A stretch of 64,000 nucleotides of DNA, taken from NCBI RefSeq assembly GCF_003289945.1, contig NZ_QMBP01000003.1, positions 372,001 to 436,000 of the forward strand, written 5' to 3'. Numbering within the stretch: the first letter of the stretch is position 1; each line of letters starts with the position of its first letter. Made by a program: the position numbers and the translations under genes. The DNA is from Mesorhizobium hawassense (GTDB lineage: Bacteria > Pseudomonadota > Alphaproteobacteria > Rhizobiales > Rhizobiaceae). Of the stretch, positions 1 to 64,000 are shown piece after piece. The notes beneath the pieces were generated by a model. That model worked only from the letters and a program-made list of their open reading frames with translations. It made no database searches and had not been told where the DNA came from.

Positions 1-3000
1 GCCGGCCAGCTCGAAGCGGTCGGTCCCGAGCCCAGGCTCGACCTGGACAACCCGCGCATCGTCAATCCGGAGCCGGGCCGCATCGTGCCCTTCTTCACCA
101 AGATGGGCGGCCAGCGCGGCTGCGACTACGTCTATTACACCTTGAATTTCGGCCTGCGCGGCAATGCGCAGGCCTTTGCCAACCCGGCCTTGGCCAATGC
201 CTTGAAGAACGCCAGGATCGATTTCAAGGACCAGCTTGCGCATGGCCTGCAGATCGTCAGCGTGCATGTGTCGGGTGACGGCACGGATGCCGGCGGCGGG
301 CCTCTGCCCGGCGCCGCGATCAGCAGCTCGGCCGATCCCAACGATACGTCGACGGTCTCCGATTTCCGGATTTCCGCCGACGATCTCGACGGCTCCGGCG
401 CGCCGAACGAACGCGTCATCACCTTCCGGATCCTGGCCAAGATCGACCAGGCGGCGTTTCCGGCGCCGGCCAATGTCGACAACCAGGGCCAGATCAAGGT
501 GTCGATGGGCGGCGGCCCGGGGACCATCATCCCGTCGCAGGATCCGGGCAAGCCGGATGACGGCGACTTCCTCACCGGCGCCAAGACGACGGTGCGCATC
601 GACGTCACCAAGTGCAATCCGCCGCCACCTCCCGGCAAGGAATGCTTCAAGGTCGAGCACGGCACGGTCGACTGTGTGCCCGGCGGCGGCGCCTTCATCT
701 ACCACATGCCGGTCGGCCCCGAGATGGGCGGCAAATGGGTGCAGGTGTCGACGACGACGCCCGGCATCACCATCGTTCCCGACACGCAGAAGGTGCCGGT
801 CGGCGGCGGCGTGCTGAACTGGAAGATCATCGGCGCCTCGCCCGGCGAGGCCATCCACCTCATCGTCACCGGCATCGAGACCTATGCCGGGCCGAAGGAA
901 GGCTGGGGGCTCTGTTGCACGCAGGTCATCGACATCGTCATCCCGCGTGACCTCAGATGCCCGCCGAAGGACAAGGAACCGGATCTCAAGGTGGAGAAGC
1001 ATGCCGACGTGCCGCGCTGCACGATGGCCGGCGGCTGCGACTTCACCATCACCGTCACCAATGTCGGCGACGCGCCCTATAACGGTAAGATCGTGCTCGA
1101 CGAGTTGACGTTGCCGGCAGGCTCCGTGCTGACCTCCGGACCGAATGCGCCCTGGGTCTGCGTCCCCGGCACGACGCCGATGACCTGCACCTATCCGCCG
1201 ACCACGCTCAACCCGGGCGCTTCCGTCGACCTCAAGCTCGGCTTCAGGCCGGCTGGCGGATGGCAGGGCAGCGCGCTGCGCAACTGCGCCGCCTATGACT
1301 ACCAGGCCAGCGGCAAGCCGCTGTTCGGCAGTCAGCAGAACGACCGCGGTTGCGCCTCGATCCCGATCTGCCGGCGTGGCGATCGCGATCCGCAGTGCCA
1401 GCCTCCGGTCGAGAAGAAGGTCGACCTGATCCTGAAGAAGCGCGCCCGCATCCCGGTCTGCACGGCCGACGGCGTCTGCACCTTCGTGATCGACATCATC
1501 AACAACGGCACCAACATCTATAACGGGCCGCTGACGGTGATCGACAACTACCCCGGCGGCGCGCCGACCTCGTCGACCTTCGGGCCGAGCCCGCCCTGGA
1601 CCTGCGGACCGAACGGCCCCGGCCAGTTCCGCTGCGACAATGCCGGCACCTCGCTGCCTCCGGGCGCCTCGACGCCGATCGTGGTCAAGGCGGTGATGCC
1701 GGCCAACTACCGGCCGGACACGGTCGAGAACTGCGCCGAGGTGAAGGCCATTCCCGGCGAGGTCGACCTCGCCAACAACAAGGCCTGCGCGACCGAGCGC
1801 ATCCGCCATCCGAATGGCGGCCAGCCCGGCCTGCGCATCACCAAGACGTGCGACGGTTCGCTCGCCGGTGCTGCCACGGTTTCCTGCCGCATCACCGTCA
1901 GCAATGCCGGCACTGCCGCCCCCACCGGTCCGGTGCGGGTCAGCGATGCCGCGGCCCTGGTGTCGGGCGGAGCACCTGTCCAGATCCAGACCGTCACCCC
2001 TGACGGCGCGGAGTGGAACTGCGGACCGGTGCCGGCCAACGCGCTGTCCTGCCAGATTCCCGGCGCCGTGATGACGCCCGGAACCAGCCGGCACTTCGAC
2101 GTGACGGTGAGCGGCAATGGCGCGTTCGAGAACTGCGCGCGCGGCTCTTATGGGCCAGCGCCCGGCGACGACATCGTCTACCCGATAGGCCAGGCCTGCG
2201 CGAAGGGCGGCGGCGGCTCGACCATCCGTGTCGAGAAGACCGGCGATGCCGAGTGCCAGCCGGGCCAACCCTGCTCGTTCGAGATCACCATCACGAACGA
2301 CGGACCGAACGCCTTCTCCGGTCCGGTTCGGATCGGCGATGCGATCGGCGTCGAGGGCCTTGGCCGGCTGGAGGGCGTTCAGATCACCTCGATCGACCCG
2401 CCTTTCGGCTGCTCGCCGGAACCGACGACGCTGCCTCTATCCTGCATCGCCAATCTGACGCTGGGGGCCGGCGAAAGCCACAGTCACCACGTCACCGTGA
2501 TGCTTCCCGAGGATGGGCGTCTCGCCAATCTGCAGGGGACGGTCAACGGGCAGAACTGCGTCGGCGTGCTCTCTCCGAACACGCCAGTCGAGGGCGGCGA
2601 GGTGTTGTCGCGCGATGCGACCAACATCCAGGGCAATCGCGGCAAGGCCTATGCGTGCCACCCCTTCACCATCAGGCATGAGGTGAAGAACCAGTGCTCG
2701 TTCGGGCTGGTTCTCAACTCGGCCGGCCGCTGCGTCTGCCCGGAGGGCACCACCTTCCGCAACGGCCAATGCTCCGGCGGCGGCACCAATCTGCTGCCGC
2801 TGCCACCGCCGCCGCGCTGCATCCTGTTGCAGGGCCAGATCCGGACCAAGGACGGACGTTGTGTCTGCCCACGTGGCACCGAGCTGCAGAACGGCAAATG
2901 CGTGCAGGGCGAAGAGCCGCAGTGCACGCTGCGTCCCGGCCAGTACCGCGACCAGGACGGCAATTGCGTCTGCCGCCGCGGCGAGCTGGTGAACGGCGTA

Positions 3001-3678
3001 TGCCAGGTCATTCCGCCGAAATGCACGGTGCGCGGCGCTATGCCTACCTTGGACGGAAGCGGTTGCACCTGCCCGGATGGCACACATCTCGACCGTGTGG
3101 CCAGGGCCTGCGTGCCTGACCGCGAGCCGCCTGCCCAGTGCCGCATCCGCGGGCAGTTCCGCAACGGCGACGGCGATTGCGTCTGCCCGCGCGGCACGGA
3201 GGTGCGTGACGGCGCCTGCCGGCCGACCGTGTCCAGGCAGTGCCCAATCCGCGGCCAGGTGCGCGACGCCAACGGCGACTGCGCCTGCCCGGACGGCCTG
3301 GAAGTACGCGGCAAGGCCTGTGTGCGGCCGAAGCCGAGCCAGGAGCAGTGCACCATCCGCGGCCAGATCCACAACAAGCGGGGCGACTGCGTCTGCCCGC
3401 GTGGAACCGAGGTCCGCGACGGTGCCTGCCGCAAGCCGCAACAGGAATGCGCTCCGGGCTCGCGCTTCATCGACGGGCAGTGCCAGCCGGTGCTGATCAG
3501 GCGTTGCCCGGAAGGCATGACGGGCCGTTTCCCGAACTGCCGCAGGCGGCCTGGCATCGATATCAATCCCGGCATCCTGCTCAACCCGAACGTGCTGCAG
3601 CAGCTCGTGCCGCAGCGCCAGCCGCGACGGATCATTCAAGATCCGAACGGCGCCAACATCCAGAACTTCAAGCCGTAA
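1..3678 (+). CDS. DUF11-domain protein with C-terminal cysteine-rich repeats (5' partial)
   Basis: The reading frame is open from base 1, so the true start lies upstream; the GTG at 85 is only the first in-window candidate. The visible protein looks extracellular. Four DUF11/CARDB-like beta-sandwich repeats begin near bases 982, 1423, 1828 and 2218, each opening with a [LI]xxxK motif followed by a C-x-F-x-I-x-[IV]-x-N core. From about 2695 to 3540 there are seven cysteine repeats of 33-41 codons (C-x-[IL]-R-G-Q ... G-D-C-x-C-P-x-G-T-E-V-x-x-G-x-C), then two degenerate copies. The tail is Arg/Pro/Asn-rich. DUF11 repeats are known in bacterial surface or secreted proteins; the cysteine modules resemble EGF/TIL-like disulfide knots. 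The specific function is unknown. A strong terminator follows. Confidence 0.85.
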   Translation, partial: AGQLEAVGPEPRLDLDNPRIVNPEPGRIVPFFTKMGGQRGCDYVYYTLNFGLRGNAQAFANPALANALKNARIDFKDQLAHGLQIVSVHVSGDGTDAGGGPLPGAAISSSADPNDTSTVSDFRISADDLDGSGAPNERVITFRILAKIDQAAFPAPANVDNQGQIKVSMGGGPGTIIPSQDPGKPDDGDFLTGAKTTVRIDVTKCNPPPPPGKECFKVEHGTVDCVPGGGAFIYHMPVGPEMGGKWVQVSTTTPGITIVPDTQKVPVGGGVLNWKIIGASPGEAIHLIVTGIETYAGPKEGWGLCCTQVIDIVIPRDLRCPPKDKEPDLKVEKHADVPRCTMAGGCDFTITVTNVGDAPYNGKIVLDELTLPAGSVLTSGPNAPWVCVPGTTPMTCTYPPTTLNPGASVDLKLGFRPAGGWQGSALRNCAAYDYQASGKPLFGSQQNDRGCASIPICRRGDRDPQCQPPVEKKVDLILKKRARIPVCTADGVCTFVIDIINNGTNIYNGPLTVIDNYPGGAPTSSTFGPSPPWTCGPNGPGQFRCDNAGTSLPPGASTPIVVKAVMPANYRPDTVENCAEVKAIPGEVDLANNKACATERIRHPNGGQPGLRITKTCDGSLAGAATVSCRITVSNAGTAAPTGPVRVSDAAALVSGGAPVQIQTVTPDGAEWNCGPVPANALSCQIPGAVMTPGTSRHFDVTVSGNGAFENCARGSYGPAPGDDIVYPIGQACAKGGGGSTIRVEKTGDAECQPGQPCSFEITITNDGPNAFSGPVRIGDAIGVEGLGRLEGVQITSIDPPFGCSPEPTTLPLSCIANLTLGAGESHSHHVTVMLPEDGRLANLQGTVNGQNCVGVLSPNTPVEGGEVLSRDATNIQGNRGKAYACHPFTIRHEVKNQCSFGLVLNSAGRCVCPEGTTFRNGQCSGGGTNLLPLPPPPRCILLQGQIRTKDGRCVCPRGTELQNGKCVQGEEPQCTLRPGQYRDQDGNCVCRRGELVNGVCQVIPPKCTVRGAMPTLDGSGCTCPDGTHLDRVARACVPDREPPAQCRIRGQFRNGDGDCVCPRGTEVRDGACRPTVSRQCPIRGQVRDANGDCACPDGLEVRGKACVRPKPSQEQCTIRGQIHNKRGDCVCPRGTEVRDGACRKPQQECAPGSRFIDGQCQPVLIRRCPEGMTGRFPNCRRRPGIDINPGILLNPNVLQQLVPQRQPRRIIQDPNGANIQNFKP
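2695..3540 (+). repeat. tandem coding repeat encoding cysteine-rich modules
   Basis: Seven in-frame repeats begin at the TGC codons at about 2695, 2818, 2923, 3022, 3139, 3241 and 3349, so spacing varies from 99 to 123 bp. Each encodes four cysteines with a central C-x-C-P-x-G-[TL] motif; most of the later copies carry RGQ and GDC. Copies five and seven (3139 and 3349) are nearly identical at the protein level, which suggests recent duplication. Two shorter, degenerate Cys units follow, up to about 3540. Confidence 0.8.
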
Positions 3679-3700
3679 ATCGCGGCGACTGAAGACGAGA

Positions 3701-3727
3701 CCCGCCGGAGCGATCCGGCGGGTTTTT
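3701..3727 (+). terminator. rho-independent terminator
   Basis: A perfect 9-bp stem (CCCGCCGGA / TCCGGCGGG) with a 4-nt GCGA loop is followed directly by a run of five T. It lies 22 bp after the stop of the DUF11 gene. Confidence 0.92.
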
Positions 3728-3750
3728 CTTGTCCACTCGGCTGCAAAATG

Positions 3751-3858
3751 CTCTAGAGCAATTCCAGGAAAAGTGCGTAGCGGTTTTCCGTTCGGAATTG
3801 CGTCAAAACAACAAGATAGAGCGGTTCGCCGTTTCTGTGAAACGGTGAAACGCTCTAG
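3751..3858 (+). repeat. dispersed intergenic repeat, family A (full copy)
   Basis: This is a composite of two hairpins. The first is GCAATTCC (3758-3765) paired with GGAATTGC (3794-3801) around a conserved AAAAGTG...CGGTTTTCCG core. The second spans 3818-3856, with AGAGCG/CGCTCT ends around CCGTTT-CTGTG-AAACGG. The same element recurs at 5676-5773 in the opposite orientation, and shortened at 47811, 47961 and 50241. Confidence 0.85.
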
Positions 3859-3900
3859 GCAGTCCTGACATTCGCGTCTGCAACAAAAGCGAGCCCGACC

Positions 3901-4578
3901 ATGACCAAAAAAACCCTGATCGCGCCATCGGTGCTGGCATCGGATTTTTCAAAGCTGGGCGATGAGGTCGAGGCGGTCGCGGCGGCTGGCGCGGACTGGA
4001 TCCATCTCGACGTGATGGACGGCCATTTCGTACCCAACATCACCTTCGGACCGCCGGTGATCAAGGCGATCCGCAACCGCACCAAGGCCTTCTTCGACTG
4101 CCACCTGATGATTGCGCCGGCCGACCCTTATCTGGCCGCCTTCGCCGAGGCCGGCTGCGACGGCATGACCGTGCATGCCGAAGCCGGACCGCATCTCGAC
4201 CGCTCGCTGCAGACCATCAAAAACCTCGGCAAGAAGGCCGGCGTCTCGCTCAATCCGGCGACGCCGGAAACAGCGATCGAATATGTGCTCGACCGGCTAG
4301 ACCTGATCCTGATCATGACCGTCAATCCGGGCTTCGGTGGGCAGGCTTTCATCCCGGCGATCGTCGACAAGGTGAGACGGGTCAAGGCGCTCATCGGCGA
4401 CCGGCCGATCCGCATCGAGATCGACGGCGGCGTTTCGGCGGAAACGGCGCCGCTGGTGACCGCGGCCGGCGCCAGCGTGCTCGTGGCGGGCGCCGCCGTC
4501 TTCAAGGGCGGCAGTGTCGAAGCCTATAGGGCCAACATCGAAGCAATTCGAACGGCCGCCGATAGAGCCGCCAGTTAA
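3901..4578 (+). CDS. rpe: ribulose-phosphate 3-epimerase
   Basis: The enzyme interconverts D-ribulose 5-phosphate and D-xylulose 5-phosphate in the cytoplasmic pentose phosphate and Calvin pathways. At 225 aa it has the family length. Signatures are SVLASDF near residues 10-16, [12 protein letters not shown] near 35-46 (metal and catalytic Asp), [10 protein letters not shown] near 139-148 and EIDGGV near 173-178 (second catalytic Asp and phosphate loop). The ATG at 3901 is the first start matching family alignments. It appears to be monocistronic: a family-A repeat lies upstream and a 261-bp gap follows. Confidence 0.96.
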
Positions 4579-4766
4579 ACGTATAACCGCCCCACCTCTC
4601 GCGGGAGTTGCACAGTCGCGGCAGCGATTGAACGACTGTTCAATATATCAGGCCAAGCAGGAATATCGGCTTTTTGTCGAGATTCTACTTCACACAATAA
4701 ATAGACCGCCCGCCTTGTCTTAAAGTCGAATATCGTCATCTCCCGCTTGAGGCGCCATTGCCCGGC

Positions 4767-4777
4767 TGTATGATACA
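4767..4777. promoter_or_regulatory. probable GntR (FCD-type) operator, TGTAT-G-ATACA
   Basis: A perfect inverted repeat with 5-bp arms around one base lies 62 bp upstream of the TTG start of the GntR gene. FadR-subfamily regulators typically bind short GTAT/ATAC palindromes and often control themselves. Binding by this particular protein is inference. Confidence 0.45.
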
Positions 4778-4839
4778 TGTGCGGGAGATTGCTTCGCCGA
4801 GGGGCCCTGGCAGAACAGGGGCAAGCAACAGGAGCTCGA

Positions 4840-5577
4840 TTGACAAACGGAAACGCCGAACCGGGCGGAGGCAAGGGTGCCAAGAGCACGCTGGCCAGTT
4901 CGGTCTACCAGCAACTCCGCGACGATCTTTTGCGCGGCGCGCTGGAGGCCGAAAGCAAGCTGCGCGTCGAATGGGTCGTCTCACGCTATGGCGCGGGCGC
5001 GTCGCCCGTGCGCGAGGCGCTCAACCGTTTGGCCGCCGAAGGCCTGCTCGGGCGGCACGACCAGCGCGGCTTCTTCCTCATGCCGGTCAGCGCCACCGAA
5101 CTGGAGGAACTGACGCGCACGCGTTGCTGGCTCGAAGAGCGGGCGCTGCGCGAATCGATTGCCCATCGCACCGCCGAATGGGAGGAACAGCTGGTGCTGG
5201 CCCTGCACCGCTTGGCGCGTGCCGACCGGCGCCTGCCGGAAGACCCGGCAACCAACAATCCCGAATGGGAGAAGCTGCACCGCGCCTTTCACCACGCGCT
5301 GATCGCCGCATGCCAGTCCCACTGGCTGATCGGCTTCTGCGACCAGCTTTCCGACCAGGCTTCGCGCTACCGCCTGATCTCGCAAAACGCGCCGGGCATA
5401 GAGCGTGACGAAATCGGCGAGCATCGCTTGATTGCCGAACGCACGCTTGACGGTGACGCCGACGGTGCTGTCGAAGCGCTTCTCAAGCACTACCGCCTCA
5501 CCGCGGCGATGTGCATGGAACGCTTCGCGCAGGGCTATGACCCGAGAGCCGGCCTTGCCAAGGCGCGCCGCAGATAG
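4840..5577 (+). CDS. GntR-family regulator, FCD (FadR/VanR) subfamily
   Basis: A 245-aa transcription factor. The N-terminal winged helix-turn-helix (about residues 15-85) reads VYQQLRDDLLRGAL...ASPVREALNRLAAEGLL, and the C-terminal FCD effector domain is helical with conserved Arg/His positions (EERALRESIAH, HRAFHHALIAAC). I chose the TTG at 4840 because AGGAG at 4830-4834 sits 5 nt before it. The longer frame from 4777 has no comparable ribosome site and would begin inside the palindrome at 4767-4777. The next gene is matB, 211 bp away across a repeat. Malonate loci in rhizobia can carry a GntR regulator (MatR), so control of matB is possible but unproven: I see no matching palindrome directly before matB. 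Confidence 0.85.
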   Translation: MTNGNAEPGGGKGAKSTLASSVYQQLRDDLLRGALEAESKLRVEWVVSRYGAGASPVREALNRLAAEGLLGRHDQRGFFLMPVSATELEELTRTRCWLEERALRESIAHRTAEWEEQLVLALHRLARADRRLPEDPATNNPEWEKLHRAFHHALIAACQSHWLIGFCDQLSDQASRYRLISQNAPGIERDEIGEHRLIAERTLDGDADGAVEALLKHYRLTAAMCMERFAQGYDPRAGLAKARRR

Positions 5578-5675
5578 CGAGCTGAAGACCCGTCACGCGG
5601 TTTTTGCTCCAGCCGCCAAATCTGCTATTCGCTCAGGCGGGCGGGACGCTCTTGCCATTGGGCTCCCGCGCGCCC

Positions 5676-5773
5676 AGAGCATTTCACCGTTTCATGGAAA
5701 CGGCGAACCGCTCTATCCTCTTGTTTTGACGCAATTCCTGACGGAAAACCGCACACACTTTTCCTGGAATTGC
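5676..5773 (-). repeat. dispersed intergenic repeat, family A (full copy, inverted)
   Basis: This is the reverse-complement arrangement of the 3751-3858 element: the AGAGC...CCGTTTCATGGAAACGG...GCTCT hairpin first, then GCAATTCC...GGAATTGC around CGGAAAACCG. It occupies most of the gap before matB and ends about 15 bp before its start codon, so matB's own promoter or ribosome site must lie within or beside it. Confidence 0.85.
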
Positions 5774-5788
5774 TGTTGAGGACGTTTC

Positions 5789-7309
5789 ATGACCAATCAT
5801 CTGTTCGACGCCTTTTGTTCCCGCATGCCGGCGCCCGACCGGCTGCTGATGGAGACGGATGACGGCCGCTCGATCACCTATGGCGATATGCTGGCCAGTT
5901 CGGCGCAATTGGCGCATGCGCTGGCGCAGGCGGGTGTCGAGCCTGGCGACCGGGTCGCCGTCCAGGTCGAGAAGAGCCCGGAGGCGGCGCTGCTCTACCT
6001 CGCCTGTCTGCGCGCCGGCGCGGTCTTCCTGCCGCTCAACACGGCCTACACGCTGCCGGAGCTCGACTATTTCTTCCGCGACGCCGAGCCAAGGCTGATC
6101 GTTTGCGATCCGGACCGCCTCTCCGGCGTCGAGCCGCTTGCCGCGTCGATCGGCGCCACGGTGCTTACGCTCGGCCGCGACGGTCAGGGAACGCTGGCCA
6201 GCCAGGCTTCGCGGCAGGCGACGGAGTTCAGCGATGTCGCGCGCGGACCGGACGACCTTGCCGCGATCCTCTACACCTCCGGCACGACCGGCCGTTCCAA
6301 GGGCGCGATGCTCAGCCACGAAAACCTCGCCTCGAATGCCCGCGTGCTGGTCGAACAGTGGCGCTTCGGCCCCGACGACGTGTTGATCCACGCGCTGCCG
6401 ATCTTCCACACGCACGGCCTGTTCGTCGCCACCAACGTCATCCTGATGGCCGGCGCGAAAATGTTCTTCGAGCAGAAATTCGATCCCGGGCGCATCCTGT
6501 CGCTGATGCCGCGCGCCACCGCTTTGATGGGCGTGCCCACCTTCTATGTGCGGCTGTTGCAGCAGGACGGCCTGTCACGCGAGGCGGCCAGCGCCATCCG
6601 GGTCTTCATCTCGGGCTCGGCGCCGCTGCTGGCCGAGACGCACAGGGCCTGGCGCGAGCGCACCGGCCACGCCATCCTCGAGCGCTACGGCATGACCGAG
6701 ACCAACATGAACACGTCCAACCCGTATGACGGCGAGCGGCGCGCCGGCACGGTCGGATTCCCCCTGCCCGGCGTCTCGTTGCGCATCACCGACCCCGAAA
6801 ACGGCAAGCCGCTGGCCCAGGGCGAAATCGGCATGATCGAGGTCAAGGGACCGAACGTCTTTGCCGGCTATTGGCGCATGCCCGAGAAGACCAGGGCCGA
6901 ATTCCGCGACGACGGCTTCTTCATCACCGGCGACCTCGGGCTGATCGATGCCGGCGGCTATGTGCACATCGTCGGGCGCGGCAAGGACCTGATCATCTCG
7001 GGTGGCTACAACGTCTATCCGAAGGAGATCGAGACCGAGATCGACGCGCTCGACGGCGTCGGCGAAAGCGCGGTGATCGGTATCGCCCATCCGGATTTCG
7101 GCGAGGGCGTCACGGCGGTGGTCGTGCGCAAGCCGGGATCGTCGATCGAGGCGGCCGACATTGCCACCGCCATTGCCGGACGGCTGGCGAAATACAAGCA
7201 CCCGAAGCAGGTGATCTTCGTCGATGAGTTGCCGCGCAACACGATGGGCAAGGTGCAGAAGAACGTCTTGCGTGAGACGTATAAGGATATCTACGCCAAA
7301 GCCGGCTAA
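5789..7309 (+). CDS. matB: malonyl-CoA synthetase (malonate-CoA ligase)
   Basis: An ANL-superfamily adenylating enzyme that makes malonyl-CoA from malonate, ATP and CoA. It has 506 aa, the length of rhizobial MatB. The sequence closely follows MatB as I know it: the NHLFDAF start, LPLNTAYTLPELDYFF, the P-loop LYTSGTTGRSKGAM near residues 162-175, LPIFHTHGLFVATN, GVPTFYVRLL, the ERYGMTETNMNTSNPY A5 motif, GDLG and GRGKDLIISGGYNVYPKEIE, and the A10 lysine in LPRNTMGKVQKN near residue 487. No malonyl-CoA decarboxylase (matA) or malonate transporter (matC) is adjacent, unlike the classical mat operon. The product may instead feed fatty acid or polyketide synthesis. Confidence 0.93.
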   Translation: MTNHLFDAFCSRMPAPDRLLMETDDGRSITYGDMLASSAQLAHALAQAGVEPGDRVAVQVEKSPEAALLYLACLRAGAVFLPLNTAYTLPELDYFFRDAEPRLIVCDPDRLSGVEPLAASIGATVLTLGRDGQGTLASQASRQATEFSDVARGPDDLAAILYTSGTTGRSKGAMLSHENLASNARVLVEQWRFGPDDVLIHALPIFHTHGLFVATNVILMAGAKMFFEQKFDPGRILSLMPRATALMGVPTFYVRLLQQDGLSREAASAIRVFISGSAPLLAETHRAWRERTGHAILERYGMTETNMNTSNPYDGERRAGTVGFPLPGVSLRITDPENGKPLAQGEIGMIEVKGPNVFAGYWRMPEKTRAEFRDDGFFITGDLGLIDAGGYVHIVGRGKDLIISGGYNVYPKEIETEIDALDGVGESAVIGIAHPDFGEGVTAVVVRKPGSSIEAADIATAIAGRLAKYKHPKQVIFVDELPRNTMGKVQKNVLRETYKDIYAKAG

Positions 7310-7369
7310 CGGTTATCGAGTCGATACGTCAACAGGGACGCGATGGCGAGTGAGATCGGTTGTGATCCT

Positions 7370-7543
7370 TCGCGCCTCCCTCTGTCTGCCGGACATCTCC
7401 CTCACTTGGGGGGAGATTGGCAGCTTCGGCGCCTTGCTCAATCCTGAGACGTAGGTGATTTGCGAAGGCCGCGCTGACGGCTGATCTCCCCCCCTTTGTG
7501 GCCCCTTGTGGGGCAGATGTCCGGCAGGACAGGGGGGGCGCTG
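7370..7543. repeat. dispersed intergenic repeat, family B
   Basis: An approximately 175-bp element with inverted ends: CTGCCGGACATCTCCC on the left and GGGGCAGATGTCCGGCAGGAC on the right. It also has internal GGGGGAGATTGGC and GATCTCCCCCC pairs. The same element occurs at 22413-22598, 43152-43320 and 46210-46391. Here it lies between convergent matB and nagA. Confidence 0.8.
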
Positions 7544-7589
7544 TCCCGCCGACCTTTAAGGCTTCGAAGGGCTACGACGTCTGAGAGGC

Positions 7590-8750
7590 CTACGCCCCAA
7601 ACACCTTCTTGCCGCCGATCCAGACGTCCTTGACATCCAGATCCTCCGACAGCCCGACAATATCGGCGGCGGTGCCGTTGGCGAAGCGGCCGAGGCGATG
7701 CGCCTGGCCGATCGCCTCGGCCGGATAGAGCGAGGCCATGCGCAAAGCCTCGTCGAGATCGAGCCCGACGACACGATGGACGAAGCGAATGGCGGAAATC
7801 ATGTCGAGGTCGGCGCCGGCCAGCGTGCCGTCGGCGAGCCTGAGGCTGCCGTCCTTGCGGTAGATGGTGCGGCCGTTGAGCGTGAAGGAGGTCATGTCGG
7901 TGCCGATCGTCGCCATGGCGTCGGTCACCAGCACGATCTTGCCCGGACCCTGCTTGCCGCGAAGCGCGAGGATCATCGTTGCCGGATGGACGTGGATGCC
8001 GTCGGCGATGATGCCGGCGTACAAGCCGCCAGTGTCGATCGCAGCACCCGCCAGACCCGGCTCGCGGTTGCCGATCTGGCTCATGGCGTTGAAGAGGTGA
8101 GTGACCACCGTGGCGCCGGCTCCGGCGAAGGCGCTGGCCGTCGCATAGTCGGTGTCGCTATGGCCGAGGCTGACGACGACACCGGCCTTGGCCAGCGCCG
8201 CGACGCGCGCCGGCTGGACCGATTCCGGCGCGATCGTGGTGAGCAGCACGGGAAGCTCCCTGCGCGCCGCGATGAGCGCCGCCTGATCGGCATCCGTCAT
8301 CGGCCGGATCAACGCCGGGTCATGCGCGCCCTTTCGTGCAATCGACAGATGAGGCCCTTCCAGATGCAGGCCGAGGAAGCCCGGCACCTTTTCCCGGGCT
8401 GTTTCGGCGCCGGCGGTAACGGCAGCGGCGGTGATCGCGGGCGTGTCGGTGATCAGCGTCACCAGCAGCGCCGTCGTGCCGAAGGGCGCGTGCGCACGGC
8501 AGATGGTTTCGATCGAGGCGACATCGGGATGGTCGTTGAGCATGACGCCGCCGCCGCCATTGACCTGGATGTCGACGAAACCGGGCACCAGCAGGCCGCC
8601 GCCGGTCTCGACCGCGGAAACGCCGGACGGAATGGCGCCGGCGGGCAGGATGGCCTCGACAACGTCGCCATTGACGACGAGAGCGGCATCGTCATGCCAG
8701 TCGGTGCCGTCGAAGATACGGGCGCCGGTGAGTGCGAAACGGCCGCTCAT
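7590..8750 (-). CDS. nagA: N-acetylglucosamine-6-phosphate deacetylase
   Basis: The enzyme hydrolyses GlcNAc-6-P to glucosamine-6-P and acetate. It has 386 aa, the normal amidohydrolase length. Visible signatures are GFVDIQVNGGGG (residues 57-68), HLEGPHL near 129-135 (metal Glu), GHSD at 196-199 and THLFNAM at 217-223 (metal His residues), HVHP at 253-256 and the catalytic Asp in VTDAM near 277. It is the last gene of a minus-strand operon: its ATG overlaps the stop of the SIS-domain gene by 4 bp, so translation is probably coupled. Confidence 0.94.
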   Translation of the reverse strand: MSGRFALTGARIFDGTDWHDDAALVVNGDVVEAILPAGAIPSGVSAVETGGGLLVPGFVDIQVNGGGGVMLNDHPDVASIETICRAHAPFGTTALLVTLITDTPAITAAAVTAGAETAREKVPGFLGLHLEGPHLSIARKGAHDPALIRPMTDADQAALIAARRELPVLLTTIAPESVQPARVAALAKAGVVVSLGHSDTDYATASAFAGAGATVVTHLFNAMSQIGNREPGLAGAAIDTGGLYAGIIADGIHVHPATMILALRGKQGPGKIVLVTDAMATIGTDMTSFTLNGRTIYRKDGSLRLADGTLAGADLDMISAIRFVHRVVGLDLDEALRMASLYPAEAIGQAHRLGRFANGTAADIVGLSEDLDVKDVWIGGKKVFGA

Positions 8751-9778
8751 ACGGTTTCCGTCACCTTGCGCAAATTGCGCGGTGTATCCGGGTCGAGGCC
8801 GCGATGGCGGGCGAAGGCCTCGACGAAGCCGTAGAAAGACACGATCAGCGGCAGCGGATCGGTCAGCGGATGGCCGGTGGCGACATACGGCAGAAGCCTG
8901 GCGGCCTTCGCCTTGTCAGAGGTGATGAAGGCGGCGGCGCCCTTGGCCGCCAGGCCGTCGGCGGCCTCGGCGATCGAGGGTTCGGACGCATCGCGCGCGG
9001 CAAGCGCCAAAACCGGGAAATCCGGCCCGACCAGCGCCAGCGGGCCGTGCATGACCTCGGCGGCGCTATAGGCCTCGGCGTGCATGGCGCAGGTTTCCTT
9101 GAATTTCAGAGCAGCCTCGCTGGCGATCGCGAAGGACGGGCCGCGACCGAGGATGAACAGCGATTGCGGGTTCTCCAGAGCGCCGGCGAGCGCCATCCAG
9201 TCGCAGGCGATCGCCTTCTCGAAATGGCCGGGCAGGCCGGCGAGCGCCTTCAGCAAGGGCTGGTCGTTGGTGGCATGCGCCATCAGCGCCAAGCCGGCGA
9301 CGGCCGAATTGACGAAGGTCTTGGTGGCCGCGACGCTGCGTTCCGGTCCAGCCAGAATGTCGATGGCATAGTCGGAGGCGCGCGCCAGCGGCGAGTCGGC
9401 CGTGTTGGTGATGGCGACGGTGAGGGCGCCGCCGGCCCGCGCCGTTTCGGCCATGGCGACGATGTCGGGACTCTTGCCCGACTGCGACACCGCCAGGCAG
9501 GCGGATCCGCGCAGCCTCAGCTTGGCGCCGTAAATGGACGCGATCGACGGTCCAACGGACGCGACGGCAAGGCCCGCCGTCAGCTCGACGGCATATTTCA
9601 TGAAGGTCGCGGCATGGTCGGACGAACCGCGCGCCACGGTGACCACGAAATGCGGGTCACGCTCGCGCAGGCCGCGACCGGCCTCGGCCAAGGCCGAAGC
9701 CGAGCCGTCGAGAAGGCGAGCGGCGGCATCGGGGATCTCATCGATCTCGCGCCGCATATGAGTGGTGTTGGCGCTCAT
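8747..9778 (-). CDS. SIS-domain aminosugar phosphate deaminase/isomerase (NagB-II/GlmS-C-like)
   Basis: A 343-aa protein of two SIS domains, like the isomerase half of GlmS without the glutaminase domain. Visible motifs are MRREIDEIPDAAARLL at the start, the first phosphosugar site VARGSSDHAATF, LAVSQSGKSPDIV, the second site FILGRGPSFAIASEAALKFKETC and the PLALVGPDFPV segment. In nag operons lacking classical NagB, such proteins convert glucosamine-6-P to fructose-6-P plus ammonia. That role fits here, because a kinase and deacetylase are present and no NagB-I is seen. It overlaps both neighbours by 4 bp. Confidence 0.88.
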   Translation of the reverse strand: MSANTTHMRREIDEIPDAAARLLDGSASALAEAGRGLRERDPHFVVTVARGSSDHAATFMKYAVELTAGLAVASVGPSIASIYGAKLRLRGSACLAVSQSGKSPDIVAMAETARAGGALTVAITNTADSPLARASDYAIDILAGPERSVAATKTFVNSAVAGLALMAHATNDQPLLKALAGLPGHFEKAIACDWMALAGALENPQSLFILGRGPSFAIASEAALKFKETCAMHAEAYSAAEVMHGPLALVGPDFPVLALAARDASEPSIAEAADGLAAKGAAAFITSDKAKAARLLPYVATGHPLTDPLPLIVSFYGFVEAFARHRGLDPDTPRNLRKVTETV

Positions 9779-10554
9779 GGCCGGATCTCCTCTCCCGGCC
9801 CGGTCAGCCGGAGCTCCGCGACGAAATCATAGGCGTCGCCCCTGTAGACCGAGCGGGTGAACTCGATCACCTTGCCGCTCGCCAGATAAGAAATGCGCTC
9901 GATCTGCAGACCGGCAACCCCCGAGGGCACTTCCAGGAGGCGCGCATCGGCGTCGCCGAGATTGGTGGCGGAGATGCGCTGCACGGCGCGTACCGGGCGA
10001 TTACCGGTGGTTCCCAGCGCGGCATAGAGCGATGAACCGATCGCTTCGGGGTCCGGCAGCACGCTGGCCGACAGCGCCGCGCGCTCGATCGCCAGCGGCG
10101 TGTCGTTGGCGATGCGCAGGCGCGCGACACGCGCCACCAGCTCGGTCGAGGACAGGCCAAGCACCATCATCTCGTCCGGCGACGGCGCATAAAGCCCGCG
10201 GTCGAGCCAGACCGAGCGGACGCTCATGCCGCGACGCGCCATATCCTCGGTGAAGGAGGTGAGCCGGGACAGGGATTGCTCGACGCGCTCCATACGCGGC
10301 GCGACGAAGGTGCCTGAGCCATGACGCTGGACGAGGACGCCGCCCTTGACCAGGTCCTGCACCGCCTTACGCACGGTGACGCGCGAGATATCGGCCTTGC
10401 TGGCGATGTCGCGCTCGGAAGGCAGCGCGTCGCCGGGGCCGATCAGGCCGCGATTGACCGCTTCCTCGATGCTTTTTCTCAGCTGCAGATAGAGCGGCGC
10501 GCCGCTCTGGGAGGATTCTCTCAACATGGCGAAGATCTGGTCGGCGGCGCTCAT
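9775..10554 (-). CDS. GntR-family regulator, HutC/UTRA type (NagR/NagQ-like)
   Basis: A 259-aa regulator. The N-terminal winged HTH (about residues 15-85: LYLQLRKSIEEAV...LPSERDIASKADISRVTVRKAVQDLVKGGVL, then HGSGTFV) precedes a UTRA effector domain from about residue 100 (LTSFTEDMARRGM ... ERISYLASGKVIEFTRSVYRGDAYDFVAEL). UTRA domains of this group usually sense phosphorylated amino sugars. Encoded inside the GlcNAc operon with 4-bp overlaps on both sides, it is the likely ligand-responsive repressor acting at the two TGGTATT-N4-TGGTATT boxes at 11456-11473 and 11591-11608. Confidence 0.88.
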   Translation of the reverse strand: MSAADQIFAMLRESSQSGAPLYLQLRKSIEEAVNRGLIGPGDALPSERDIASKADISRVTVRKAVQDLVKGGVLVQRHGSGTFVAPRMERVEQSLSRLTSFTEDMARRGMSVRSVWLDRGLYAPSPDEMMVLGLSSTELVARVARLRIANDTPLAIERAALSASVLPDPEAIGSSLYAALGTTGNRPVRAVQRISATNLGDADARLLEVPSGVAGLQIERISYLASGKVIEFTRSVYRGDAYDFVAELRLTGPGEEIRP

Positions 10555-11432
10555 CGGGCGGCCTCCGGACCCTTGATGAAGACGCGCACGGCCATCTGCA
10601 CGGCGCCGCCCAGCGCGTCGTCGAGCGGGGCTTTGAGCAGCGCCTGGTAGCGCACCGACAGGCGCGACGCGTAAAGCGGCGCCAGTCCGCCGAGCAGGCA
10701 GAGCGGCGCTTCGTCGGAAAGATCGAGCGCGCCGAGCGAAGCCTCGACATCGGCCACCGCCTTGCCGAGGATCCAGTTCGCGACGAGGTCGCCCTTTTCG
10801 GCATGCTCGAAGACTTTTGGCGCGAAGCCGCCGAAATCGCCCGGCTTGGCATTGGTGGTGAACTCGACCACGTCCTCGGGATTGTTGCGGAATACGGCGA
10901 GCATGGCGTCCGTCAGCGGCGAACCCGGGCGGATGCCGTCATAGGCAAGCAGCGTCTGCTCCAAAAGGTCGCGGCCGATGCGGGCGCCGCTGCCCTGGTC
11001 GCCGACCTGAAAGCCCCAGCCGCCGATGGCACGCGATTTCCCACCTTTACGCGCCATATAGGCGGTGCCGGTGCCCAGAATGGCCATGGCGCCGTCGCCC
11101 GAGCCGACCGCGCCCTCGAGCGCGATCTCGGCATCGGTTTCGACGCGACTCCGGCTGAAGGGCAGGATTGCCTCGAGCTGCTTGCGGTAGGTGCCGACAT
11201 TGGCGCCGGCTAGGCCAAGAATAGCCGGGGTGTGCGGGATCTGCTCCGGATCCGCGCCCGCGGCGAGGAAAGCCTGCCTGGCAGCCTCGACGATGTTGGC
11301 GCGAGCGCCGGTGAGGTCGGTGCGGATGTTGGCGGCGCCGCTTTTGGCGCGGCCGACGACAGCGCCGTCGACGGTCGCAAGGGCCGCCCTGCAGCTGGTG
11401 CCGCCGCCATCGATGCCAAGCACGAATTTCAC
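10551..11432 (-). CDS. N-acetylglucosamine kinase (BadF/BadG/BcrA/BcrD ATPase family)
   Basis: An ASKHA-fold kinase of 293 aa that would phosphorylate GlcNAc (or a similar amino sugar) after uptake by a non-phosphorylating ABC transporter. The phosphate-1 loop is at the N-terminus (VLGIDGGGTSCRAAL). The phosphate-2 and adenosine motifs follow as AILGTGTAY and GGWGFQVGDQGSGARIGRDLL. I chose the GTG at 11432 because GAGGAG (11441-11446) lies 8 nt before it; an upstream in-frame ATG at 11474 would start inside the operator region. First gene of the minus-strand nag operon, overlapping the GntR gene by 4 bp. Confidence 0.88.
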   Translation of the reverse strand: MKFVLGIDGGGTSCRAALATVDGAVVGRAKSGAANIRTDLTGARANIVEAARQAFLAAGADPEQIPHTPAILGLAGANVGTYRKQLEAILPFSRSRVETDAEIALEGAVGSGDGAMAILGTGTAYMARKGGKSRAIGGWGFQVGDQGSGARIGRDLLEQTLLAYDGIRPGSPLTDAMLAVFRNNPEDVVEFTTNAKPGDFGGFAPKVFEHAEKGDLVANWILGKAVADVEASLGALDLSDEAPLCLLGGLAPLYASRLSVRYQALLKAPLDDALGGAVQMAVRVFIKGPEAAR

Positions 11433-11455
11433 GCGATTTTCTCCTCGGCCCGGAT

Positions 11456-11473
11456 AATACCAATAAAATACCA
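11456..11473 (-). promoter_or_regulatory. NagQ/NagR-type operator box 1 (TGGTATT-N4-TGGTATT)
   Basis: Read on the minus strand, this is TGGTATT, TTAT, TGGTATT: two perfect 7-bp direct repeats spaced by 4 bp, starting 24 bp upstream of the GlcNAc kinase GTG. It points toward the kinase operon. GntR-type GlcNAc repressors (NagQ) are, as I recall, reported to bind GGTATT direct repeats of this form. Confidence 0.75.
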
Positions 11474-11590
11474 ATAGCCAAGAGTTAATTTCGGTTCAAA
11501 AAAGATTAAGGCGTATTTTATTGAAAAACCACGGTAATTTGCCGGCAAGCGAGTTCGGCGGCGGGAAATTCGTTAATGCGTGTGGACAAG

Positions 11591-11608
11591 TGGTATTTTT
11601 TTGGTATT
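11591..11608 (+). promoter_or_regulatory. NagQ/NagR-type operator box 2 (TGGTATT-N4-TGGTATT)
   Basis: Read on the plus strand, this is TGGTATT, TTTT, TGGTATT, identical in layout to box 1 but facing murQ. It ends 12 bp before the murQ ribosome-binding site GGAGG. So each divergent operon carries its own box, pointing into its first gene. Confidence 0.75.
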
Positions 11609-11632
11609 GTTCGCTCAGTTGGAGGAAAATGG

Positions 11633-12541
11633 ATGGCCGAGACGCGCACAGAAGCGCTCCACCAGAATGCCGAGGGGCTGGATGTTCAGGCCCCGGAAGC
11701 CGTTCTGGCGTTCCTGGCCAATGCCCAGATCGAGGCCAGCAAAGCCGTGCACGGTGCCATTCCGGCAATCGCCGCAGCCGCCGAACTCATAGCCAAACAA
11801 CTTAAGAACGGCGGCAGGCTCGCCTATGCGGCGGCCGGCAGCTCCGGCCTGATGGCAGTGGCCGACGCGCTGGAATTGCCCGGCACGTTCGGCATTGCAC
11901 GCGACCGCATCGCCATCCTGATCGCCGGCGGCGACGACGCCTTCCGCACACTGGCCGGCGGGCCGGAGGACGACACCGAGGAAGCGTCGGCCGCTGTCGC
12001 CGCGGCCGGTATCGGCATGGGCGATTGCCTGATCGCCATCTCCGCCAGCGGCTCGACCCCCTATGCGGTCCAGGCGCTCCAGGACGCGAAGAGCCGGGGC
12101 GCGGCAACCATCGCGATCGCCAACAACCGGGGTGCAACGCTCTTCAGCCGTGCGGACGTCGCCATCCTGCTCGAAACGCCGCCGGAGCTGATCGCCGGCT
12201 CGACGCGCATGGGCGCGGGCACGGCGCAGAAGATCGCGCTCAACATGCTGTCGACGCTTGCCGCGATCCATCTCGGCCATGTCCATGACGGCTACATGGT
12301 CAATCTCAGCGCCGACAACATCAAGCTGCGCGACCGCGCCGTGCGCATGGTCGCCGCCATCAGCGGCAAGAGCCGCGAAGACGCCGCCCGCCTGCTCGAA
12401 GCGAGTGGCGGCAGCGTCAAGACAGCCATTCTGCTCGCCGCAGGCGCCGCCAGCGCCGACGCGGCCGAGAAGATACTGGAAGGAACCGGCCAGAAGCTTC
12501 GGCCGGCGCTTTCCGCGATCGAGGGGAGCAAGGGGCGCTGA
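11633..12541 (+). CDS. murQ: N-acetylmuramic acid 6-phosphate etherase-like protein
   Basis: A 302-aa SIS-domain protein of the MurQ family, which converts MurNAc-6-P to GlcNAc-6-P plus lactate. Family features seen are the opening TEALHQNAEGLD, ALELPGTFG containing the conserved Glu, ISASGSTPYAVQAL, and the strongly conserved IAGSTRMGAGTAQKIALNMLST followed by GYMVNL. It differs from E. coli MurQ in the first phosphosugar loop (AAAGSSGL in place of GAGTSGR), so substrate preference may be altered. The ATG at 11633 follows GGAGG with 7-nt spacing; an upstream ATG at 11576 would place box 2 inside the gene. It leads an operon with a sugar ABC transporter. Confidence 0.85.
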   Translation: MAETRTEALHQNAEGLDVQAPEAVLAFLANAQIEASKAVHGAIPAIAAAAELIAKQLKNGGRLAYAAAGSSGLMAVADALELPGTFGIARDRIAILIAGGDDAFRTLAGGPEDDTEEASAAVAAAGIGMGDCLIAISASGSTPYAVQALQDAKSRGAATIAIANNRGATLFSRADVAILLETPPELIAGSTRMGAGTAQKIALNMLSTLAAIHLGHVHDGYMVNLSADNIKLRDRAVRMVAAISGKSREDAARLLEASGGSVKTAILLAAGAASADAAEKILEGTGQKLRPALSAIEGSKGR

Positions 12542-12594
12542 GCCCCTGTTCTCATCAAAACCGAACCTGAAAAAGGTCAACAGGGAGACTGAAG

Positions 12595-13854
12595 ATGAAG
12601 ACCAAACTACTGACGGCCCTTCTGCTCGGCACAAGCATCCTCGGCACCACGGGAATCGCGCTGGCCGAAGACGTGACGCTCAACATCGAAAGCTGGCGCG
12701 GCGACGACCTGACCATCTGGAAGGACAAGCTGATCCCGGCCTTCGAAGCCAAGAACCCCGGTATCAAGGTGGTGTTCGCGCCTTCGGCCCCAACCGAGTA
12801 TGACGCCGCCCTCGGCGCCAAGCTCACCGCCGGCTCGGCTGGCGACCTCATCACCTGCCGCCCCTTCGACAAGTCGCTCGAACTGTTCAAGAAGGGCAAC
12901 CTCACCGACCTCAGCGCGCTGCCCGGAATGGATAACTTCTCGCCGGTCGCCAAGTCCGCCTGGCAGACCGATGACGGCAAGGCGAGCTTCTGCGTGCCGA
13001 TGGCCTCGGTCATCCACGGCTTCATCTACAACAAGGACGCCTTCGACAAGCTCGGTCTCAAGGTGCCGACGACCCGCGACGAGTTCTTCGCCGTGCTCGA
13101 CAAGATCAAGGCCGATGGCACCTATATCCCGATGGCCATGGGCACGAAGGACCTCTGGGAAGCCGCGACCATGGGCTACCAGAATATCGGTCCGAACTAC
13201 TGGAAGGGCGAGGATGGCCGCGCTGCCCTGATCAAGGGCGACCAGAAGCTGACCGACAAGGACTGGGTCGCGCCTTATGAGGAACTGGCCAAGTGGAAGC
13301 CGTATCTCGGCGACGGCTTCGAGGCGCAGACCTATCCGGACAGCCAGAACCTGTTCACGCTCGGTCGCGCCGCCATCTACCCGGCCGGCTCGTGGGAAAT
13401 CGGCCTGTTCAACACACAGGCGCAGTTCAAGATGGGCGCCTTCCCGCCGCCGGTCGAGAAGGCCGGCGACACCTGCTACATTTCCGACCATACCGACATC
13501 GGCATGGGTCTGAACGCGGCGTCGAAGCACCCGGACGAGGCCAAGAAGTTCCTCTCGTGGGTCGCCTCGCCGGACTTCGCCACCATCTACGCCAACGCGT
13601 TGCCGGGCTTCTTCAGCCTGAACTCCTCGCCGGTGAAGATGGAAGACCCGCTGGCGCAGGAATTCGTCTCCTGGCGCGGCAAGTGCAAGTCGACGATTCG
13701 CTCGACCTACCAGATCCTGTCGCGCGGCACGCCGAACCTCGAAAACGAGACCTGGGTTGAATCGGCCAATGTGATCAACGGCACCGACACGCCGGAAGCC
13801 GCGGCCAAGAAGCTGCAGACCGGTCTCGACAGCTGGTACAAGCCGGCGAAGTAA
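12595..13854 (+). CDS. sugar ABC transporter substrate-binding protein (family 1)
   Basis: A periplasmic binding protein of 419 aa. It has a clear Sec signal peptide (KTKLLTALLLGTSILGTTGIALA, cleaved near residue 24) and the family-1 fold: VTLNIESWRGDD, a lobe with AGDLITCRPF, and a C-terminal FLSWVASPDFATIY typical of maltose/oligosaccharide binders. The RBS GGGAGACTGAAG precedes the ATG. The gene lies 53 bp after murQ and before two permeases and an ATPase, all downstream of operator box 2. It probably binds GlcNAc, a chito-oligosaccharide or a MurNAc-containing sugar; the exact ligand cannot be read from sequence. Confidence 0.9.
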   Translation: MKTKLLTALLLGTSILGTTGIALAEDVTLNIESWRGDDLTIWKDKLIPAFEAKNPGIKVVFAPSAPTEYDAALGAKLTAGSAGDLITCRPFDKSLELFKKGNLTDLSALPGMDNFSPVAKSAWQTDDGKASFCVPMASVIHGFIYNKDAFDKLGLKVPTTRDEFFAVLDKIKADGTYIPMAMGTKDLWEAATMGYQNIGPNYWKGEDGRAALIKGDQKLTDKDWVAPYEELAKWKPYLGDGFEAQTYPDSQNLFTLGRAAIYPAGSWEIGLFNTQAQFKMGAFPPPVEKAGDTCYISDHTDIGMGLNAASKHPDEAKKFLSWVASPDFATIYANALPGFFSLNSSPVKMEDPLAQEFVSWRGKCKSTIRSTYQILSRGTPNLENETWVESANVINGTDTPEAAAKKLQTGLDSWYKPAK

Positions 13855-13872
13855 GAGCATCGAAAAGCGATG

Positions 13873-13896
13873 CCGGCCGGGCGCGCGCCCGGCCGG
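13873..13896 (+). terminator. 24-bp perfect GC palindrome after the binding-protein gene
   Basis: CCGGCCGGGCGC is followed by its exact reverse complement, 18 bp after the stop codon, with only a short, non-T-rich tail. It is more likely an mRNA 3'-end stabiliser or partial attenuator, letting the binding protein outnumber the permeases, than a full terminator. The 188 bp between this and the permease hold a degenerate repeat (about 13940-14025) and no gene. Confidence 0.6.
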
Positions 13897-14084
13897 TGTT
13901 CCAAACAGTTCCAGATAGCGATTGTCGGCGCAGCCTCCCGGTCTTACCCTCACCTTGCGGGGAAGACGGAGCCGATCTGTCGCTGGCCTTGTCTTTCCCC
14001 TCAAAGGGGACAATCGGGCCGTGCATCGAGGCATCAGCTAGCATCAACCGAAATGGAACCCAGAGACGGCGGGGACCCGAACTC

Positions 14085-15014
14085 ATGGCTGTAGAAACGC
14101 GACCAAAAAGACCGATACGCTGGCATATCGGCGTATTCCTGGCGCCGGCGGTGCTGGTCTACACCGCAATCATGATCCTGCCGCTGTTCGGCACGCTCCA
14201 GCTCTCGCTGTTCCGCAACATCGACCAGTCCCAGGTGTTCGTCGGACTGGGCAATTTCCGCACCCTGTTCGGCGATCCGAACTGGTCGGTGAATTTCTGG
14301 AATGCGCTCAGGAACAATGTCTGGTTCTTCATCATCCACATGCTGGTGCAGAACCCGATCGGCATCCTTTTGGCGGCGCTGCTTTCCAGCCCCAGGCTGC
14401 GCTTCACCGCCTTCTACCGCACGGCGATCTTCGTGCCGACGATCCTGTCCTTCGTCATCGTCGGCTTCGCCTGGAAGCTGATCCTGTCGCCGATCTGGGG
14501 CGTGGCGCCGCATCTGATGGATTTCGTCGGATTGAAGAGCTTTTTCACGCCGTGGCTCGGCAAGGAGCAATATGCGCTGACCGCGCTCAGCCTGATCTCG
14601 GTCTGGCAGTTCGTCGGCATCCCGATGATGCTGATCTACGCGGCACTTCTGTCGATCCCCGACGAGGTCATCGAGGCCGCCGAATGCGACGGCGTCACCG
14701 GCATGGCGCAGTTCTGGAAGATCAAGCTGCCGCTGATCCTGCCCTCGATCGGCATCATCTCGATCCTGACCTTCGTCGGCAATTTCAACGCCTTCGACCT
14801 GATCTACACCGCGCAGGGCGCGCTTGCCGGGCCGAACTACTCGACCGACATCTTGGGCACCTTCCTCTACCGCGCCTTCTTCGGCTTCCAGTTGCAGGTC
14901 GGCGATCCCAATATGGGCGCCGCCATCGCCACGATCATGTTCCTGATCATCCTCGCCGGCGTCTGCGTCTACCTGTTCCTCGTGCAGACGCGCCTGCGTC
15001 GCTACCAGTTCTGA
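14085..15014 (+). CDS. sugar ABC transporter permease (MalF-type)
   Basis: An inner-membrane permease of 309 aa with about six transmembrane segments. The first is IGVFLAPAVLVYTAIMILPLFG. The cytoplasmic EAA loop, IEAAECDGVTGMAQFWKIKLPLILP, contacts the ATPase. The ATG at 14085 (MAVETRPKRPI) was chosen over upstream in-frame codons because those would run through the repeat after the binding-protein gene. It works with the next permease, the binding protein upstream and the ATPase at 16938. Confidence 0.9.
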   Translation: MAVETRPKRPIRWHIGVFLAPAVLVYTAIMILPLFGTLQLSLFRNIDQSQVFVGLGNFRTLFGDPNWSVNFWNALRNNVWFFIIHMLVQNPIGILLAALLSSPRLRFTAFYRTAIFVPTILSFVIVGFAWKLILSPIWGVAPHLMDFVGLKSFFTPWLGKEQYALTALSLISVWQFVGIPMMLIYAALLSIPDEVIEAAECDGVTGMAQFWKIKLPLILPSIGIISILTFVGNFNAFDLIYTAQGALAGPNYSTDILGTFLYRAFFGFQLQVGDPNMGAAIATIMFLIILAGVCVYLFLVQTRLRRYQF

Positions 15015-15024
15015 GGCGCGCGCC

Positions 15025-15864
15025 ATGAGCCTAGCCACCCGTTCCCTGCCCCGCACCATCGGCGCGCACGCGATCCTCCTGACCTACACCGCCATCGCGC
15101 TGTTTCCGGTGATCCTGGTCATTATGAATTCGTTTAAATCCCGCGCGGGCATCTTCGGCGCGCCGCTGACGCCGCCGACGCCGAAAACCTTCGACCTGAT
15201 CGGCTACACCACGGTGTTCGGCCAGGGCGATTTCATCCACTATTTTCAAGACAGCCTCGTCGTCACCGTCGCCTCGCTGTTCTTCGTGCTGCTGTTCGGC
15301 GCCATGGCCGGATTCGCGCTGTCGGAATACCGCTTCCGCGGCAACACGATGATGGGGCTTTACCTGGCGCTCGGCATCATGATCCCGATCCGCCTCGGCA
15401 CCGTCGCCATCCTGCAGTTGATGGTGGCGAGCGGGCTGGTCAACACGTTGACGGCGCTGATCCTGGTCTACACCGCGCAAGGCCTGCCGCTGGCGATCTT
15501 CATCCTGTCGGAATTCATGAAGCAGGTGTCCGACGACCTAAAGAATGCCGGCCGCATCGACGGGCTGTCGGAATACACGATCTTCTTCCGGCTGGTGCTG
15601 CCGCTGGTGCGTCCGTCGATGGCGACGGTCGCCGTCTTCACCATGATCCCGATCTGGAACGATCTGTGGTTTCCGCTGATCCTGGCGCCTTCGGAAGAGA
15701 CCAAGACGGTGACGCTCGGCGCGCAGCTCTTCCTCGGCCAGTTCGTCACCAACTGGAACGCCATCCTGGCGGCGCTCTCGCTGGCGATCCTGCCGGTGCT
15801 CATCCTCTATGTCATCTTCTCGCGGCAGCTGATCCGCGGCATCACGTCGGGAGCCGTCAAGTGA
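15025..15864 (+). CDS. sugar ABC transporter permease (MalG-type)
   Basis: The partner permease, 279 aa and about six membrane segments. It starts IGAHAILLTYTAIALFPVILVIMNSFKSRAGIF and carries the EAA loop NAGRIDGLSEYTIFFRLVLPLVRP. It begins 10 bp after the first permease and its stop overlaps the GTG of the oxidoreductase by 4 bp, so the three are co-translated. Confidence 0.92.
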   Translation: MSLATRSLPRTIGAHAILLTYTAIALFPVILVIMNSFKSRAGIFGAPLTPPTPKTFDLIGYTTVFGQGDFIHYFQDSLVVTVASLFFVLLFGAMAGFALSEYRFRGNTMMGLYLALGIMIPIRLGTVAILQLMVASGLVNTLTALILVYTAQGLPLAIFILSEFMKQVSDDLKNAGRIDGLSEYTIFFRLVLPLVRPSMATVAVFTMIPIWNDLWFPLILAPSEETKTVTLGAQLFLGQFVTNWNAILAALSLAILPVLILYVIFSRQLIRGITSGAVK

Positions 15865-16922
15865 GTTCGCAAAAACCCCTTCGCGTCGTCGTCGCCGGGC
15901 TCGGCAATATGGGCCGCAGCCATGCGCTCGCCTATCACAACAACCCGGGCTTCGAGATCGCCGCACTCGTCAACCGTTCCGACGTGCCGCTGCCGGACGG
16001 GCTCGGCGGTTATGGCATAAGGCGATCCTTCGAGGACGCTCTGCGTGACGAGAAGCCGGATGTGGCTGCGATCGCCACCTATTCCGACAGCCATGCCGAC
16101 TATGCGGTGCGGGCGTTCGAGGCCGGCTGCCATGTCTTCGTCGAAAAGCCGCTGGCAACGACGGTGGCGGACGCCAGGCGCGTCGTCGATGCCGCCAAGG
16201 CCAATGGCAGGAAGCTGGTGATCGGCTATATATTGCGCCACCATCCGTCCTGGGTGCGGCTGATCGCCGAGGCGCGCAAGCTCGGCGGTCCCTATGTCTT
16301 CCGCATGAACCTCAACCAGCAGTCCTCCGGCCACACCTGGGGGACGCACAAGCAGCTGATGCAGACGACCTCGCCGATCGTCGACTGCGGCGTGCATTAT
16401 CTCGACGTGATGCTGCAGATCACCGACGCGAATCCGGTCGAGGTGCGCGGCATGGGGGTGCGGCTCAGCGATGAGGTGGCGCCGTCGATGTACAATTACG
16501 GCCATTTGCAGGTGCTGTTCGAGGACGGCTCGGTCGGCTGGTACGAAGCCGGCTGGGGGCCGATGATTTCGGAGACGGCCTTCTTCGTGAAGGACGTCAT
16601 GTCGCCCAAGGGCTGCGTGTCGATCGTGATGAAGGAGGGCGTGAAGTCCGACGACATCGACACCCACACCAAGACCTCGACCATCCGCCTGCACAGCGCC
16701 GCGACCGGGCCGGACGGCAGGTTCGCCAAGGAAGACCAGTTGCTGTCGATGGAGGGCGAGCCGGGGCACCAGGAGCTCTGCGACCTCGAACAGGCCTTCC
16801 TGCTCAAGGCCATCCGCGAAAATATCGACCTCACCCGCCACATGGACGATGCCGTGAAGTCGCTCGCCGTCTGCCTCGCCGCCGACGAGAGCGTGCGCAG
16901 CGGCAACGCCCTGAAACTCTAG
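15861..16922 (+). CDS. Gfo/Idh/MocA-family oxidoreductase
   Basis: An NAD(P)-dependent sugar oxidoreductase of 353 aa. The N-terminal Rossmann domain begins LRVVVAGLGNMGRSHALAYHNN, followed by the family EKP motif (HVFVEKPLATTV, catalytic Lys) and the substrate-domain motif DCGVHYLDVMLQI containing the conserved Asp/His pair. I chose the GTG at 15861 because it makes a 4-bp overlap with the permease stop and places the dinucleotide-binding motif at the N-terminus. It lies inside the transporter operon, so it probably acts on the imported sugar or its derivative before or instead of the nag route. Confidence 0.88.
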   Translation: MSSQKPLRVVVAGLGNMGRSHALAYHNNPGFEIAALVNRSDVPLPDGLGGYGIRRSFEDALRDEKPDVAAIATYSDSHADYAVRAFEAGCHVFVEKPLATTVADARRVVDAAKANGRKLVIGYILRHHPSWVRLIAEARKLGGPYVFRMNLNQQSSGHTWGTHKQLMQTTSPIVDCGVHYLDVMLQITDANPVEVRGMGVRLSDEVAPSMYNYGHLQVLFEDGSVGWYEAGWGPMISETAFFVKDVMSPKGCVSIVMKEGVKSDDIDTHTKTSTIRLHSAATGPDGRFAKEDQLLSMEGEPGHQELCDLEQAFLLKAIRENIDLTRHMDDAVKSLAVCLAADESVRSGNALKL

Positions 16923-16937
16923 AACAGGAACGACGCC

Positions 16938-17936
16938 GTGGGCTCGCTGAAGATCGAGAATGTGAAGAAGGCTTTCGGGCCGGTCGAAGTGCTGAAGGGC
17001 ATCGACCTGCAGGTGACGGATGGCGAGTTCGTCGTCTTCGTCGGCCCGTCCGGCTGCGGAAAATCGACGCTGCTGCGTGTCATCGCCGGGCTGGAGGACT
17101 CGACCTCCGGCCGCGTGCTGATCGACGGCGCCGATGTCTCGGTCACGCCGCCGGCGAAACGCGGCATCGCCATGGTGTTCCAGACCTACGCGCTCTATCC
17201 GCATCTGACGGTCAAGAACAACATGGCATTGGGCCTCAAGCAGGCCGGCACGCCGGCGGCCGAGATCGAGCGGCGCATCAAGGTCGCTTCCGTCATGCTG
17301 TCGCTCGAACCCTATCTCGAGCGCCGGCCGGCGGAACTGTCGGGCGGCCAGCGTCAGCGCGTCGCCATCGGTCGCGCCGTGGTGCGCGAGCCGAAACTGT
17401 TCCTGTTCGACGAGCCGCTGTCGAACCTTGACGCTGCACTGCGCGTCAACACCCGGCTGGAGATCGCGCAGTTGCACCGGCGGCTGAAGGCGACGATGAT
17501 CTACGTCACCCACGACCAGGTCGAGGCAATGACGCTGGCCGACAAGATCGTGGTGCTCAATGCCGGCCGGATCGAGCAGATCGGCAGCCCGATGGAACTC
17601 TACAATTCGCCGGCCAACGAGTTCGTCGCCGGCTTCATCGGCTCGCCGAAGATGAATTTCATCGACGGCGCGCGGCTGGGCGAGACGGCCAAGACCATCG
17701 GCGTGCGGCCGGAGCATCTCTCCGTCGACACGAAGTCCGGCGCCTGGAAGGGCACGGTCGTGCATGCCGAGCATCTCGGCGCCGATACCAACCTCTATCT
17801 CGACTGCGAGAAGGCCGGGCTGATCACCGTGCGCATCTTCGGCGTCTACAATGCCGAGCCCGGCTCGACGCTCTATGCGACGCCGGATGCGGCGAAGACG
17901 TACCGGTTTGGCGGGGATGGGAAGGTGCTCAAGTAG
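16938..17936 (+). CDS. sugar ABC transporter ATP-binding protein (MalK/UgpC type)
   Basis: A 332-aa ATPase that energises the 12595-15864 transporter. It has Walker A (GPSGCGKST near residue 36), the Q-loop ([13 protein letters not shown]), the signature [14 protein letters not shown], Walker B ([13 protein letters not shown]), the H-loop ([15 protein letters not shown]) and a C-terminal TOBE-like domain ([10 protein letters not shown]). It starts with GTG, preceded by GGAA. Last gene of the plus-strand amino-sugar operon. Confidence 0.94.
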
Positions 17937-17972
17937 AACACGCTGGCGCTGCCCCTCATCCGCCTGCCGGCA

Positions 17973-18002
17973 CCTTCTCCCCGTATAGTGACGGGGAGAA
18001 GG
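17973..18002. terminator. hairpin between convergent genes (bidirectional terminator candidate)
   Basis: A 12-bp perfect stem, CCTTCTCCCCGT / ACGGGGAGAAGG, with a 6-nt loop ATAGTG lies between the converging ABC ATPase and FAH-family genes. It has no long T-run, and the flanking CCGCCTGCCGGCA text looks like part of a further dispersed rhizobial repeat. Confidence 0.5.
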
Positions 18003-18012
18003 ACAGCTGAAC

Positions 18013-18858
18013 CTACACGTCCGCCTTGAACGTCTGCTTCTGCTGGCCGAGGCCTTCGATGCCGAGCTCCACCACGTCGCCGGCCTTCAGGAACACCGGC
18101 GGCTTCATGCCGAGGCCGACGCCGGGCGGCGTGCCGGTGGAGATGATGTCGCCGGGATGCAGCGACATGAACTGGCTGAGATAGGCGACCAGATATTTGA
18201 CGCCGTAGACCATGGTCTTGGTCGAGCCGTTCTGCATGGTCTTGCCGTTGACGGTCAGCCACATCTTCAGGTTCTGCGGGTCGGCGACCTCGTCCTTGGT
18301 GACCAGCCACGGGCCGGTCGGGCCGAAGGTGTCGCAGGATTTGCCCTTGGTCCACTGGCCCTGGCGCTCGGCCTGGAAGGCGCGTTCGGAAACGTCATGC
18401 GCGACGCAGTAGCCGGCGACATAATCCAGCGCGTCGTCCTCCGAGACATATTTCGCCGTCTTGCCGATGACGACGCCGAGCTCGACTTCCCAGTCGGTCT
18501 TGACCGAGCCACGTGGGATCAACACGTCGTCATTCGGCCCGACGATCGCCGAGCTTGCCTTCATGAAGATGATCGGCTCCGGCGGCACGGTGGCGCCGGT
18601 CTCGGCGGCGTGGTCGGAATAGTTGAGGCCGATGCAGATGAACTTGCCCGTGCCGGCGACGCAGGCGCCCATGCGAGGCTTGCCGGAAACCGCCGGCAGC
18701 GACTTCGGATCGAGTTTCGAGAGCATGTCCAGCGAGGCCGGATGAAGCGTCGTGCCGGCAATATCGGCGACATGAGCGGAAAGGTCGCGGATCGTGCCAT
18801 CCGCATCGAGCAGGCCGGGCTTTTCGGCGCCAGCTTCACCATAGCGCAACAACTTCAT
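18013..18858 (-). CDS. fumarylacetoacetate hydrolase-family protein (2,4-diketo-3-deoxy-L-fuconate hydrolase-like)
   Basis: A 281-aa FAH-fold enzyme that would hydrolyse a diketo acid to pyruvate plus a hydroxy acid. It has the fold signatures FICIGLNYSDHAAETG, the metal-binding DWEVELGVVIGK, HDVSERAFQ and GDIISTGTPPGVG. The ATG at 18858 (MKLLRYGEAG) follows GGAGAAAGTAAG; an upstream in-frame ATG at 18897 lacks this. Its neighbour, 205 bp upstream, is an SDR resembling 2-keto-3-deoxy-L-fuconate dehydrogenase, and that pair catalyses the last two steps of non-phosphorylating L-fucose breakdown. Generic annotation would be ureidoglycolate lyase or HHDD isomerase; substrate is inferred from context. 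Confidence 0.8.
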   Translation of the reverse strand: MKLLRYGEAGAEKPGLLDADGTIRDLSAHVADIAGTTLHPASLDMLSKLDPKSLPAVSGKPRMGACVAGTGKFICIGLNYSDHAAETGATVPPEPIIFMKASSAIVGPNDDVLIPRGSVKTDWEVELGVVIGKTAKYVSEDDALDYVAGYCVAHDVSERAFQAERQGQWTKGKSCDTFGPTGPWLVTKDEVADPQNLKMWLTVNGKTMQNGSTKTMVYGVKYLVAYLSQFMSLHPGDIISTGTPPGVGLGMKPPVFLKAGDVVELGIEGLGQQKQTFKADV

Positions 18859-19063
18859 CTTACTTTCTCCACCTTGCGGCCCAGCGGCCGTTTTCACATA
18901 GTCCCGTCAAGATCAGCGGACCGTAGTCGTCGACCCCACCGGCGACAAGCGCGCCATTTGTTCGAGCCGGCTAACCGAGCGGATTTTCAGACGCTTCGAT
19001 CCGGCCAAGCGCGGGGATCAAGGCCTGTCTTCCCGTTCAGCCGTCAATCCCTTTCAGCTACCG

Positions 19064-19795
19064 TCAGATCGACCAGCCGCCATCGATGTTGTAGGCCTGG
19101 CCCGACGTATAGGTGGCGCCGGCCAGATAGACGGCGAGGTCGGCGATCTCCTCGGGCGTGCCGAGCCTGCCCATGGGCTGGCGAGCGATGAAAGCCGCTC
19201 GGGCCGCCTCATAGTCGCCCTGGGCATGCATGCGGTCCTGCAGCGACGGGCTTTCGACCGTGCCCGGGCAGATGGCGTTGCAGCGGATGCCTTTGGCGAC
19301 ATAATCGGCGGCGACCGCCTTGGTGAGGCCGATGACCGCCGCCTTTGTCAGGCCGTAGGCAAAGCGGTTCGGCACGCCCTTCTGCGAGCTTGCCAGCGAG
19401 GACATGTTGATGATCGACCCGTCGCCGCGCTCCAGCATGCCGGGCAGCACGGCGCGGATGGTGCGGATCATGGCGCGGACATTGAGGTTGAGCGCGAAGT
19501 CGAGGTCCTCGTCCTTCATTTCCAGGATCGAGCCCGCATGGACGAAGCCGGCGCAGTTAAACAGCACGTCGACGCGGCCGATTTCGGCGAAAGCCGTCTT
19601 CACCGCATCGTCGTTCAGCACGTCGAGCTTGCGGGACTTGACGCCGGGCGCCTTGGCGAGTTCGACTAGGGCCGCCTCGTTGATGTCGGTGGCGTGGACA
19701 GTGGCGCCAGCCTTCGCGAAAGCCAGCACGCTGGCGCGACCGATGCCCTGCGCCGCTGCGGTGACGACGACGATCTTGCCTGCCAGATCCGCCAT
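19064..19795 (-). CDS. SDR-family dehydrogenase (2-keto-3-deoxy-L-fuconate dehydrogenase-like)
   Basis: A classical 243-aa short-chain dehydrogenase. It has TAAAQGIGRAS (NAD motif), FNCAGFVHAG, the catalytic Ser in NMSSLAS, Tyr-x-x-x-Lys in FAYGLTKAA and a C-terminal NIDGGWSI. The stretch GIRCNAICPGTVESPSLQDRM and the DGGWS end match the BDH2/fuconate-dehydrogenase branch of SDRs rather than FabG. Together with the FAH-fold gene downstream it suggests the lower L-fuconate pathway. L-fuconate dehydratase and L-fucose dehydrogenase are not in the window. Confidence 0.82.
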   Translation of the reverse strand: MADLAGKIVVVTAAAQGIGRASVLAFAKAGATVHATDINEAALVELAKAPGVKSRKLDVLNDDAVKTAFAEIGRVDVLFNCAGFVHAGSILEMKDEDLDFALNLNVRAMIRTIRAVLPGMLERGDGSIINMSSLASSQKGVPNRFAYGLTKAAVIGLTKAVAADYVAKGIRCNAICPGTVESPSLQDRMHAQGDYEAARAAFIARQPMGRLGTPEEIADLAVYLAGATYTSGQAYNIDGGWSI

Positions 19796-19998
19796 GCTTT
19801 TCTCCTGCCTGATGCATCCGCGTTTATCGTTGGCCGGCCGCGGCGTCCCAGAGGGCCAGCATCGTGCGGCCTACGCTACGGCTTCACAGATAAAGATGTT
19901 TTTTCTCGTTAAAGAACATGCGCGCCAGCGTCAAGCCCGAACGCGGTCGCGGCAGCAGCCGAAATGGCTCCGCCGCGGCGTACTTCAGGCGGGAGGTA

Positions 19999-22374
19999 TC
20001 AATCGCCGTAAGGCACCCAGACGTTCTTGACCTCGATGGCGCGGCGCAGGAAGGCATCGCCGGCGGCTTCGCCCGACGCCCAGTCCAGCGTGCGGCCGTT
20101 GCCGGTCCAGACGCGCTTGAGGTTGCCGACGGAGTCGGCCTCCGCCTTGGCGCAGGTGTCGGCATCGGCGAACACCCAGAGCCCGTCGACATCATCGTGC
20201 TTGGCCAAGACGCCGCAAAGCTCGGCGCTGCGGCCGGTGACGATGTTGATGGCGCCGGCAGGCAAGTCGGAATATTCGATCACCTGGTACAGGTCGGTGG
20301 CCAAAAGCGGATGCCATTCGGACGGGACGGCGACGACGGTGTTGCCCATGGCGAGCGCCGGCGCCACCAGCGACACAAAATTGAGCAAAGGCTGGTTGTC
20401 CGGCGCGACGATGCCGACGACACCGACCGGCTCATGCAGCGCCAGTGTCACGACACGGGCCGGCGGCTGGTGGACGCGGCCCTCGAACTTGTCGGCGAGG
20501 CCGGCATAGAGGAACAGCCGCTCGATCGACTGCTCGACCTCTTCCCGCGCCGCCTTGGCGGCAACCCCGGTAAGCTGGACCAGACGCGCGGCAAACTCGT
20601 CGGCGCGGCCGGACAGGTTTTCGGCGAGATAATAGAGCACCTGGCTGCGGTTATAGGCGGTCGCCTCCGGCCAGGCCTTGCAGGCCCGGGCAGCAGAAAC
20701 TGCATCGCGGATATCCTTGCGGTTGCCGAGGCCGACTTCGCCGGCCAGCTTGCCCTTGGCGCCAGCGACAGCGAGCGAATAATTGCCATCCGGCCGCACC
20801 TGCTTGCCGCCGATGAACAGCTTTGCCGTGCGATCGATCGACGTGCCATCCGCCTGCTCAACCGGCTGGGCCGAGCCGACCGCAGCCGGCTTGATGGCCG
20901 GGCCGACAGGCAGCTTGGCCGCCAGATATTCGAACATGCCCTCGCGGCCGCCTTCGCGGCCAAAGCCGCTTTCGCGGTAGCCGCCGAAGCCGCAGGCGGC
21001 GTCGAACATGTTGGTGCCGTTGATCCAGACGACGCCGGCCTTCAGTTGCGGGGCGACGTGCAGGGCAAGGTTGACGTTCTCGCTCCACACAGAGGCGGCA
21101 AGGCCGTAGCGCGTGTTGTTGGCGAGCTCGATCGCTTCCTCGGTGTTGCGGAAGCTCATCGTGGCCAGAACCGGGCCGAAGACCTCTTCCTGCGCCAGAA
21201 TGTTAGCCGGCGAAACAGATGTCGCCAGTGTCGGCAGGTGATAATAGCCGGAGGATGGCAGTGTGGCGTCAGGCTGCCAGCAGACGGCGCCCTGTTTCGC
21301 GCCTTCGGCGATCAGGCCCCTGACGCGGTCAAGCTGGGTACTGTCGACCAGCGGGCCGATGTCGGTGTTCTTGTCGAGCGGGCTGCCGACACGCAGACGA
21401 CTCATCCTGACCTTGACCTTGGCGATGAAGGCTTCCGCGATGCCTTCCTGGACCAGGAGACGCGAGCCGGCGCAGCAGACCTGGCCCTGGTTGAACCAGA
21501 TGCCGTCGACGAGACCTTCGACGGCGCTGTCGAGGTCGGCATCCTCGAAGACGACGAAGGCCGACTTGCCGCCGAGCTCAAGCGACAGTTTCTTACCCGA
21601 TCCGGCTGTCGCCTTGCGGATGATCTTGCCGACTTCCGACGAGCCGGTGAAGGCGATCTTCTGCACACCTGGGTGGTTGACGATGGCCGCGCCCGCCTCA
21701 GGCCCGCCCTGGACGATGTTGACGACGCCCTTCGGCACGCCGGCGCGTTCGCAGATCTCGGCGAACAGGATGGCGGTGAGCGGGGTGAATTCGGCAGGCT
21801 TCAGCAACACCGTGCAGCCGGCGGCTAGAGCCGGCGCGATCTTCCAGGCCAGCATCAGCAGCGGGAAATTCCACGGAATGACCTGGCCGACGACGCCGAC
21901 CGGCTTGTGATCGGGAAAATCCTTCTCCAGCGTCTGCGCCCAGCCGGCATGGTGGATGAAATGGCGGATCGCCAGCGGCACGTCGATGTCGCGGCTTTCG
22001 CGGATCGGCTTGCCGTTGTCGATCGATTCCAGCACGGCGAACAGGCGCTGATGGCGCTGCATGGCGCGGCCGATGGCGTAGAGGACTTTTGCGCGGGCGT
22101 AGCCGGAGGAGGCGCTCCATTTCGGTAGCGCTTTCGCAGCGGCGGTGACCGCGGCCTCGATATCGGCCGCGCCGGCATCGGAGATTTTGGCCAGAAGCTT
22201 GCCGGAGGACGGCTCGCTGGTCTCGAAGGTCTTGCCGCTGGCCGCCGCTTTCCAGGCGCCGTCGATGAACAGCGCTTTCGCGAAATCGCGCGAGGCCAAC
22301 CAGGCATCCGCCTCGTTGCGGGCTTCCGGCGCCGGGCCGTATTCCATGGCGTGATAGCGTTCGAGGATGTTCAT
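19999..22374 (-). CDS. two-domain aldehyde dehydrogenase (ALDH16-like)
   Basis: At 791 aa it is far longer than the usual 480-500 aa ALDH. Domain 1 (about residues 30-500) is complete: GQVIPWNFPLLM, LKPAEFTPL, the catalytic Glu in LELGGKSAF and the catalytic Cys in NQGQVCCAGSRL near residue 300. Domain 2 (about 515-791, LFIGGKQV onward) repeats the N-terminal ALDH half but has VVAVPSEWHPL at the cofactor-lysine site and stops before any catalytic Cys. This architecture is that of the ALDH16 group, in which the second domain is structural. GGAGGAG precedes the ATG. deoC lies 241 bp upstream on the same strand; the acetaldehyde it releases is a plausible substrate. Confidence 0.88.
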   Translation of the reverse strand: MNILERYHAMEYGPAPEARNEADAWLASRDFAKALFIDGAWKAAASGKTFETSEPSSGKLLAKISDAGAADIEAAVTAAAKALPKWSASSGYARAKVLYAIGRAMQRHQRLFAVLESIDNGKPIRESRDIDVPLAIRHFIHHAGWAQTLEKDFPDHKPVGVVGQVIPWNFPLLMLAWKIAPALAAGCTVLLKPAEFTPLTAILFAEICERAGVPKGVVNIVQGGPEAGAAIVNHPGVQKIAFTGSSEVGKIIRKATAGSGKKLSLELGGKSAFVVFEDADLDSAVEGLVDGIWFNQGQVCCAGSRLLVQEGIAEAFIAKVKVRMSRLRVGSPLDKNTDIGPLVDSTQLDRVRGLIAEGAKQGAVCWQPDATLPSSGYYHLPTLATSVSPANILAQEEVFGPVLATMSFRNTEEAIELANNTRYGLAASVWSENVNLALHVAPQLKAGVVWINGTNMFDAACGFGGYRESGFGREGGREGMFEYLAAKLPVGPAIKPAAVGSAQPVEQADGTSIDRTAKLFIGGKQVRPDGNYSLAVAGAKGKLAGEVGLGNRKDIRDAVSAARACKAWPEATAYNRSQVLYYLAENLSGRADEFAARLVQLTGVAAKAAREEVEQSIERLFLYAGLADKFEGRVHQPPARVVTLALHEPVGVVGIVAPDNQPLLNFVSLVAPALAMGNTVVAVPSEWHPLLATDLYQVIEYSDLPAGAINIVTGRSAELCGVLAKHDDVDGLWVFADADTCAKAEADSVGNLKRVWTGNGRTLDWASGEAAGDAFLRRAIEVKNVWVPYGD

Positions 22375-22412
22375 GGGGTGCTCCTCCCGGAGGAGATTTC
22401 TGGATAAGTGGG

Positions 22413-22598
22413 TGCTCTACGGCGCCCCCCTCTGTCCTGCCGGACATCTCCCCCACTTGTGGGGAGATTGGCCGTCATCGGCGATTTCGCCAATCGCCAG
22501 CGTTGCAGAACGAGGGCGGACGAGGGGGCAAGCTGATCTCCCCCCTCGCGGGGGAGATGTCCGGCAGGACAGAGGGGGGCGCGAAGGAACTCGACGTT
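22413..22598. repeat. dispersed intergenic repeat, family B
   Basis: About 186 bp with inverted ends: CCTGCCGGACATCTCCCCC on the left and GGGGGAGATGTCCGGCAGG on the right. Its outer flanks, GCTCTACGGCGCCCCCC and GGGGGGCGCGAAGGAACTCGAC, are almost identical to those of the copy at 46210-46391, so the mobile or copied unit is larger than the core palindrome. It fills the gap between deoC and the ALDH gene. Confidence 0.85.
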
Positions 22599-22615
22599 CA
22601 AGGCCTTCACTCGCG

Positions 22616-23680
22616 CTACGCCATCGCGTGGCGATGGTTGGCCGAATAATGGCCGGTCAGATGATGCTCGAGCTGGCGTTCGATGTCGGTGAGCAGGCTG
22701 GAGGCCCCGAAGCGGAACAGGTTCGGCTCGAGCCAGGGCCTGCCGAGTTCTTCCTTCATCAGCACCAGCCAGTCGAGCGAGACTTTCGCTGTCGAGATGC
22801 CGCCCGCCGGCTTGAAGCCGATCAGGTAGCCGGTCTCCTCGAAATAGGCGCGGATGGCGCGCACCATGGCAAGACCGACGGGAAGCGTGGCGTTGACGCT
22901 TTCCTTGCCGGTCGAGGTTTTTATGAAATCGGCGCCCGCCATCATCGCCACCATGGAGGCGAGCATGACGTTGCGCAGCGTGGCGAGATCGCCGGTACCG
23001 AGAATGACCTTGAGATGCGCATCGCCGCAGGCGGCGCGCATGGCGACGATTTCGTTGAAGAGCTCGCGCCATTTTGCGCCGTAGACCAGGCCGCGCGGAA
23101 TGACGACGTCGATCTCGTCGGCACCATCCTTCACCGAGGCCTCGATCTCCTGCAGGCGCGTAGACAGCGGCGCAAGGCCGTGCGGGAAGGCAGTAGAGAC
23201 CGCGGCGACATGGATGCCGGTGCCGCGCACGGCATCGACCGCGGTGGCGACGAAGGGATGGTAGACGCAGACCGCCGCCGGACGGATGGTTTCGCCCGAT
23301 ATACCCAGGCCCTCGACGATATCCCGGCGGAGAGGGTTGATCGCCTTGGCGCAGAGCCGGCGCACGCGCTCGTCGGTATCGTTGGAGTTGAGCGTGGTGA
23401 GGTCCATGCAGGCAATGGCGCGCAGCAGCCAGGCGGCCTGGTTGTCGGCCTTGATCGAGCGCCGCTTGGTCAGCGTCGCGACACGCCGCTCCAGCGCCGA
23501 GCGGTTGACGCTGCGCACCGATTCCAGGAAGCCGAGATCGAGCTTCATGCCGGGATTGCGGGCGATGCCATGCTCCAGCGGCACTGGCGTGTTGGCGGCG
23601 GCGCGCGCCGTCAGCGGCATGATTTTGGGCGCGCCGGGGCCTGCCTCGCGGATCGTGCTGCTCATCTCCTGCCCTTTCAT
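22616..23680 (-). CDS. deoC: deoxyribose-phosphate aldolase
   Basis: Cleaves 2-deoxyribose 5-phosphate to glyceraldehyde 3-phosphate and acetaldehyde. It has 354 aa, the longer alphaproteobacterial form. Active-site landmarks are the catalytic Asp in ADEIDVVIPRG, the Schiff-base Lys in DFIKTSTGK and the second Lys in IGFKPAGGI. I favour the ATG at 23680 (GAGGT 7 nt upstream); an ATG at 23665 is possible but its SD would abut the start codon. It precedes the ALDH16-like gene, so the pair would take deoxynucleoside sugars to central metabolism and acetate. Confidence 0.92.
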   Translation of the reverse strand: MKGQEMSSTIREAGPGAPKIMPLTARAAANTPVPLEHGIARNPGMKLDLGFLESVRSVNRSALERRVATLTKRRSIKADNQAAWLLRAIACMDLTTLNSNDTDERVRRLCAKAINPLRRDIVEGLGISGETIRPAAVCVYHPFVATAVDAVRGTGIHVAAVSTAFPHGLAPLSTRLQEIEASVKDGADEIDVVIPRGLVYGAKWRELFNEIVAMRAACGDAHLKVILGTGDLATLRNVMLASMVAMMAGADFIKTSTGKESVNATLPVGLAMVRAIRAYFEETGYLIGFKPAGGISTAKVSLDWLVLMKEELGRPWLEPNLFRFGASSLLTDIERQLEHHLTGHYSANHRHAMA

Positions 23681-24070
23681 TTCAGCGACCTCAGCCGAAG
23701 GATAGCCCGTGAAGCGATGCTTCACGAGTCTTTCAAAAGGGTCATAGCGGAAAAAGGCGGCGAAAGCAGCCGATTTTTGACCACATGGTCAAAATATCAC
23801 GCTGAGTTGCCGCTCCCGGCGTTGGAGATTGGCCGAAACGCCCATCCCTTCGTCATACTCGGGCTTGACCCGAGTATCCATGCCGCGACCTCTGCCGCAG
23901 AGTGCAACGGTGCAGAATTCTGTAACCCCCGCAACGCCTTAGCGTAACGGCATGGATTCTAGGGTCTGCGCGCGTCGCTCCGCTCCTTGCTCCGCCCTAG
24001 AATGACGAAGCGCGAATGTCGTCGCTAATCTCAGACGCCTCCAACAGAGCTGGCGGGCTGCGACCAGCGT
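23681..24070. repeat. 390-bp gene-free stretch with a dispersed inverted-repeat element (family D)
   Basis: No convincing gene is present. Bases 23848-24010 form an element bounded by CTTCGTCAT and ATGACGAAG, with internal pairs ACTCGGGCTTGACCCGAGT and GGCATGGATTCTAGGG / CCCTAGAAT. The stretch GCGCGCGTCGCTCCGCTCCTT is typical of rhizobial intergenic mosaic elements. Bases 23681-23847 would hold the deoC promoter; TTTTTGACCACATGGTCAAAAAT-like symmetry (TTTGACCACATGGTCAAA, 23774-23791) is a good palindromic operator candidate. Confidence 0.6.
23774..23791. promoter_or_regulatory. palindromic operator candidate upstream of deoC
   Basis: TTTGACCAC-ATGGTCAAA is symmetric: TTTGACCA pairs with TGGTCAAA around CA/AT. 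It lies about 95 bp upstream of the deoC start. TTTGACCAnnTGGTCAAA resembles the sites of DeoR/GntR-class repressors. No regulator gene for it is adjacent. Confidence 0.45.
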
Positions 24071-24898
24071 TCAGCCGACGAAGGCGCGCTCGACGACGAA
24101 GCTGGCCGGATGACTGAGCGAGCCTTCCTGGAAGCCGAGGCTTTCAGCCAGTTCCTTGACGTCCTTCAGCATATGCATCGAGCCGCAGATCATGATGCGG
24201 TCGGTCTCGGGATTGAGCTTGTCGATGCCGAGGTCGGAATAGAACTTGCCCGAGCCGATCAGCGCGGTGATGCGGCCCATGCGCGCCGACTCCTCGCGAG
24301 TGGTCGAGTTGTAAAGCGTGACGCGGCCGCCGGTCAACTCGCCGATCAGCGGGTCGCTCTCCAGCGCCGCAACCAGCTCCTGGCCGTAGGTCAGCTCGGC
24401 ATTGTCGCGGCAGGTGTGGGTCAGGATGACCTGGTCGAACTTTTCATAGGTGTCGGGATCACGCAGCAGGCTGGCGAAGGGCGCGATGCCGGTGCCGGTC
24501 GAGATCATGAACACACGCTTGGCAGGCGTCAGCGCGTCGAGCACCAGCGTGCCGGTCGACTTCTGGCGCATGATGACGGTGTCGCCGACCTGGATCTTCT
24601 GCAGCTCGGACGTGAGCGGGCCGTCCGGCACCTTGATCGAGAAGAATTCAAGCTCCTCGTCCCAGGCGGGGCTGGCGACCGAATAAGCGCGGAAGACCGG
24701 CTTCTCGGCATTGGGCAGGCCGATCATGACGAATTCGCCGGAGCGGAAGCGCAGCGACTGCGGGCGGGTGATGCGGAACGAGAACAGCCGGTCGGTGTAA
24801 TGCTTCACCGACACCACGGTCTCGGCATAGACATTGGCCGGGATCGGGAACTGCAGCGGCTTTACGCCGGCGACGTTCAAGGCGGATGTCGTGTTCAT
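24071..24898 (-). CDS. fpr: ferredoxin-NADP+ reductase
   Basis: An FAD enzyme of 275 aa that passes electrons between NADPH and ferredoxin or flavodoxin. FAD motifs are FRAYSVAS (R-x-Y-S) and the C-terminal FVVERAFVG, the alphaproteobacterial subclass ending. NADP motifs are MISTGTGIAPFASLL and LTHTCRDNAELTYG, then ICGSMHMLKD. The ATG at 24898 (MNTTSALN) was preferred over 24940 because the homologous N-terminus starts about here. It is divergent from hyuA with a 220-bp gap that carries a GTATAC-centred palindrome, and it could supply reductant to the FeS proteins further along; that link is speculative. Confidence 0.9.
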   Translation of the reverse strand: MNTTSALNVAGVKPLQFPIPANVYAETVVSVKHYTDRLFSFRITRPQSLRFRSGEFVMIGLPNAEKPVFRAYSVASPAWDEELEFFSIKVPDGPLTSELQKIQVGDTVIMRQKSTGTLVLDALTPAKRVFMISTGTGIAPFASLLRDPDTYEKFDQVILTHTCRDNAELTYGQELVAALESDPLIGELTGGRVTLYNSTTREESARMGRITALIGSGKFYSDLGIDKLNPETDRIMICGSMHMLKDVKELAESLGFQEGSLSHPASFVVERAFVG

Positions 24899-25023
24899 CA
24901 AACCCAACTTTCCATGCCAGACGAGACCCGCTGGCGCCAAACTCTCTCCTGCGCGCCCGAACGGTCAGGTCCCGGCGTGCTGCTCACACACTGACAAGCG
25001 GTAAGCTCTTGTGTCGGAAACTT

Positions 25024-25037
25024 ATTAGTATACAAAT
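25024..25037. promoter_or_regulatory. palindromic operator candidate (ATTAGTATACAAAT)
   Basis: A near-perfect inverted repeat centred on GTATAC, 82 bp upstream of hyuA and 126 bp upstream of fpr. It matches the site at 37370-37383 (ATTCGTATGCAAAT) at 12 of 14 positions; both are followed by GAT. The form is typical of FadR-subfamily GntR operators. Confidence 0.55.
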
Positions 25038-25118
25038 GATCTTCAGGTCAAGATGGCGACGTAAAATGCCTTTCCAAACCGAGGCATATCCGTAGTCCTG
25101 CTATTTCGGGTTTCGGCA

Positions 25119-27191
25119 ATGAATGAGAATTTTTCGGCGTCGGCGGGTAGCGTCGTGGCAGGCATCGATGTCGGCGGCACCTTCACCGACCTGCTTCTGA
25201 TCGATGGCAAGGCGGGCGGCAAGGTGCATATCGCCAAGACGCCGACCACCGTCGAAAACCAAGCCTTCGGCGTGGTTTCCGCACTCGGCGCGACCGGCTT
25301 TCCGATCGACGGCATCGACCTCATCGTGCATGGCACCACGACCACCACCAACGCCGTTCTGGAGCGGCGTCTGGCCAGAACCGGCATGATCACCACGCGC
25401 GGTTTTCGCGACGTGATCGAGCTTGGACGGCGCACGCGGCCACAGGCCTATGGCATGACGGGCACCTTCGTGCCGGTCATCCCGCGGGATCTCAGGCTCG
25501 AAGTGTCGGAACGGGTCGAGGCCTCCGGCGCGGTGCGCATTCAACTCGATGAAGCAGAGATGCGCGACGCGGTGAAAAGGCTGCTCGACGCCGGCTGCGA
25601 GTCGTTGGTCATCCACTTCCTGCACTCCTACGCCAACCCCATGCATGAGCGGCGTGCCGCCGAGATCGCGGCGGAGCTTTGGCCGAACGGTCACATCACC
25701 ACCGGGCATGCGTTGCTTTCGGAAGCGCGCGAGTTCGAGCGCGGCGTGACTGCGGCGGTCAACGCCTCGGTGCAGCCGATCCTCGAGCGCTATGTCGAGC
25801 GGCTGCGCAAGGAACTGGCATCCAAAGGCTATGCCCGCGACTTCCTGATCATGAACGGCAATGGCGGCATGATATCGGCGCGCTTCGTCACGCTGGAATC
25901 GGCCAAGACGGTGATGTCCGGGCCGGCTTCCGGCGTGATCGCCGCCGCCTATACCGGAAAGCGCGCCGGCTTCGGCAACCTCGTCACCTACGACATGGGC
26001 GGCACCTCGACCGACGTGGCGCTGATCCGCAACGCCGAGCCCGCGGTGTCGAACGAGATCGAGATCGAATACGCGATGCCGATCCACGTGCCGATGGTGG
26101 CGGTGCACACCGTCGGCGCCGGCGGCGGCTCGATCGCGCGCGTCGATGCGGCCGGGCTGATCCAGATCGGCCCGGAAAGCGCCGGCGCCAATCCCGGCCC
26201 GATCTGCTACGGGCGCGGCGGCAGCGAACCGACCATCACCGACGCCAATCTGGTGCTGGGACGGCTGGCGCCGAAGAAGCTGTTGGCCGTGGACAATCCT
26301 GTTACCGTCGAACGTGTGACCGGCATTTTCGAGGAGAAGATCGGCAAGCGCACCGGGCTCTCGGGCGTCGAAGCGGCTGGCGCGGTGCTGCGGCTCGGCA
26401 ACATGAAGATGGCCGGCGCCATCCGCATGGTGTCGGTCTCGCGCGGCCATGACCCGCGCGATTTCGCGCTGTTTGCCTTTGGCGGCGCCGGGCCGCTGCA
26501 CGCGACGGCGCTCGCCCGCGAGCTCGGCCTGCCCAGGGTGCTGGTGCCGGCACGGCCCGGCATCACCAACGCGCTCGGCTGCGTCGTCGCGGATATGCGG
26601 CATGACTTCGTCAACACAATCAACATGCCGGTCGGGGCGCTCGATGAAGCTTCGCTTCACGAGTTATTGGAACGGCACCGGGACGAAGGCGAGGCGCTGA
26701 TCGCCAAGGAAGCAGTGAAGCCCGACGCGATCCGCGTCACGCATTCCGCCGACATGCAGTTCGTCGGCCAGACGCACATCATCAACGTGCCGCTGCCGTC
26801 GTCCTCGGTTTCACGAGAGACACTGCAGCTTCTGTTCGAAAAAGCCTATTTCGCCCGCTTCAAGGTCGAGCTGCCGGAAATCCGAGCCAACCTCGTCAAC
26901 TTGAACACCTCGGTCACCGGCGTGCGGCCGCAGATCGACCTGTCGCGGCTGATCGATCCCGCCGGGCGCGCGGCAACGCTCGAGGAGGCGCGGCGCGAAA
27001 TCCGGCCGGTCTGGTATCATGGTGCCTGGCACGACACGCCGGTCTATGCGCGCGAAAAACTGCCGCTCGATGCGACAATCGAGGGGCCGGCGATCCTGGA
27101 ACAGATGGACGCCACCACGGTGCTGGAGCCCGGCGACCGGGCGCGATCGGACGCCGACGGCAACATCATCATCGACATCGGCGAGGCTTGA
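25119..27191 (+). CDS. hyuA: hydantoinase/oxoprolinase family protein, subunit A
   Basis: A 690-aa ATP-dependent amidohydrolase subunit of the HyuA family (N-methylhydantoinase A, 5-oxoprolinase, acetone/acetophenone carboxylase). ATP-binding ASKHA motifs are visible: GIDVGGTFTDLLLIDG at residues 11-26, HGTTTTTNAVLERR near 70-83, YDMGGTSTDVALI near 290 and GGAGPLHA near 455. Such enzymes open cyclic imide or lactam rings, or activate carbonyls, together with subunit B. hyuB starts 1 bp after the hyuA stop. The substrate cannot be told from sequence; context with a molybdenum hydroxylase operon sharing an upstream palindrome suggests ring opening of an N-heterocycle. Confidence 0.9.
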   Translation: MNENFSASAGSVVAGIDVGGTFTDLLLIDGKAGGKVHIAKTPTTVENQAFGVVSALGATGFPIDGIDLIVHGTTTTTNAVLERRLARTGMITTRGFRDVIELGRRTRPQAYGMTGTFVPVIPRDLRLEVSERVEASGAVRIQLDEAEMRDAVKRLLDAGCESLVIHFLHSYANPMHERRAAEIAAELWPNGHITTGHALLSEAREFERGVTAAVNASVQPILERYVERLRKELASKGYARDFLIMNGNGGMISARFVTLESAKTVMSGPASGVIAAAYTGKRAGFGNLVTYDMGGTSTDVALIRNAEPAVSNEIEIEYAMPIHVPMVAVHTVGAGGGSIARVDAAGLIQIGPESAGANPGPICYGRGGSEPTITDANLVLGRLAPKKLLAVDNPVTVERVTGIFEEKIGKRTGLSGVEAAGAVLRLGNMKMAGAIRMVSVSRGHDPRDFALFAFGGAGPLHATALARELGLPRVLVPARPGITNALGCVVADMRHDFVNTINMPVGALDEASLHELLERHRDEGEALIAKEAVKPDAIRVTHSADMQFVGQTHIINVPLPSSSVSRETLQLLFEKAYFARFKVELPEIRANLVNLNTSVTGVRPQIDLSRLIDPAGRAATLEEARREIRPVWYHGAWHDTPVYAREKLPLDATIEGPAILEQMDATTVLEPGDRARSDADGNIIIDIGEA

Positions 27192-27192
27192 G

Positions 27193-28890
27193 ATGGCAAA
27201 GCTCGACACGATCACGCTCTCGGTGCTGCAGGCAGCGTTGCAGCAGGTCTGCGACGAGATGGATCTGACCTTTTCCCGCGCGGCCTTTTCGCCGGTCATC
27301 GCCGAAGCCAACGACCGTTCCGACGGCATCTATTCGGCCGTCGACGGCTCGCTGATCGCGCAAGGCAGCCAGGGCCTGCCGGTGTTCGTCGGCGTGATGC
27401 AATATTCGACCAGGACGGTGATCGAGATGATCGCCGACGGCCGTTGCCTGGCGCCTGAACCCGGCGACATCTACATCGTCAACGATCCCTATCTCGGCGG
27501 CACGCATCTGATGGATGTGCGCTTCGTCATGCCGGTCTACCGGGATGGGAAAATCTTTTGCTGGCTCTCCAACACCGGCCACTGGCCCGACATCGGCGGC
27601 TCGGTGCCGGGCGGCTTTTCCGCTTCCGCCACCGCGGTCGAGCAGGAGGGGCTGAGGCTGCCGCCGGTGAAACTGTTCAAGAAGGGTATGCTCGATCCGG
27701 AGATCTACGCCATCATCTGCTCGAACATCCGGGTCGCCGACCAGCGCATCGGCGACATCCGCGCGCAGGCCGCCGCACTCCTGATCGGGCAGGACAGGCT
27801 GAATGAAATCCTGGATCGTTACGGTGACGAAACCGTCGTCGAGGCGATCGCGGAGCTGCGCCGCCGAGCCGCCGAACAGATGCGCGCCTCGATCGCCGTC
27901 ATACCGGACGGCACCTACCGCTCGCAGGCCTTCGTCGATTCCGACGGCGTGGTGAACGAGCCGCTGACCATCAATCTCGCCGTCGAGAAGCAGGGCGACA
28001 CGCTGAGCTTCGACTTTGCCGGCTCATCGAAGCCATGCGCCGGGCCGATGAACAGCGTCTTGGCGACGACCCTGTCGTCCGTCTATCTCGCCATGCGGCA
28101 TATCTTTCCGGAGGTGCCGATCAGCGCCGGGGCCTTCGAGCCGCTGAACGTCAAGCGGCCGGAAGGCACGTTCCTCGACGCCAAATATCCGCGCCCGGTT
28201 TCGGGCTGCGCGGCGGAAGTCTCGCAGCGCATCGCGGAAGCCGTGTTCGCGGCGATGGTGCAGGCGCTGCCGGAAAAGGTGACGGCGGCACCCGCCGGCT
28301 CCAGCGGCAATTTCGCGCTCGGCGGCAACGACCCGGCGCGCGGCCGCGACTATGTCATGTACCAGATCTCCGGCGGTGGCTATGGCGGCAATGCCGGCCA
28401 TGATGGTCTGAGCAATGGCTGCTCGACCATCGGCATTTCGAAGTCGCCGCCGGTCGAGATCATGGAGCAGGCCTTCCCGGTGCTCTACCGGCACTACGCG
28501 CTGCGCGAGGGCTCGGGCGGCGCGGGAAAACATCGCGGCGGTTTCGGGCTTGCCTATGAGGTCGAGATCCTGCGCGGCGACGCCCGCGCCTCCTTCGTCA
28601 TGGATCACGGCCGCTTCGGACCGCAGGGCGCGCTCGGCGGCAAGGACGGCGCGCCGAACAGTGTCACCGTGTTCCGGGGCGGCGAAGCGCATGTGCCGCC
28701 GCATCTTTCCAAGGAGCAGGACATCGCGCTCAAGGCCGGCGATCGCGTGCGAGTGGGCACGCCAGGCGGCGGCGGTTATGGCGACCCGCGCGAACGTGAC
28801 CCGAAGCGGGTCGCCGAAGATATTAGACTTGGCTACTATACACTTGAAGAGGCGAAGGAAATGTTCGGGGTTTCTCTTCCAACGGAATGA
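27193..28890 (+). CDS. hyuB: hydantoinase B/oxoprolinase family protein, subunit B
   Basis: The partner subunit, 565 aa. Characteristic HyuB features are LQQVCDEMDLTFSRAAFSPVIAEANDRSDG at the N-terminus, DIYIVNDPYLGGTHLMDV, the HWPDIGGSVPGGF stretch and the C-terminal GGAGKHRGGFGLAYEVEIL, with a GTPGGGGYGDP end. The ATG at 27193 lies in GAGGCTTGAGATG, 1 bp after the hyuA stop, so the two are translationally linked. The last 30 codons and the downstream DNA are AT-richer than the body. Confidence 0.9.
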   Translation: MAKLDTITLSVLQAALQQVCDEMDLTFSRAAFSPVIAEANDRSDGIYSAVDGSLIAQGSQGLPVFVGVMQYSTRTVIEMIADGRCLAPEPGDIYIVNDPYLGGTHLMDVRFVMPVYRDGKIFCWLSNTGHWPDIGGSVPGGFSASATAVEQEGLRLPPVKLFKKGMLDPEIYAIICSNIRVADQRIGDIRAQAAALLIGQDRLNEILDRYGDETVVEAIAELRRRAAEQMRASIAVIPDGTYRSQAFVDSDGVVNEPLTINLAVEKQGDTLSFDFAGSSKPCAGPMNSVLATTLSSVYLAMRHIFPEVPISAGAFEPLNVKRPEGTFLDAKYPRPVSGCAAEVSQRIAEAVFAAMVQALPEKVTAAPAGSSGNFALGGNDPARGRDYVMYQISGGGYGGNAGHDGLSNGCSTIGISKSPPVEIMEQAFPVLYRHYALREGSGGAGKHRGGFGLAYEVEILRGDARASFVMDHGRFGPQGALGGKDGAPNSVTVFRGGEAHVPPHLSKEQDIALKAGDRVRVGTPGGGGYGDPRERDPKRVAEDIRLGYYTLEEAKEMFGVSLPTE

Positions 28891-29029
28891 CCGACCCATC
28901 GCTTAAAAATATCCACCTGCAATAGGATTTCACTGATACTTCGATCCGCCTAAAACACCACCGGTCCTTATAATTATATATTAATACCACAACTATAGAG
29001 AAATCCCGGCGGCGTGAGGGGTGACGTTG
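28891..29029. other. AT-rich intergenic segment
   Basis: A 139-bp gap whose middle (28965-28995: TTATAATTATATATTAATA) is much more AT-rich than the surroundings. A TATAAT hexamer at 28969-28974 could be a -10 element, but no good -35 lies 16-18 bp upstream. It may supply a promoter for the PAP2 gene. Confidence 0.3.
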
Positions 29030-30133
29030 GTGGGACTGCAGGACGGTGTAGCTGCGGATGCTGGTTTTTCGCGCCAGCCTCAGGGCGATCTCAGCCAAAC
29101 GACGGACGACAGAAAAGTCGCCTATGTCTCGCGCAAGCTGCTGCTGCTCTGTCTGATCTATATCGCCTTAGCGGCCCTGTTCTGGCCGTCGGTATACTGG
29201 CGGGTGACGCTGCTGTATGTGTTCCAGCTCATCATGTGGGGGCCGTTCTCCTGCCTCGCCGTGATCGTACCCGCGGCTGTGATCGTTTCACCAAGAGCGC
29301 CCATAGGCTTCATCAAGACTTCGCTTCGATCGAACGGATTGCGAGCGGCGCTCGTCGTGACGGTTTTCGTCCTGTCGCTGAGCGCCTTCACGACCTACAA
29401 GGTCAACATACCGGGCATAATGCCCTTTTATAGCGACAAGGCTTTGGCGGACATCGGCGAATTCCTGCATGGGCAGGCGCCATGGCGAATCGCGCATGCC
29501 TTCGATTCCGACACATTGGCAATGCTGGTAGCACTGACCTACTCCAAGGTCTGGTTCGTCGAATGGTTTGGCATGGTGTTTTTCGCGGCGCTCTTCGCCA
29601 ACCAGCTCGTGCATCTACGTTATCTTACGGCTCTCGCATTCGTGACGATGGCGGTCGGGACATTCCTGGCGACACTATTCTCCTCCGTTGGCCCGATTTT
29701 TTACGATCAGTTTTTAGGCGGTCACCGCTATGTCGAACTTCTGGAAATACTGAAACGGCGGCCATCCAACGAGCATGTGCTGCTTTATTCCGACTATCTC
29801 CTCGGCAGCTACCAGGCCAACAGGCCGGATCTCGGCACCGGGATATCCGCGATGCCCAGCATGCATGTGGCGGTCGCGACATTGAACGCCTTCTACCTGG
29901 CGCGGCTCAGCCGTTGGCTCGGCGCAGCCGGCTGGATGTTCGCGATCTTCATTCTGTTCGGTTCGATCTATACCGGCTGGCACTATGCCGTTGACAGTTA
30001 CATAGCGATGTTGGTTGTGACCGTGATCTGGCGGCGTACCGCAGCCATCTTCGATGGACTACCCAGAGTTCCCAACCCGACGGCGGGTGCGCTGCACCCC
30101 TCGCCGGCGGCGCTGGCAGCCAACCCTGCCTAA
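29030..30133 (+). CDS. PAP2-family membrane phosphatase (inositolphosphotransferase-like)
   Basis: A polytopic membrane protein of about 367 aa with roughly seven hydrophobic segments. The C-terminal part carries PAP2 motifs: SAMPSMHVAVATL (PSxH, first catalytic His) and GWHYAVDSYIAM (HxxxD, second His). The N-terminal half, with LSAFTTYKVNIPGIMPFYSD, resembles the inositol-phosphorylceramide synthase-like branch (PAP2_3), so it may act on phospholipid head groups. The GTG at 29030 has GAGGGG 8 nt upstream; GTG 29021 is the alternative. Codon usage is somewhat less GC-biased than its neighbours, and nothing links it to the flanking catabolic genes. Confidence 0.78.
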   Translation: MGLQDGVAADAGFSRQPQGDLSQTTDDRKVAYVSRKLLLLCLIYIALAALFWPSVYWRVTLLYVFQLIMWGPFSCLAVIVPAAVIVSPRAPIGFIKTSLRSNGLRAALVVTVFVLSLSAFTTYKVNIPGIMPFYSDKALADIGEFLHGQAPWRIAHAFDSDTLAMLVALTYSKVWFVEWFGMVFFAALFANQLVHLRYLTALAFVTMAVGTFLATLFSSVGPIFYDQFLGGHRYVELLEILKRRPSNEHVLLYSDYLLGSYQANRPDLGTGISAMPSMHVAVATLNAFYLARLSRWLGAAGWMFAIFILFGSIYTGWHYAVDSYIAMLVVTVIWRRTAAIFDGLPRVPNPTAGALHPSPAALAANPA

Positions 30134-30203
30134 AAGGGCTCAGGACGACCAAACTTGGCCGTCTTACTGCCCGAAAACCATCCGGCATTCTTTCCTGGTT
30201 CGC

Positions 30204-30665
30204 TCAGGCAAGCTTCGCCAGCAGCCGCAAAAAGGTCGCGGCTTCCTTGGCCGTCAGTGGTGCCAGCGTTTCCTCGGTGATGGTGCGGGCGAGCGGGATC
30301 AGCCGCTCGATTGCCTCGCGGCCTTCCGGCGTCAGATTGACGAGCAGGCGCCTTTTGTCGACCTCGTGCTTAGAGACCTCGACCAGGCCCCGCGCCTTCA
30401 GCCGGTCGATGACGCCCTTCACGGTGGCGGCATCCATGGCGATCAGCGTGCCGAGTTGGTTCTGCGAGGTTTCGCCGATATCGTAGAGCTTGGCGAGAGC
30501 CGCGAATTGCGGCGGCGTCAGGTCGGCGATATGCGAGGCAAAGAGCGAGACATGGCGCTGATGCGCCTTGCGCAGGATGAAGCCGACCTGATCCTGCAAA
30601 TGGTAGTTGTTCTCGTCGCCGTCCTCGGCCTCGACCAGCCGCAGCAGATTGTCCTCGCCGCTCAT
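30204..30665 (-). CDS. MarR-family transcriptional regulator
   Basis: A 153-aa MarR regulator: helical N-terminus (YHLQDQVGFILRKAHQRH), winged HTH LTPPQFAALAKLYDIGETSQNQLGTLIAMDAATVKGVIDRLKARGLVE, and wing with D-x-R (HEVDKRRLLVNLTPEG). The ATG at 30665 overlaps the stop of the DUF1185 gene by 4 bp (ATGA); a longer frame upstream is only that gene's shadow. It is the last gene of the molybdenum-hydroxylase operon, a natural place for its feedback regulator. In Pseudomonas the nicotinate genes are controlled by the MarR protein NicR, so a heterocycle ligand is conceivable. Confidence 0.87.
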   Translation of the reverse strand: MSGEDNLLRLVEAEDGDENNYHLQDQVGFILRKAHQRHVSLFASHIADLTPPQFAALAKLYDIGETSQNQLGTLIAMDAATVKGVIDRLKARGLVEVSKHEVDKRRLLVNLTPEGREAIERLIPLARTITEETLAPLTAKEAATFLRLLAKLA

Positions 30666-31246
30666 CTCAGGCCGTCCCACGCCTTGATGTCCGCGGCCGC
30701 CAGGCCGCCCATGCGGTTGTGGACGCGCGGGCCGCAGGTCATGGCGAGGCAGAACAGGATTTCGTCGGGACGCGGGCCGTCGCTGATGCCGACCTCCATG
30801 GCGTCGAAATGGCTGCGCACATAGGCGGCGTTGATGTGGCCGAGCGGCACATCGAGCCGCGAGCCGAAAGCGCCGACCTTCTTGGCCGACGGCACGATGG
30901 CCTTGGCGTCGCCGAGCCGCTCGCGCATGGCGTAGCCGCCGGGCACATGCCACAGCGCGCCATGCTCAAGCTCACCCGCGGAACCGACGATGGCGCCCTT
31001 GCCGTAGCCGTCGATCTTCTTGACGTCGCCGCCGAGCGCCGCGATCAGCCTGTCGGAAAGCAGAAGCCCGAGCGGCTTCAAATCTTCCATCGCGCTCTGC
31101 AGATCCTCGAAATAGCGGCCGGCGAAGGGGTTCTTGACCACGGCGAGCGCGGCGGCGCGCAGGCGTGGCTTTTTCGCCACGGGGCCGCCGTCATGGAAAA
31201 TCTCCTCGGTCAGGACCGCGACCTTGCGGATCGGAAAGTCAGGCAT
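30662..31246 (-). CDS. DUF1185 (amino acid synthesis) family protein
   Basis: A 194-aa conserved protein of the PF06684 'amino acid synthesis' family, whose biochemical role is not established. The sequence shows IRKVAVLTEEIFHDGGP at the start, NPFAGRYFEDL, GKGAIVGSAGELEHGA, HVPGGYAMRE and a C-terminal FCLAMTCGPRVHNRMGGL. The ATG at 31246 follows AAGGAAACTGCCC and overlaps the UPF0280 stop by 8 bp. Always-together genes in an overlapping operon suggest a role in maturation or turnover of the hydroxylase/reductase pathway rather than in amino-acid biosynthesis; this is inference. Confidence 0.82.
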   Translation of the reverse strand: MPDFPIRKVAVLTEEIFHDGGPVAKKPRLRAAALAVVKNPFAGRYFEDLQSAMEDLKPLGLLLSDRLIAALGGDVKKIDGYGKGAIVGSAGELEHGALWHVPGGYAMRERLGDAKAIVPSAKKVGAFGSRLDVPLGHINAAYVRSHFDAMEVGISDGPRPDEILFCLAMTCGPRVHNRMGGLAAADIKAWDGLR

Positions 31247-32126
31247 GGGCAGTTTCCTTCGCTTGATGCTTGTTGGGCGCGGCGAGCGCCACGGAACCAC
31301 TGATGCGGGTTTCACCCGCCAGAAACAGCGCCGAGGCGGCGATCAGGCCGCGCCGGCGAAAATCTTCGGCGACCGCGAGGCCCTTGTCCAGCGCCCGGGC
31401 AACCTCGACCGGCGAAAGCGCGCCGACGCTTTGCGTCACCATCTGCTCGCCGAGATCGCTATCGGGCGCCAGGTCGCGCGCCGCAACGCGCGTGATGGCA
31501 GGGTGACCGGGCAGGTCGACCGCGTTGGCAATGAGCGTTGCCGCCGCGTCGGCCTCGGCGCCGGTCGGCGCCAGAACGGTGACGGCGTCGGCGACGCCTA
31601 AGGAAAACGACCGGCCCCGCCAGCCGCTGGTGGCAATGCCACGCACGCCATCCTCGGCGCGTATGGTGACACGGTCGGCCATGCCGTGGCCGGTGCCGGC
31701 AATGGCCGATGTCATCGACTGGCCCTTGCCGAGATGAAGCGCGCAGTCGCCGCCATTGTTGACATAGGCGCGATCGAGCCGGCGGCCGGCGAGCAGGGCG
31801 TCGAGAATCTCGTCGGCTACCGAGCCGGCAACGGCGGCCATCGGGGTGATGAAACATTCCGCCAACCGCATGACGGCCGCCTCCATGCGGCGCGCCGTCG
31901 GGCCCGCGAAATCGCGCGGCGCCAGGAAGAAGGCCGGGAGGCGCAATTCCGGAAGCTCTTCGACCAGTTCGATCAGGATCGTCTGGAAACGCGTGACAGC
32001 CTGCTCGTAGGCGGGGCGGCATTCATCCGCGGAGCCAAACGCCTCGACGATAAGGTCGATCGGCCCATGGTTGAGATGGAGCCGCCTGCCGTCGGGCAGC
32101 CAATGCGCCTGCGGGCCGTTCATCAT
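31239..32126 (-). CDS. UPF0280 family protein (ApbE superfamily)
   Basis: A 295-aa protein of the UPF0280/COG2122 group, distantly related to the flavin transferase ApbE. Landmarks are the N-terminal LHLNHGPIDLIVEAFG, AAVAGSVADEILDALL, AYVNNGGDCALHL (the ApbE-like NxGGD motif) and GIATSGWRGRSFSLGVADAVTVLA (the ApbE-like TSG segment). ApbE proteins attach FMN covalently to partner enzymes, so a flavin-maturation role for the adjacent reductase is an attractive but untested idea. It overlaps the upstream reductase gene by 4 bp. Confidence 0.82.
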   Translation of the reverse strand: MMNGPQAHWLPDGRRLHLNHGPIDLIVEAFGSADECRPAYEQAVTRFQTILIELVEELPELRLPAFFLAPRDFAGPTARRMEAAVMRLAECFITPMAAVAGSVADEILDALLAGRRLDRAYVNNGGDCALHLGKGQSMTSAIAGTGHGMADRVTIRAEDGVRGIATSGWRGRSFSLGVADAVTVLAPTGAEADAAATLIANAVDLPGHPAITRVAARDLAPDSDLGEQMVTQSVGALSPVEVARALDKGLAVAEDFRRRGLIAASALFLAGETRISGSVALAAPNKHQAKETAHA

Positions 32127-33664
32127 CCGGCCCCGTTCGCCGCCGCCCGCCGCAGTTGCGCCAATGGCGGCCAGGGGTTGTCGACCGGCGCGCCGGTGCT
32201 GCTGCGCGGGTTGAGATACTCGCCGCCCCTGGCGAGGATGTCCTCGACGCCGCGGATCTCGTTTTCATAGCCGCCCAGCCGGACATAGTCGTCGCGGCGC
32301 ATGGTGAATTCGATCGGCGCGACCAGCGCCGGCGTCGGCACATAGCCGAAGGCGCCTTCAGGCACGCGGGTGACGTCGACCATCAGCGTGATGCCGCCGC
32401 CCGGCCAGACATAGACCGGCGCGCCGCCGACCGTCACATAGGTCTTCAGGCCCTGAACCGAGCGGGTGAGGTTGACCGGGTTTTCGGTGACGCCGGCGCG
32501 CAGCGAGCCGCCGGCGCCGCCTATGAACAGCACCGTGCACAGCGCCGGCTCACAATTGTCCTCGATCAGGCCGACGGACTTTTGCAACCGCTCGGGGAAC
32601 GGCCTTTGGACCGGCTTCAGCTCGTCGTCGAGCTCGTAGTAGGCGAACTGCTCGCCGGTGGTCGAAACCATCAGCAGCGACAGGCCCGGACGGGCGCCCT
32701 TCTTGGCGTTCCAGTCGCCCAGGATCGACAGCGGATCGTCGATCCTGGTGCCGCCCCAACCGAGGCCGGGCTCGGACACCTTGAAGTAGCGGCCGGGCGT
32801 CGAACGGCGGCCGATGATCTTTATCCCCGTGTCCTCCCAGCCCAGGACCTTGCCGGCCTGGTGCTCGGAGACGACGCCGGTGATGTGGTCGTCGACCACC
32901 ACCACCTCGTCGACGAGGCCGCGCCATTGCGTGGCGAACATGCCGATGGTGGCCGAGCCGCAGCCGACGCGCATGCGGTGCTCGACCTTGCCGTCGATGA
33001 CCGGCGCCTTGCCGGCCTCGACGACGACCGTCGCGCCGCCGTCGATGGTGAGTTCGACCGGCTTGCGGTTGCACAGATTGAGCAGCGCATCGCAGGTGGC
33101 GCGGCCTTCCTGCTTGGAGCCGCCTGTCAGATGGTGGACACCGCCGAGCGACAGCATCTGCGAACCGTATTCGCCGGTCGTGACATGGCCAATCGCCTCG
33201 CCTTCGGCGCGCACTGTCGCCGTCTCGTCGCCGATATGGCGGTCGGTATCGATCTTCACCTTCACGCCGCAATAGGAGAAGATCCCCTCGGTGACGACGG
33301 TAACGAGGTCGACGCCATCGACTTCCTGGCTGACGATAAAGGGCGCCGGCTTGTAATCCGGATAGGTGGTGCCGGCGCCGATCGCGGTGACGAAACGCCG
33401 GCCGGTGTTGACCAGTTCGCCATTCCAGGCCTCGCCCTCGGCGACGAAGGGCACCACCGTGCCGCCGGTCTCGGCCGCGTGGTCGAGGATGGTCAGCGGG
33501 TCCATGCGCACGATGCGGCCGCCAATATTGCCGTAGCGGTCACAGGCGCCGGTGCGGCCGTCGGCGATGTAGCACATGACCGGACAGGCATCGCAGCGGA
33601 TCTTTTCGGCCACCTGCTTCTCGCCGGGATCGTGGGTTTCGAAACGTTCGGCAAGCTCGCTCAT
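32123..33664 (-). CDS. 6-hydroxynicotinate reductase-like iron-sulfur protein
   Basis: A 513-aa protein of the family annotated after 6-hydroxynicotinate reductase of Eubacterium barkeri, which reduces 6-hydroxynicotinate to 1,4,5,6-tetrahydro-6-oxonicotinate with reduced ferredoxin. The N-terminus has an FeS-type cysteine set, C24-x2-C27-x3-C31 and C41 ([10 protein letters not shown]...GACDRYG). The body includes [53 protein letters not shown] and [17 protein letters not shown]. It overlaps the molybdenum-hydroxylase gene upstream and UPF0280 downstream by 4 bp each. Azorhizobium is known to break down nicotinate through this reduced intermediate, which makes the assignment plausible in a rhizobium, but the substrate here is unproven. 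Confidence 0.75.
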
Positions 33665-36414
33665 CGGCGCGCCTCCTTCTCGCGGATCGCCGCCAGGATG
33701 CGGCTAGGCGTCGCCGGCACCTTGGTGACCAGCACGCCTGTTGCATGGCGGATGGCGTTGAGGATCGCCGGCGCCGTCGGGATCAGCACATGCTCGCCCA
33801 GGCCCTTGGCGCCGAACGGCCCCTCGGGGTCGGGAACTTCGACCAGAATATGCTCGACCGGGGGCACGTCGCCGATGGTGGGGATGAGGTAGTCGTGCAG
33901 GTTCTCGGTACGGCCGGGAATGTATTCCTCCATCAGCGCCATGCCGATGCCCTGCGCGATGCCACCCTCGATCTGGCCTTCGACCAGCACAGGATTGATC
34001 GCCTTGCCGACATCATGCGCGGCGGTGATCTTGAGCAGCTTGACGGTGCCGAGCTTCAAGTCGACCTCGAGCTCGGCGATCTGCGCGCCATAGCCATAGA
34101 CGGCGTAAGGCTTGCCCTGGCCCTTGGCGTCGAGCGGCAGCGTCGGCGGGTCGTAGGTTTCTTTCGCGACAAACACTAGGCCGTCGGCATCGGGCTTCAA
34201 CGCCGCGAGGTCGATGCGCCGCGCCGCGTCGCCTTCGCGGATCGAAAGGCTCGATCCTTCGAGTGCAATGGTCGCCTCGCCGGAGACATTGGCAAAACGC
34301 AGGATTTTCTCGCGCAGCGCTCGGCCAGCCTTCTCCGCCGCCTTGCCGGTGACAAAAGTCTGGCGCGAGGCGGATGTTTTGCCGGCGTCGGGTGTGATGG
34401 CGGTGTCGGCGCTCTTCAGCCGAAATTTGTCCAGCGGCAGGCCGAGCGCGTCGGCGCAGATCTGGGCGATGACGGTGTTGGAGCCTTGGCCGATATCGAC
34501 CGCGCCCTGGTGCAGGACCACCTCGCCGGAAGGAGAGATGCCTACCTTGATGGTCGAGGGATTGGGCAGCGATGTGTTGCCGCAGCCATACCAGCAGGAG
34601 GCAATGCCGACGCCGCGCCTGCTTGCCGTGTTGGTGGCGTTGAAGGCTTCCGCCTCTGCCAGCGCCCGCGCCCAATGCGGCTGGAGCTGTTCCAGGCATT
34701 CGCCAATGCCGACGCCCGTTTCCAGCTGCTGGCCGGTGACCGTCTCGCAGCCGTCGCGCAGGCAGTTCTTAAGACGGAAGTCGAGCCGATCCATGCCGAG
34801 CTTGTCGGCGAGCTCGTCATAAAGCGTCTCCTGCATGATGGTGGCCTGCGGCACGCCGAAGCCGCGGAAGGCGCCGGCGATCGGGCCGTTGGTGTGGATG
34901 GCATAGCCGGTGGCGCGATAGTTCGGCGTGGCGTAAGGGCCGGAGGCGTGCACCGGGACACGATTGGCGACCGTCGGGCCCCAACTGGCATAGGCGCCGG
35001 TGTTGAAGTCGCCCGCGAAGATCATGCCGCTGACGCGGCCCTCGGCATCGGCGCCGATGGTCGCCTTCATCTCGGCGGGGTGGCGTTTGGTGGTCGACAT
35101 CATCGATTCATTGCGGGTGTAGGCGAGCGCTGCCGGCCGCCCCGTCTTCATTGCCACCAGACCGATCAGGGGCTGCAGCGAGACGTCGAGTTTCGAGCCA
35201 AAGCCGCCGCCGGTGGCGGTCGGCACGATGCGCACCTTTTCGACGGCAAGCCCGAGCACCTTGGCCGTGTCGTCGCGGTCCATATAGGGCGCCTGGGTGC
35301 AGGCGACGACGACGAGGGTGTCGCCATCCATATATGCGTAGCCGGCTTCCGGCTCGATATAGGCATGCTCGACAAAGGAGGTCTCGATGATACCTGTCGC
35401 TGTGACGGCTGCGCCGGCAAGCGCGCCCTCGGGATCGCCGCGTTCGACATAGCCTGAGGTCAGCAGGTTCGCCGGGCGTTGACTGTGGATCAGCGCCGCG
35501 CCGTCAGCCTTCGCCTCACGCGGCTGCAGCAGATGAGGCAGTTCCTCCCAGGTAACCGGGAAATCCGTCAGGTCGAGATCGAGGATCGCCTCGCGCTCAC
35601 CCGCCACCAGCGCCACCGCCTCGCCGCGCAGGCGGACAAAACCTTCGGCCAGAGCCGGCTGGTCGGCAAAGGGACCGATGACGCCAAAACAGTTCTTGCC
35701 GGCGATGTCGGCGGCGGTGAAGACGTCGGCGATGCCGGGATGCGCTTTCGTCCAGGCGTCGAGATCGCCGAAGCTGAAACCAGCATGATAATGCGGCGAG
35801 CGGACCACGAGCACCGACAGCGCATCGGCCGGAAAAGAGTCGCCACCGAATTTCTCGCCGCCGGTGACCTTCGGCACGCCGTCGAGGCGAATCGGCGAGG
35901 CGCCGACGGCGTGGCCGGCTTCCGGCAGGCGGAGGTCGACGCCGTTCACGTGCCTCGACGCATGCATGACCGCCGCGACGATCTTGCGATAGCCGGTGCA
36001 GCGGCAGAGCACGCCGCCCAGCGCATCCTGCGTTTCCGCCTCGCTGGGCGTCGGGCTGCGCTCCAGAAGCGCGGTGGCCGCGACCAGCAGGCCGGGCGTG
36101 CAGATGCCGCATTGCGCGGCGCCATGTTCGAGGAAGGAGGCCTGCAAGGCCGAAAGCCGGCCATTGGCGAGGCCTTCGACGGTGGTGACGGAAGCGCCAG
36201 TCACGGAAGCCGCCGGCACAAGGCAGGCGCAGACCGGACTACCATCGACCAGCACGGTGCAGGCGCCGCAATCGCCGGCGTCGCAGCCGACCTTGGTGCC
36301 GGTCAGCCGCAACTCGTCGCGCAACACCTGCGACAGACGCCGAACCGGCGGCACCGAAACGCTGACGGCGGCGCCGTTGACCTCGAAGGCGATTGCGGAG
36401 CGCTCCATGGTCAT
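33661..36414 (-). CDS. xanthine dehydrogenase-family molybdenum hydroxylase, fused [2Fe-2S] and molybdopterin subunits
   Basis: At 917 aa it joins two subunits that are often separate. Residues 1-155 form the small FeS subunit: plant-type cluster C44/C49/C52/C64 ([16 protein letters not shown]) and second cluster C102/C105/C137/C139 ([16 protein letters not shown]). Residues 165-917 form the molybdopterin subunit, with [36 protein letters not shown], and [15 protein letters not shown] supplying the active-site Glu. It hydroxylates an aromatic N-heterocycle or aldehyde next to the ring nitrogen, using water. It overlaps the FAD subunit and the reductase gene by 4 bp. Nicotinate, purine or another azaarene are possible substrates. 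Confidence 0.88.
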
Positions 36415-37268
36415 GCGGCCACCTTGCCTTCGTCCAATCCGGCTGCAGCGCGAACCGCGCGGACGACGATCTCGCGCGCCGCCTGCTCTCGGTATTCGGC
36501 GCTGCCGCGTACATCGGCGATCGGCGACAGTTCATCGATCGGCGTGGTGAGCACCGCATCGACAAGCGCAGGGGTGGCCGGCTGGCCACGCAGAGCCGCC
36601 TCGACGCCGGCGAGGCGACGCGCGACGGCGGAACACGCACCGACAGCAACAGCGGCATCGGCGACCATGCCGTCCTCGATCACGAGCCGCGCCGCCGCCA
36701 TGGCGATCGAGATGACGAGGTAGCGCCGCGCGCCGAGCTTGACGAAGGCCGAGGTACCGACGGCGGAACGCTTCGGGACACGAATGGCGGTGACCATTTC
36801 GCCCGGGTCAAGCGCCGTGCGGCGATTGCCGAGGATGAATTCGCCGAGCGGCAGATGACGTGTGACCTTCGCCGACCGCAGTTCGACATCGGCATCGAGC
36901 GCCAGCAAGGCCGGCACGCCGTCGGCGGCGGGCGAGGCGTTGCAGAGATTGCCAGCAACCGAGGCGACGTTCTGGATCTGGATGGCGCCCACCTCGCGCG
37001 CGGCCGCTTTGAGCGCGTCGAACGCGGCCGGCAGAGGGTGATGAACCATGTCGGTCCACGTCGTGCGGGCGCCGATGCGCCAGTGCCCGTCCGTCTCTTC
37101 GATGCCGCGCAGCGTAGCCAGGCCGTTGATGTCGAGAATGTTGTCGCGGAACGGTTTCGCGCCCTGCGCCGGATAAAAATCCGTGCCGCCGGCGAGAATG
37201 CGCCAGCGGTCCTCGCCGAGCAGAGCGAGCGCCTCGTCGACCATGGTGGGTTTCGCGTAACGGATCAC
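36411..37268 (-). CDS. FAD-binding subunit of xanthine dehydrogenase-family hydroxylase
   Basis: A 285-aa flavin subunit that takes electrons from the FeS clusters. It has the two FAD-binding motifs, [10 protein letters not shown] near residue 25 and [21 protein letters not shown] near 105-125, and the C-terminal CO-dehydrogenase flavoprotein domain ending. The GTG at 37268 follows GGAAGG with 6-nt spacing; an in-frame ATG at 37304 and one at 37358 lack such a site. First gene of the six-gene operon; the palindrome at 37367-37386 lies about 100 bp upstream. Confidence 0.9.
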
Positions 37269-37366
37269 GCTCTGCCTTCCAGAACCTTCCCAGAAACGGA
37301 CCATTCCCCACTTGGCCCCCCAAAGCACCTGGCTTCGGGCTTTCTGCCGGTTTCGCACCGGTCAAA

Positions 37367-37386
37367 ATCATTCGTATGCAAATGAT
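37367..37386. promoter_or_regulatory. 20-bp palindromic operator candidate
   Basis: ATCATT and AATGAT arms (6 bp, perfect) flank a CGTATGCA centre. It lies between the divergent hydroxylase operon (start 37268) and pncA (start 37565). Its core ATTCGTATGCAAAT matches the hyuA/fpr site at 25024-25037 at 12 of 14 positions. Confidence 0.6.
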
Positions 37387-37564
37387 ATCAGGCGAGCCGG
37401 AATTGTCAAAGCAAGAGTTCGTGCCGTCACTGCGCCGCGCCGGCCTGAACGTATTTGTTATAGCTTCGGAGGTTGACGCCGCGGGCCATCTGGTCAAGGT
37501 TCCGTGTCCGGTCGCGTCAGCGGCTTTTGGACGGCTGCCCCAAGCCGAAACGAGAGGGAACCGC

Positions 37565-38179
37565 ATGGCCGAAGAAGCGCTCATCGTCATCGACCTGCAG
37601 AACGATTTTTGCCCCGGCGGCGCACTTGCCGTGGCCGGCGGCGACGAGATCGTGCCGTTGGTCAACGACCTGATCCGGCGCAGCGAGCATGTGATCCTGA
37701 CGCAGGACTGGCACCCCGCCGGACATTCGAGCTTCGCCTCCAGCCATCCGGGCAAGCAGGCCTTCGAGACGATCGAGATGCCTTACGGGCCGCAGACGCT
37801 GTGGCCGGATCACTGCATCCAGGGGAGCCTCGGTTCCGATTTCCATTCCGGGCTTGCCTGGACCAAGGCCGAGTTGGTCATCCGCAAGGGATTCCGCAAC
37901 GCGATCGATTCCTATTCGGCCTTCTTCGAGAACGATCATTCGACGCAAACCGGCCTTGCCGGGTACCTCAAGGAACGCGGCATCGACACCGTCACCCTGG
38001 TCGGTCTCGCCACCGATTTCTGCGTAGCCTTCTCGGCGCTCGACGCCGTGAAGCAGGGTTTCAGGACGACCGTGCGGCTCGATGCCTGCCGCGGCATCGA
38101 CCTCAACGGCTCGGTCGAGGCGATGCTGAAGCGGATGCACGAAGCCGGCGTGACGCTCGAAGACCATTCGGCGGATTGA
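37565..38179 (+). CDS. pncA: nicotinamidase
   Basis: Hydrolyses nicotinamide to nicotinate and ammonia in the pyridine-nucleotide salvage cycle. It has 204 aa, standard length. The cysteine-hydrolase triad is visible as D10 (IDLQNDFCPGG), K108 (VIRKG) and C153 (ATDFCVAF), with metal residues in QDWHPAGH near 47-54. The ATG at 37565 follows GAGAGGGAACCGC, while the longer frame from 37376 begins in the operator and has no SD. It is divergent from the molybdenum-hydroxylase operon, and pncB lies in the same window at 46442, so nicotinate is produced and used nearby. Confidence 0.93.
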   Translation: MAEEALIVIDLQNDFCPGGALAVAGGDEIVPLVNDLIRRSEHVILTQDWHPAGHSSFASSHPGKQAFETIEMPYGPQTLWPDHCIQGSLGSDFHSGLAWTKAELVIRKGFRNAIDSYSAFFENDHSTQTGLAGYLKERGIDTVTLVGLATDFCVAFSALDAVKQGFRTTVRLDACRGIDLNGSVEAMLKRMHEAGVTLEDHSAD

Positions 38180-38186
38180 CGCCACG

Positions 38187-39638
38187 GTGAGGCAGCGAGG
38201 GGGCTTCACGACATTTGCGAAAGTGTTTGCGGCGGGCATAACTGCCGCACTCATTCTTGCGCTTCCGCAACCTGCTTTCGCCGCCGAAATCCACGAATTA
38301 CCCGGCGCCGCCATGTCGCTCTGGTGGGGGCTGCCCTTTGCCGGCCTGCTGTTGTCAATCGCGACCGGGCCGCTGCTCTTCCCGCATGTGTGGGAACATC
38401 ACTACGGCAAAATCGCTGCTGCCTGGGCCGTGCTGGTGGTCGCCCCGCTGGCGATCGCCTTCGGGCTTCCGGCGGCAGGGGAAGCGGTACTGCACACGCT
38501 GCTCACCGAATATCTGTCCTTCATCATCCTGTTGTTCGCGCTCTACACGATCTCGGGCGGCATCCTGCTCGCCGGCAACATCCACGGCACGCCGCTCACC
38601 AATGCCGGGCTGCTGCTGATCGGCGCCCTGCTTGCCTCGGTCATCGGCACGACCGGCGCCTCGATGATCCTGATCCGGCCGATGCTGCGCGCCAACGACA
38701 ACCGGCCGTTCAACGCGCATGTCGTGATCTTCTTCATCTTCCTGGTCTCCAACATCGGCGGCTCGCTGACGCCGCTCGGCGACCCGCCTTTGTTCGTCGG
38801 CTTCCTGCGCGGCGTGGACTTCTTCTGGACGACCGCGAACCTGTGGCGCGAGACGCTCTTCACCGGCGGGCTGGTGCTCGTCGTCTTCCTGACGCTCGAT
38901 ATCGTGCTGCACCGCCGCGAAGCCGGCATGCCGAAGATCAAGGACCCGACGCCCGATTCCAAAGTGCGCCTGCGCGGCCTCGCCAACCTGCCGCTGCTCG
39001 CCGGCGTGATCGGCGCGATCCTGCTTTCGGCGAGCTGGAAACCAGGCATCAGCCTTTCCGTGCCGGGCGTCAGCCTGGAGCTGCAGAACCTGGTGCGCGA
39101 TGCGATCATCCTGGCGCTGGCCTTCCTGTCGCTCCGCGTCTCCTACAAAAGCCATCGCGAGGCGAACGGCTTCACCTGGGGACCCATCGCCGAGGTGGCG
39201 AAATTGTTTGCCGGCATCTTCATCTGCATCGTGCCGGTCATCGCCATCCTGCGAGCCGGCCATGACGGCGCGCTGGCGCCGCTCGTGGCATTGGTCACCT
39301 CCGCCGACGGCCGACCTAACGAGCTTGCCTATTTCTGGCTGACCGGAGCGCTCTCGTCCTTCCTCGACAACGCGCCGACCTATCTGGTGTTCTTCGAGCT
39401 GGCCGGCGGCGATGCCAGGCACCTGATGACCGAGGCCGCCTCGACGCTCGCCGCGATCTCGGCCGGCGCGGTGTTCATGGGCGCCAACACCTATATCGGC
39501 AACGCGCCCAACTTCATGGTCTACGCCATCGCCCGGCATCGCGGCGTGAAGATGCCCGGCTTCTTCGGCTATATGGCGTGGTCGGGCGTTGTGCTGATTC
39601 CGACGTTTTTGATCGCCGGGTTTTTGTTTTTCGGGTGA
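38187..39638 (+). CDS. Na+/H+ antiporter-like (ArsB/NhaD/CitMHS superfamily) membrane protein
   Basis: A 483-aa ion-transporter-superfamily protein with about 11-12 membrane segments and an N-terminal hydrophobic signal-like stretch (AAGITAALILALPQPAFA). Characteristic repeats are LIGALLASVIGTTGASMILIRP and VSNIGGSLTPLGDPPLFVGFLRG in the first half, and LSSFLDNAPTYLVFFELAGG with GANTYIGNAPNFMVYAIA in the second. These match the conserved T-G-A and D-N-x-P segments of the NhaD-type fold. The GTG at 38187 is 7 bp after the pncA stop with a weak SD; GTG 38223 is an alternative. Cation or organic-anion specificity cannot be decided. Confidence 0.75.
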   Translation: MRQRGGFTTFAKVFAAGITAALILALPQPAFAAEIHELPGAAMSLWWGLPFAGLLLSIATGPLLFPHVWEHHYGKIAAAWAVLVVAPLAIAFGLPAAGEAVLHTLLTEYLSFIILLFALYTISGGILLAGNIHGTPLTNAGLLLIGALLASVIGTTGASMILIRPMLRANDNRPFNAHVVIFFIFLVSNIGGSLTPLGDPPLFVGFLRGVDFFWTTANLWRETLFTGGLVLVVFLTLDIVLHRREAGMPKIKDPTPDSKVRLRGLANLPLLAGVIGAILLSASWKPGISLSVPGVSLELQNLVRDAIILALAFLSLRVSYKSHREANGFTWGPIAEVAKLFAGIFICIVPVIAILRAGHDGALAPLVALVTSADGRPNELAYFWLTGALSSFLDNAPTYLVFFELAGGDARHLMTEAASTLAAISAGAVFMGANTYIGNAPNFMVYAIARHRGVKMPGFFGYMAWSGVVLIPTFLIAGFLFFG

Positions 39639-39673
39639 GCCGAAAGACATTGGCGCTGTTCCTATTGTCCTGG

Positions 39674-39802
39674 GTTCCTCGCCCCCGCAAAGCGGGGGAG
39701 AGGTGGCCGCGAAGCGGCCGGAGCGGGGGCTTTCGTAGGGCGCTCCCCTCTCCGTCTCGGCTTCGCCGAGCCACCTCTCCCCACTTACGTGGGGCGAGGA
39801 AC
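39674..39802. repeat. dispersed intergenic repeat, family C
   Basis: A 129-bp inverted-repeat element with ends GTTCCTCGCCCC and GGGGCGAGGAAC, and internal hairpins GCCCCCGC-AAA-GCGGGGG, GCGGCC...GGCCGC-like and GGCTTCGCC. It sits between convergent genes and could also stop transcription from both sides. Confidence 0.7.
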
Positions 39803-39857
39803 AACCTGACGCGGCGCCACGCCCGCCAATTTCGAGGCTGCGGCAATTTCAGGGGCC

Positions 39858-40563
39858 TCAGCCCACACCAACATACCTTCGCACCGCCGACGGGTCCGCC
39901 CGCAGTGCTTCGACATCGACCGTCTCGCGGTTGCGGCCGTTCTCGATGAAGCAAACCCTATCCGCGACCGAGAGCACGGCGTCGACACGCTGCTCGACCA
40001 GGATGGTCGAGACGCCGAGCTCGCGCAGCTTCGTCACCGTCTCGCGGATTTTCGCGATCATCGAGGGCATCAGCCCTTCGGTCGGTTCGTCGAGCAACAG
40101 CACTTGCGGTTCCAGACAGAGCGCACGCGCCATGGCCAGCATCTGCTGCTCGCCGCCGGACAGCGTGCCCGAACGCTGCTTCAATCGCTGACGCAGCAGC
40201 GGGAAGAGGTCCAGCACGTTTTCCCGCACGGCTTTGCCCTTGCCGCGGGCCATCAGGCCGATCTCGATGTTTTCCGCCACGCTCATTTCGGCGAACAGCC
40301 GCCGGCCCTGCGGTACGTATGCGACGCCGGCCTTCGGCACGTCATGCGCGGCGAGCCCGGTCAGTTCCTTGCCATCCAATTTGATCGAGCCGGCTGCTGC
40401 CGGGACCAGGCCCATGATCGCCATCAGCGTCGTCGTCTTGCCGGCGCCGTTGCGGCCAAACAGGCACAGCACCTCCCCTTTGTTCAGGACGAGGTCGAGG
40501 CCGTGAAGCACCTGGACCTCGCCGTAGAAGCAGTCGAGTCCGAAAATGGCGAGCAATCCCGTG

Positions 40564-40571
<8 letters not shown>
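39858..40571 (-). CDS. livF: branched-chain amino acid-type ABC transporter ATP-binding protein LivF
   Basis: A 237-aa ATPase of the LivF branch: short, with Walker A GRNGAGKTT, Q-loop YVPQGRRLFAEMSVAENI, signature LSGGEQQMLAMARAL and Walker B VLLLDEPTEGL followed by the H-loop region STILVEQRVD. It overlaps livG by 8 bp and is the last gene of a minus-strand liv operon. Such transporters also import amides, urea and aromatic or heterocyclic acids, so the name reflects family and not substrate. Confidence 0.93.
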
Positions 40572-41288
<717 letters not shown>

Positions 41289-41292
<4 letters not shown>

Positions 41293-42251
41293 GGCAGCCA
41301 CCCCAGCCAGCGTTGGCGGATGCTGCCCAGAATGCCCTTCGGGAAGAACAGCACCAGCAGTATGAGCGCGACGCCGACGATCAGCAGATAAGCGGAGGTG
41401 AAGCCGCTGGTGATGTCGGTGACATAGTACATGAACAGCGTGCCGACGAGCGGCCCGAGCGTCGTCGCGGCGCCCCCAAGCAGCACCCAGAGCAGCGGCA
41501 GGATTGAATACTGCACGCCAGCGAAGCTCGAGCCGACATAGCCGAACAGCAGAGCATAGGCAGCGCCGGACGCCGCGCAGATGGCGCCTGAGGCAACGAC
41601 CGCCGCAAGCTTGTTGGCGCCCGTGTCGTAGCCCAGCATTTTTGTGCGCTCCTCGTTCTCGCGGATGGCGACCAGCACGCGGCCGAAGCGGGAGCGCACA
41701 ATCGCAAGCGTGATGAGCAGCACGATCGCGAACATCGCCAGCGCGCTCATGTAGCGCACGGTGGGATTGGTCAGGTCGAGCGAGGCGCCGCCGATCGAGA
41801 CCACCCTCGCCGCCTGCTGGATGACCAGGCCCTGATCGCCGCCAGTCCAGGCGGCGAAATAGAGGATGAGCAAATAAAAGACCTGCGCGAACATCATCGT
41901 GACGATCAAGAACGCCACACCGGTGGTGCGCAGCGCCAGCAGGCCGATGACCAAGGCCAGCAGCGCGCCGCAGGCGACCCCGGCAATGAAGGCTTCCGGC
42001 ACGCCCCAGCCGAGGTGATGGACGGTCAAGCCCGCACCATAGAGGCCGGCCGAGAAGAACATGGCGTGACCGAGGCTGAGCAGGCCGACATAGCCGAAGA
42101 GCAGATTGTAACCCATGGCGAAGACCGCGAGCGCCATGATGCGGGCGAACAGGCCCTGGTGATAGTCCGGCAGGACGAAGTTCAGCGCGAAGAGAAGCGC
42201 GATGACGCCGATATGCAGGGCGTAGGTCTTTGCCGGCGAAGCATCCCTCAT
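41289..42251 (-). CDS. livM: branched-chain amino acid-type ABC transporter permease LivM
   Basis: A 320-aa permease with about nine to ten membrane segments. The LivM signatures are AVFAMGYNLLFGYVGLLSLGHAMFFSAGLYGAG near residues 40-72 and the cytoplasmic SRFGRVLVAIRENEERTKMLGYD loop that contacts the ATPases. It overlaps livH and livG by 4 bp each. Confidence 0.93.
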
Positions 42252-43129
42252 CGCTGCGTGGTTCCGAACAGGCCCTGCGGCCGGAACACCAGCACCATGG
42301 CGACCACCAGCGTGGCGATGATCTTGGCCAGGGTCGGCGAGAAGAACATCGAGACGATGCCGTCGGAAAGGCCGATCAGGATGGCGGCGACCACGGTGCC
42401 GCGCAGCGAGCCGAGGCCGCCGATGATGACGACGATGAAGGACAGGAGCAGCGGGTCCTGTCCCATCAGGTAATGCGCCTGGCTGATCGGCACGATCAGC
42501 ACCGCGGCGATCGCCGCCAGCATGGCGCCGACGGCGAAGACGCCGGCATAGACGCGCTCGACCGGGATGCCGAAGGCTTGCGCCGTCTCACGGTCATATT
42601 GCGTGGCGCGCATGATCAGGCCGATTTTCGTGCGGGTCAGCACCAGCCAGGTGATCACCAGCAGAATGGCGGAGGCTGCAACGACCGACAGCTTGTAGCC
42701 GGAGTAGCCGAACCACGGCAAAAGGATGCGGTAGCTGAAAGGCGGTTCGACCGGGCGGGCCTCGGGACCATAGAAGGTCAGCGCCAGCTGCTGGATGATG
42801 TAGAGCATGCCGATGGTGGCGACGATGGTGCCTTCCGGATTGTAGTTCAGCCGGCGCAGCACCAGCCGCTCGGCAATCAGCGCGACCAGCCCGACGAGCA
42901 GCGGCGCGATCGCCAGCGCCGCGACGAAGCCGACCGCCGGATGACCGGCGATCGCCGTCGAGATCGCCCAGGCAAGCACCGCGCCCAGCATGAAGAACTC
43001 GCCATGCGCGACGTTGACGACGCGCATGACGCCGAACACCAGCGACAGGCCAAGCGCCGTCAGCGCCAGCACGGCGGAGGTGACAAGACCTTCGAGGGCG
43101 GCGAGGAGGAGATGGGGACCGAAATGCAT
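42248..43129 (-). CDS. livH: branched-chain amino acid-type ABC transporter permease LivH
   Basis: A 293-aa permease with about eight membrane segments. It starts LEGLVTSAVLALTALGLSLVFGVMRVVNVAHGEFFMLGA, the typical LivH N-terminus, and has the TKIGLIMRATQYDRETAQAFGI cytoplasmic loop. I chose the ATG at 43129 (MHFGPHLLL) because the frame upstream runs through the family-B repeat at 43152-43320. It overlaps livM by 4 bp. The repeat separates it from livK. Confidence 0.92.
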   Translation of the reverse strand: MHFGPHLLLAALEGLVTSAVLALTALGLSLVFGVMRVVNVAHGEFFMLGAVLAWAISTAIAGHPAVGFVAALAIAPLLVGLVALIAERLVLRRLNYNPEGTIVATIGMLYIIQQLALTFYGPEARPVEPPFSYRILLPWFGYSGYKLSVVAASAILLVITWLVLTRTKIGLIMRATQYDRETAQAFGIPVERVYAGVFAVGAMLAAIAAVLIVPISQAHYLMGQDPLLLSFIVVIIGGLGSLRGTVVAAILIGLSDGIVSMFFSPTLAKIIATLVVAMVLVFRPQGLFGTTQR

Positions 43130-43151
43130 GGGGCTAGGCACCGAGGGATGC

Positions 43152-43320
43152 GCGAGGCACCCCCCTCTGCCCTGCCGGGCATATCCCCCGCAAGGGGGAA
43201 GATTGGATGTCTCCGCAGGCTTCGCCAATCGCCAAAGTCGCCAGATAGGCGCCGCCGCGTAAACTGCTGATCTCCCCCCTTGCGGGGGAGATGGCCGGCA
43301 GGCCAGAGGAGGGTGCCTTG
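43152..43320. repeat. dispersed intergenic repeat, family B (diverged copy)
   Basis: Left end CTGCCCTGCCGGGCATATCCCCC, right end GGGGGAGATGGCCGGCAGGCC, with the internal TTCGCCAATCGCCA found also in the 22413-22598 copy. It lies between livK and livH within the presumed operon, and its hairpins may lower expression of the downstream permease genes relative to livK. Confidence 0.75.
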
Positions 43321-43348
43321 GCACTCACGTTTGCAGGAGCAGCTAAAC

Positions 43349-44653
43349 TCACAGCGCCTGCGTCGTGTAATCCCCCTCAGCCTCGTAGAGGCCATCCTCG
43401 ATCTTGGTCTTGTGGACGACCTTGAGCTTGCCGCCTTCGACTTTCGAGATGTTCTGGATACCAAAACACTGGTGGATCTTTCCGTTGAACGTCTTGGGAC
43501 CCTGCGGATGCTCCGGCCCTTCGGCGAATTCCTTCAGCGCCTCGGTCGCCTCGACCAGCTTGGCACGATCCTCGGGTCCCTTGTAGCCAGCATCTTCCAT
43601 CGCCTTCTTGACGACGTAGAGCGTTTCCCAACAGCCGAACATATGCGAGGCGGTGGAGACGTCCTTGGGATCGCCGACGGCCGCGCCATTGTCGTCGATG
43701 CCGACGGCGGCGCGGTAGGCTTTCTGCGCGGCCGAGTCGTCGGCCTGGGCGTAGCGCGGTGAGCCTTCCCAGAAATGGCTGCCGTCGAGGAATTCGAGGC
43801 CGGGGCTGTTGATGTCGGTGGCCTCGAGCGAGTCCATGAAGCCGAAGAGCTGCGGCCGCTGCGAACCGTAGAACTCGCCGAGCTCCTTGACGAAGGTGAG
43901 CACGGCCGGGCCGACCATGACGTGGTAGATCACTTCGGTCTCGGCCGGGATCTGCGGGAAGTATTTGGTGAAAGAGCTTTCCGTCGGCGGGATGGCGATC
44001 TGGGCGATGACGTCGGCGCCCTGCGCCTTCAGCGCCGGCGGCAGGTAGTCGCGATGGTCGTAGCCGAAGGCGAAATCGGGGAAGATCTGCGTCACCTTCT
44101 TGCCGGCGTTGGCCGCGATCCACGGCGCCATCGACTGGATCTGGCTCTTCACGTCGGTGATGCCGGGCTGGAAGACGTAGCGGTTGAGCTTGGTCGAGGC
44201 GACGTGGTGGCCTTCGCTGACCACGAAATAGGGGATCTTGTTCTCGCCGGCGGCTGGCGCGGAACCGATAACGACATGCGAGAACAAAGTGCCGAAGACG
44301 ATGTCGGTCTTGTGCTGCTTGGCGAACTTGGCCACCACCTCGGCGCCGCGGGCGGGATCGGTGCCGTCATCCTCGATGACGAGCTCGACCTGGCGGCCGC
44401 TGATGCCGCCGGCCCCGTTGATCGCCTTGACGGCGGCGGCGCTCGTCTTCTCGTACCAGCGGCCATAGGCGGCGCCGATGCCGGTGCGGTGCGACTGGAA
44501 GCCGATCTTGATCGGCGCCGAGCTTTGCGCCTGGCTGTAGCGGACGAAGCCGGGCGCGAGCGCAAGGCCGGCGCCGGCCGCGATGCCCTTCAGCGCGGTG
44601 CGGCGCGACAGCGTGGTCTTGGAGAGGTCGAAAAATCCGTTCTTGTCAGCCAT
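43349..44653 (-). CDS. ABC transporter substrate-binding protein, LivK type, Tat-exported
   Basis: A 434-aa periplasmic type-I binding protein. The N-terminus has a twin-arginine signal (SRRTALKGIAAGAGLALAPGF, residues 17-37), so it is probably exported folded. The mature part starts IKIGFQSHRTGIGAAYG and shows the LivK core INGAGGISGRQVELVIEDDGTDPARGAE. It is the first gene of the liv operon on the minus strand. Its distance from leucine-binding proteins and the neighbouring heterocycle genes make an amide, urea-like or aromatic ligand as likely as an amino acid. A weak GTGTAC-centred site (44734-44739) lies about 80 bp upstream. Confidence 0.9.
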   Translation of the reverse strand: MADKNGFFDLSKTTLSRRTALKGIAAGAGLALAPGFVRYSQAQSSAPIKIGFQSHRTGIGAAYGRWYEKTSAAAVKAINGAGGISGRQVELVIEDDGTDPARGAEVVAKFAKQHKTDIVFGTLFSHVVIGSAPAAGENKIPYFVVSEGHHVASTKLNRYVFQPGITDVKSQIQSMAPWIAANAGKKVTQIFPDFAFGYDHRDYLPPALKAQGADVIAQIAIPPTESSFTKYFPQIPAETEVIYHVMVGPAVLTFVKELGEFYGSQRPQLFGFMDSLEATDINSPGLEFLDGSHFWEGSPRYAQADDSAAQKAYRAAVGIDDNGAAVGDPKDVSTASHMFGCWETLYVVKKAMEDAGYKGPEDRAKLVEATEALKEFAEGPEHPQGPKTFNGKIHQCFGIQNISKVEGGKLKVVHKTKIEDGLYEAEGDYTTQAL

Positions 44654-44806
44654 GTCGGTTCCCCTGTTTTTTCAGTTTTGACCAGCGATAAGGCGGCTCG
44701 ATCCCCCTCGATCGGAGGATGCGAAAATTGGATGTGTACAAACTAAATCACCAAAGATTGGGCTTGGCAAGCAAGCTTTACCCGACGGCATCGGAGGCGG
44801 CCCGTG

Positions 44807-46243
44807 TCATCCCGCGGCCGGTGTGGCAAGCAACCAAAGGCCGAAGATCGTGTAGGCGATCATCAACAGGGTTAGCGGCAGCTGGCTGAGGGCGGCGCGC
44901 GCCGGCTGCTGGTGCAGACGCCAGGCAAGGCCATGCGCGACGAGCACCGCCAGCACATGACCGGCGATGATGACACCGGCCTGGATGTTCCACAGCCACC
45001 AGGCCGACTGGGCGCCGGCGACGACGCCCGCTTCGACCATCCTATTGGCGGTGCCGAACAGGTTCCAGCCCTGCGCGAAGGGATCGGAGAGGGCCACCAG
45101 CGCGTACTGGCCGTCGACCAGCAGAACGGTGAGGTAATGCGCGATGTGATAGGCAAGCGCGATCGGCACGATCGACCAGACCAGAAGGCCGGCCGCCTCG
45201 CCGAAAGAATGTTTATCGTCGGCGAGGCGCTGGCCAAGAACGACGGTCAAACCGAACACGGCCGCGAGCAGGACGAAAGTCAGCACGAGACCAAAACTGC
45301 CGATGCCGATCAGCGCGGTACGGCCGGGATATTCCAGCGGATTGACGCCGAAGAGGCCGAGCCAGAAGAAGGTTTTCGACAGCCCGTCGAAGGATACCGA
45401 TGACAGGGCCAGCAAGAGGAAAACCGTGCCACCAGGCGGCAGCGGCTTGGCCGCAAGCAGTTTGGCGCCAGGCCAGCAGAGGCTCAATCGCCCGCCGAGG
45501 CGCTCGACGGGCGCGAAGCGCGCGACCATCGAGAAGAAGACCGTGAGGAATTCACCGCGCTTGCTCCAGTCGTCGCAGCCGAAGATGAGCATCGTGATGA
45601 AGCTCGCCAGCCAATAGATGCCGGCCGCGAAAGCCAGGCGAGCGGGATCGTCGGGCGCCGGATCGATCAGCTCGAACCAGGCGAAGGCGAAGAACAGCGC
45701 GAAGGCCGGCCAGTAGCCGAGCCACGAGAGCAGACTTGACGGTTGGTTCTCGCTCCGCCGTTCACCGACAAGCCGGATAACGACGCGCCAAGGTCCGTAC
45801 CACGGGTTGAGCCATGACCAGAGATCGCCGAAGACGCCCTGCAGCAGGGTGAAGCCGGCCCAGAGCAGCGTCCAGATCACCAGCGGGAGAGGGTTCGAGA
45901 GCGGGTCGCGGCTGCCGAAGAGGCCGGCGGCGATGAGGATCGCAAAGCCGGCAAAGGAAAGCAGGCTGACGATGGTGCGTGGGTGGTCGCTGAGGGTTAG
46001 GAGCGGCAGGCGCTTGCGCCAGAAATTGTCGAGGGCGGCGGGCGGTAGCAGCGCGAGGACAAGGAAGCTGGCGGCCACGGCAAGCGCGCCGCCGGCGAGG
46101 TAGTAGCCGGTGGGGAGAAGGAGCACGTGGCCGCGATCGGAGGCGTGGGCTAAGGCGAGGGTGGGGAGAGCACACGTAGCAGCTGCCAAGGCCAATCCGG
46201 CAAGTTGGCGCTCTACGGCGCCCCCCTCTGTCCTGCCGGACAT
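44807..46243 (-). CDS. polytopic membrane protein of unknown function
   Basis: About 478 aa with an N-terminal signal-like stretch (LAGLALAAATCALPTLALAHA) and roughly eleven further hydrophobic segments. Conserved-looking features are HASDRGHVLLLPTGYYLAGG after the signal, WLNPWYGPWRVV, FGCDDWSKRGEFLTVFFSMVARFAP, GLSKTFFW, and several membrane His in LAYHIAHYLTVLL and NIQAGVIIAGH. I do not recognise a function with confidence; the layout recalls membrane proteins annotated as fenitrothion hydrolase. The start is uncertain: the ATG at 46243 lies inside the family-B repeat (46210-46391), and the only later options near the signal are TTG codons. Confidence 0.6.
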   Translation of the reverse strand: MSGRTEGGAVERQLAGLALAAATCALPTLALAHASDRGHVLLLPTGYYLAGGALAVAASFLVLALLPPAALDNFWRKRLPLLTLSDHPRTIVSLLSFAGFAILIAAGLFGSRDPLSNPLPLVIWTLLWAGFTLLQGVFGDLWSWLNPWYGPWRVVIRLVGERRSENQPSSLLSWLGYWPAFALFFAFAWFELIDPAPDDPARLAFAAGIYWLASFITMLIFGCDDWSKRGEFLTVFFSMVARFAPVERLGGRLSLCWPGAKLLAAKPLPPGGTVFLLLALSSVSFDGLSKTFFWLGLFGVNPLEYPGRTALIGIGSFGLVLTFVLLAAVFGLTVVLGQRLADDKHSFGEAAGLLVWSIVPIALAYHIAHYLTVLLVDGQYALVALSDPFAQGWNLFGTANRMVEAGVVAGAQSAWWLWNIQAGVIIAGHVLAVLVAHGLAWRLHQQPARAALSQLPLTLLMIAYTIFGLWLLATPAAG

Positions 46244-46391
46244 CTCCCCCACAAGGGGGGAGATCGGCGGTTTCGGCGCCGGCGCTTTTCTTGCAACGCT
46301 GGAGATTGGCGAAAGCGGGGATGACAGCTCAATCTCCCCCGTTGTGGGGGAGATGTCCGGCAGGACAGAGGGGGGCGCGAAGGAACTCGAC
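46210..46391. repeat. dispersed intergenic repeat, family B (overlaps a gene start)
   Basis: Ends CCTGCCGGACATCTCCCCC and GGGGGAGATGTCCGGCAGG. The outer flanks match the 22413-22598 copy almost base for base. The left edge overlaps the likely first codons of the membrane protein at 44807-46243. Confidence 0.85.
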
Positions 46392-46441
46392 CTATCCAAC
46401 TTTGCTGTCCTGCGTGGCGATGCCAGGCTAGATGTCGCCCC

Positions 46442-47746
46442 TCACACCTTCACCAGCTGCTCCACCCGCCCCTTCTCGCCAAAGATCCGCAGATACCGCT
46501 TGATCTCTCTGGCATCCCCCGTCGCCTTGGCGGGGTTGTCCGAGAGCTTCACCGCCGGCCGGCCGTTGGCCTCCGTCACCTTGCAGACCAGCGAAATCGC
46601 GTCGAGGCTGTCGGTTTCGGTCGGGGCGCAGCCTTCGAAATCATTGGTCAGGTTGGTGCCCCAGCCGAAGGACATGCGCACCTTGCCGCGGAAATGCCGG
46701 TAGGTTTCCTCGATGGTCTCGACCTCCAGACCATCGGAGAAGATGAGCAGCTTCTGCTTGGGGTCCTTGCCCTTCTTGCGCCACCAGTCGATGATTTTCT
46801 CGCCGCCCTCGATCGGCGGGGCGCTGTCGGGACGGAAGCCGGTCCAGTCGGCGACCCAGTCCGGCGCATCGCGCAGGAAGGAATCCGTGCCGAAGGCATC
46901 GGGCAGCACGATCAAGAGATTGCCGCCATAGTAGCGCTGCCAGTCCTGCAGCACCTTGTAGGGCGCCTCGCGCAATTCCTCCTCTGAATTGGCAAGCGCC
47001 GCGAACACCATCGGCAGCTCATGCGCGTTGGTGCCCAAAGCTTCGAGGTCGTTGTCCATGGCCAGAAGCACGTTGGAGGTGCCGGTGAAGGCCTCGCCGA
47101 TGCCTTCCTTCAGCGCCTCGACACACCAGCGTTGCCACAAGAACGAGTGGCGGCGCCTGGTGCCGAAGTCCGAAATGCGGATGCCGGGCAGCGCCTTCAG
47201 CCGCTCGGTCTTGGCCCACATCTTGGCCTTGGCGCGGGCATAGAGCACGTCGAGCGCGAACGGCCCGTAGGAGCGCATCGCGGCCCGCGAGCGCAGCTCG
47301 TTGATGATGGCCAAGGCCGGAATTTCCCAAAGCGTGGTGTACATCCAGGGGCCGGGAAAGGAGAGTTCGTACTGGCCGTCGCGCCTGAAAAGCTCGTAGG
47401 CGGGCAAGCGGAAATCCTCCAGCCAAGCCAGGAATTCCGGCTCGAAAATCTGCTTGCGGCCATAGAAGTTGTTGCCGCCGAGCCAGATCATTTCCTTCTT
47501 GGAGAAGCGCAAGGTGCGGGCGTGGTCGAGCTGCTCGCGCAATTCACCCTCGTCGATGTCGTCGGCCAGACGCACCGAAGTCGTGCGGTTGATCAGCGAG
47601 AAGGTGGCGTCGACCTTGGGATACATGCCCCAGATCATCTGCAGCATCAGAAGCTTGTAGAAGTCGGTGTCCAGCAGGCTGCGGACGATCGGGTCCAGCT
47701 TCCAGGTGTGGTTATAGACGCGCCGCGCTATATCGGTCTTTGCCAT
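46442..47746 (-). CDS. pncB: nicotinate phosphoribosyltransferase
   Basis: Makes nicotinate mononucleotide from nicotinate, PRPP and ATP, the entry to NAD salvage. It has 434 aa, the normal length. Signatures are [20 protein letters not shown] near residues 24-43, [23 protein letters not shown] near 132-154, [13 protein letters not shown] near 193-205 (phosphorylated-His site region), [25 protein letters not shown] and [17 protein letters not shown]. With pncA at 37565 it completes the nicotinamide to NaMN salvage in this window. Family-A repeats lie just upstream. Confidence 0.95.
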
Positions 47747-47810
47747 GCTCGCTCATCCATAAGGCACAACGCACGGAAACGCGGGCGTCACGCCTCAAGT
47801 TCTTGTTTCT

Positions 47811-47856
47811 GGCAATTCCGGACGGAAGACCGCCGCACGGTTTTCCTGGAATTGCC
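47811..47856. repeat. dispersed intergenic repeat, family A (short copy)
   Basis: GGCAATTCC at the left pairs with GGAATTGCC at the right, around CGGAAGACCGCCGCACGGTTTTCC. Only the first hairpin of the family-A element is present. About 110 bp before the next copy. Confidence 0.75.
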
Positions 47857-47960
47857 TCAGCCAACTGCCTCTTAGCACCGTATTTCCGAACGCGCCTGCT
47901 GCTTTGCAAGCTGGCCCGACAAAAAGCAGCTACGCAAGTCCAGCCATCAAGACGCTGCTT

Positions 47961-48015
47961 TTTTGTTTTGACGCAATTCCAGACGGAAAACCGCTTCACA
48001 CTTTTCCTGGAATTG
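47961..48015. repeat. dispersed intergenic repeat, family A (short copy overlapping a gene end)
   Basis: Contains GTTTTGACGCAATTCC...GGAAAACCGC...TTTTCCTGGAATTGC, the first hairpin plus the linker. Its right part encodes the last residues of the LysR gene (AIPGKV) and its TGA stop at 47996-47998. Confidence 0.8.
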
Positions 48016-48979
48016 CTTTGGCCCCTATCACCTTGAGCGCCGGACGTTTCCTGCGGCTGGGCACACGGCCGGCCACCGGCGCGTCGGCGCGCCCCTCGTC
48101 CTGCTCCTTCTCGGCGAACAGCCAGTCGATGAAGAGCTGGACGATCGGCGCCGAGCGCATCTCGTTGCGGCAGACGACGTAGAAGTCGTCGACCGCCGGC
48201 ACCGACAAAGTGAAGGGCGCGACGAGCATGCCCCTGGCAAGCAGCGCGCGCGCCGTCACGGAATCGCCGAGCGCCACGCCATGGCCGTGCACGGCGGCCT
48301 CCGTCGCCATCCGCGCGTCGCCCAGATGATGGCGGCGGCCCCGCTCCAGATCGAGCGCGTCGGCGGCGGCCAGCCAGGTGTGCCATTCGCGGCCGTCGTC
48401 GCCATGCAGGAAGACGTGATCGGCAAGGTCGCGCACGCCGCGGATCGGGCGGTTGTTGATCAGCGTCGGGCTGACCACGGGAAAGAGCTCCAGTCCTGAC
48501 CATTTGCGCATCCAGCAATCGGTCCAGCTGCCGTCGCCATAGTGCACGCAGACATCGATCTCCGGGGCGCGGATATCGCGGGCCTCGTTGGACGGGATCA
48601 GGGTCAGCTGGATGTCGGGATATTGCGCGGTGAAGGAGCCGAGCCGCGGCGTCATCCAGAGCAGCAGCAGTGCCGGCACGCAAGATACCGAGAGCGCGCC
48701 GGCGCTCGCCGGCCTGGTCATGCGCTGGGTAGCGGCGGCGATGCCGTCGAAGGCGGCCGAGACCGCCGGCAGGAATTCCGCGCCATGCGGCGTCAGCTTG
48801 ACGCGCTGACCGGTGCGCTCGAAGAGTTTCACGCCGAGCGACTGCTCCAGCGCCTTGATCTGGTGGCTGATGGCGCCGTGGGTGACGTTCAGCTCACCCG
48901 CCGCCTTGGTCAGCGAGGCATGTCGCGCCGTGGCCTCGAAGGCGCGCAGCGGGTTCAACGGCGGCAGGCGCTTGGCCAT
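47996..48979 (-). CDS. LysR-family transcriptional regulator (GcvA-like)
   Basis: A 327-aa regulator. The N-terminal HTH (residues 7-66) reads LNPLRAFEATARHASLTKAAGELNVTHGAISHQIKALEQSLGVKLFER, followed by a LysR substrate-binding domain (LSVSCVPALLLLWMTPRLGSF, VCVHYGDGSW). The last about 35 residues are Arg/Lys-rich and finish with codons supplied by a family-A repeat, so this tail is probably not functional. It is divergent from the agmatinase-like gene, and a perfect TGTGAGA-TTT-TCTCACA palindrome lies 16 bp upstream of its start. Confidence 0.9.
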   Translation of the reverse strand: MAKRLPPLNPLRAFEATARHASLTKAAGELNVTHGAISHQIKALEQSLGVKLFERTGQRVKLTPHGAEFLPAVSAAFDGIAAATQRMTRPASAGALSVSCVPALLLLWMTPRLGSFTAQYPDIQLTLIPSNEARDIRAPEIDVCVHYGDGSWTDCWMRKWSGLELFPVVSPTLINNRPIRGVRDLADHVFLHGDDGREWHTWLAAADALDLERGRRHHLGDARMATEAAVHGHGVALGDSVTARALLARGMLVAPFTLSVPAVDDFYVVCRNEMRSAPIVQLFIDWLFAEKEQDEGRADAPVAGRVPSRRKRPALKVIGAKAIPGKV

Positions 48980-48994
48980 GGCGAGCTCCTACTT

Positions 48995-49011
48995 TGTGAG
49001 ATTTTCTCACA
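48995..49011. promoter_or_regulatory. LysR operator candidate (TGTGAGA-N3-TCTCACA)
   Basis: A perfect 7-bp inverted repeat with a 3-bp spacer contains the LysR-type T-N11-A arrangement. It sits between the divergent LysR gene (start 48979) and the agmatinase-like gene (start 49175), closer to the regulator as expected for autoregulation. Confidence 0.65.
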
Positions 49012-49174
49012 GCAAAGACCCTAACAATATCAATTGATTTTTCAATGCGGCTGCCCGACACTTTTACCCGGAACAGCTTTCAAGAGACGTGAAATCCGCA
49101 GGGAACGATCCGGCCGGACAACAGGCTGGCTTGGCAAACCGTCCGTGCGGGCAGCAAGCAGAGGAGGATCGGAC

Positions 49175-50230
49175 ATGGGTTACGATCGCGGCAAGCTCGA
49201 AGCGTTGCGCCGCAAATATGGCGAGAGCCATGGCGGCGAGATGTTCGACCCCAAATTCCGCAAGGTCGCCGACAAGATCTTCAACAAGTCGGGCACGCGC
49301 CTTGCGCCCTATTCGGGCATCCCGACCTTCCTCGCCGCGCCCTACCGCGAAATCGCCGCCGAGAACCCGGATTTCGGCGACCTGCAGGTGGCGATGATCG
49401 GCGTGCCGATGGATCTCGGCGTCACCAATCGCCCGGGCTCGCGCTTCGGGCCACGCGCGTTGCGCACCATCGAACGCATCGGCCCCTACAACCATGTGCT
49501 GGAATGCGCGCCGACGCATGAGCTTCGTGTCGCCGACATCGGCGACACGCCGTTCCGCAGCCGCTACCGGCTGGAGATCAGCCATGAGGACATTGAAAAG
49601 CGCACCAACCAGATCGTCGATGCCGGCGTGCTGCCGCTCTCGGTCGGCGGCGACCATTCGATCAGCCATCCGATCCTGAAGGCGGTCGGCAAGAAGGCTC
49701 CGGTCGGCATGATCCATATCGATGCCCATTGCGACACCAGCGGGCTGTTCGACCTGACCAAGTTCCACCATGGCGGCCCGTTCCGCAACGCGGTGCTGGA
49801 CGGCGTGCTCGATCCGACCCGCACCATCCAGATCGGCATTCGCGGCGCGGCCGAGTATCTGTGGGAATTCACCTACGAGTCCGGCATGACCGTCGTGCAT
49901 GCCGAGGAGGTGACCGGCCTCGGCATCCCGGCCATCATCGAGAAGGCTCGGAAAATCGTCGGCGACGGCCCGACCTACATCTCCTTCGACGTCGACAGCA
50001 TCGATCCGGCCTTCGCGCCGGGCACCGGCACGCCGGAAGTCGGCGGTCTGACGACGCGCGAGGTGCTCGAATTGCTGCGCGGCCTTAAGGGCCTCAACAT
50101 CGTCGGCGGCGACGTCGTCGAGGTAGCGCCGCAATATGACGCGACCACCAACACCGCCCATGTCGGCGCCCAGGTTCTGTTCGAGATCCTGAGCCTGATG
50201 GTGTTCAGCCCAGCGATCAAGAGGGGCTGA
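49175..50230 (+). CDS. speB: agmatinase/ureohydrolase-family protein
   Basis: A 351-aa binuclear Mn (or Ni) ureohydrolase that releases urea from a guanidino compound. Metal ligands are visible: H161 (VGGDHSIS), D183/H185/D187 (IHIDAHCDT), and the last two Asp in SFDVDSIDPAFAPGTGTPEVGG. An N-terminal extension of about 70 residues precedes the catalytic core, longer than E. coli agmatinase. The ATG at 49175 has GAGGAGG 7 nt upstream; the frame continues to 49034 without support. An amino-acid ABC transporter follows 119 bp later. Agmatine, guanidinobutyrate or guanidine-like substrates are all possible; the symbol is by family only. Confidence 0.85.
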   Translation: MGYDRGKLEALRRKYGESHGGEMFDPKFRKVADKIFNKSGTRLAPYSGIPTFLAAPYREIAAENPDFGDLQVAMIGVPMDLGVTNRPGSRFGPRALRTIERIGPYNHVLECAPTHELRVADIGDTPFRSRYRLEISHEDIEKRTNQIVDAGVLPLSVGGDHSISHPILKAVGKKAPVGMIHIDAHCDTSGLFDLTKFHHGGPFRNAVLDGVLDPTRTIQIGIRGAAEYLWEFTYESGMTVVHAEEVTGLGIPAIIEKARKIVGDGPTYISFDVDSIDPAFAPGTGTPEVGGLTTREVLELLRGLKGLNIVGGDVVEVAPQYDATTNTAHVGAQVLFEILSLMVFSPAIKRG

Positions 50231-50240
50231 CACCAAGCAA

Positions 50241-50280
50241 GCGATTCCGGACGGAAAACCACTTTGCCTGGAATTGCTCT
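50241..50280. repeat. dispersed intergenic repeat, family A (degenerate copy)
   Basis: GCGATTCCGGACGGAAAACCACTTTGCCTGGAATTGC has the family-A core with a mutated left arm and a shortened centre. It lies between the ureohydrolase gene and the amino-acid-binding protein gene. Confidence 0.65.
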
Positions 50281-50349
50281 CGCCATTGCGGCCGCCGCGC
50301 TGGAGCCGGCGGCCGGTTTCAACAACAAGCTTCCAGCAGGGGAACCACA

Positions 50350-51159
50350 ATGACACTTCATGCCAAGTTCAAGTCATCCATCGCCGCGGCGATGATGCTC
50401 GCCACGGCGGGCTTCGGTCTCGCCACCCAGGCCGCGAAGGCCGACGCCGTCGACGACATCACCAAGGCCGGCGCCATCAATGTCGGTATCTTCTCGGATT
50501 TCCCCCCCTTCTCCTCGGCCAGCGCCGACATGAGCATCAAGGGTTATGACATCGACGTGGCGCAGGCGATCGCCGATTCCTTGAAGGTGAAGCTCAACCT
50601 GGTCAGCGTCACCGGCCAGAACCGCATCCCTTATCTCACCGACAAGCGCGTCGATATCCTGATGAGCGTCGGCTACTCCAAGGAGCGTGAGCAGGTGATC
50701 GATTTCGCAGCCGCCTACGCGCCCTATTACATCGCCGTCATCGGCCCGAAGGCGACGGCTGTCAAAGGCAAGGAAGACCTCGCCGACAAGTCGATCGCCG
50801 TCAACCGCGGCACGCTGGAGGACACCTCGCTGACCGCGGCGGCGCCCGCTTCGGCCGACATACGCCGCTTCGACAACTACAACTCCGTCATCCAGGCCTT
50901 CATCTCCGGCCAGACGCAGCTGATGGTGGTCGGCAACGATGTCGGCGCCCAGGTGCTGGCCAAGCAGGACGCGCTGCAGCCGGAGCAGAAGTTCCAGCTT
51001 TTGACCTCGCCTTCGCATATCGGCCTCAACAAGAACGAGGACCGGCTGAAGAAGGCGGTCAACGATGCGGTCGCCAAGATGCTGGCCGACGGCAAGCTCG
51101 ACGAGAGCTCCAAGGCCTGGCTGAAGACGCCGCTCAATCCCGACAACCTCAAGGATTGA
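50350..51159 (+). CDS. polar amino acid ABC transporter substrate-binding protein
   Basis: A 269-aa family-3 periplasmic binding protein. The signal peptide is residues 1-31 (AAMMLATAGFGLATQAAKA). The mature start INVGIFSDFPPFSSASADMSIKGYDIDVAQAIADSLKV and RIPYLTDKRVDILMSVGYSKEREQVIDFA are typical of GlnH/ArtJ-like binders. It follows the ureohydrolase gene, so a guanidino compound or basic amino acid is the likely ligand. Two permeases follow; no ATPase gene is adjacent. Confidence 0.92.
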   Translation: MTLHAKFKSSIAAAMMLATAGFGLATQAAKADAVDDITKAGAINVGIFSDFPPFSSASADMSIKGYDIDVAQAIADSLKVKLNLVSVTGQNRIPYLTDKRVDILMSVGYSKEREQVIDFAAAYAPYYIAVIGPKATAVKGKEDLADKSIAVNRGTLEDTSLTAAAPASADIRRFDNYNSVIQAFISGQTQLMVVGNDVGAQVLAKQDALQPEQKFQLLTSPSHIGLNKNEDRLKKAVNDAVAKMLADGKLDESSKAWLKTPLNPDNLKD

Positions 51160-51165
51160 TGCCGA

Positions 51166-51197
51166 TCGGTTCGGCGCCGTAACAGGCGCCGAACCGA
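51166..51197 (+). terminator. stem-loop after the binding-protein gene
   Basis: A perfect 13-bp stem (TCGGTTCGGCGCC / GGCGCCGAACCGA) with loop GTAACA starts 6 bp after the stop. The tail is CTTCT, not a strong T-run, so it probably acts as an mRNA stabiliser or partial attenuator before the permease genes. Confidence 0.6.
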
Positions 51198-51233
51198 CTT
51201 CTAGGTGGGGCACCTCCAACAAGGTTAATCGCC

Positions 51234-51902
51234 ATGGGCTACAGCCTCGACTTCGGCTGGCTTGCGGGTGCCGTGGGCGCGATCGCGCGCGGCGCGGCGA
51301 CGACGGTCCTTTTGATCGCCGTCACGACGCTCGCGGGAACCTTTCTCAGCATCCTCGGAGCGGCGGGAAAGAGAAACGGCCCCAAGCCGCTTCAGCTGGC
51401 GATCGGCATATATGTCGAGGTGATGCGCAACACGCCGTTCCTGGTGCAGCTGTTCTTCATCTTCTTCGGCCTGCCCAGCCTCGGCATCCGGCTCGATCCG
51501 ATCCTGGCCGCGATGCTGGCAATGACGCTCAACATGGCTGCCTATACGATCGAGATCGTCGGCGCCGGGCTCGACGCCGTGCCGCGCGGCCAGACGGAAG
51601 CCGCACTGGCGCTTGGGCTGAGGCCACGCCAGGTGTTCGTCAAGATCGTGCTGCCGCAGGCGCTGAAGGTGATCTACCCGGCGCTGACCAGCCAGATCGT
51701 CATCATGATGCTGGAATCGGCCGTGGTGTCGCAGATCGCGGTGCGCGAATTGACCTATGAGGCCGACATGCTGCAGGCCCGCACGTTCCGCGCCTTCGAA
51801 ACCTATTTCGTGGTGACCATGGTCTATCTCGGCCTGTCGATGGGGCTGCGCCGGCTGCTCGTCGCCGGCGGCCGCCGGGCGCTTGGAGCAGGCGTGTCAT
51901 GA
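51234..51902 (+). CDS. polar amino acid ABC transporter permease
   Basis: A 222-aa HisM/GlnP-type permease with five or so membrane segments. Features are EVMRNTPFLVQLFFIFFGLPSLGIRL (family signature) and the EAA loop VPRGQTEAALALGLRPRQVFVKIVLPQAL. The stop overlaps the ATG of the next permease by 4 bp, so they form a heterodimer. Confidence 0.93.
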   Translation: MGYSLDFGWLAGAVGAIARGAATTVLLIAVTTLAGTFLSILGAAGKRNGPKPLQLAIGIYVEVMRNTPFLVQLFFIFFGLPSLGIRLDPILAAMLAMTLNMAAYTIEIVGAGLDAVPRGQTEAALALGLRPRQVFVKIVLPQALKVIYPALTSQIVIMMLESAVVSQIAVRELTYEADMLQARTFRAFETYFVVTMVYLGLSMGLRRLLVAGGRRALGAGVS

Positions 51903-52543
51903 TCGAATTCACCTTCTGGGATATCGTCCGCAACCTTTTGCTCGCCGCGCGCTGGACGGTCCTGTTGTCGCTCGCCGCCTTTGTCGGCGGCGCGCTGGTC
52001 GGGCTGATCGTCCTCTTCTTCCGCATCGCCAAGAACAAATGGGCGAAGCGGATCGCCTCGGGCTATATCGCGCTGTTCCAGGGCACGCCGCTGTTGATGC
52101 AGCTCTTCCTGATGTTCTTCGGCCTGCCGATGCTCGGCCTGCGAATCGACCCGTGGATGGCGGCGGTGCTGGGCTTGACCTTCTTCGCCAGCGCCTATCT
52201 CGCCGAGATCTGGCGCAGCGGCGTCGACGCGCTGCCGCGCGGCCAGTGGGACGCCGGCGCCAGCCTCGGCCTGCATTATCTGCAGGAGCTCAGGCTGATC
52301 ATCCTGCCGCAGGCCTTCGCGATCACGCGCGCGCCGACCGTCGGTTTCCTGGTGCAGCTGATCAAGTCGACGGCGCTGACCTCGATCATCGGCTTCGAGG
52401 AACTGGTGCGCACATCCAACGCCATCAACAACGCAACCTTCGAGCCGTTCAAGGTCTACGGGCTGGTGGCGCTGATCTTCTTCGTCATGTGTTTTCCGCT
52501 GACGCAGTATGCGCGACGGCTTAAGCGCACGGCAGGCCGCTAG
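51899..52543 (+). CDS. polar amino acid ABC transporter permease
   Basis: A 214-aa partner permease. It has SGYIALFQGTPLLMQLFLMFFGLPMLGLRI and the EAA loop LPRGQWDAGASLGLHYLQELRLIILPQAF. It begins within the stop of the first permease. No ATP-binding gene follows; the next gene is a secreted hydrolase 90 bp away. Confidence 0.93.
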   Translation: MIEFTFWDIVRNLLLAARWTVLLSLAAFVGGALVGLIVLFFRIAKNKWAKRIASGYIALFQGTPLLMQLFLMFFGLPMLGLRIDPWMAAVLGLTFFASAYLAEIWRSGVDALPRGQWDAGASLGLHYLQELRLIILPQAFAITRAPTVGFLVQLIKSTALTSIIGFEELVRTSNAINNATFEPFKVYGLVALIFFVMCFPLTQYARRLKRTAGR

Positions 52544-52633
52544 GCGTCATCGCTCGCCACGCAACTGTGATTTGCAGGAGGTCGGGGCAAGCCCCACTCT
52601 GCGCGTCGCGGCTTCAGAGGAGGGTGACCGGCG

Positions 52634-53494
52634 ATGCAGGCGAAACATCTTCTCGCTCTCGCAGGCCTGTTCGCCCTTTGGCTGGCTCAGCCGGTCATGG
52701 CCGCCGGGCAGGAGCCGGAAAGCGTCAGCATTCCGGCCGATGGCGAGAACCAGCCGGGGAAGCTGGACGCAAGGCTTTTCAAGCCGCAGGGACAAGGGCC
52801 TTTTCCGGCGATCGTCGCCATGCATGGCTGCAGCGGACTGTGGAGCAGCAAGACCATAGGGCTCAGCCCGCGCCATGCCGATTGGGGGCAGCGGCTCGCC
52901 GCTCTCGGCTATGTCGTGCTCTTTCCCGACAGCTACGGCTCGCGTGATCTCGGCCCGCAATGCAAAAACGACGACCGGCGGGTCGAGCCTTATCGAGAGC
53001 GGGTCGAGGATGCGAACGCCGCCCGCCGCTATCTGCAGACGCTGCCCTATGTGAAGCCGGACGCCATCGGCCTGCTCGGCTGGTCGAACGGCGGCTCGAG
53101 CGTGCTCTACACGGTCCGCCCCAAGGACAGGCCAAAGGCCGGTTCGCCGGACTTTCGCGCGGCAGTCGCCTTCTATCCGGGCTGCACGGCAATCGCCAAC
53201 AAGGGCGACTGGGCGACTCGCGTGCCGCTGCTCATCGTGATGGGCGACGCGGACGACTGGACGCCGGCCGCGCCGTGCAAGACGCTCGCCGCCGCCAATC
53301 CCGACAAGGTGAAGCTCATCCTCTATCCCGGCGCCTATCATGACTTCGACAATGAGGCGCAGAAGCTGCACGAACTGCATGGCCTGGCCTACACGGCCAA
53401 TGACAACGGTGTCGCGCATGCGGGATTAAATCCGGCCGCGCGCGCGGCTGCGCTCAAGGACGTGCCGGATTTTCTCGCGGTGCTGAAGCAGTAA
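52634..53494 (+). CDS. secreted dienelactone hydrolase-family alpha/beta hydrolase
   Basis: A 286-aa exported hydrolase. The signal peptide is residues 1-23 (HLLALAGLFALWLAQPVMA). The alpha/beta fold shows AIVAMHGCSGLW (oxyanion region), the nucleophile elbow LLGWSNGGSS with Ser, not the Cys of classical dienelactone hydrolase, the acid in VMGDADDWTPA and the His in AYHDFDNEA. Four or more extra Cys suggest periplasmic disulfides. The substrate is unknown; the Ser nucleophile suggests an esterase. It may be in the same transcript as the transporter. Confidence 0.82.
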   Translation: MQAKHLLALAGLFALWLAQPVMAAGQEPESVSIPADGENQPGKLDARLFKPQGQGPFPAIVAMHGCSGLWSSKTIGLSPRHADWGQRLAALGYVVLFPDSYGSRDLGPQCKNDDRRVEPYRERVEDANAARRYLQTLPYVKPDAIGLLGWSNGGSSVLYTVRPKDRPKAGSPDFRAAVAFYPGCTAIANKGDWATRVPLLIVMGDADDWTPAAPCKTLAAANPDKVKLILYPGAYHDFDNEAQKLHELHGLAYTANDNGVAHAGLNPAARAAALKDVPDFLAVLKQ

Positions 53495-53500
53495 GCCGCC

Positions 53501-54904
53501 TCAATGCCCGAACGACAGCGCTGGCGTGATGCGGTCGCGCCTGAGCCAGCGCGCCAGGAGCAGCGCCGCCACCACGGCCAGCCCAGACGCCAGGCCGATC
53601 CAGATGCCGACGCCGTTCAGCCCGAAATGGAAGGCGAGCAGCACGCCGAGCGGCAGGCCAATGCCCCAATAGCCGATCGCGGCATAGATCATCGGCACCT
53701 TGGTGTCGTGCAGGCCGCGCAGCATGCCGGCGGCCACCGCCTGGGCACCGTCGAAAATCTGGAACAGGGCCGCGAACACCAGGAAGGACACGGCAAGCGT
53801 GATCACCCTGGCGTTGGCCGGGTCGGCGAGATCGATGAAGGCGCTGATCAGCACATGCGGCCACAGGATCATCACCAGTCCCATCAGCGCCATGAAGGAG
53901 ACGCCGATGACAAAGGCGGTCCAGCCGGCACGCGAAACGCCTTCCGGATTGCCGGCGCCATGCGCCAGGCCGACGCGCACGGTGACCGCCTGGTTGAGGC
54001 CGAGCGGCACCATGAAGGAGATCGACGCGATCTGGATGGCGATCGCATGCGCGGCCAGCGAATCCGCATCGATCAGCCCCATCAGCAGTGCCGCCGCGTT
54101 GAAGATCGTCACCTCGAAGGCGAGGATGCCGGCGATCGGCAGGCCGAGCCGGAGCAGGCCGCGAAAGCGCGGCCAGTCGGAGCGCCAGAAGCGGCCGAAC
54201 AGGCGATAGCGGCGGAATTTCTTCTCCAGCATCACCACTGCGGCCAGGCCGACGAACATCAGCGTGCTGGACAAAGAGGTGGCGAGGCCCGAACCGGCGA
54301 TGCCCATCGGGCGAACGCCGAGATTGCCGAACATGAACACCCAGTTGAAGAAGGCGTTGCAGGCCACCGCGACGAACACGATGATCAGCGCCCAGCCCGG
54401 CCGCTCCAGCGCCGAGATGAAGGAGCGCAGCACGATATAACCGTAGAAGGGCAGCACCGCCCATTGCAGCCAGTGCAGATAGATGCCGGCCTCATGCGCA
54501 AGCTCCGGCTTCTGGCCCATGGCCAAAAGCACTTCTTCGCCATGCGAGAGGAAGAGCCAGATCGGGATCGAGATCAGGATCGCCAGCCACAAGCCCTGGC
54601 GCACGGTGCGGCGCAGGTCGCGCACCGAATGGCGGCGGCGGCCGAGCTCGGTCGCCATCATCGGCGATGTCGCCAGCATCAGGCCGAGGCCGAAGATCAG
54701 CGGCATGAAATAGAGGTTGGAGCCGAGCGCGCCGGCGGCCAGCGTATCGGCGCCAAGGCGGCCCATCATCATGACGTCGGTCGCGGTCATGGCGGTCTGG
54801 CCGAGATTGGTCAGCACCATCGGCCAGGCGAGCGCGATCGTCGCCCTGATTTCCTGACGCCAAAGGTTTTCCGGCGCAAGGGCGCCGGTTTCGATCGCAG
54901 ACAT
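53501..54904 (-). CDS. MATE-family efflux transporter (NorM type)
   Basis: A 467-aa exporter with 12 predicted membrane helices. It has the family features TIALAWPMVLTNLGQTAMTATDVMMMGRLGADTLAAGAL at the N-terminus, LGRRRHSVRDLRRTVRQG in the first cytoplasmic loop, and the second-half repeat GLPIAGILAFEVTIFNAAALLMGLIDADSLAAHAIAIQI with VTVRVGLAHGAGN. It converges on the hydrolase gene with a 6-bp gap and is divergent from the AraC gene. NorM proteins use Na+ or H+ to export cationic drugs or metabolites. Confidence 0.93.
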   Translation of the reverse strand: MSAIETGALAPENLWRQEIRATIALAWPMVLTNLGQTAMTATDVMMMGRLGADTLAAGALGSNLYFMPLIFGLGLMLATSPMMATELGRRRHSVRDLRRTVRQGLWLAILISIPIWLFLSHGEEVLLAMGQKPELAHEAGIYLHWLQWAVLPFYGYIVLRSFISALERPGWALIIVFVAVACNAFFNWVFMFGNLGVRPMGIAGSGLATSLSSTLMFVGLAAVVMLEKKFRRYRLFGRFWRSDWPRFRGLLRLGLPIAGILAFEVTIFNAAALLMGLIDADSLAAHAIAIQIASISFMVPLGLNQAVTVRVGLAHGAGNPEGVSRAGWTAFVIGVSFMALMGLVMILWPHVLISAFIDLADPANARVITLAVSFLVFAALFQIFDGAQAVAAGMLRGLHDTKVPMIYAAIGYWGIGLPLGVLLAFHFGLNGVGIWIGLASGLAVVAALLLARWLRRDRITPALSFGH

Positions 54905-55147
54905 TGTTCCGCTCTTTCAGAACACGGCGCATCGGCAAAAAGGCCGGAAGCCGCACGCAACGGCGCAAAATGGCGCCATTTGCGTCGCCTTGTGGACGAA
55001 AAGCGACATGTTGGCAAGGGACGAGGGCCGGCTAGCGATTGATCCAGGCGGAGCCCGGAATCAGCGACGCCTCTTTCATTTGCCGCCCGCGGGCTGCTAC
55101 GGATGCCTTGGCATGCAGGGCCGGCGCGCCATGCCGGGAGGAAGTGG

Positions 55148-56065
55148 ATGCCGTTCAGGCGCAGAAAGAACACGGCAGCGATCCCGCGCACGGTGCCCGC
55201 CTTCGAGCACATCGTGACGGAGGCGAGCGACAGTTTCCTGTGGCGGCTGGACGACTATCCGTGGGAGCGCAATGTCTGGAATTTCCACCCCGAATACGAA
55301 ATCCATCTCTTGCGGAAATCGTCGGGCGTGGTGCTGGTCGGCGACCATATCGGCGAGTTCGGTCCGGGCTATCTGACGATCGTCGGCGGCGGCCTGCCGC
55401 ATGACTGGGTGACCGCGGTGCAGCCCGGCGAGCTGATCGAGGGCCGCGATATCGTTCTGCAGTTCGATCCCGAGCGGCTGCGCGGCTCGTCCGGGCTGCT
55501 GCCGGAACTGCGCGAGCTGGAGCCGTTCCTGGAACGCTCGCTGCGCGGCATGGTTTTTCACGGCCAGACGGCACTCGACGGCGCCGAGCTGATGGAACGG
55601 ATGGGAGAGGTGCAAGGGCTGGCGAGGTTCCGCCTGTTCCTCGAGCTGCTCGACCTCCTGGCCGCCACCGACGAATACGAGCTTCTGTCGTCGCCGGATT
55701 TTTCGCCGCTGCTCGACGCGGAATCACTCGATATCATCCAGCGCTCGCTGACCTATCTGTTCCAGCATTTCGCCGAGGATCTGAAGCTGCCGGACGTGGC
55801 AGAACTGGCCGGCATGAGCGAGAGCACCTTCTCGCGGTTCTTCCAGAAGAACACCGGCAATTCGTTCAGCGACCATGTCGCCAAGCTCAGGCTCTGGCAG
55901 GCCTGCAAGCTGCTCGCCGACACCGATATCCCGATCACCGACATCTGCTTCCAGGTCGGCTACATGAACATCTCGAACTTCAACCGCGCCTTCCTGCGCA
56001 AGCACAGAATGACGCCGTCCTCCTACCGCAAACTGTCGCGGCAGCGGCTGACGCTGCGGGCTTGA
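55148..56065 (+). CDS. AraC-family transcriptional regulator
   Basis: A 305-aa activator-type protein. The N-terminal cupin-like sensing domain covers about residues 15-150 (FHPEYEIHLLRKSSGVVLVGDHIGEFGPGYLTIVGGGLPHDW). The C-terminal double HTH covers about 200-300, with LPDVAELAGMSESTFSRFFQKNTGNSFSDHVAKLRLWQA and ITDICFQVGYMNISNFNRAFLRKHRMTPSSYRK. The ATG at 55148 has GGGAGGA upstream. It sits just before the polyol transporter operon on the same strand, and is the likely activator of it, probably responding to a sugar alcohol. Confidence 0.92.
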   Translation: MPFRRRKNTAAIPRTVPAFEHIVTEASDSFLWRLDDYPWERNVWNFHPEYEIHLLRKSSGVVLVGDHIGEFGPGYLTIVGGGLPHDWVTAVQPGELIEGRDIVLQFDPERLRGSSGLLPELRELEPFLERSLRGMVFHGQTALDGAELMERMGEVQGLARFRLFLELLDLLAATDEYELLSSPDFSPLLDAESLDIIQRSLTYLFQHFAEDLKLPDVAELAGMSESTFSRFFQKNTGNSFSDHVAKLRLWQACKLLADTDIPITDICFQVGYMNISNFNRAFLRKHRMTPSSYRKLSRQRLTLRA

Positions 56066-56306
56066 TCGAGGCCGACCGGTGGTTTTCCAAACGGTACTGA
56101 TACTCGTGTGACGAGCAGACTCTGCCGGCGCAGTTTTTTGCGTCGCACAATGCATAAAAGTACAGGTCTGCTGCAACGGGGCTTCTAGTCTCGCTCTTCC
56201 CGACTGCTCATTTTGGCGACGGGTGGCAGGTCACGAGGGCGACGGTGAGGGTCGCTTAGCCCGAGGATCCGCCGCTTCCGCGAGTGTTCCTGGAGGAGAA
56301 AAACCA
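56066..56306 (+). promoter_or_regulatory. promoter region of the polyol transporter operon
   Basis: 241 bp with no gene. The segment at 56131-56170, TTTTTTGCGTCGCACAATGCATAAAAGTACAG, is less GC-rich, with imperfect TTTTGC...GCATAAAA symmetry that could bind the AraC protein. Ribosome site GGAGGAG at 56292-56298. No exact -35/-10 pair is proposed. Confidence 0.35.
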
Positions 56307-57581
56307 ATGAATTCAAATCGGCTCGCTGCCAGCCTCGGCGCAGCGTTCGTGCTTACCGCTTCCGTTTCAACCGCAGCGCTTGCCCAGGCGCCAGTCTGCT
56401 CCGCGCCGGTCAAGGTGCTGGCGCAGCCGCGCGACGGCCTGACGCTTCTGGAGGACTCCAAGGACGAGTTCAAGAAGCTCTCCGGGGCCTCGTTCCAGAT
56501 CGATTACCTCAACGAGAACGACCGTCGCGCCAAGTCGCGCGCCGATGCTTCCACCGTCGGCAACTACAACGTCTACTATGTCGACGAGGCCAATGTGGCG
56601 CTGTTCGCTTCCTCGGGCTGGATCGCCCCGCTGACAGATTATTATCCGGCTGACTACGACTTCGCCGATTTCGATCCGGGCCGGCAGAAGGTCGCCACCT
56701 ATGACGGCAAGGTCTGGTTCGCGCCGCTGACCGGCGGAGGCGACCTGATGGTCTATCGCAAGGATGTGCTGGAAGCCGCCGGCATCCAGCCGCCGAAGAC
56801 GCTGGACGAGCTGATGGCCGACGTGCCGAAGCTGACCAATGCCGACAAGGGCATGTATGGCATCGCGCTGCGCGGCGCGCGCGGCTCGGGCGCCAATGTC
56901 TGGCGCTGGATGCCGTTCTTCAAGGCCTATGGCGGCAAGTGGTTCGACGGCGACAAGCCGGCTTTCAACTCGGACGCGGCCGTCAAGGCGACGGAAGCCT
57001 ATCTCAAGCTGTTCAAGGACTCGGCCCCTGGCACGCAGACCGGCAGCTGGGATGAATCGACCGGCGCCTTCCTCTCCGGCCAGGTCGCCATCCTGGTCGA
57101 ATCGACGCCGCTGTCGGGCATGGCGGTGGACCCGAAGACCTCGCAGGTGGTCGGCAAGGTCGGCTTCTTGCCGCCGCCCTCGCCGCTGCCGGGTGGCGGC
57201 TACGGCCATGGGCTCGCCATCGGCACCAAGGCCAATGCGGATGATGCTTCGAAGAAATGCGCCGGCCTGTTCATCGCCTGGGCGACATCCAAAGAGAATG
57301 AGAAGCGCCGGCTCGATGCGCATCAGTTCGGCGAACTGAACCGCACCAGCGTGCTGTCCAGCAAGGAATTCGCCGATATCTATGGCGCCGACCTCGGCAA
57401 GGCGCTGGCCGATACCGGCAAGGTGACGGCGGTGAACTTCTGGCAGGATCCGCGCTGGCCCGATCTCGGCGACCGCTGGGGCATCATCCTCGAAGAGCTG
57501 GTCACCGGCACGCGCACCGACATCAAGGGTGGCCTCAACGAGCTCGATGCCTATGCCAACGAGCTGGTGAAGAAGAAGTAA
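56307..57581 (+). CDS. sugar/polyol ABC transporter substrate-binding protein
   Basis: A 424-aa family-1 periplasmic binding protein with a signal peptide (residues 1-30, LGAAFVLTASVSTAALA). It shows the SmoE/MtlE-like pattern: VLAQPRDGLTLLEDSKDEF near the start, VYYVDEANVALFASSGWI, WFAPLTGGGDLMVYRKDVLEAAGIQPP and a C-terminal FIAWATSKENEKRRLDAHQFGELNRTSV. Neighbours (xylitol dehydrogenase-like, pentulose kinase, mannitol-dehydrogenase-family protein) point to a polyol such as D-arabitol, ribitol, xylitol or mannitol. Confidence 0.9.
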   Translation: MNSNRLAASLGAAFVLTASVSTAALAQAPVCSAPVKVLAQPRDGLTLLEDSKDEFKKLSGASFQIDYLNENDRRAKSRADASTVGNYNVYYVDEANVALFASSGWIAPLTDYYPADYDFADFDPGRQKVATYDGKVWFAPLTGGGDLMVYRKDVLEAAGIQPPKTLDELMADVPKLTNADKGMYGIALRGARGSGANVWRWMPFFKAYGGKWFDGDKPAFNSDAAVKATEAYLKLFKDSAPGTQTGSWDESTGAFLSGQVAILVESTPLSGMAVDPKTSQVVGKVGFLPPPSPLPGGGYGHGLAIGTKANADDASKKCAGLFIAWATSKENEKRRLDAHQFGELNRTSVLSSKEFADIYGADLGKALADTGKVTAVNFWQDPRWPDLGDRWGIILEELVTGTRTDIKGGLNELDAYANELVKKK

Positions 57582-57589
57582 TCCTCCCG

Positions 57590-57647
57590 CCCGCGGCGCG
57601 CGGTCCACGGCATTCGAAGGAATGCCGGGATCCGCGCCGCGGGTTTT
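57590..57647 (+). terminator. long stem-loop with T-tail after the binding-protein gene
   Basis: CCCGCGGCGCG (57590-57600) pairs with CGCGCCGCGGG (57633-57643), with an inner hairpin GGCATTC-GAAG-GAATGCC, followed by TTTT. It lies 8 bp after the stop codon and before the first permease, so it may be a partial terminator that favours the binding protein. Confidence 0.7.
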
Positions 57648-57682
57648 CATACCCGGAAGCCAACCCAAGCAAGGACAGGCCG

Positions 57683-58549
57683 ATGCGCCGCCGCTCTTCC
57701 CTGCCCGCCACCTTTCTCGTGCCGACGCTCGCGATCCTGCTCGTGCTGTCGATGGTGCCGACGCTCTATGCCATCGTCATCGCGCTGCAGAACCGCGAAC
57801 TGAGCACACCCGGCTATTCCTGGGTCTGGTTCTCGAACTTCGCCGATCTCTTTACCGATCGCCGCTTCCTCAATGCCGTCTGGGTTTCGGTGAAATGGGA
57901 GATCGTCACCGTCGTGGCGACCATGGTGGTGGCGATCGGGCTCGGCGTTTTGATGTTCGAGGTCGCCTCGTCGCGCATGCGCAATGTCTATTGCCTGCTG
58001 TTCATCATCCCCGTGCTGCTGCCGCGCGTCTCGGCCGCCTTCGTCTGGAAGTTCGCCTATCACCCGCTCTACGGCATCGCCACCTATCCTTATCGCCTCA
58101 TCACCGGCGGGCTGATCTTCGATCCGCTGTCCAAGCCCGGCACCGCGCTGTTCGCCGTCGCTTCGGTCGATGTCTGGCAATGGGGGCTGTTCTTCGCCGT
58201 CATCGTGCTGAAGCTGCTCGAGACCTTGCCGCCGCAGCCGATCGAGGCGGCGCGGCTCGACCACGCCAAGCGCTGGCAGATCCACGCCTATGTCACCCTG
58301 CCGATGCTGAAGGCGCCGCTGATCAGCCTGATGTTCGTCAAGATGATCGAGTCGCTGCGTTCCTTCGACCTGATCTATGTGATGACGCGCGGAGGTCCGG
58401 GCGTCGCGACCGAGACGCTCGACATGTACGCCTTCTCGCAGGGCTTCATCGAATCCGGCAAGGTCTCCTACGCTTCGGCCATGGCGGTGCTGATGATGAT
58501 CGCCACCGTCATCACCTTCACCATGCTGTGGAAGCGGGTGCAGGCATGA
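57683..58549 (+). CDS. sugar/polyol ABC transporter permease (MalF-type)
   Basis: A 288-aa permease with six membrane segments. It starts RRSSLPATFLVPTLAILLVLSMVPTLYAIVIALQN and has the EAA loop IEAARLDHAKRWQIHAYVTLPMLKAPL. Its stop overlaps the ATG of the second permease by 4 bp. It works with the binding protein upstream and the ATPase at 60440. Confidence 0.93.
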   Translation: MRRRSSLPATFLVPTLAILLVLSMVPTLYAIVIALQNRELSTPGYSWVWFSNFADLFTDRRFLNAVWVSVKWEIVTVVATMVVAIGLGVLMFEVASSRMRNVYCLLFIIPVLLPRVSAAFVWKFAYHPLYGIATYPYRLITGGLIFDPLSKPGTALFAVASVDVWQWGLFFAVIVLKLLETLPPQPIEAARLDHAKRWQIHAYVTLPMLKAPLISLMFVKMIESLRSFDLIYVMTRGGPGVATETLDMYAFSQGFIESGKVSYASAMAVLMMIATVITFTMLWKRVQA

Positions 58550-59373
58550 AGCAGTATCGGATGAGACCGGGCCGCCTGATCGCCAAGGCCGTCCTGGCGC
58601 TGGCCGGGTTCCTTGCCGTGTTCCCGCTGGTGTGGACGGCGCTCAACGCGCTGAAGAACAATGTCGACATCATCACGCGCGTGCCGAAGGTAATCTTCAC
58701 GCCGACGCTCGCCAATATCGGCTACATTCTCGGCCGCGACAGCGTGCTGACCGGGCTCTACAATTCGATCGTGGCCTGCGGCTCGGCGGTGCTGATCGGC
58801 ATCGTGCTCGGCCTGCCGGCGGCCTATGCGGTGGCGCGCTATCCGAACCGCTTTGCCGGCGACATCCAGTTCTTCGTCCTGTCGTTGCGCTTCCTGCCGC
58901 CGGTGGCGGTGGCCATTCCATTGATGGTGATCTGGCTGCAGGTCGGTCTCTACGACACGCTTCCCGCGCTGATCGTCACTTATTCGCTGCTCACCATCTC
59001 GGTGATCATGTGGCTCGCGATTCCCGCCTTCCAGGGCGTACCGAAGGAGATCGAGGAAGCGGCTTTCGTCGACGGCTACGGCGCCTATTCGGTGTTCTGG
59101 CGGATCGCGCTCCCCGTCGCGGCGCGCTCGCTCATCGGTGCCATCGCCTTCAGCTTCGTGCTGGTGTGGAACGAGTTCCTGATCGCGCTGATGCTGTCGA
59201 GCTCCAACGCCAAGACGCTGCCGATCGTCGCGTCCGAACTCTCCCAGCAAGGCATGAACGTGCCCTGGGGCATCCTCAACGCCTCGGTCGTGCTCCTGTC
59301 GCTGCCGCCGCTGCTCTTCCTCGGGATCTTGAGCGGCTTCCTGAATTCCGTTTTCCGGCAAAAGAACAATTGA
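58546..59373 (+). CDS. sugar/polyol ABC transporter permease (MalG-type)
   Basis: A 275-aa partner permease with six membrane segments. It has [29 protein letters not shown] at the start, [17 protein letters not shown], and the EAA loop [24 protein letters not shown]. The ATG at 58546 overlaps the previous stop (ATGA); the frame upstream is a shadow of the first permease. Confidence 0.93.
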
Positions 59374-59389
59374 AGTGAGGCCTACCCCG

Positions 59390-60436
59390 ATGCGAGCACT
59401 GGTGCTTGAGAAAAAAGGCGAACTGTCGCTGCGCGAGATCGCGCTGCCGCAAGACGTCGGACCGGACGACGTCAGGATCGCCATCCACACGGTCGGCGTC
59501 TGCGGCAGCGACGTGCACTACTACACGCATGGCGCCATCGGCAGCTACATCGTGCGCCAGCCGATGGTGCTCGGCCATGAGGCCTCGGGCACGATCGTCG
59601 AGGTCGGCGCCAATGTCGCGAGCCTGAAGGTCGGCGACCGCGTCTGCATGGAGCCCGGCGTGCCGAACCTGTCGTCGCGCGCGGCCAAGCTCGGCATCTA
59701 CAATGTCGACCCCGACGTCAGTTTCTGGGCGACGCCGCCGGTGCATGGCGTGCTCGCGCCCTACGCCGTGCATCCCGCGGCCTTCACCTACAAACTGCCG
59801 GACAACGTGTCCTTCGCCGAAGGCGCGATGGTTGAACCCTTCGCCATCGGCATGCAGGCGGCGACGCGGGCCAGGATCGTGCCGGGCGATGTCGCCGTGG
59901 TCGTCGGCTGCGGCCCGATCGGCATCATGATCGCGCTGGCCGCTTTGGCCGGTGGCTGTTCAAAAGTGCTGATTTCGGACTTCTCCGCGCCGAAGCTTGC
60001 GATTGCCGCCCAGTATCCGGGAATCGTGCCCGTGAATATCGGCGAGGAGCCGCTGGTCGACGCCGTGATGACCGCCACCGACAATTGGGGCGCCGATATC
60101 GTGTTCGAGGCAAGCGGCAGCCCAAAGGCCATCGCCAATCTGTTCGACATCGTGCGGCCGGGCGGCGCGGTGGTGCTGGTCGGGCTGCCGGTGGAGCCGG
60201 TCGCGCTCAATGTGCCGGCGGCGATCTCGAAGGAAGTGCGCATCGAGACCGTGTTCCGCTACGCCAACATCTTCGACCGCGCCTTGCAGCTGATCGCCTC
60301 CGGCAAGGTCGACCTCAAGCCGCTGATCACCGGCACTTATGATTTCTCCGACAGCATCAAGGCGTTCGAGCGCGCCGCGCAAGGCCAGCCGCAGGACGTC
60401 AAGCTGCAGATCCTGCTGACCGGCGAGAAGGGATAA
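59390..60436 (+). CDS. zinc-dependent polyol dehydrogenase (xylitol dehydrogenase-like)
   Basis: A 348-aa medium-chain dehydrogenase that would oxidise a polyol to a ketose, for example xylitol to D-xylulose. Catalytic-zinc ligands are the Cys in VCGSDVHYY, His-Glu in LGHEASGTI and Glu in VEPFAIGM. The structural-zinc Cys lobe is reduced ([17 protein letters not shown]), as in sorbitol/xylitol dehydrogenases that lack that zinc. The NAD motif is [16 protein letters not shown]. The ATG at 59390 follows GAGG by 9 nt. It is encoded between the permeases and the ATPase, so it belongs to the transporter operon. Confidence 0.88.
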
Positions 60437-60439
60437 GGG

Positions 60440-61525
60440 ATGTCCGCGATCGTCTGCTCCCATGTCGACAAGGCCTATGGCGCCACTTCCGTCATCCGCG
60501 ATCTCAACCTGGCGATCGAGGAGCACGAATTCGTCGTGTTCCTTGGCCCGTCCGGCTGCGGCAAGTCCACGCTGCTCAGGATGCTGGCGGGGCTGGAGGA
60601 TATCAGCGGCGGCGAGGTGTCGATCGGCGGCAAGGTGGTAAACGATCTCGACCCAGGCGACCGCGGCATCGCCATGGTGTTCCAGAATTATGCGCTCTAT
60701 CCGCATATGACGATCTTCGACAACGTCGCCTTCGGACTGAAGCGGCAGAAGGTGCCGGCGGCGGAGATCAAGAAGCGCGTCGAGGCCGTCGCGAAAACGC
60801 TCGGGCTCGAACCCTATCTCGGCCGCAAGCCGACCGAGCTTTCCGGCGGCCAGCAGCAGCGCGTCGCGATCGCGCGCGCCATGATCAAGACGCCGAAAGT
60901 GTTCCTGTTCGACGAGCCGCTCTCCAATCTCGACGCCAAGCTGCGCAACCATATGCGCGTCGAGATCGCCAGGCTGCACCAGTCGCTCAAGACCACCACC
61001 GTCTATGTCACGCATGACCAGCTCGAGGCGATGACGCTTGCCGACCGCATCGTGCTTCTGAAGGACGGCGTGATCGAGCAGATCGGCTCGCCGGCGGAAA
61101 TCTATCGCCGCCCCGGCAACCAGTTCGTAGCCGGCTTCATCGGCACGCCGAACATGAATTTCATCGACGCCATGGTCGCCCGGAAGGGCGACGGCTGGAC
61201 GCTGACCGGCGCCGGAACGCTGCTATCGCTGGAGGGCAGCGACTTTTACCTGCAGCACGGCGACCGCGTCGTGCTCGGCATCCGGCCTCCGGACCTGAAG
61301 ACGGCGGAAGCCGGCGCGGCAAACCTGCTGCAAGGCACGGCCGATCTCATCGAGTTCCATGGCAATGACGCGCTGGTGACGTTCGGCTCGGGCGGCAAGG
61401 AAATCAGCGCGCTGGTGCCGGCCCGCGAATGCCCGGAGCAGAGCGCGCCGGTGCGCTACAGCTTCGAGGAGCAGAGCATCCATCTGTTCGATGCGGAAAG
61501 CGGCAGGTCGCTGCGCAAGCAATAG
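60440..61525 (+). CDS. sugar/polyol ABC transporter ATP-binding protein (MalK/UgpC type)
   Basis: A 361-aa ATPase with Walker [11 protein letters not shown]-loop [17 protein letters not shown], signature [14 protein letters not shown], Walker [15 protein letters not shown]-loop [15 protein letters not shown] and a C-terminal TOBE-type domain. It starts 3 bp after the dehydrogenase stop. It ends only 7 bp from the convergent kinase gene. Confidence 0.95.
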
Positions 61526-61532
61526 GAAACGG

Positions 61533-63119
61533 CTAGCGAATCGCGTCGAGCATCTGCCGCTGGCGGTGCATTTCGAGGAAGATGCGGTAGTCGCGGTCGA
61601 AGCGGTCGCCCGCTTCCTTGTTGGGGGCGCGCGTCCTGCCGCCCTGCTGCATGGCGACGCAGGCAGCAGTGAGATCGGGAAAGAGCCCGGCGGCGGTCGC
61701 CGCCACCATGCCGGTGCCGAGCAGCACCGCCTCGTCGGCCAGCGGCTCGACCACCGTGCAGCCGGTGGCGTCGGCGTAGAGCTCCATCAAAAGCGGGTTC
61801 TTGGTGTGGCCGCCGGTGACGTGCAGCGTGTCGATCAGATAGCCGTTCTCGTTCAGCGCCTCAAGCACATGGCGCACACCGAGCGCGATGCCGACGGCGG
61901 TGCGCCAATAGAGCTTGCACAGGCTGTCGAAAGAGGCATCGAGCGTCAGGCCGCTGATGACACCGACCGCGTGCGGGTCGGCGAGCGGCGAGCGGTTGCC
62001 GTGGAAATCCGGCAGCACGTGCAGTCTTGCCGCCAGTTCATCGCCGTCCTCGGCGCGCAACTCGGCGACCCGTCCGGCGATCTTCATATGCATGGCCGCG
62101 TCCGGCTCGCCGCCGGCGCCGTGCCAGCGGATGATGTGGTCGAGCAGCGCGCCGGTGGCCGACTGGCCGCCTTCCGAGAGCCACAGCGTCGGCAAGGCGG
62201 CGCCGTAATAGGGGCCCCAGACGCCGGCGAAGGGTTGCGGGTCGAGCGACATCGCCATGACGCAGGACGATGTGCCGGCAATCAGCGCCAGATGCCGGCT
62301 GATGTCTTTCTCGTCCCCGGCAAAGCCGCCCAGCACGCCGAGCGCCCCGGCATAGGCGTCGATGACGCCGGCGCCCACCCGGCATTTTTCGGTCAAGCCG
62401 AGCTCGGCGGCCGCTTCGGCCGTCAGCGGACCGATATCGGTACCGACGGGGCTCGCCTTCTCCGGCAGATGGCCGTGCTCGAAGAGATCATCCAGGCCGA
62501 CGAGCTCGAAGAAGTCGCGGCGCCAGCTTTTTTCCTCGTGGGCGAGATAGGTCCATTTCGCAGTCAGGGTGCATTGCGAGCGGGCCAGCGAGCCCGATGC
62601 CTTCCAGGTGAGGAAATCGGCGAGGTCGAATAGATAGCCGGCTTCATTCCATGTCTTCGGCAGGTGGCGCTTCAACCACATCAGCTTCGGCGTTTCCATC
62701 TCCGGCGACATCACGCCGCCGATATAGTCGAGCACGGCGTGGCCGCTCGTCGTGCATTCATCGGCTTCGGCGATGGCGCGATGATCGAGCCAGACTATCG
62801 TGTCCCAGCGCTTCTCGCCGGTGACCGAGACGCTGATCTGACTGCCCTGCCTGTCGCGCGCGACCAGCGAGCAGGTGGCGTCGAAAGAGATGCCGGCGAT
62901 GTCGCCGGCAGCGACCCCGGATTTCTGCAGGGCGGCCCGCACCGCCTTGCACACGGCCGACCAGATATCTTCCGAATCATGCTCGGCATGATCGGGCTTG
63001 GGCTGATGCATGGCGATCGGGTGATCGGCGCGGCCGAGCAGGTTGCCTTCAGAGTCGAGAATGCCCGCGCGAGCGCTCCCGGTGCCGACATCGACCGCGC
63101 AAACGAAACTCTTGGTCAA
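61533..63119 (-). CDS. FGGY-family pentulose kinase (D-ribulokinase-like)
   Basis: A 528-aa sugar kinase that would phosphorylate a ketopentose (D-ribulose or related) produced by polyol oxidation. FGGY features are VDVGTGSARAGILDSEG (phosphate loop) at the N-terminus, GISFDATCSLVA, TIVWLDHRAIAEAD (catalytic Asp), GVIDAYAGALGVLGG and LHVTGGHTKNPLLMELYADATG, with the length and DATCSLVA motif of the FGGY-pentulose-kinase/D-ribulokinase branch. It overlaps the HAD gene by 4 bp and converges with the ABC ATPase. Confidence 0.9.
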   Translation of the reverse strand: MTKSFVCAVDVGTGSARAGILDSEGNLLGRADHPIAMHQPKPDHAEHDSEDIWSAVCKAVRAALQKSGVAAGDIAGISFDATCSLVARDRQGSQISVSVTGEKRWDTIVWLDHRAIAEADECTTSGHAVLDYIGGVMSPEMETPKLMWLKRHLPKTWNEAGYLFDLADFLTWKASGSLARSQCTLTAKWTYLAHEEKSWRRDFFELVGLDDLFEHGHLPEKASPVGTDIGPLTAEAAAELGLTEKCRVGAGVIDAYAGALGVLGGFAGDEKDISRHLALIAGTSSCVMAMSLDPQPFAGVWGPYYGAALPTLWLSEGGQSATGALLDHIIRWHGAGGEPDAAMHMKIAGRVAELRAEDGDELAARLHVLPDFHGNRSPLADPHAVGVISGLTLDASFDSLCKLYWRTAVGIALGVRHVLEALNENGYLIDTLHVTGGHTKNPLLMELYADATGCTVVEPLADEAVLLGTGMVAATAAGLFPDLTAACVAMQQGGRTRAPNKEAGDRFDRDYRIFLEMHRQRQMLDAIR

Positions 63120-63799
63120 GATGCTTTTTCTCTCGCTCCCAGGCCTGCAATCAGATCGGGCAATTGCAGCATGTCAGCGAATATAAAGTCCGGTTCCGTC
63201 GACGCAAGCCGCGCCTTGAGCGCGGGATTGGAGGCATGCGAGCCACCGGTGAAAGCAAGGACGCGCATGCCGGCCGCGCGCGCCGCGGCGACGCCGGCGG
63301 GGCTGTCCTCGATGACCAGGCAATTGCGCGGATGCGCCCGCATCGAGGCGGCGGCGTGGAGGAAAAGGTCGGGCGCCGGCTTGCCGCGCTTGACCATGGT
63401 GGCGCTGAAGAGATGCGGCTCCAGCAAGGGCAGCAGGCCGGTGACTTCGAGCGCGTAGCGGATGCGTTCCAGCGTGCCGGACGAAGCGACGCAGCAAGGC
63501 AGGCCGAGCCTCGGCAGCACGTCCTTGACGCCCGGGATCGGCTTCAATTCCTCGCGGAATTTGCGCATCAGGTCGACGCGCATGGCGGTCAGATGCTGGT
63601 CGTTGATCTCCAGCCCGAAGTCGCGGCCGAGGATCTCGCGCACGCTCTTCATGCTCTTGCCGAGGAAATGCTCGTAGGCGGCGTCCTCGCTCACCGTGCC
63701 GCCGGCGAGCTCGATCATGCCGAGCAGCGCGGTGACCGAAAGCGCCTCGCTGTCGACCAGCACGCCGTCACAGTCGAAGATGACCAGTTCCGGCGTCAT
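63116..63799 (-). CDS. HAD-family phosphatase (beta-phosphoglucomutase/phosphatase-like)
   Basis: A 227-aa HAD hydrolase. Motif I is VIFDCDGVLVDSE (nucleophile Asp at residue 8, acid Asp at 10), motif II CVASSGTLERI, motif III the Lys in KRGKPAPDLFL, and motif IV VIEDSPAGVAAA. The cap domain lies between residues 15 and 85. The ATG at 63799 was preferred over 63877, as the latter would overlap the upstream dehydrogenase gene. It may dephosphorylate a sugar or polyol phosphate that accumulates in this pathway. It is translationally coupled to the kinase gene. Confidence 0.88.
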   Translation of the reverse strand: MTPELVIFDCDGVLVDSEALSVTALLGMIELAGGTVSEDAAYEHFLGKSMKSVREILGRDFGLEINDQHLTAMRVDLMRKFREELKPIPGVKDVLPRLGLPCCVASSGTLERIRYALEVTGLLPLLEPHLFSATMVKRGKPAPDLFLHAAASMRAHPRNCLVIEDSPAGVAAARAAGMRVLAFTGGSHASNPALKARLASTEPDFIFADMLQLPDLIAGLGAREKAS

Positions 63800-63822
63800 C
63801 GCGACATGCTTCCAGTCGAGCG

Positions 63823-64000
63823 TCAGAGCTTGCCGGCGAGATAGCGCGTCAGGGTTTCGCGCGCGCCGTTCGCCCACAGGACCTTCAAGGCGTGGGCGAA
63901 GGCCTCGGCGAAAACGGGCGAGCGGCCGACATCGCCATAGATATCCTCCATCGCCAGCCAGGCTTTCGGATCGGTTTTCGCCGCTTTCGCGGTCGCCTGC
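63823..64000 (-). CDS. mannitol dehydrogenase-family protein, C-terminal fragment (cut by window edge)
   Basis: Reading the minus strand from the window end gives 58 codons that finish with DPKAWLAMEDIYGDVGRSPVF, then AEAFAHALKVLWANGARETL and TRYLAGKL before a TGA at 63823-63825. This is the C-terminus of mannitol 2-dehydrogenase/D-arabinitol 4-dehydrogenase proteins (MtlK-type polyol dehydrogenases). It is 23 bp upstream of the HAD gene on the same strand, so the kinase operon begins with this polyol dehydrogenase. Confidence 0.85.
   Translation of the reverse strand, partial: QATAKAAKTDPKAWLAMEDIYGDVGRSPVFAEAFAHALKVLWANGARETLTRYLAGKL

Follow-up and report, generated by a model that had tools for sequence, protein, structure and literature searches.

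The nic cluster governed by the MarR-family regulator BpsR specifies a maleamate-type route of nicotinate breakdown, not the reductive route. BpsR, from Bordetella (PDB 6PCO/6PCP), contacts 6-hydroxynicotinate through Tyr15, His23, Arg26 and His32, and 6-hydroxynicotinate is a negative regulator of its DNA binding, according to the parts of PMC6837509 consulted; NicR of Pseudomonas putida, in the extracts consulted, is a MarR repressor of nicotinate genes. For the reductive route, a cluster described in Azorhizobium caulinodans, SG-6C and Eubacterium barkeri brings together first-step nicotinate genes, 6-hydroxynicotinate reductase and a putative nicotinate ABC transporter (PMC3511419). Regulation is not mentioned in the consulted sections of that paper on the homologous cluster, and the portions of the literature searched name no regulator for the reductive nicotinate route.

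A cluster resembling the latter lies in Mesorhizobium hawassense (NZ_QMBP01000003.1, 372,001-436,000 of the forward strand), in a stretch of 64,000 nt that is called the window here and to which all positions refer. Two palindromes in this cluster are very probably operators of a single regulon, bound by the MarR-family protein that the cluster itself encodes (30204..30665), as judged from the sequence comparisons set out below. The features concerned are:

4777-5577, plus strand: FCD GntR gene
24071..24898, minus strand: fpr, ferredoxin-NADP reductase homologue, divergent from hyuAB
25024..25037: candidate operator 1, ATTAGTATACAAAT, in the gap separating the divergent fpr and hyuAB
25119..27191, plus strand: hyuA, hydantoinase A/oxoprolinase/caprolactamase family
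27196..28890, plus strand: hyuB, hydantoinase B family
30204..30665, minus strand: MarR-family regulator, last gene of the dehydrogenase operon, PF01047 match
30662..31246, minus strand: AA_synth (PF06684) conserved protein of the operon
31239..32126, minus strand: PRK04334-type conserved protein of the operon
32123..33664, minus strand: 6-hydroxynicotinate reductase homologue (Hnr, P0001), CxxCPxxC motif, assigned by cluster
33661..36414, minus strand: molybdopterin/[2Fe-2S] subunit of a molybdenum hydroxylase
36411..37358, minus strand: FAD subunit of the same molybdenum hydroxylase
37367..37386: candidate operator 2, 20-bp dyad ATCATTCGTATGCAAATGAT, containing the 14-mer ATTCGTATGCAAAT at 37370-37383
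37382..37409, minus strand: sigma-70-type promoter TTGACA-N16-TATCAT of the dehydrogenase operon, 11/12 matches
37565..38179, plus strand: pncA, isochorismatase-family protein, divergent from the FAD subunit
39858..44653, minus strand: operon for a branched-chain-type ABC transporter with two ATPases, two permeases and a binding protein
44730..44743: weak candidate operator 3, GGATGTGTACAAAC, ~80 bp upstream of the liv binding-protein gene
47996-48979: LysR gene

From 37358, the minus-strand genes run in the order FAD subunit, molybdopterin/iron-sulfur subunit, P0001, PRK04334, AA_synth, MarR; the true start of the FAD subunit is probably downstream of its first GTG. The molybdenum hydroxylase (FAD plus molybdopterin/[2Fe-2S] subunits) is probably nicotinate dehydrogenase, and P0001 is assigned as 6-hydroxynicotinate reductase (Hnr) by the likeness of its cluster to that in the consulted sections of PMC3511419, rather than by aligning it with the E. 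barkeri enzyme itself. A likely electron source for Hnr is fpr, the pncA product is probably a nicotinamidase, and the ABC transporter at 39858..44653 is a putative nicotinate importer. Domains and cluster layout match the reductive nicotinate pathway, and sister clusters contain an enamidase homologue. As in the Azorhizobium/SG-6C/E. barkeri cluster, in the extracts consulted, dehydrogenase-step genes, Hnr and a putative transporter stand together; the window lineage differs in having HyuAB at the ring-opening step instead of enamidase. The nearest named Hnr loci are those of Mesorhizobium sp. WSM3859 and CU3, each 97% identical.

The original prediction linked the two gene sets as one regulon through a pair of near-identical 14-bp inverted repeats, each in a divergent promoter region and each followed by GAT. 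This description is borne out: ATTAGTATACAAAT and ATTCGTATGCAAAT are alike at 12/14 positions, GAT follows both, and they lie between fpr and hyuA and between the FAD subunit gene and pncA, respectively. By eye, they are self-complementary at 12/14 and 10/14 positions; in the consensus of relatives each is part of a longer dyad of 18-20 bp, TCATTYGTATRCAAATGA, in which GAT is the right arm. With up to two mismatches allowed, only these two sites occur in the window (4 matches counting both strands); shuffled windows hold a mean of 0.66 matches, and 4 are reached in 2/100 shuffles. A scoring matrix made from relatives only, with the window excluded, ranks the sites at 25024 (31.6), 37370 (30.5) and 44730 (9.15) above the next best (1.2). 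Since the top score in 20 random windows is at most 22.1, and 9.15 or more is reached in 7/20, the first two sites stand out and that at 44730 does not by score alone. The genome-wide motif scan suggested along with the original prediction finds exact ATTNGTATNCAAAT at three places in the 7.33-Mb genome, namely the two window sites and C8:120703 (C, contig), and gives 13 strand matches at one mismatch vs 3 for the reversed control. Similar palindromes occur at C8:120703, C7:6146 and C70:283541; the 7-8 kb around each of these three hold no match to the query proteins of the cluster.

Hnr was found in 76/199 family genomes, and 74 family loci were compared (G002 was left out, and the window stands for G000). 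The comparison of promoters in these relatives reveals the motif at no more than one mismatch in 44/62 FAD-subunit promoters and 30/41 fpr promoters, and at no more than two in 56/62 and 33/41, respectively; dinucleotide shuffles yield it at no more than one mismatch in 2/1240 (FAD) and 2/820 (fpr). The window is one row in both the 62 and the 41, and the other loci lack the gene or enough upstream DNA. Both sites are kept even in G105, with ~300 kb between the promoters, and in G049, where these are on separate contigs, and this family-wide retention at both promoters strongly supports the claim of one regulon. An exact 16-mer, ATTHGTATRCAAAYRA, is present in 51/199 family genomes, 50 of them Hnr-positive, with 0/199 for the reversed control; the 51st genome (G089, in many contigs) has the site at its FAD and fpr/hyuA promoters, and MarR is present. 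The 16-mer was picked after viewing the family sites, the independent part of the result being its absence from other genomes, and it is absent from 26/76 Hnr genomes, many with looser sites. Matrix and pattern likewise derive from the very family used for the counts; the results independent of it are the empty control, the lack of the pattern in Hnr-negative genomes, the loci at class level, and the promoters of liv and of enamidase. Because the genomes share ancestry, the P values of 2e-26 (16-mer vs Hnr) and 5e-16 (HyuB/enamidase split, below) are descriptive only, as Fisher values for related genomes overstate independence. Beyond the family, a site scoring at least 15 stands before hyuA in 10/18 named loci, and 1/14 class-level hyuA promoters have the site, a count that does not favour simply extending the regulon to that level; in some of these loci hyuAB lies downstream of the Hnr operon, in the same orientation.

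These conserved sites co-occur with the MarR gene as well as with the pathway genes. The window MarR matches PF01047 at 47.5 bits (cutoff 24.6), which places it in the MarR family, and MarR is present in 74/76 Hnr genomes vs 9/123 others, G089 among the 9. It lies directly behind the operon genes in 47/96 loci, and in many distant clusters it neighbours the FAD gene or diverges from it. Loci of at least 17 kb were tallied by FAD-promoter operator and local MarR (both / MarR only / operator only / neither), giving 50/2/0/0 for the family, 20/2/4/7 for the class and 34/3/1/11 for the named set. All 4 operator-bearing class loci without a local MarR have one elsewhere in the genome, and 6/7 class loci with neither have no MarR genome-wide at E 1e-22; with genome-wide MarR counted for the 11 loci lacking a local copy, the class tally becomes 24/3/0/6 (the search spanned 16 genomes, and this tally draws on 11). 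Among the 49 MarR genes not placed behind operon genes, a strong site lies no more than 300 bp from 19, a feature of 2.1% of 3000 random stretches; MarR genes placed behind operon genes have a site of their own in 0/47. Many of these 19 sites are shared with a divergent FAD gene. MarR stands without a site by the matrix in L106, L108, L137, L144, L218, L223 and L247, of which L106 and L108 show one at 1 and 2 mismatches by motif search; G239 has MarR and no site, and L219 has the site and no local MarR. The 28 largest clusters of other ORFs in 114 loci include one regulator recognised by eye, of LacI type, in 6 loci, and in the Roseovarius cluster L197, which lacks both local MarR and operator, the 10/37 open frames examined include no regulator.

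The original prediction called the regulator unknown, noting a MarR as the only one nearby and a palindrome shape suited to a FadR-type GntR protein. Within the cluster, no regulator other than MarR was indeed found, although FCD GntR and LysR genes also lie in the window, and the linked, co-occurring MarR gene, which largely predicts operator presence or absence, offers a candidate in place of an unknown. The argument from shape was a reasonable one. The dyad does resemble FCD operators, AATTGTATACAAAT precedes an FCD GntR gene elsewhere in the same genome, and a further FCD GntR gene lies in the window itself (4777-5577), so a FadR/FCD-type protein encoded outside the cluster might bind the palindromes. 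With one FCD query at E 1e-5, however, hits fall in 4/115 loci, of which the window, with its gene 20 kb away, is one, and operator presence tracks the MarR gene rather than FCD. On these grounds the FCD GntR is rejected as the regulator, a role that we regard as improbable for it, and the MarR protein, for its linkage, co-occurrence and predictive value, is favoured; an FCD GntR may serve other sites, for instance C1:497502. Short AT-rich palindromes picked by eye from 64 kb could conceivably be alike by chance, or be a general promoter element with no common regulator, but conservation at both promoters, the control pattern in 0/199 genomes and the tie to one pathway leave this explanation scarcely credible.

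How a MarR dimer bound to the dyad TCATTYGTATRCAAATGA would act is suggested by the promoters. The -10 box of the dehydrogenase-operon promoter falls inside the operator 2 dyad, and both promoter boxes are kept in the family consensus (19 rows with enough flank); the 25024 dyad is flanked on both sides by conserved CTTGAC and CAAG boxes (35 rows), and a promoter scan of 24880-25180 gave no consensus promoter around that site. By covering the -10 box, MarR at 37367-37386 would block the dehydrogenase/reductase operon; the site at 25024 would span the fpr and hyuA promoters, and the degenerate copy at 44730 would tune the importer. A pathway pyridine, likely 6-hydroxynicotinate, would free MarR from the DNA, as with BpsR. 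The genes so controlled would form a local regulon for the reductive route, from nicotinate through 6-hydroxynicotinate and tetrahydro-6-oxonicotinate to ring opening. Binding, repression, ligand and the assignment of the strain to this pathway are all inferred here from sequence. The analysis offers a candidate regulator, an operator and a set of genes for the third route by which bacteria break down nicotinate.

The same MarR might instead act mainly as an activator, or might sense nicotinate, tetrahydro-6-oxonicotinate or another compound, alternatives that we consider possible though rather unlikely. In their favour, the pocket residue His23 of BpsR is not conserved, and the lack of a consensus promoter around 25024 allows for another geometry there; against them, operator 2 lies over the -10 box, a repressor position, and the other three pocket residues are retained. 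The best solved relative of the window MarR, and the closest to it among solved structures, is 2NNN, a probable MarR-family regulator (E 2.4e-35), with BpsR next. In 96 MarR orthologues, window included, Tyr15 is found in 96/96, Arg26 in 96/96 and His32 in 84/96, and position 23 is Phe in 70, Tyr in 16 and His in 10. The window MarR keeps three of the four 6-hydroxynicotinate contacts reported for BpsR in the sections consulted. By this analogy, the ligand that releases MarR would be a pathway pyridine, with 6-hydroxynicotinate the most plausible choice by a modest preference. BpsR resembles the window MarR in family, in governing nicotinate genes and in these three common contacts, as far as the extracts consulted go, and is unlike it in governing the nic cluster and in the residue that replaces His23 in the window MarR. 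Near 8 close BpsR relatives no operator scoring above 3.8 was found within 1.5 kb, and the nic promoters may lie farther off; among the other 21 loci of this search, L265, L268 and L272 have a site scoring above 20, in each case at a distance of over 500 bases from the MarR match. The NadQ consensus, as given in the consulted part of PMC5343134, differs from the operator described here, and the consulted parts of PMC7057948 and PMC10269826 give no operator sequence. No likeness to the HosA operator appeared in the portions of the literature searched, and none is used here.

The weaker GTGTAC site that had been noted before the liv genes is matched in score (9.15) by 7/20 random windows; conservation speaks for it. 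Among 20 relatives chosen for having liv genes near the cluster, a site of ~9.1 or more stands 55-95 bp before livBP in 15 and is lacking in 5. In the first locus set, strong liv sites are found in L114, L117 and L064, and 12/18 score below 0 (or are unlike); among named loci, 6/29 have a site of at least 15 before livBP. By these counts, conservation of the liv site holds near the window lineage and becomes patchy farther out, and it supports reading the 44730 site as a degenerate operator copy.

HyuAB probably takes over the role of enamidase, in an ATP-dependent form. The closest named family to HyuA is caprolactamase alpha, at a score below the cutoff of that family. The caprolactamase family is ATP-dependent. 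Sister clusters encode a protein matching the enamidase of PDB 2vun (E 5.7e-112); no enamidase is found in the window, or in its own genome at E 1e-80, and HyuAB is present. Among 150 clusters of at least 17 kb (family, class and named sets, with some organisms common to several), HyuB alone occurs locally in 48, enamidase alone in 23, neither in 79 and both in none. The 76 Hnr family genomes divide into 58 with a HyuB orthologue, 17 with enamidase, 0 with both and 1 (G118) with neither, under identity limits of at least 75% for HyuB and at least 65% for enamidase that were set after seeing the identity gaps, and with at most 7 and 9 candidates, respectively, scored per genome. G118 carries a 57% enamidase relative, and lowering the enamidase limit to 54% gives both in 1 (G051) and neither in 0. 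In the 123 Hnr-negative genomes, a HyuB orthologue occurs in 2 (G089, G116) and enamidase (at least 65%) in 0.

The operator can accompany either enzyme. A site scoring at least 20 lies within 300 bp upstream of enamidase in 11/17 enamidase genomes (G178, G056, G197, G150, G115, G034, G132, G011, G185, G012 and G166), where it may serve either gene, as in several of them enamidase diverges from fpr or marR. No such site precedes enamidase in the other 6/17 (G156, G074, G004, G087, G066 and G077), and none precedes the weaker enamidase relatives, whether the 8 from Hnr-negative genomes or those carried by G118 and G051. Class-level and named loci have a site before enamidase in 3/19 and lack it in 16/19. 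We think it likely, from these distributions, that HyuAB opens tetrahydro-6-oxonicotinate as an ATP-dependent lactam hydrolase and has displaced the unrelated enamidase, with the MarR operator kept or re-acquired before either gene. This provides a testable enzyme assignment, a hydantoinase A/B family member in place of enamidase, with 58 vs 17 genomes and no overlap at an enamidase limit of at least 65%. In L103 and L108, enamidase occupies the hyuA position opposite fpr.

The palindromic operator of the nicotinate-breakdown genes, for which the MarR encoded at the end of the operon is the proposed regulator and an FCD-domain GntR protein the rival candidate, has near-copies elsewhere, and the window holds further genes that may bear on its regulon:

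4777-5577, + strand, FCD-domain GntR regulator gene, 20 kb from operator 1 (the copy between fpr and hyuAB)
19999-23725, - strand, aldehyde dehydrogenase (two matched stretches) and DeoC-type aldolase, after fpr
46442-47746, - strand, nicotinate phosphoribosyltransferase gene, just past the transporter operon
G000:C1:497502-497515 (locus L004, source genome), AATTGTATACAAAT, match to the motif with one mismatch
G000:C70:283541 (position 3542 of locus L280, source genome), GTTTGTATGCAAAT, operator matrix score 25.2, upstream of a gene
L287 position 3243 and L288 position 3184 (two genomes of one genus), ATTTGTATACAAA(T/C), palindrome

FCD matches are scarce among the related clusters. AATTGTATACAAAT adjoins an FCD GntR gene and an apparent solute-binding protein gene, so that a near-identical palindrome may be common to two regulator families within one genome. 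The gene downstream of GTTTGTATGCAAAT is a possible further member of the regulon. In L287 and L288, where the nicotinate query proteins gave no match at the palindrome loci, the site adjoins what by eye appears to be a binding-protein/permease cluster.

Seven clusters (L196, L197, L201, L205, L210, L214 and L240), from Sedimentitalea, Roseovarius, Silicimonas, Maritimibacter and Rhodobacter-assigned genomes, retain the 6-hydroxynicotinate reductase homologue but have neither a local MarR gene nor an operator copy at the FAD-subunit promoter.

Because the nicotinate phosphoribosyltransferase gene adjoins the transporter, a putative nicotinate importer, genes for nicotinate salvage and breakdown are neighbours. 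The aldehyde dehydrogenase and DeoC-type aldolase, which remain with fpr in several relatives, possibly catalyze later steps of the pathway.
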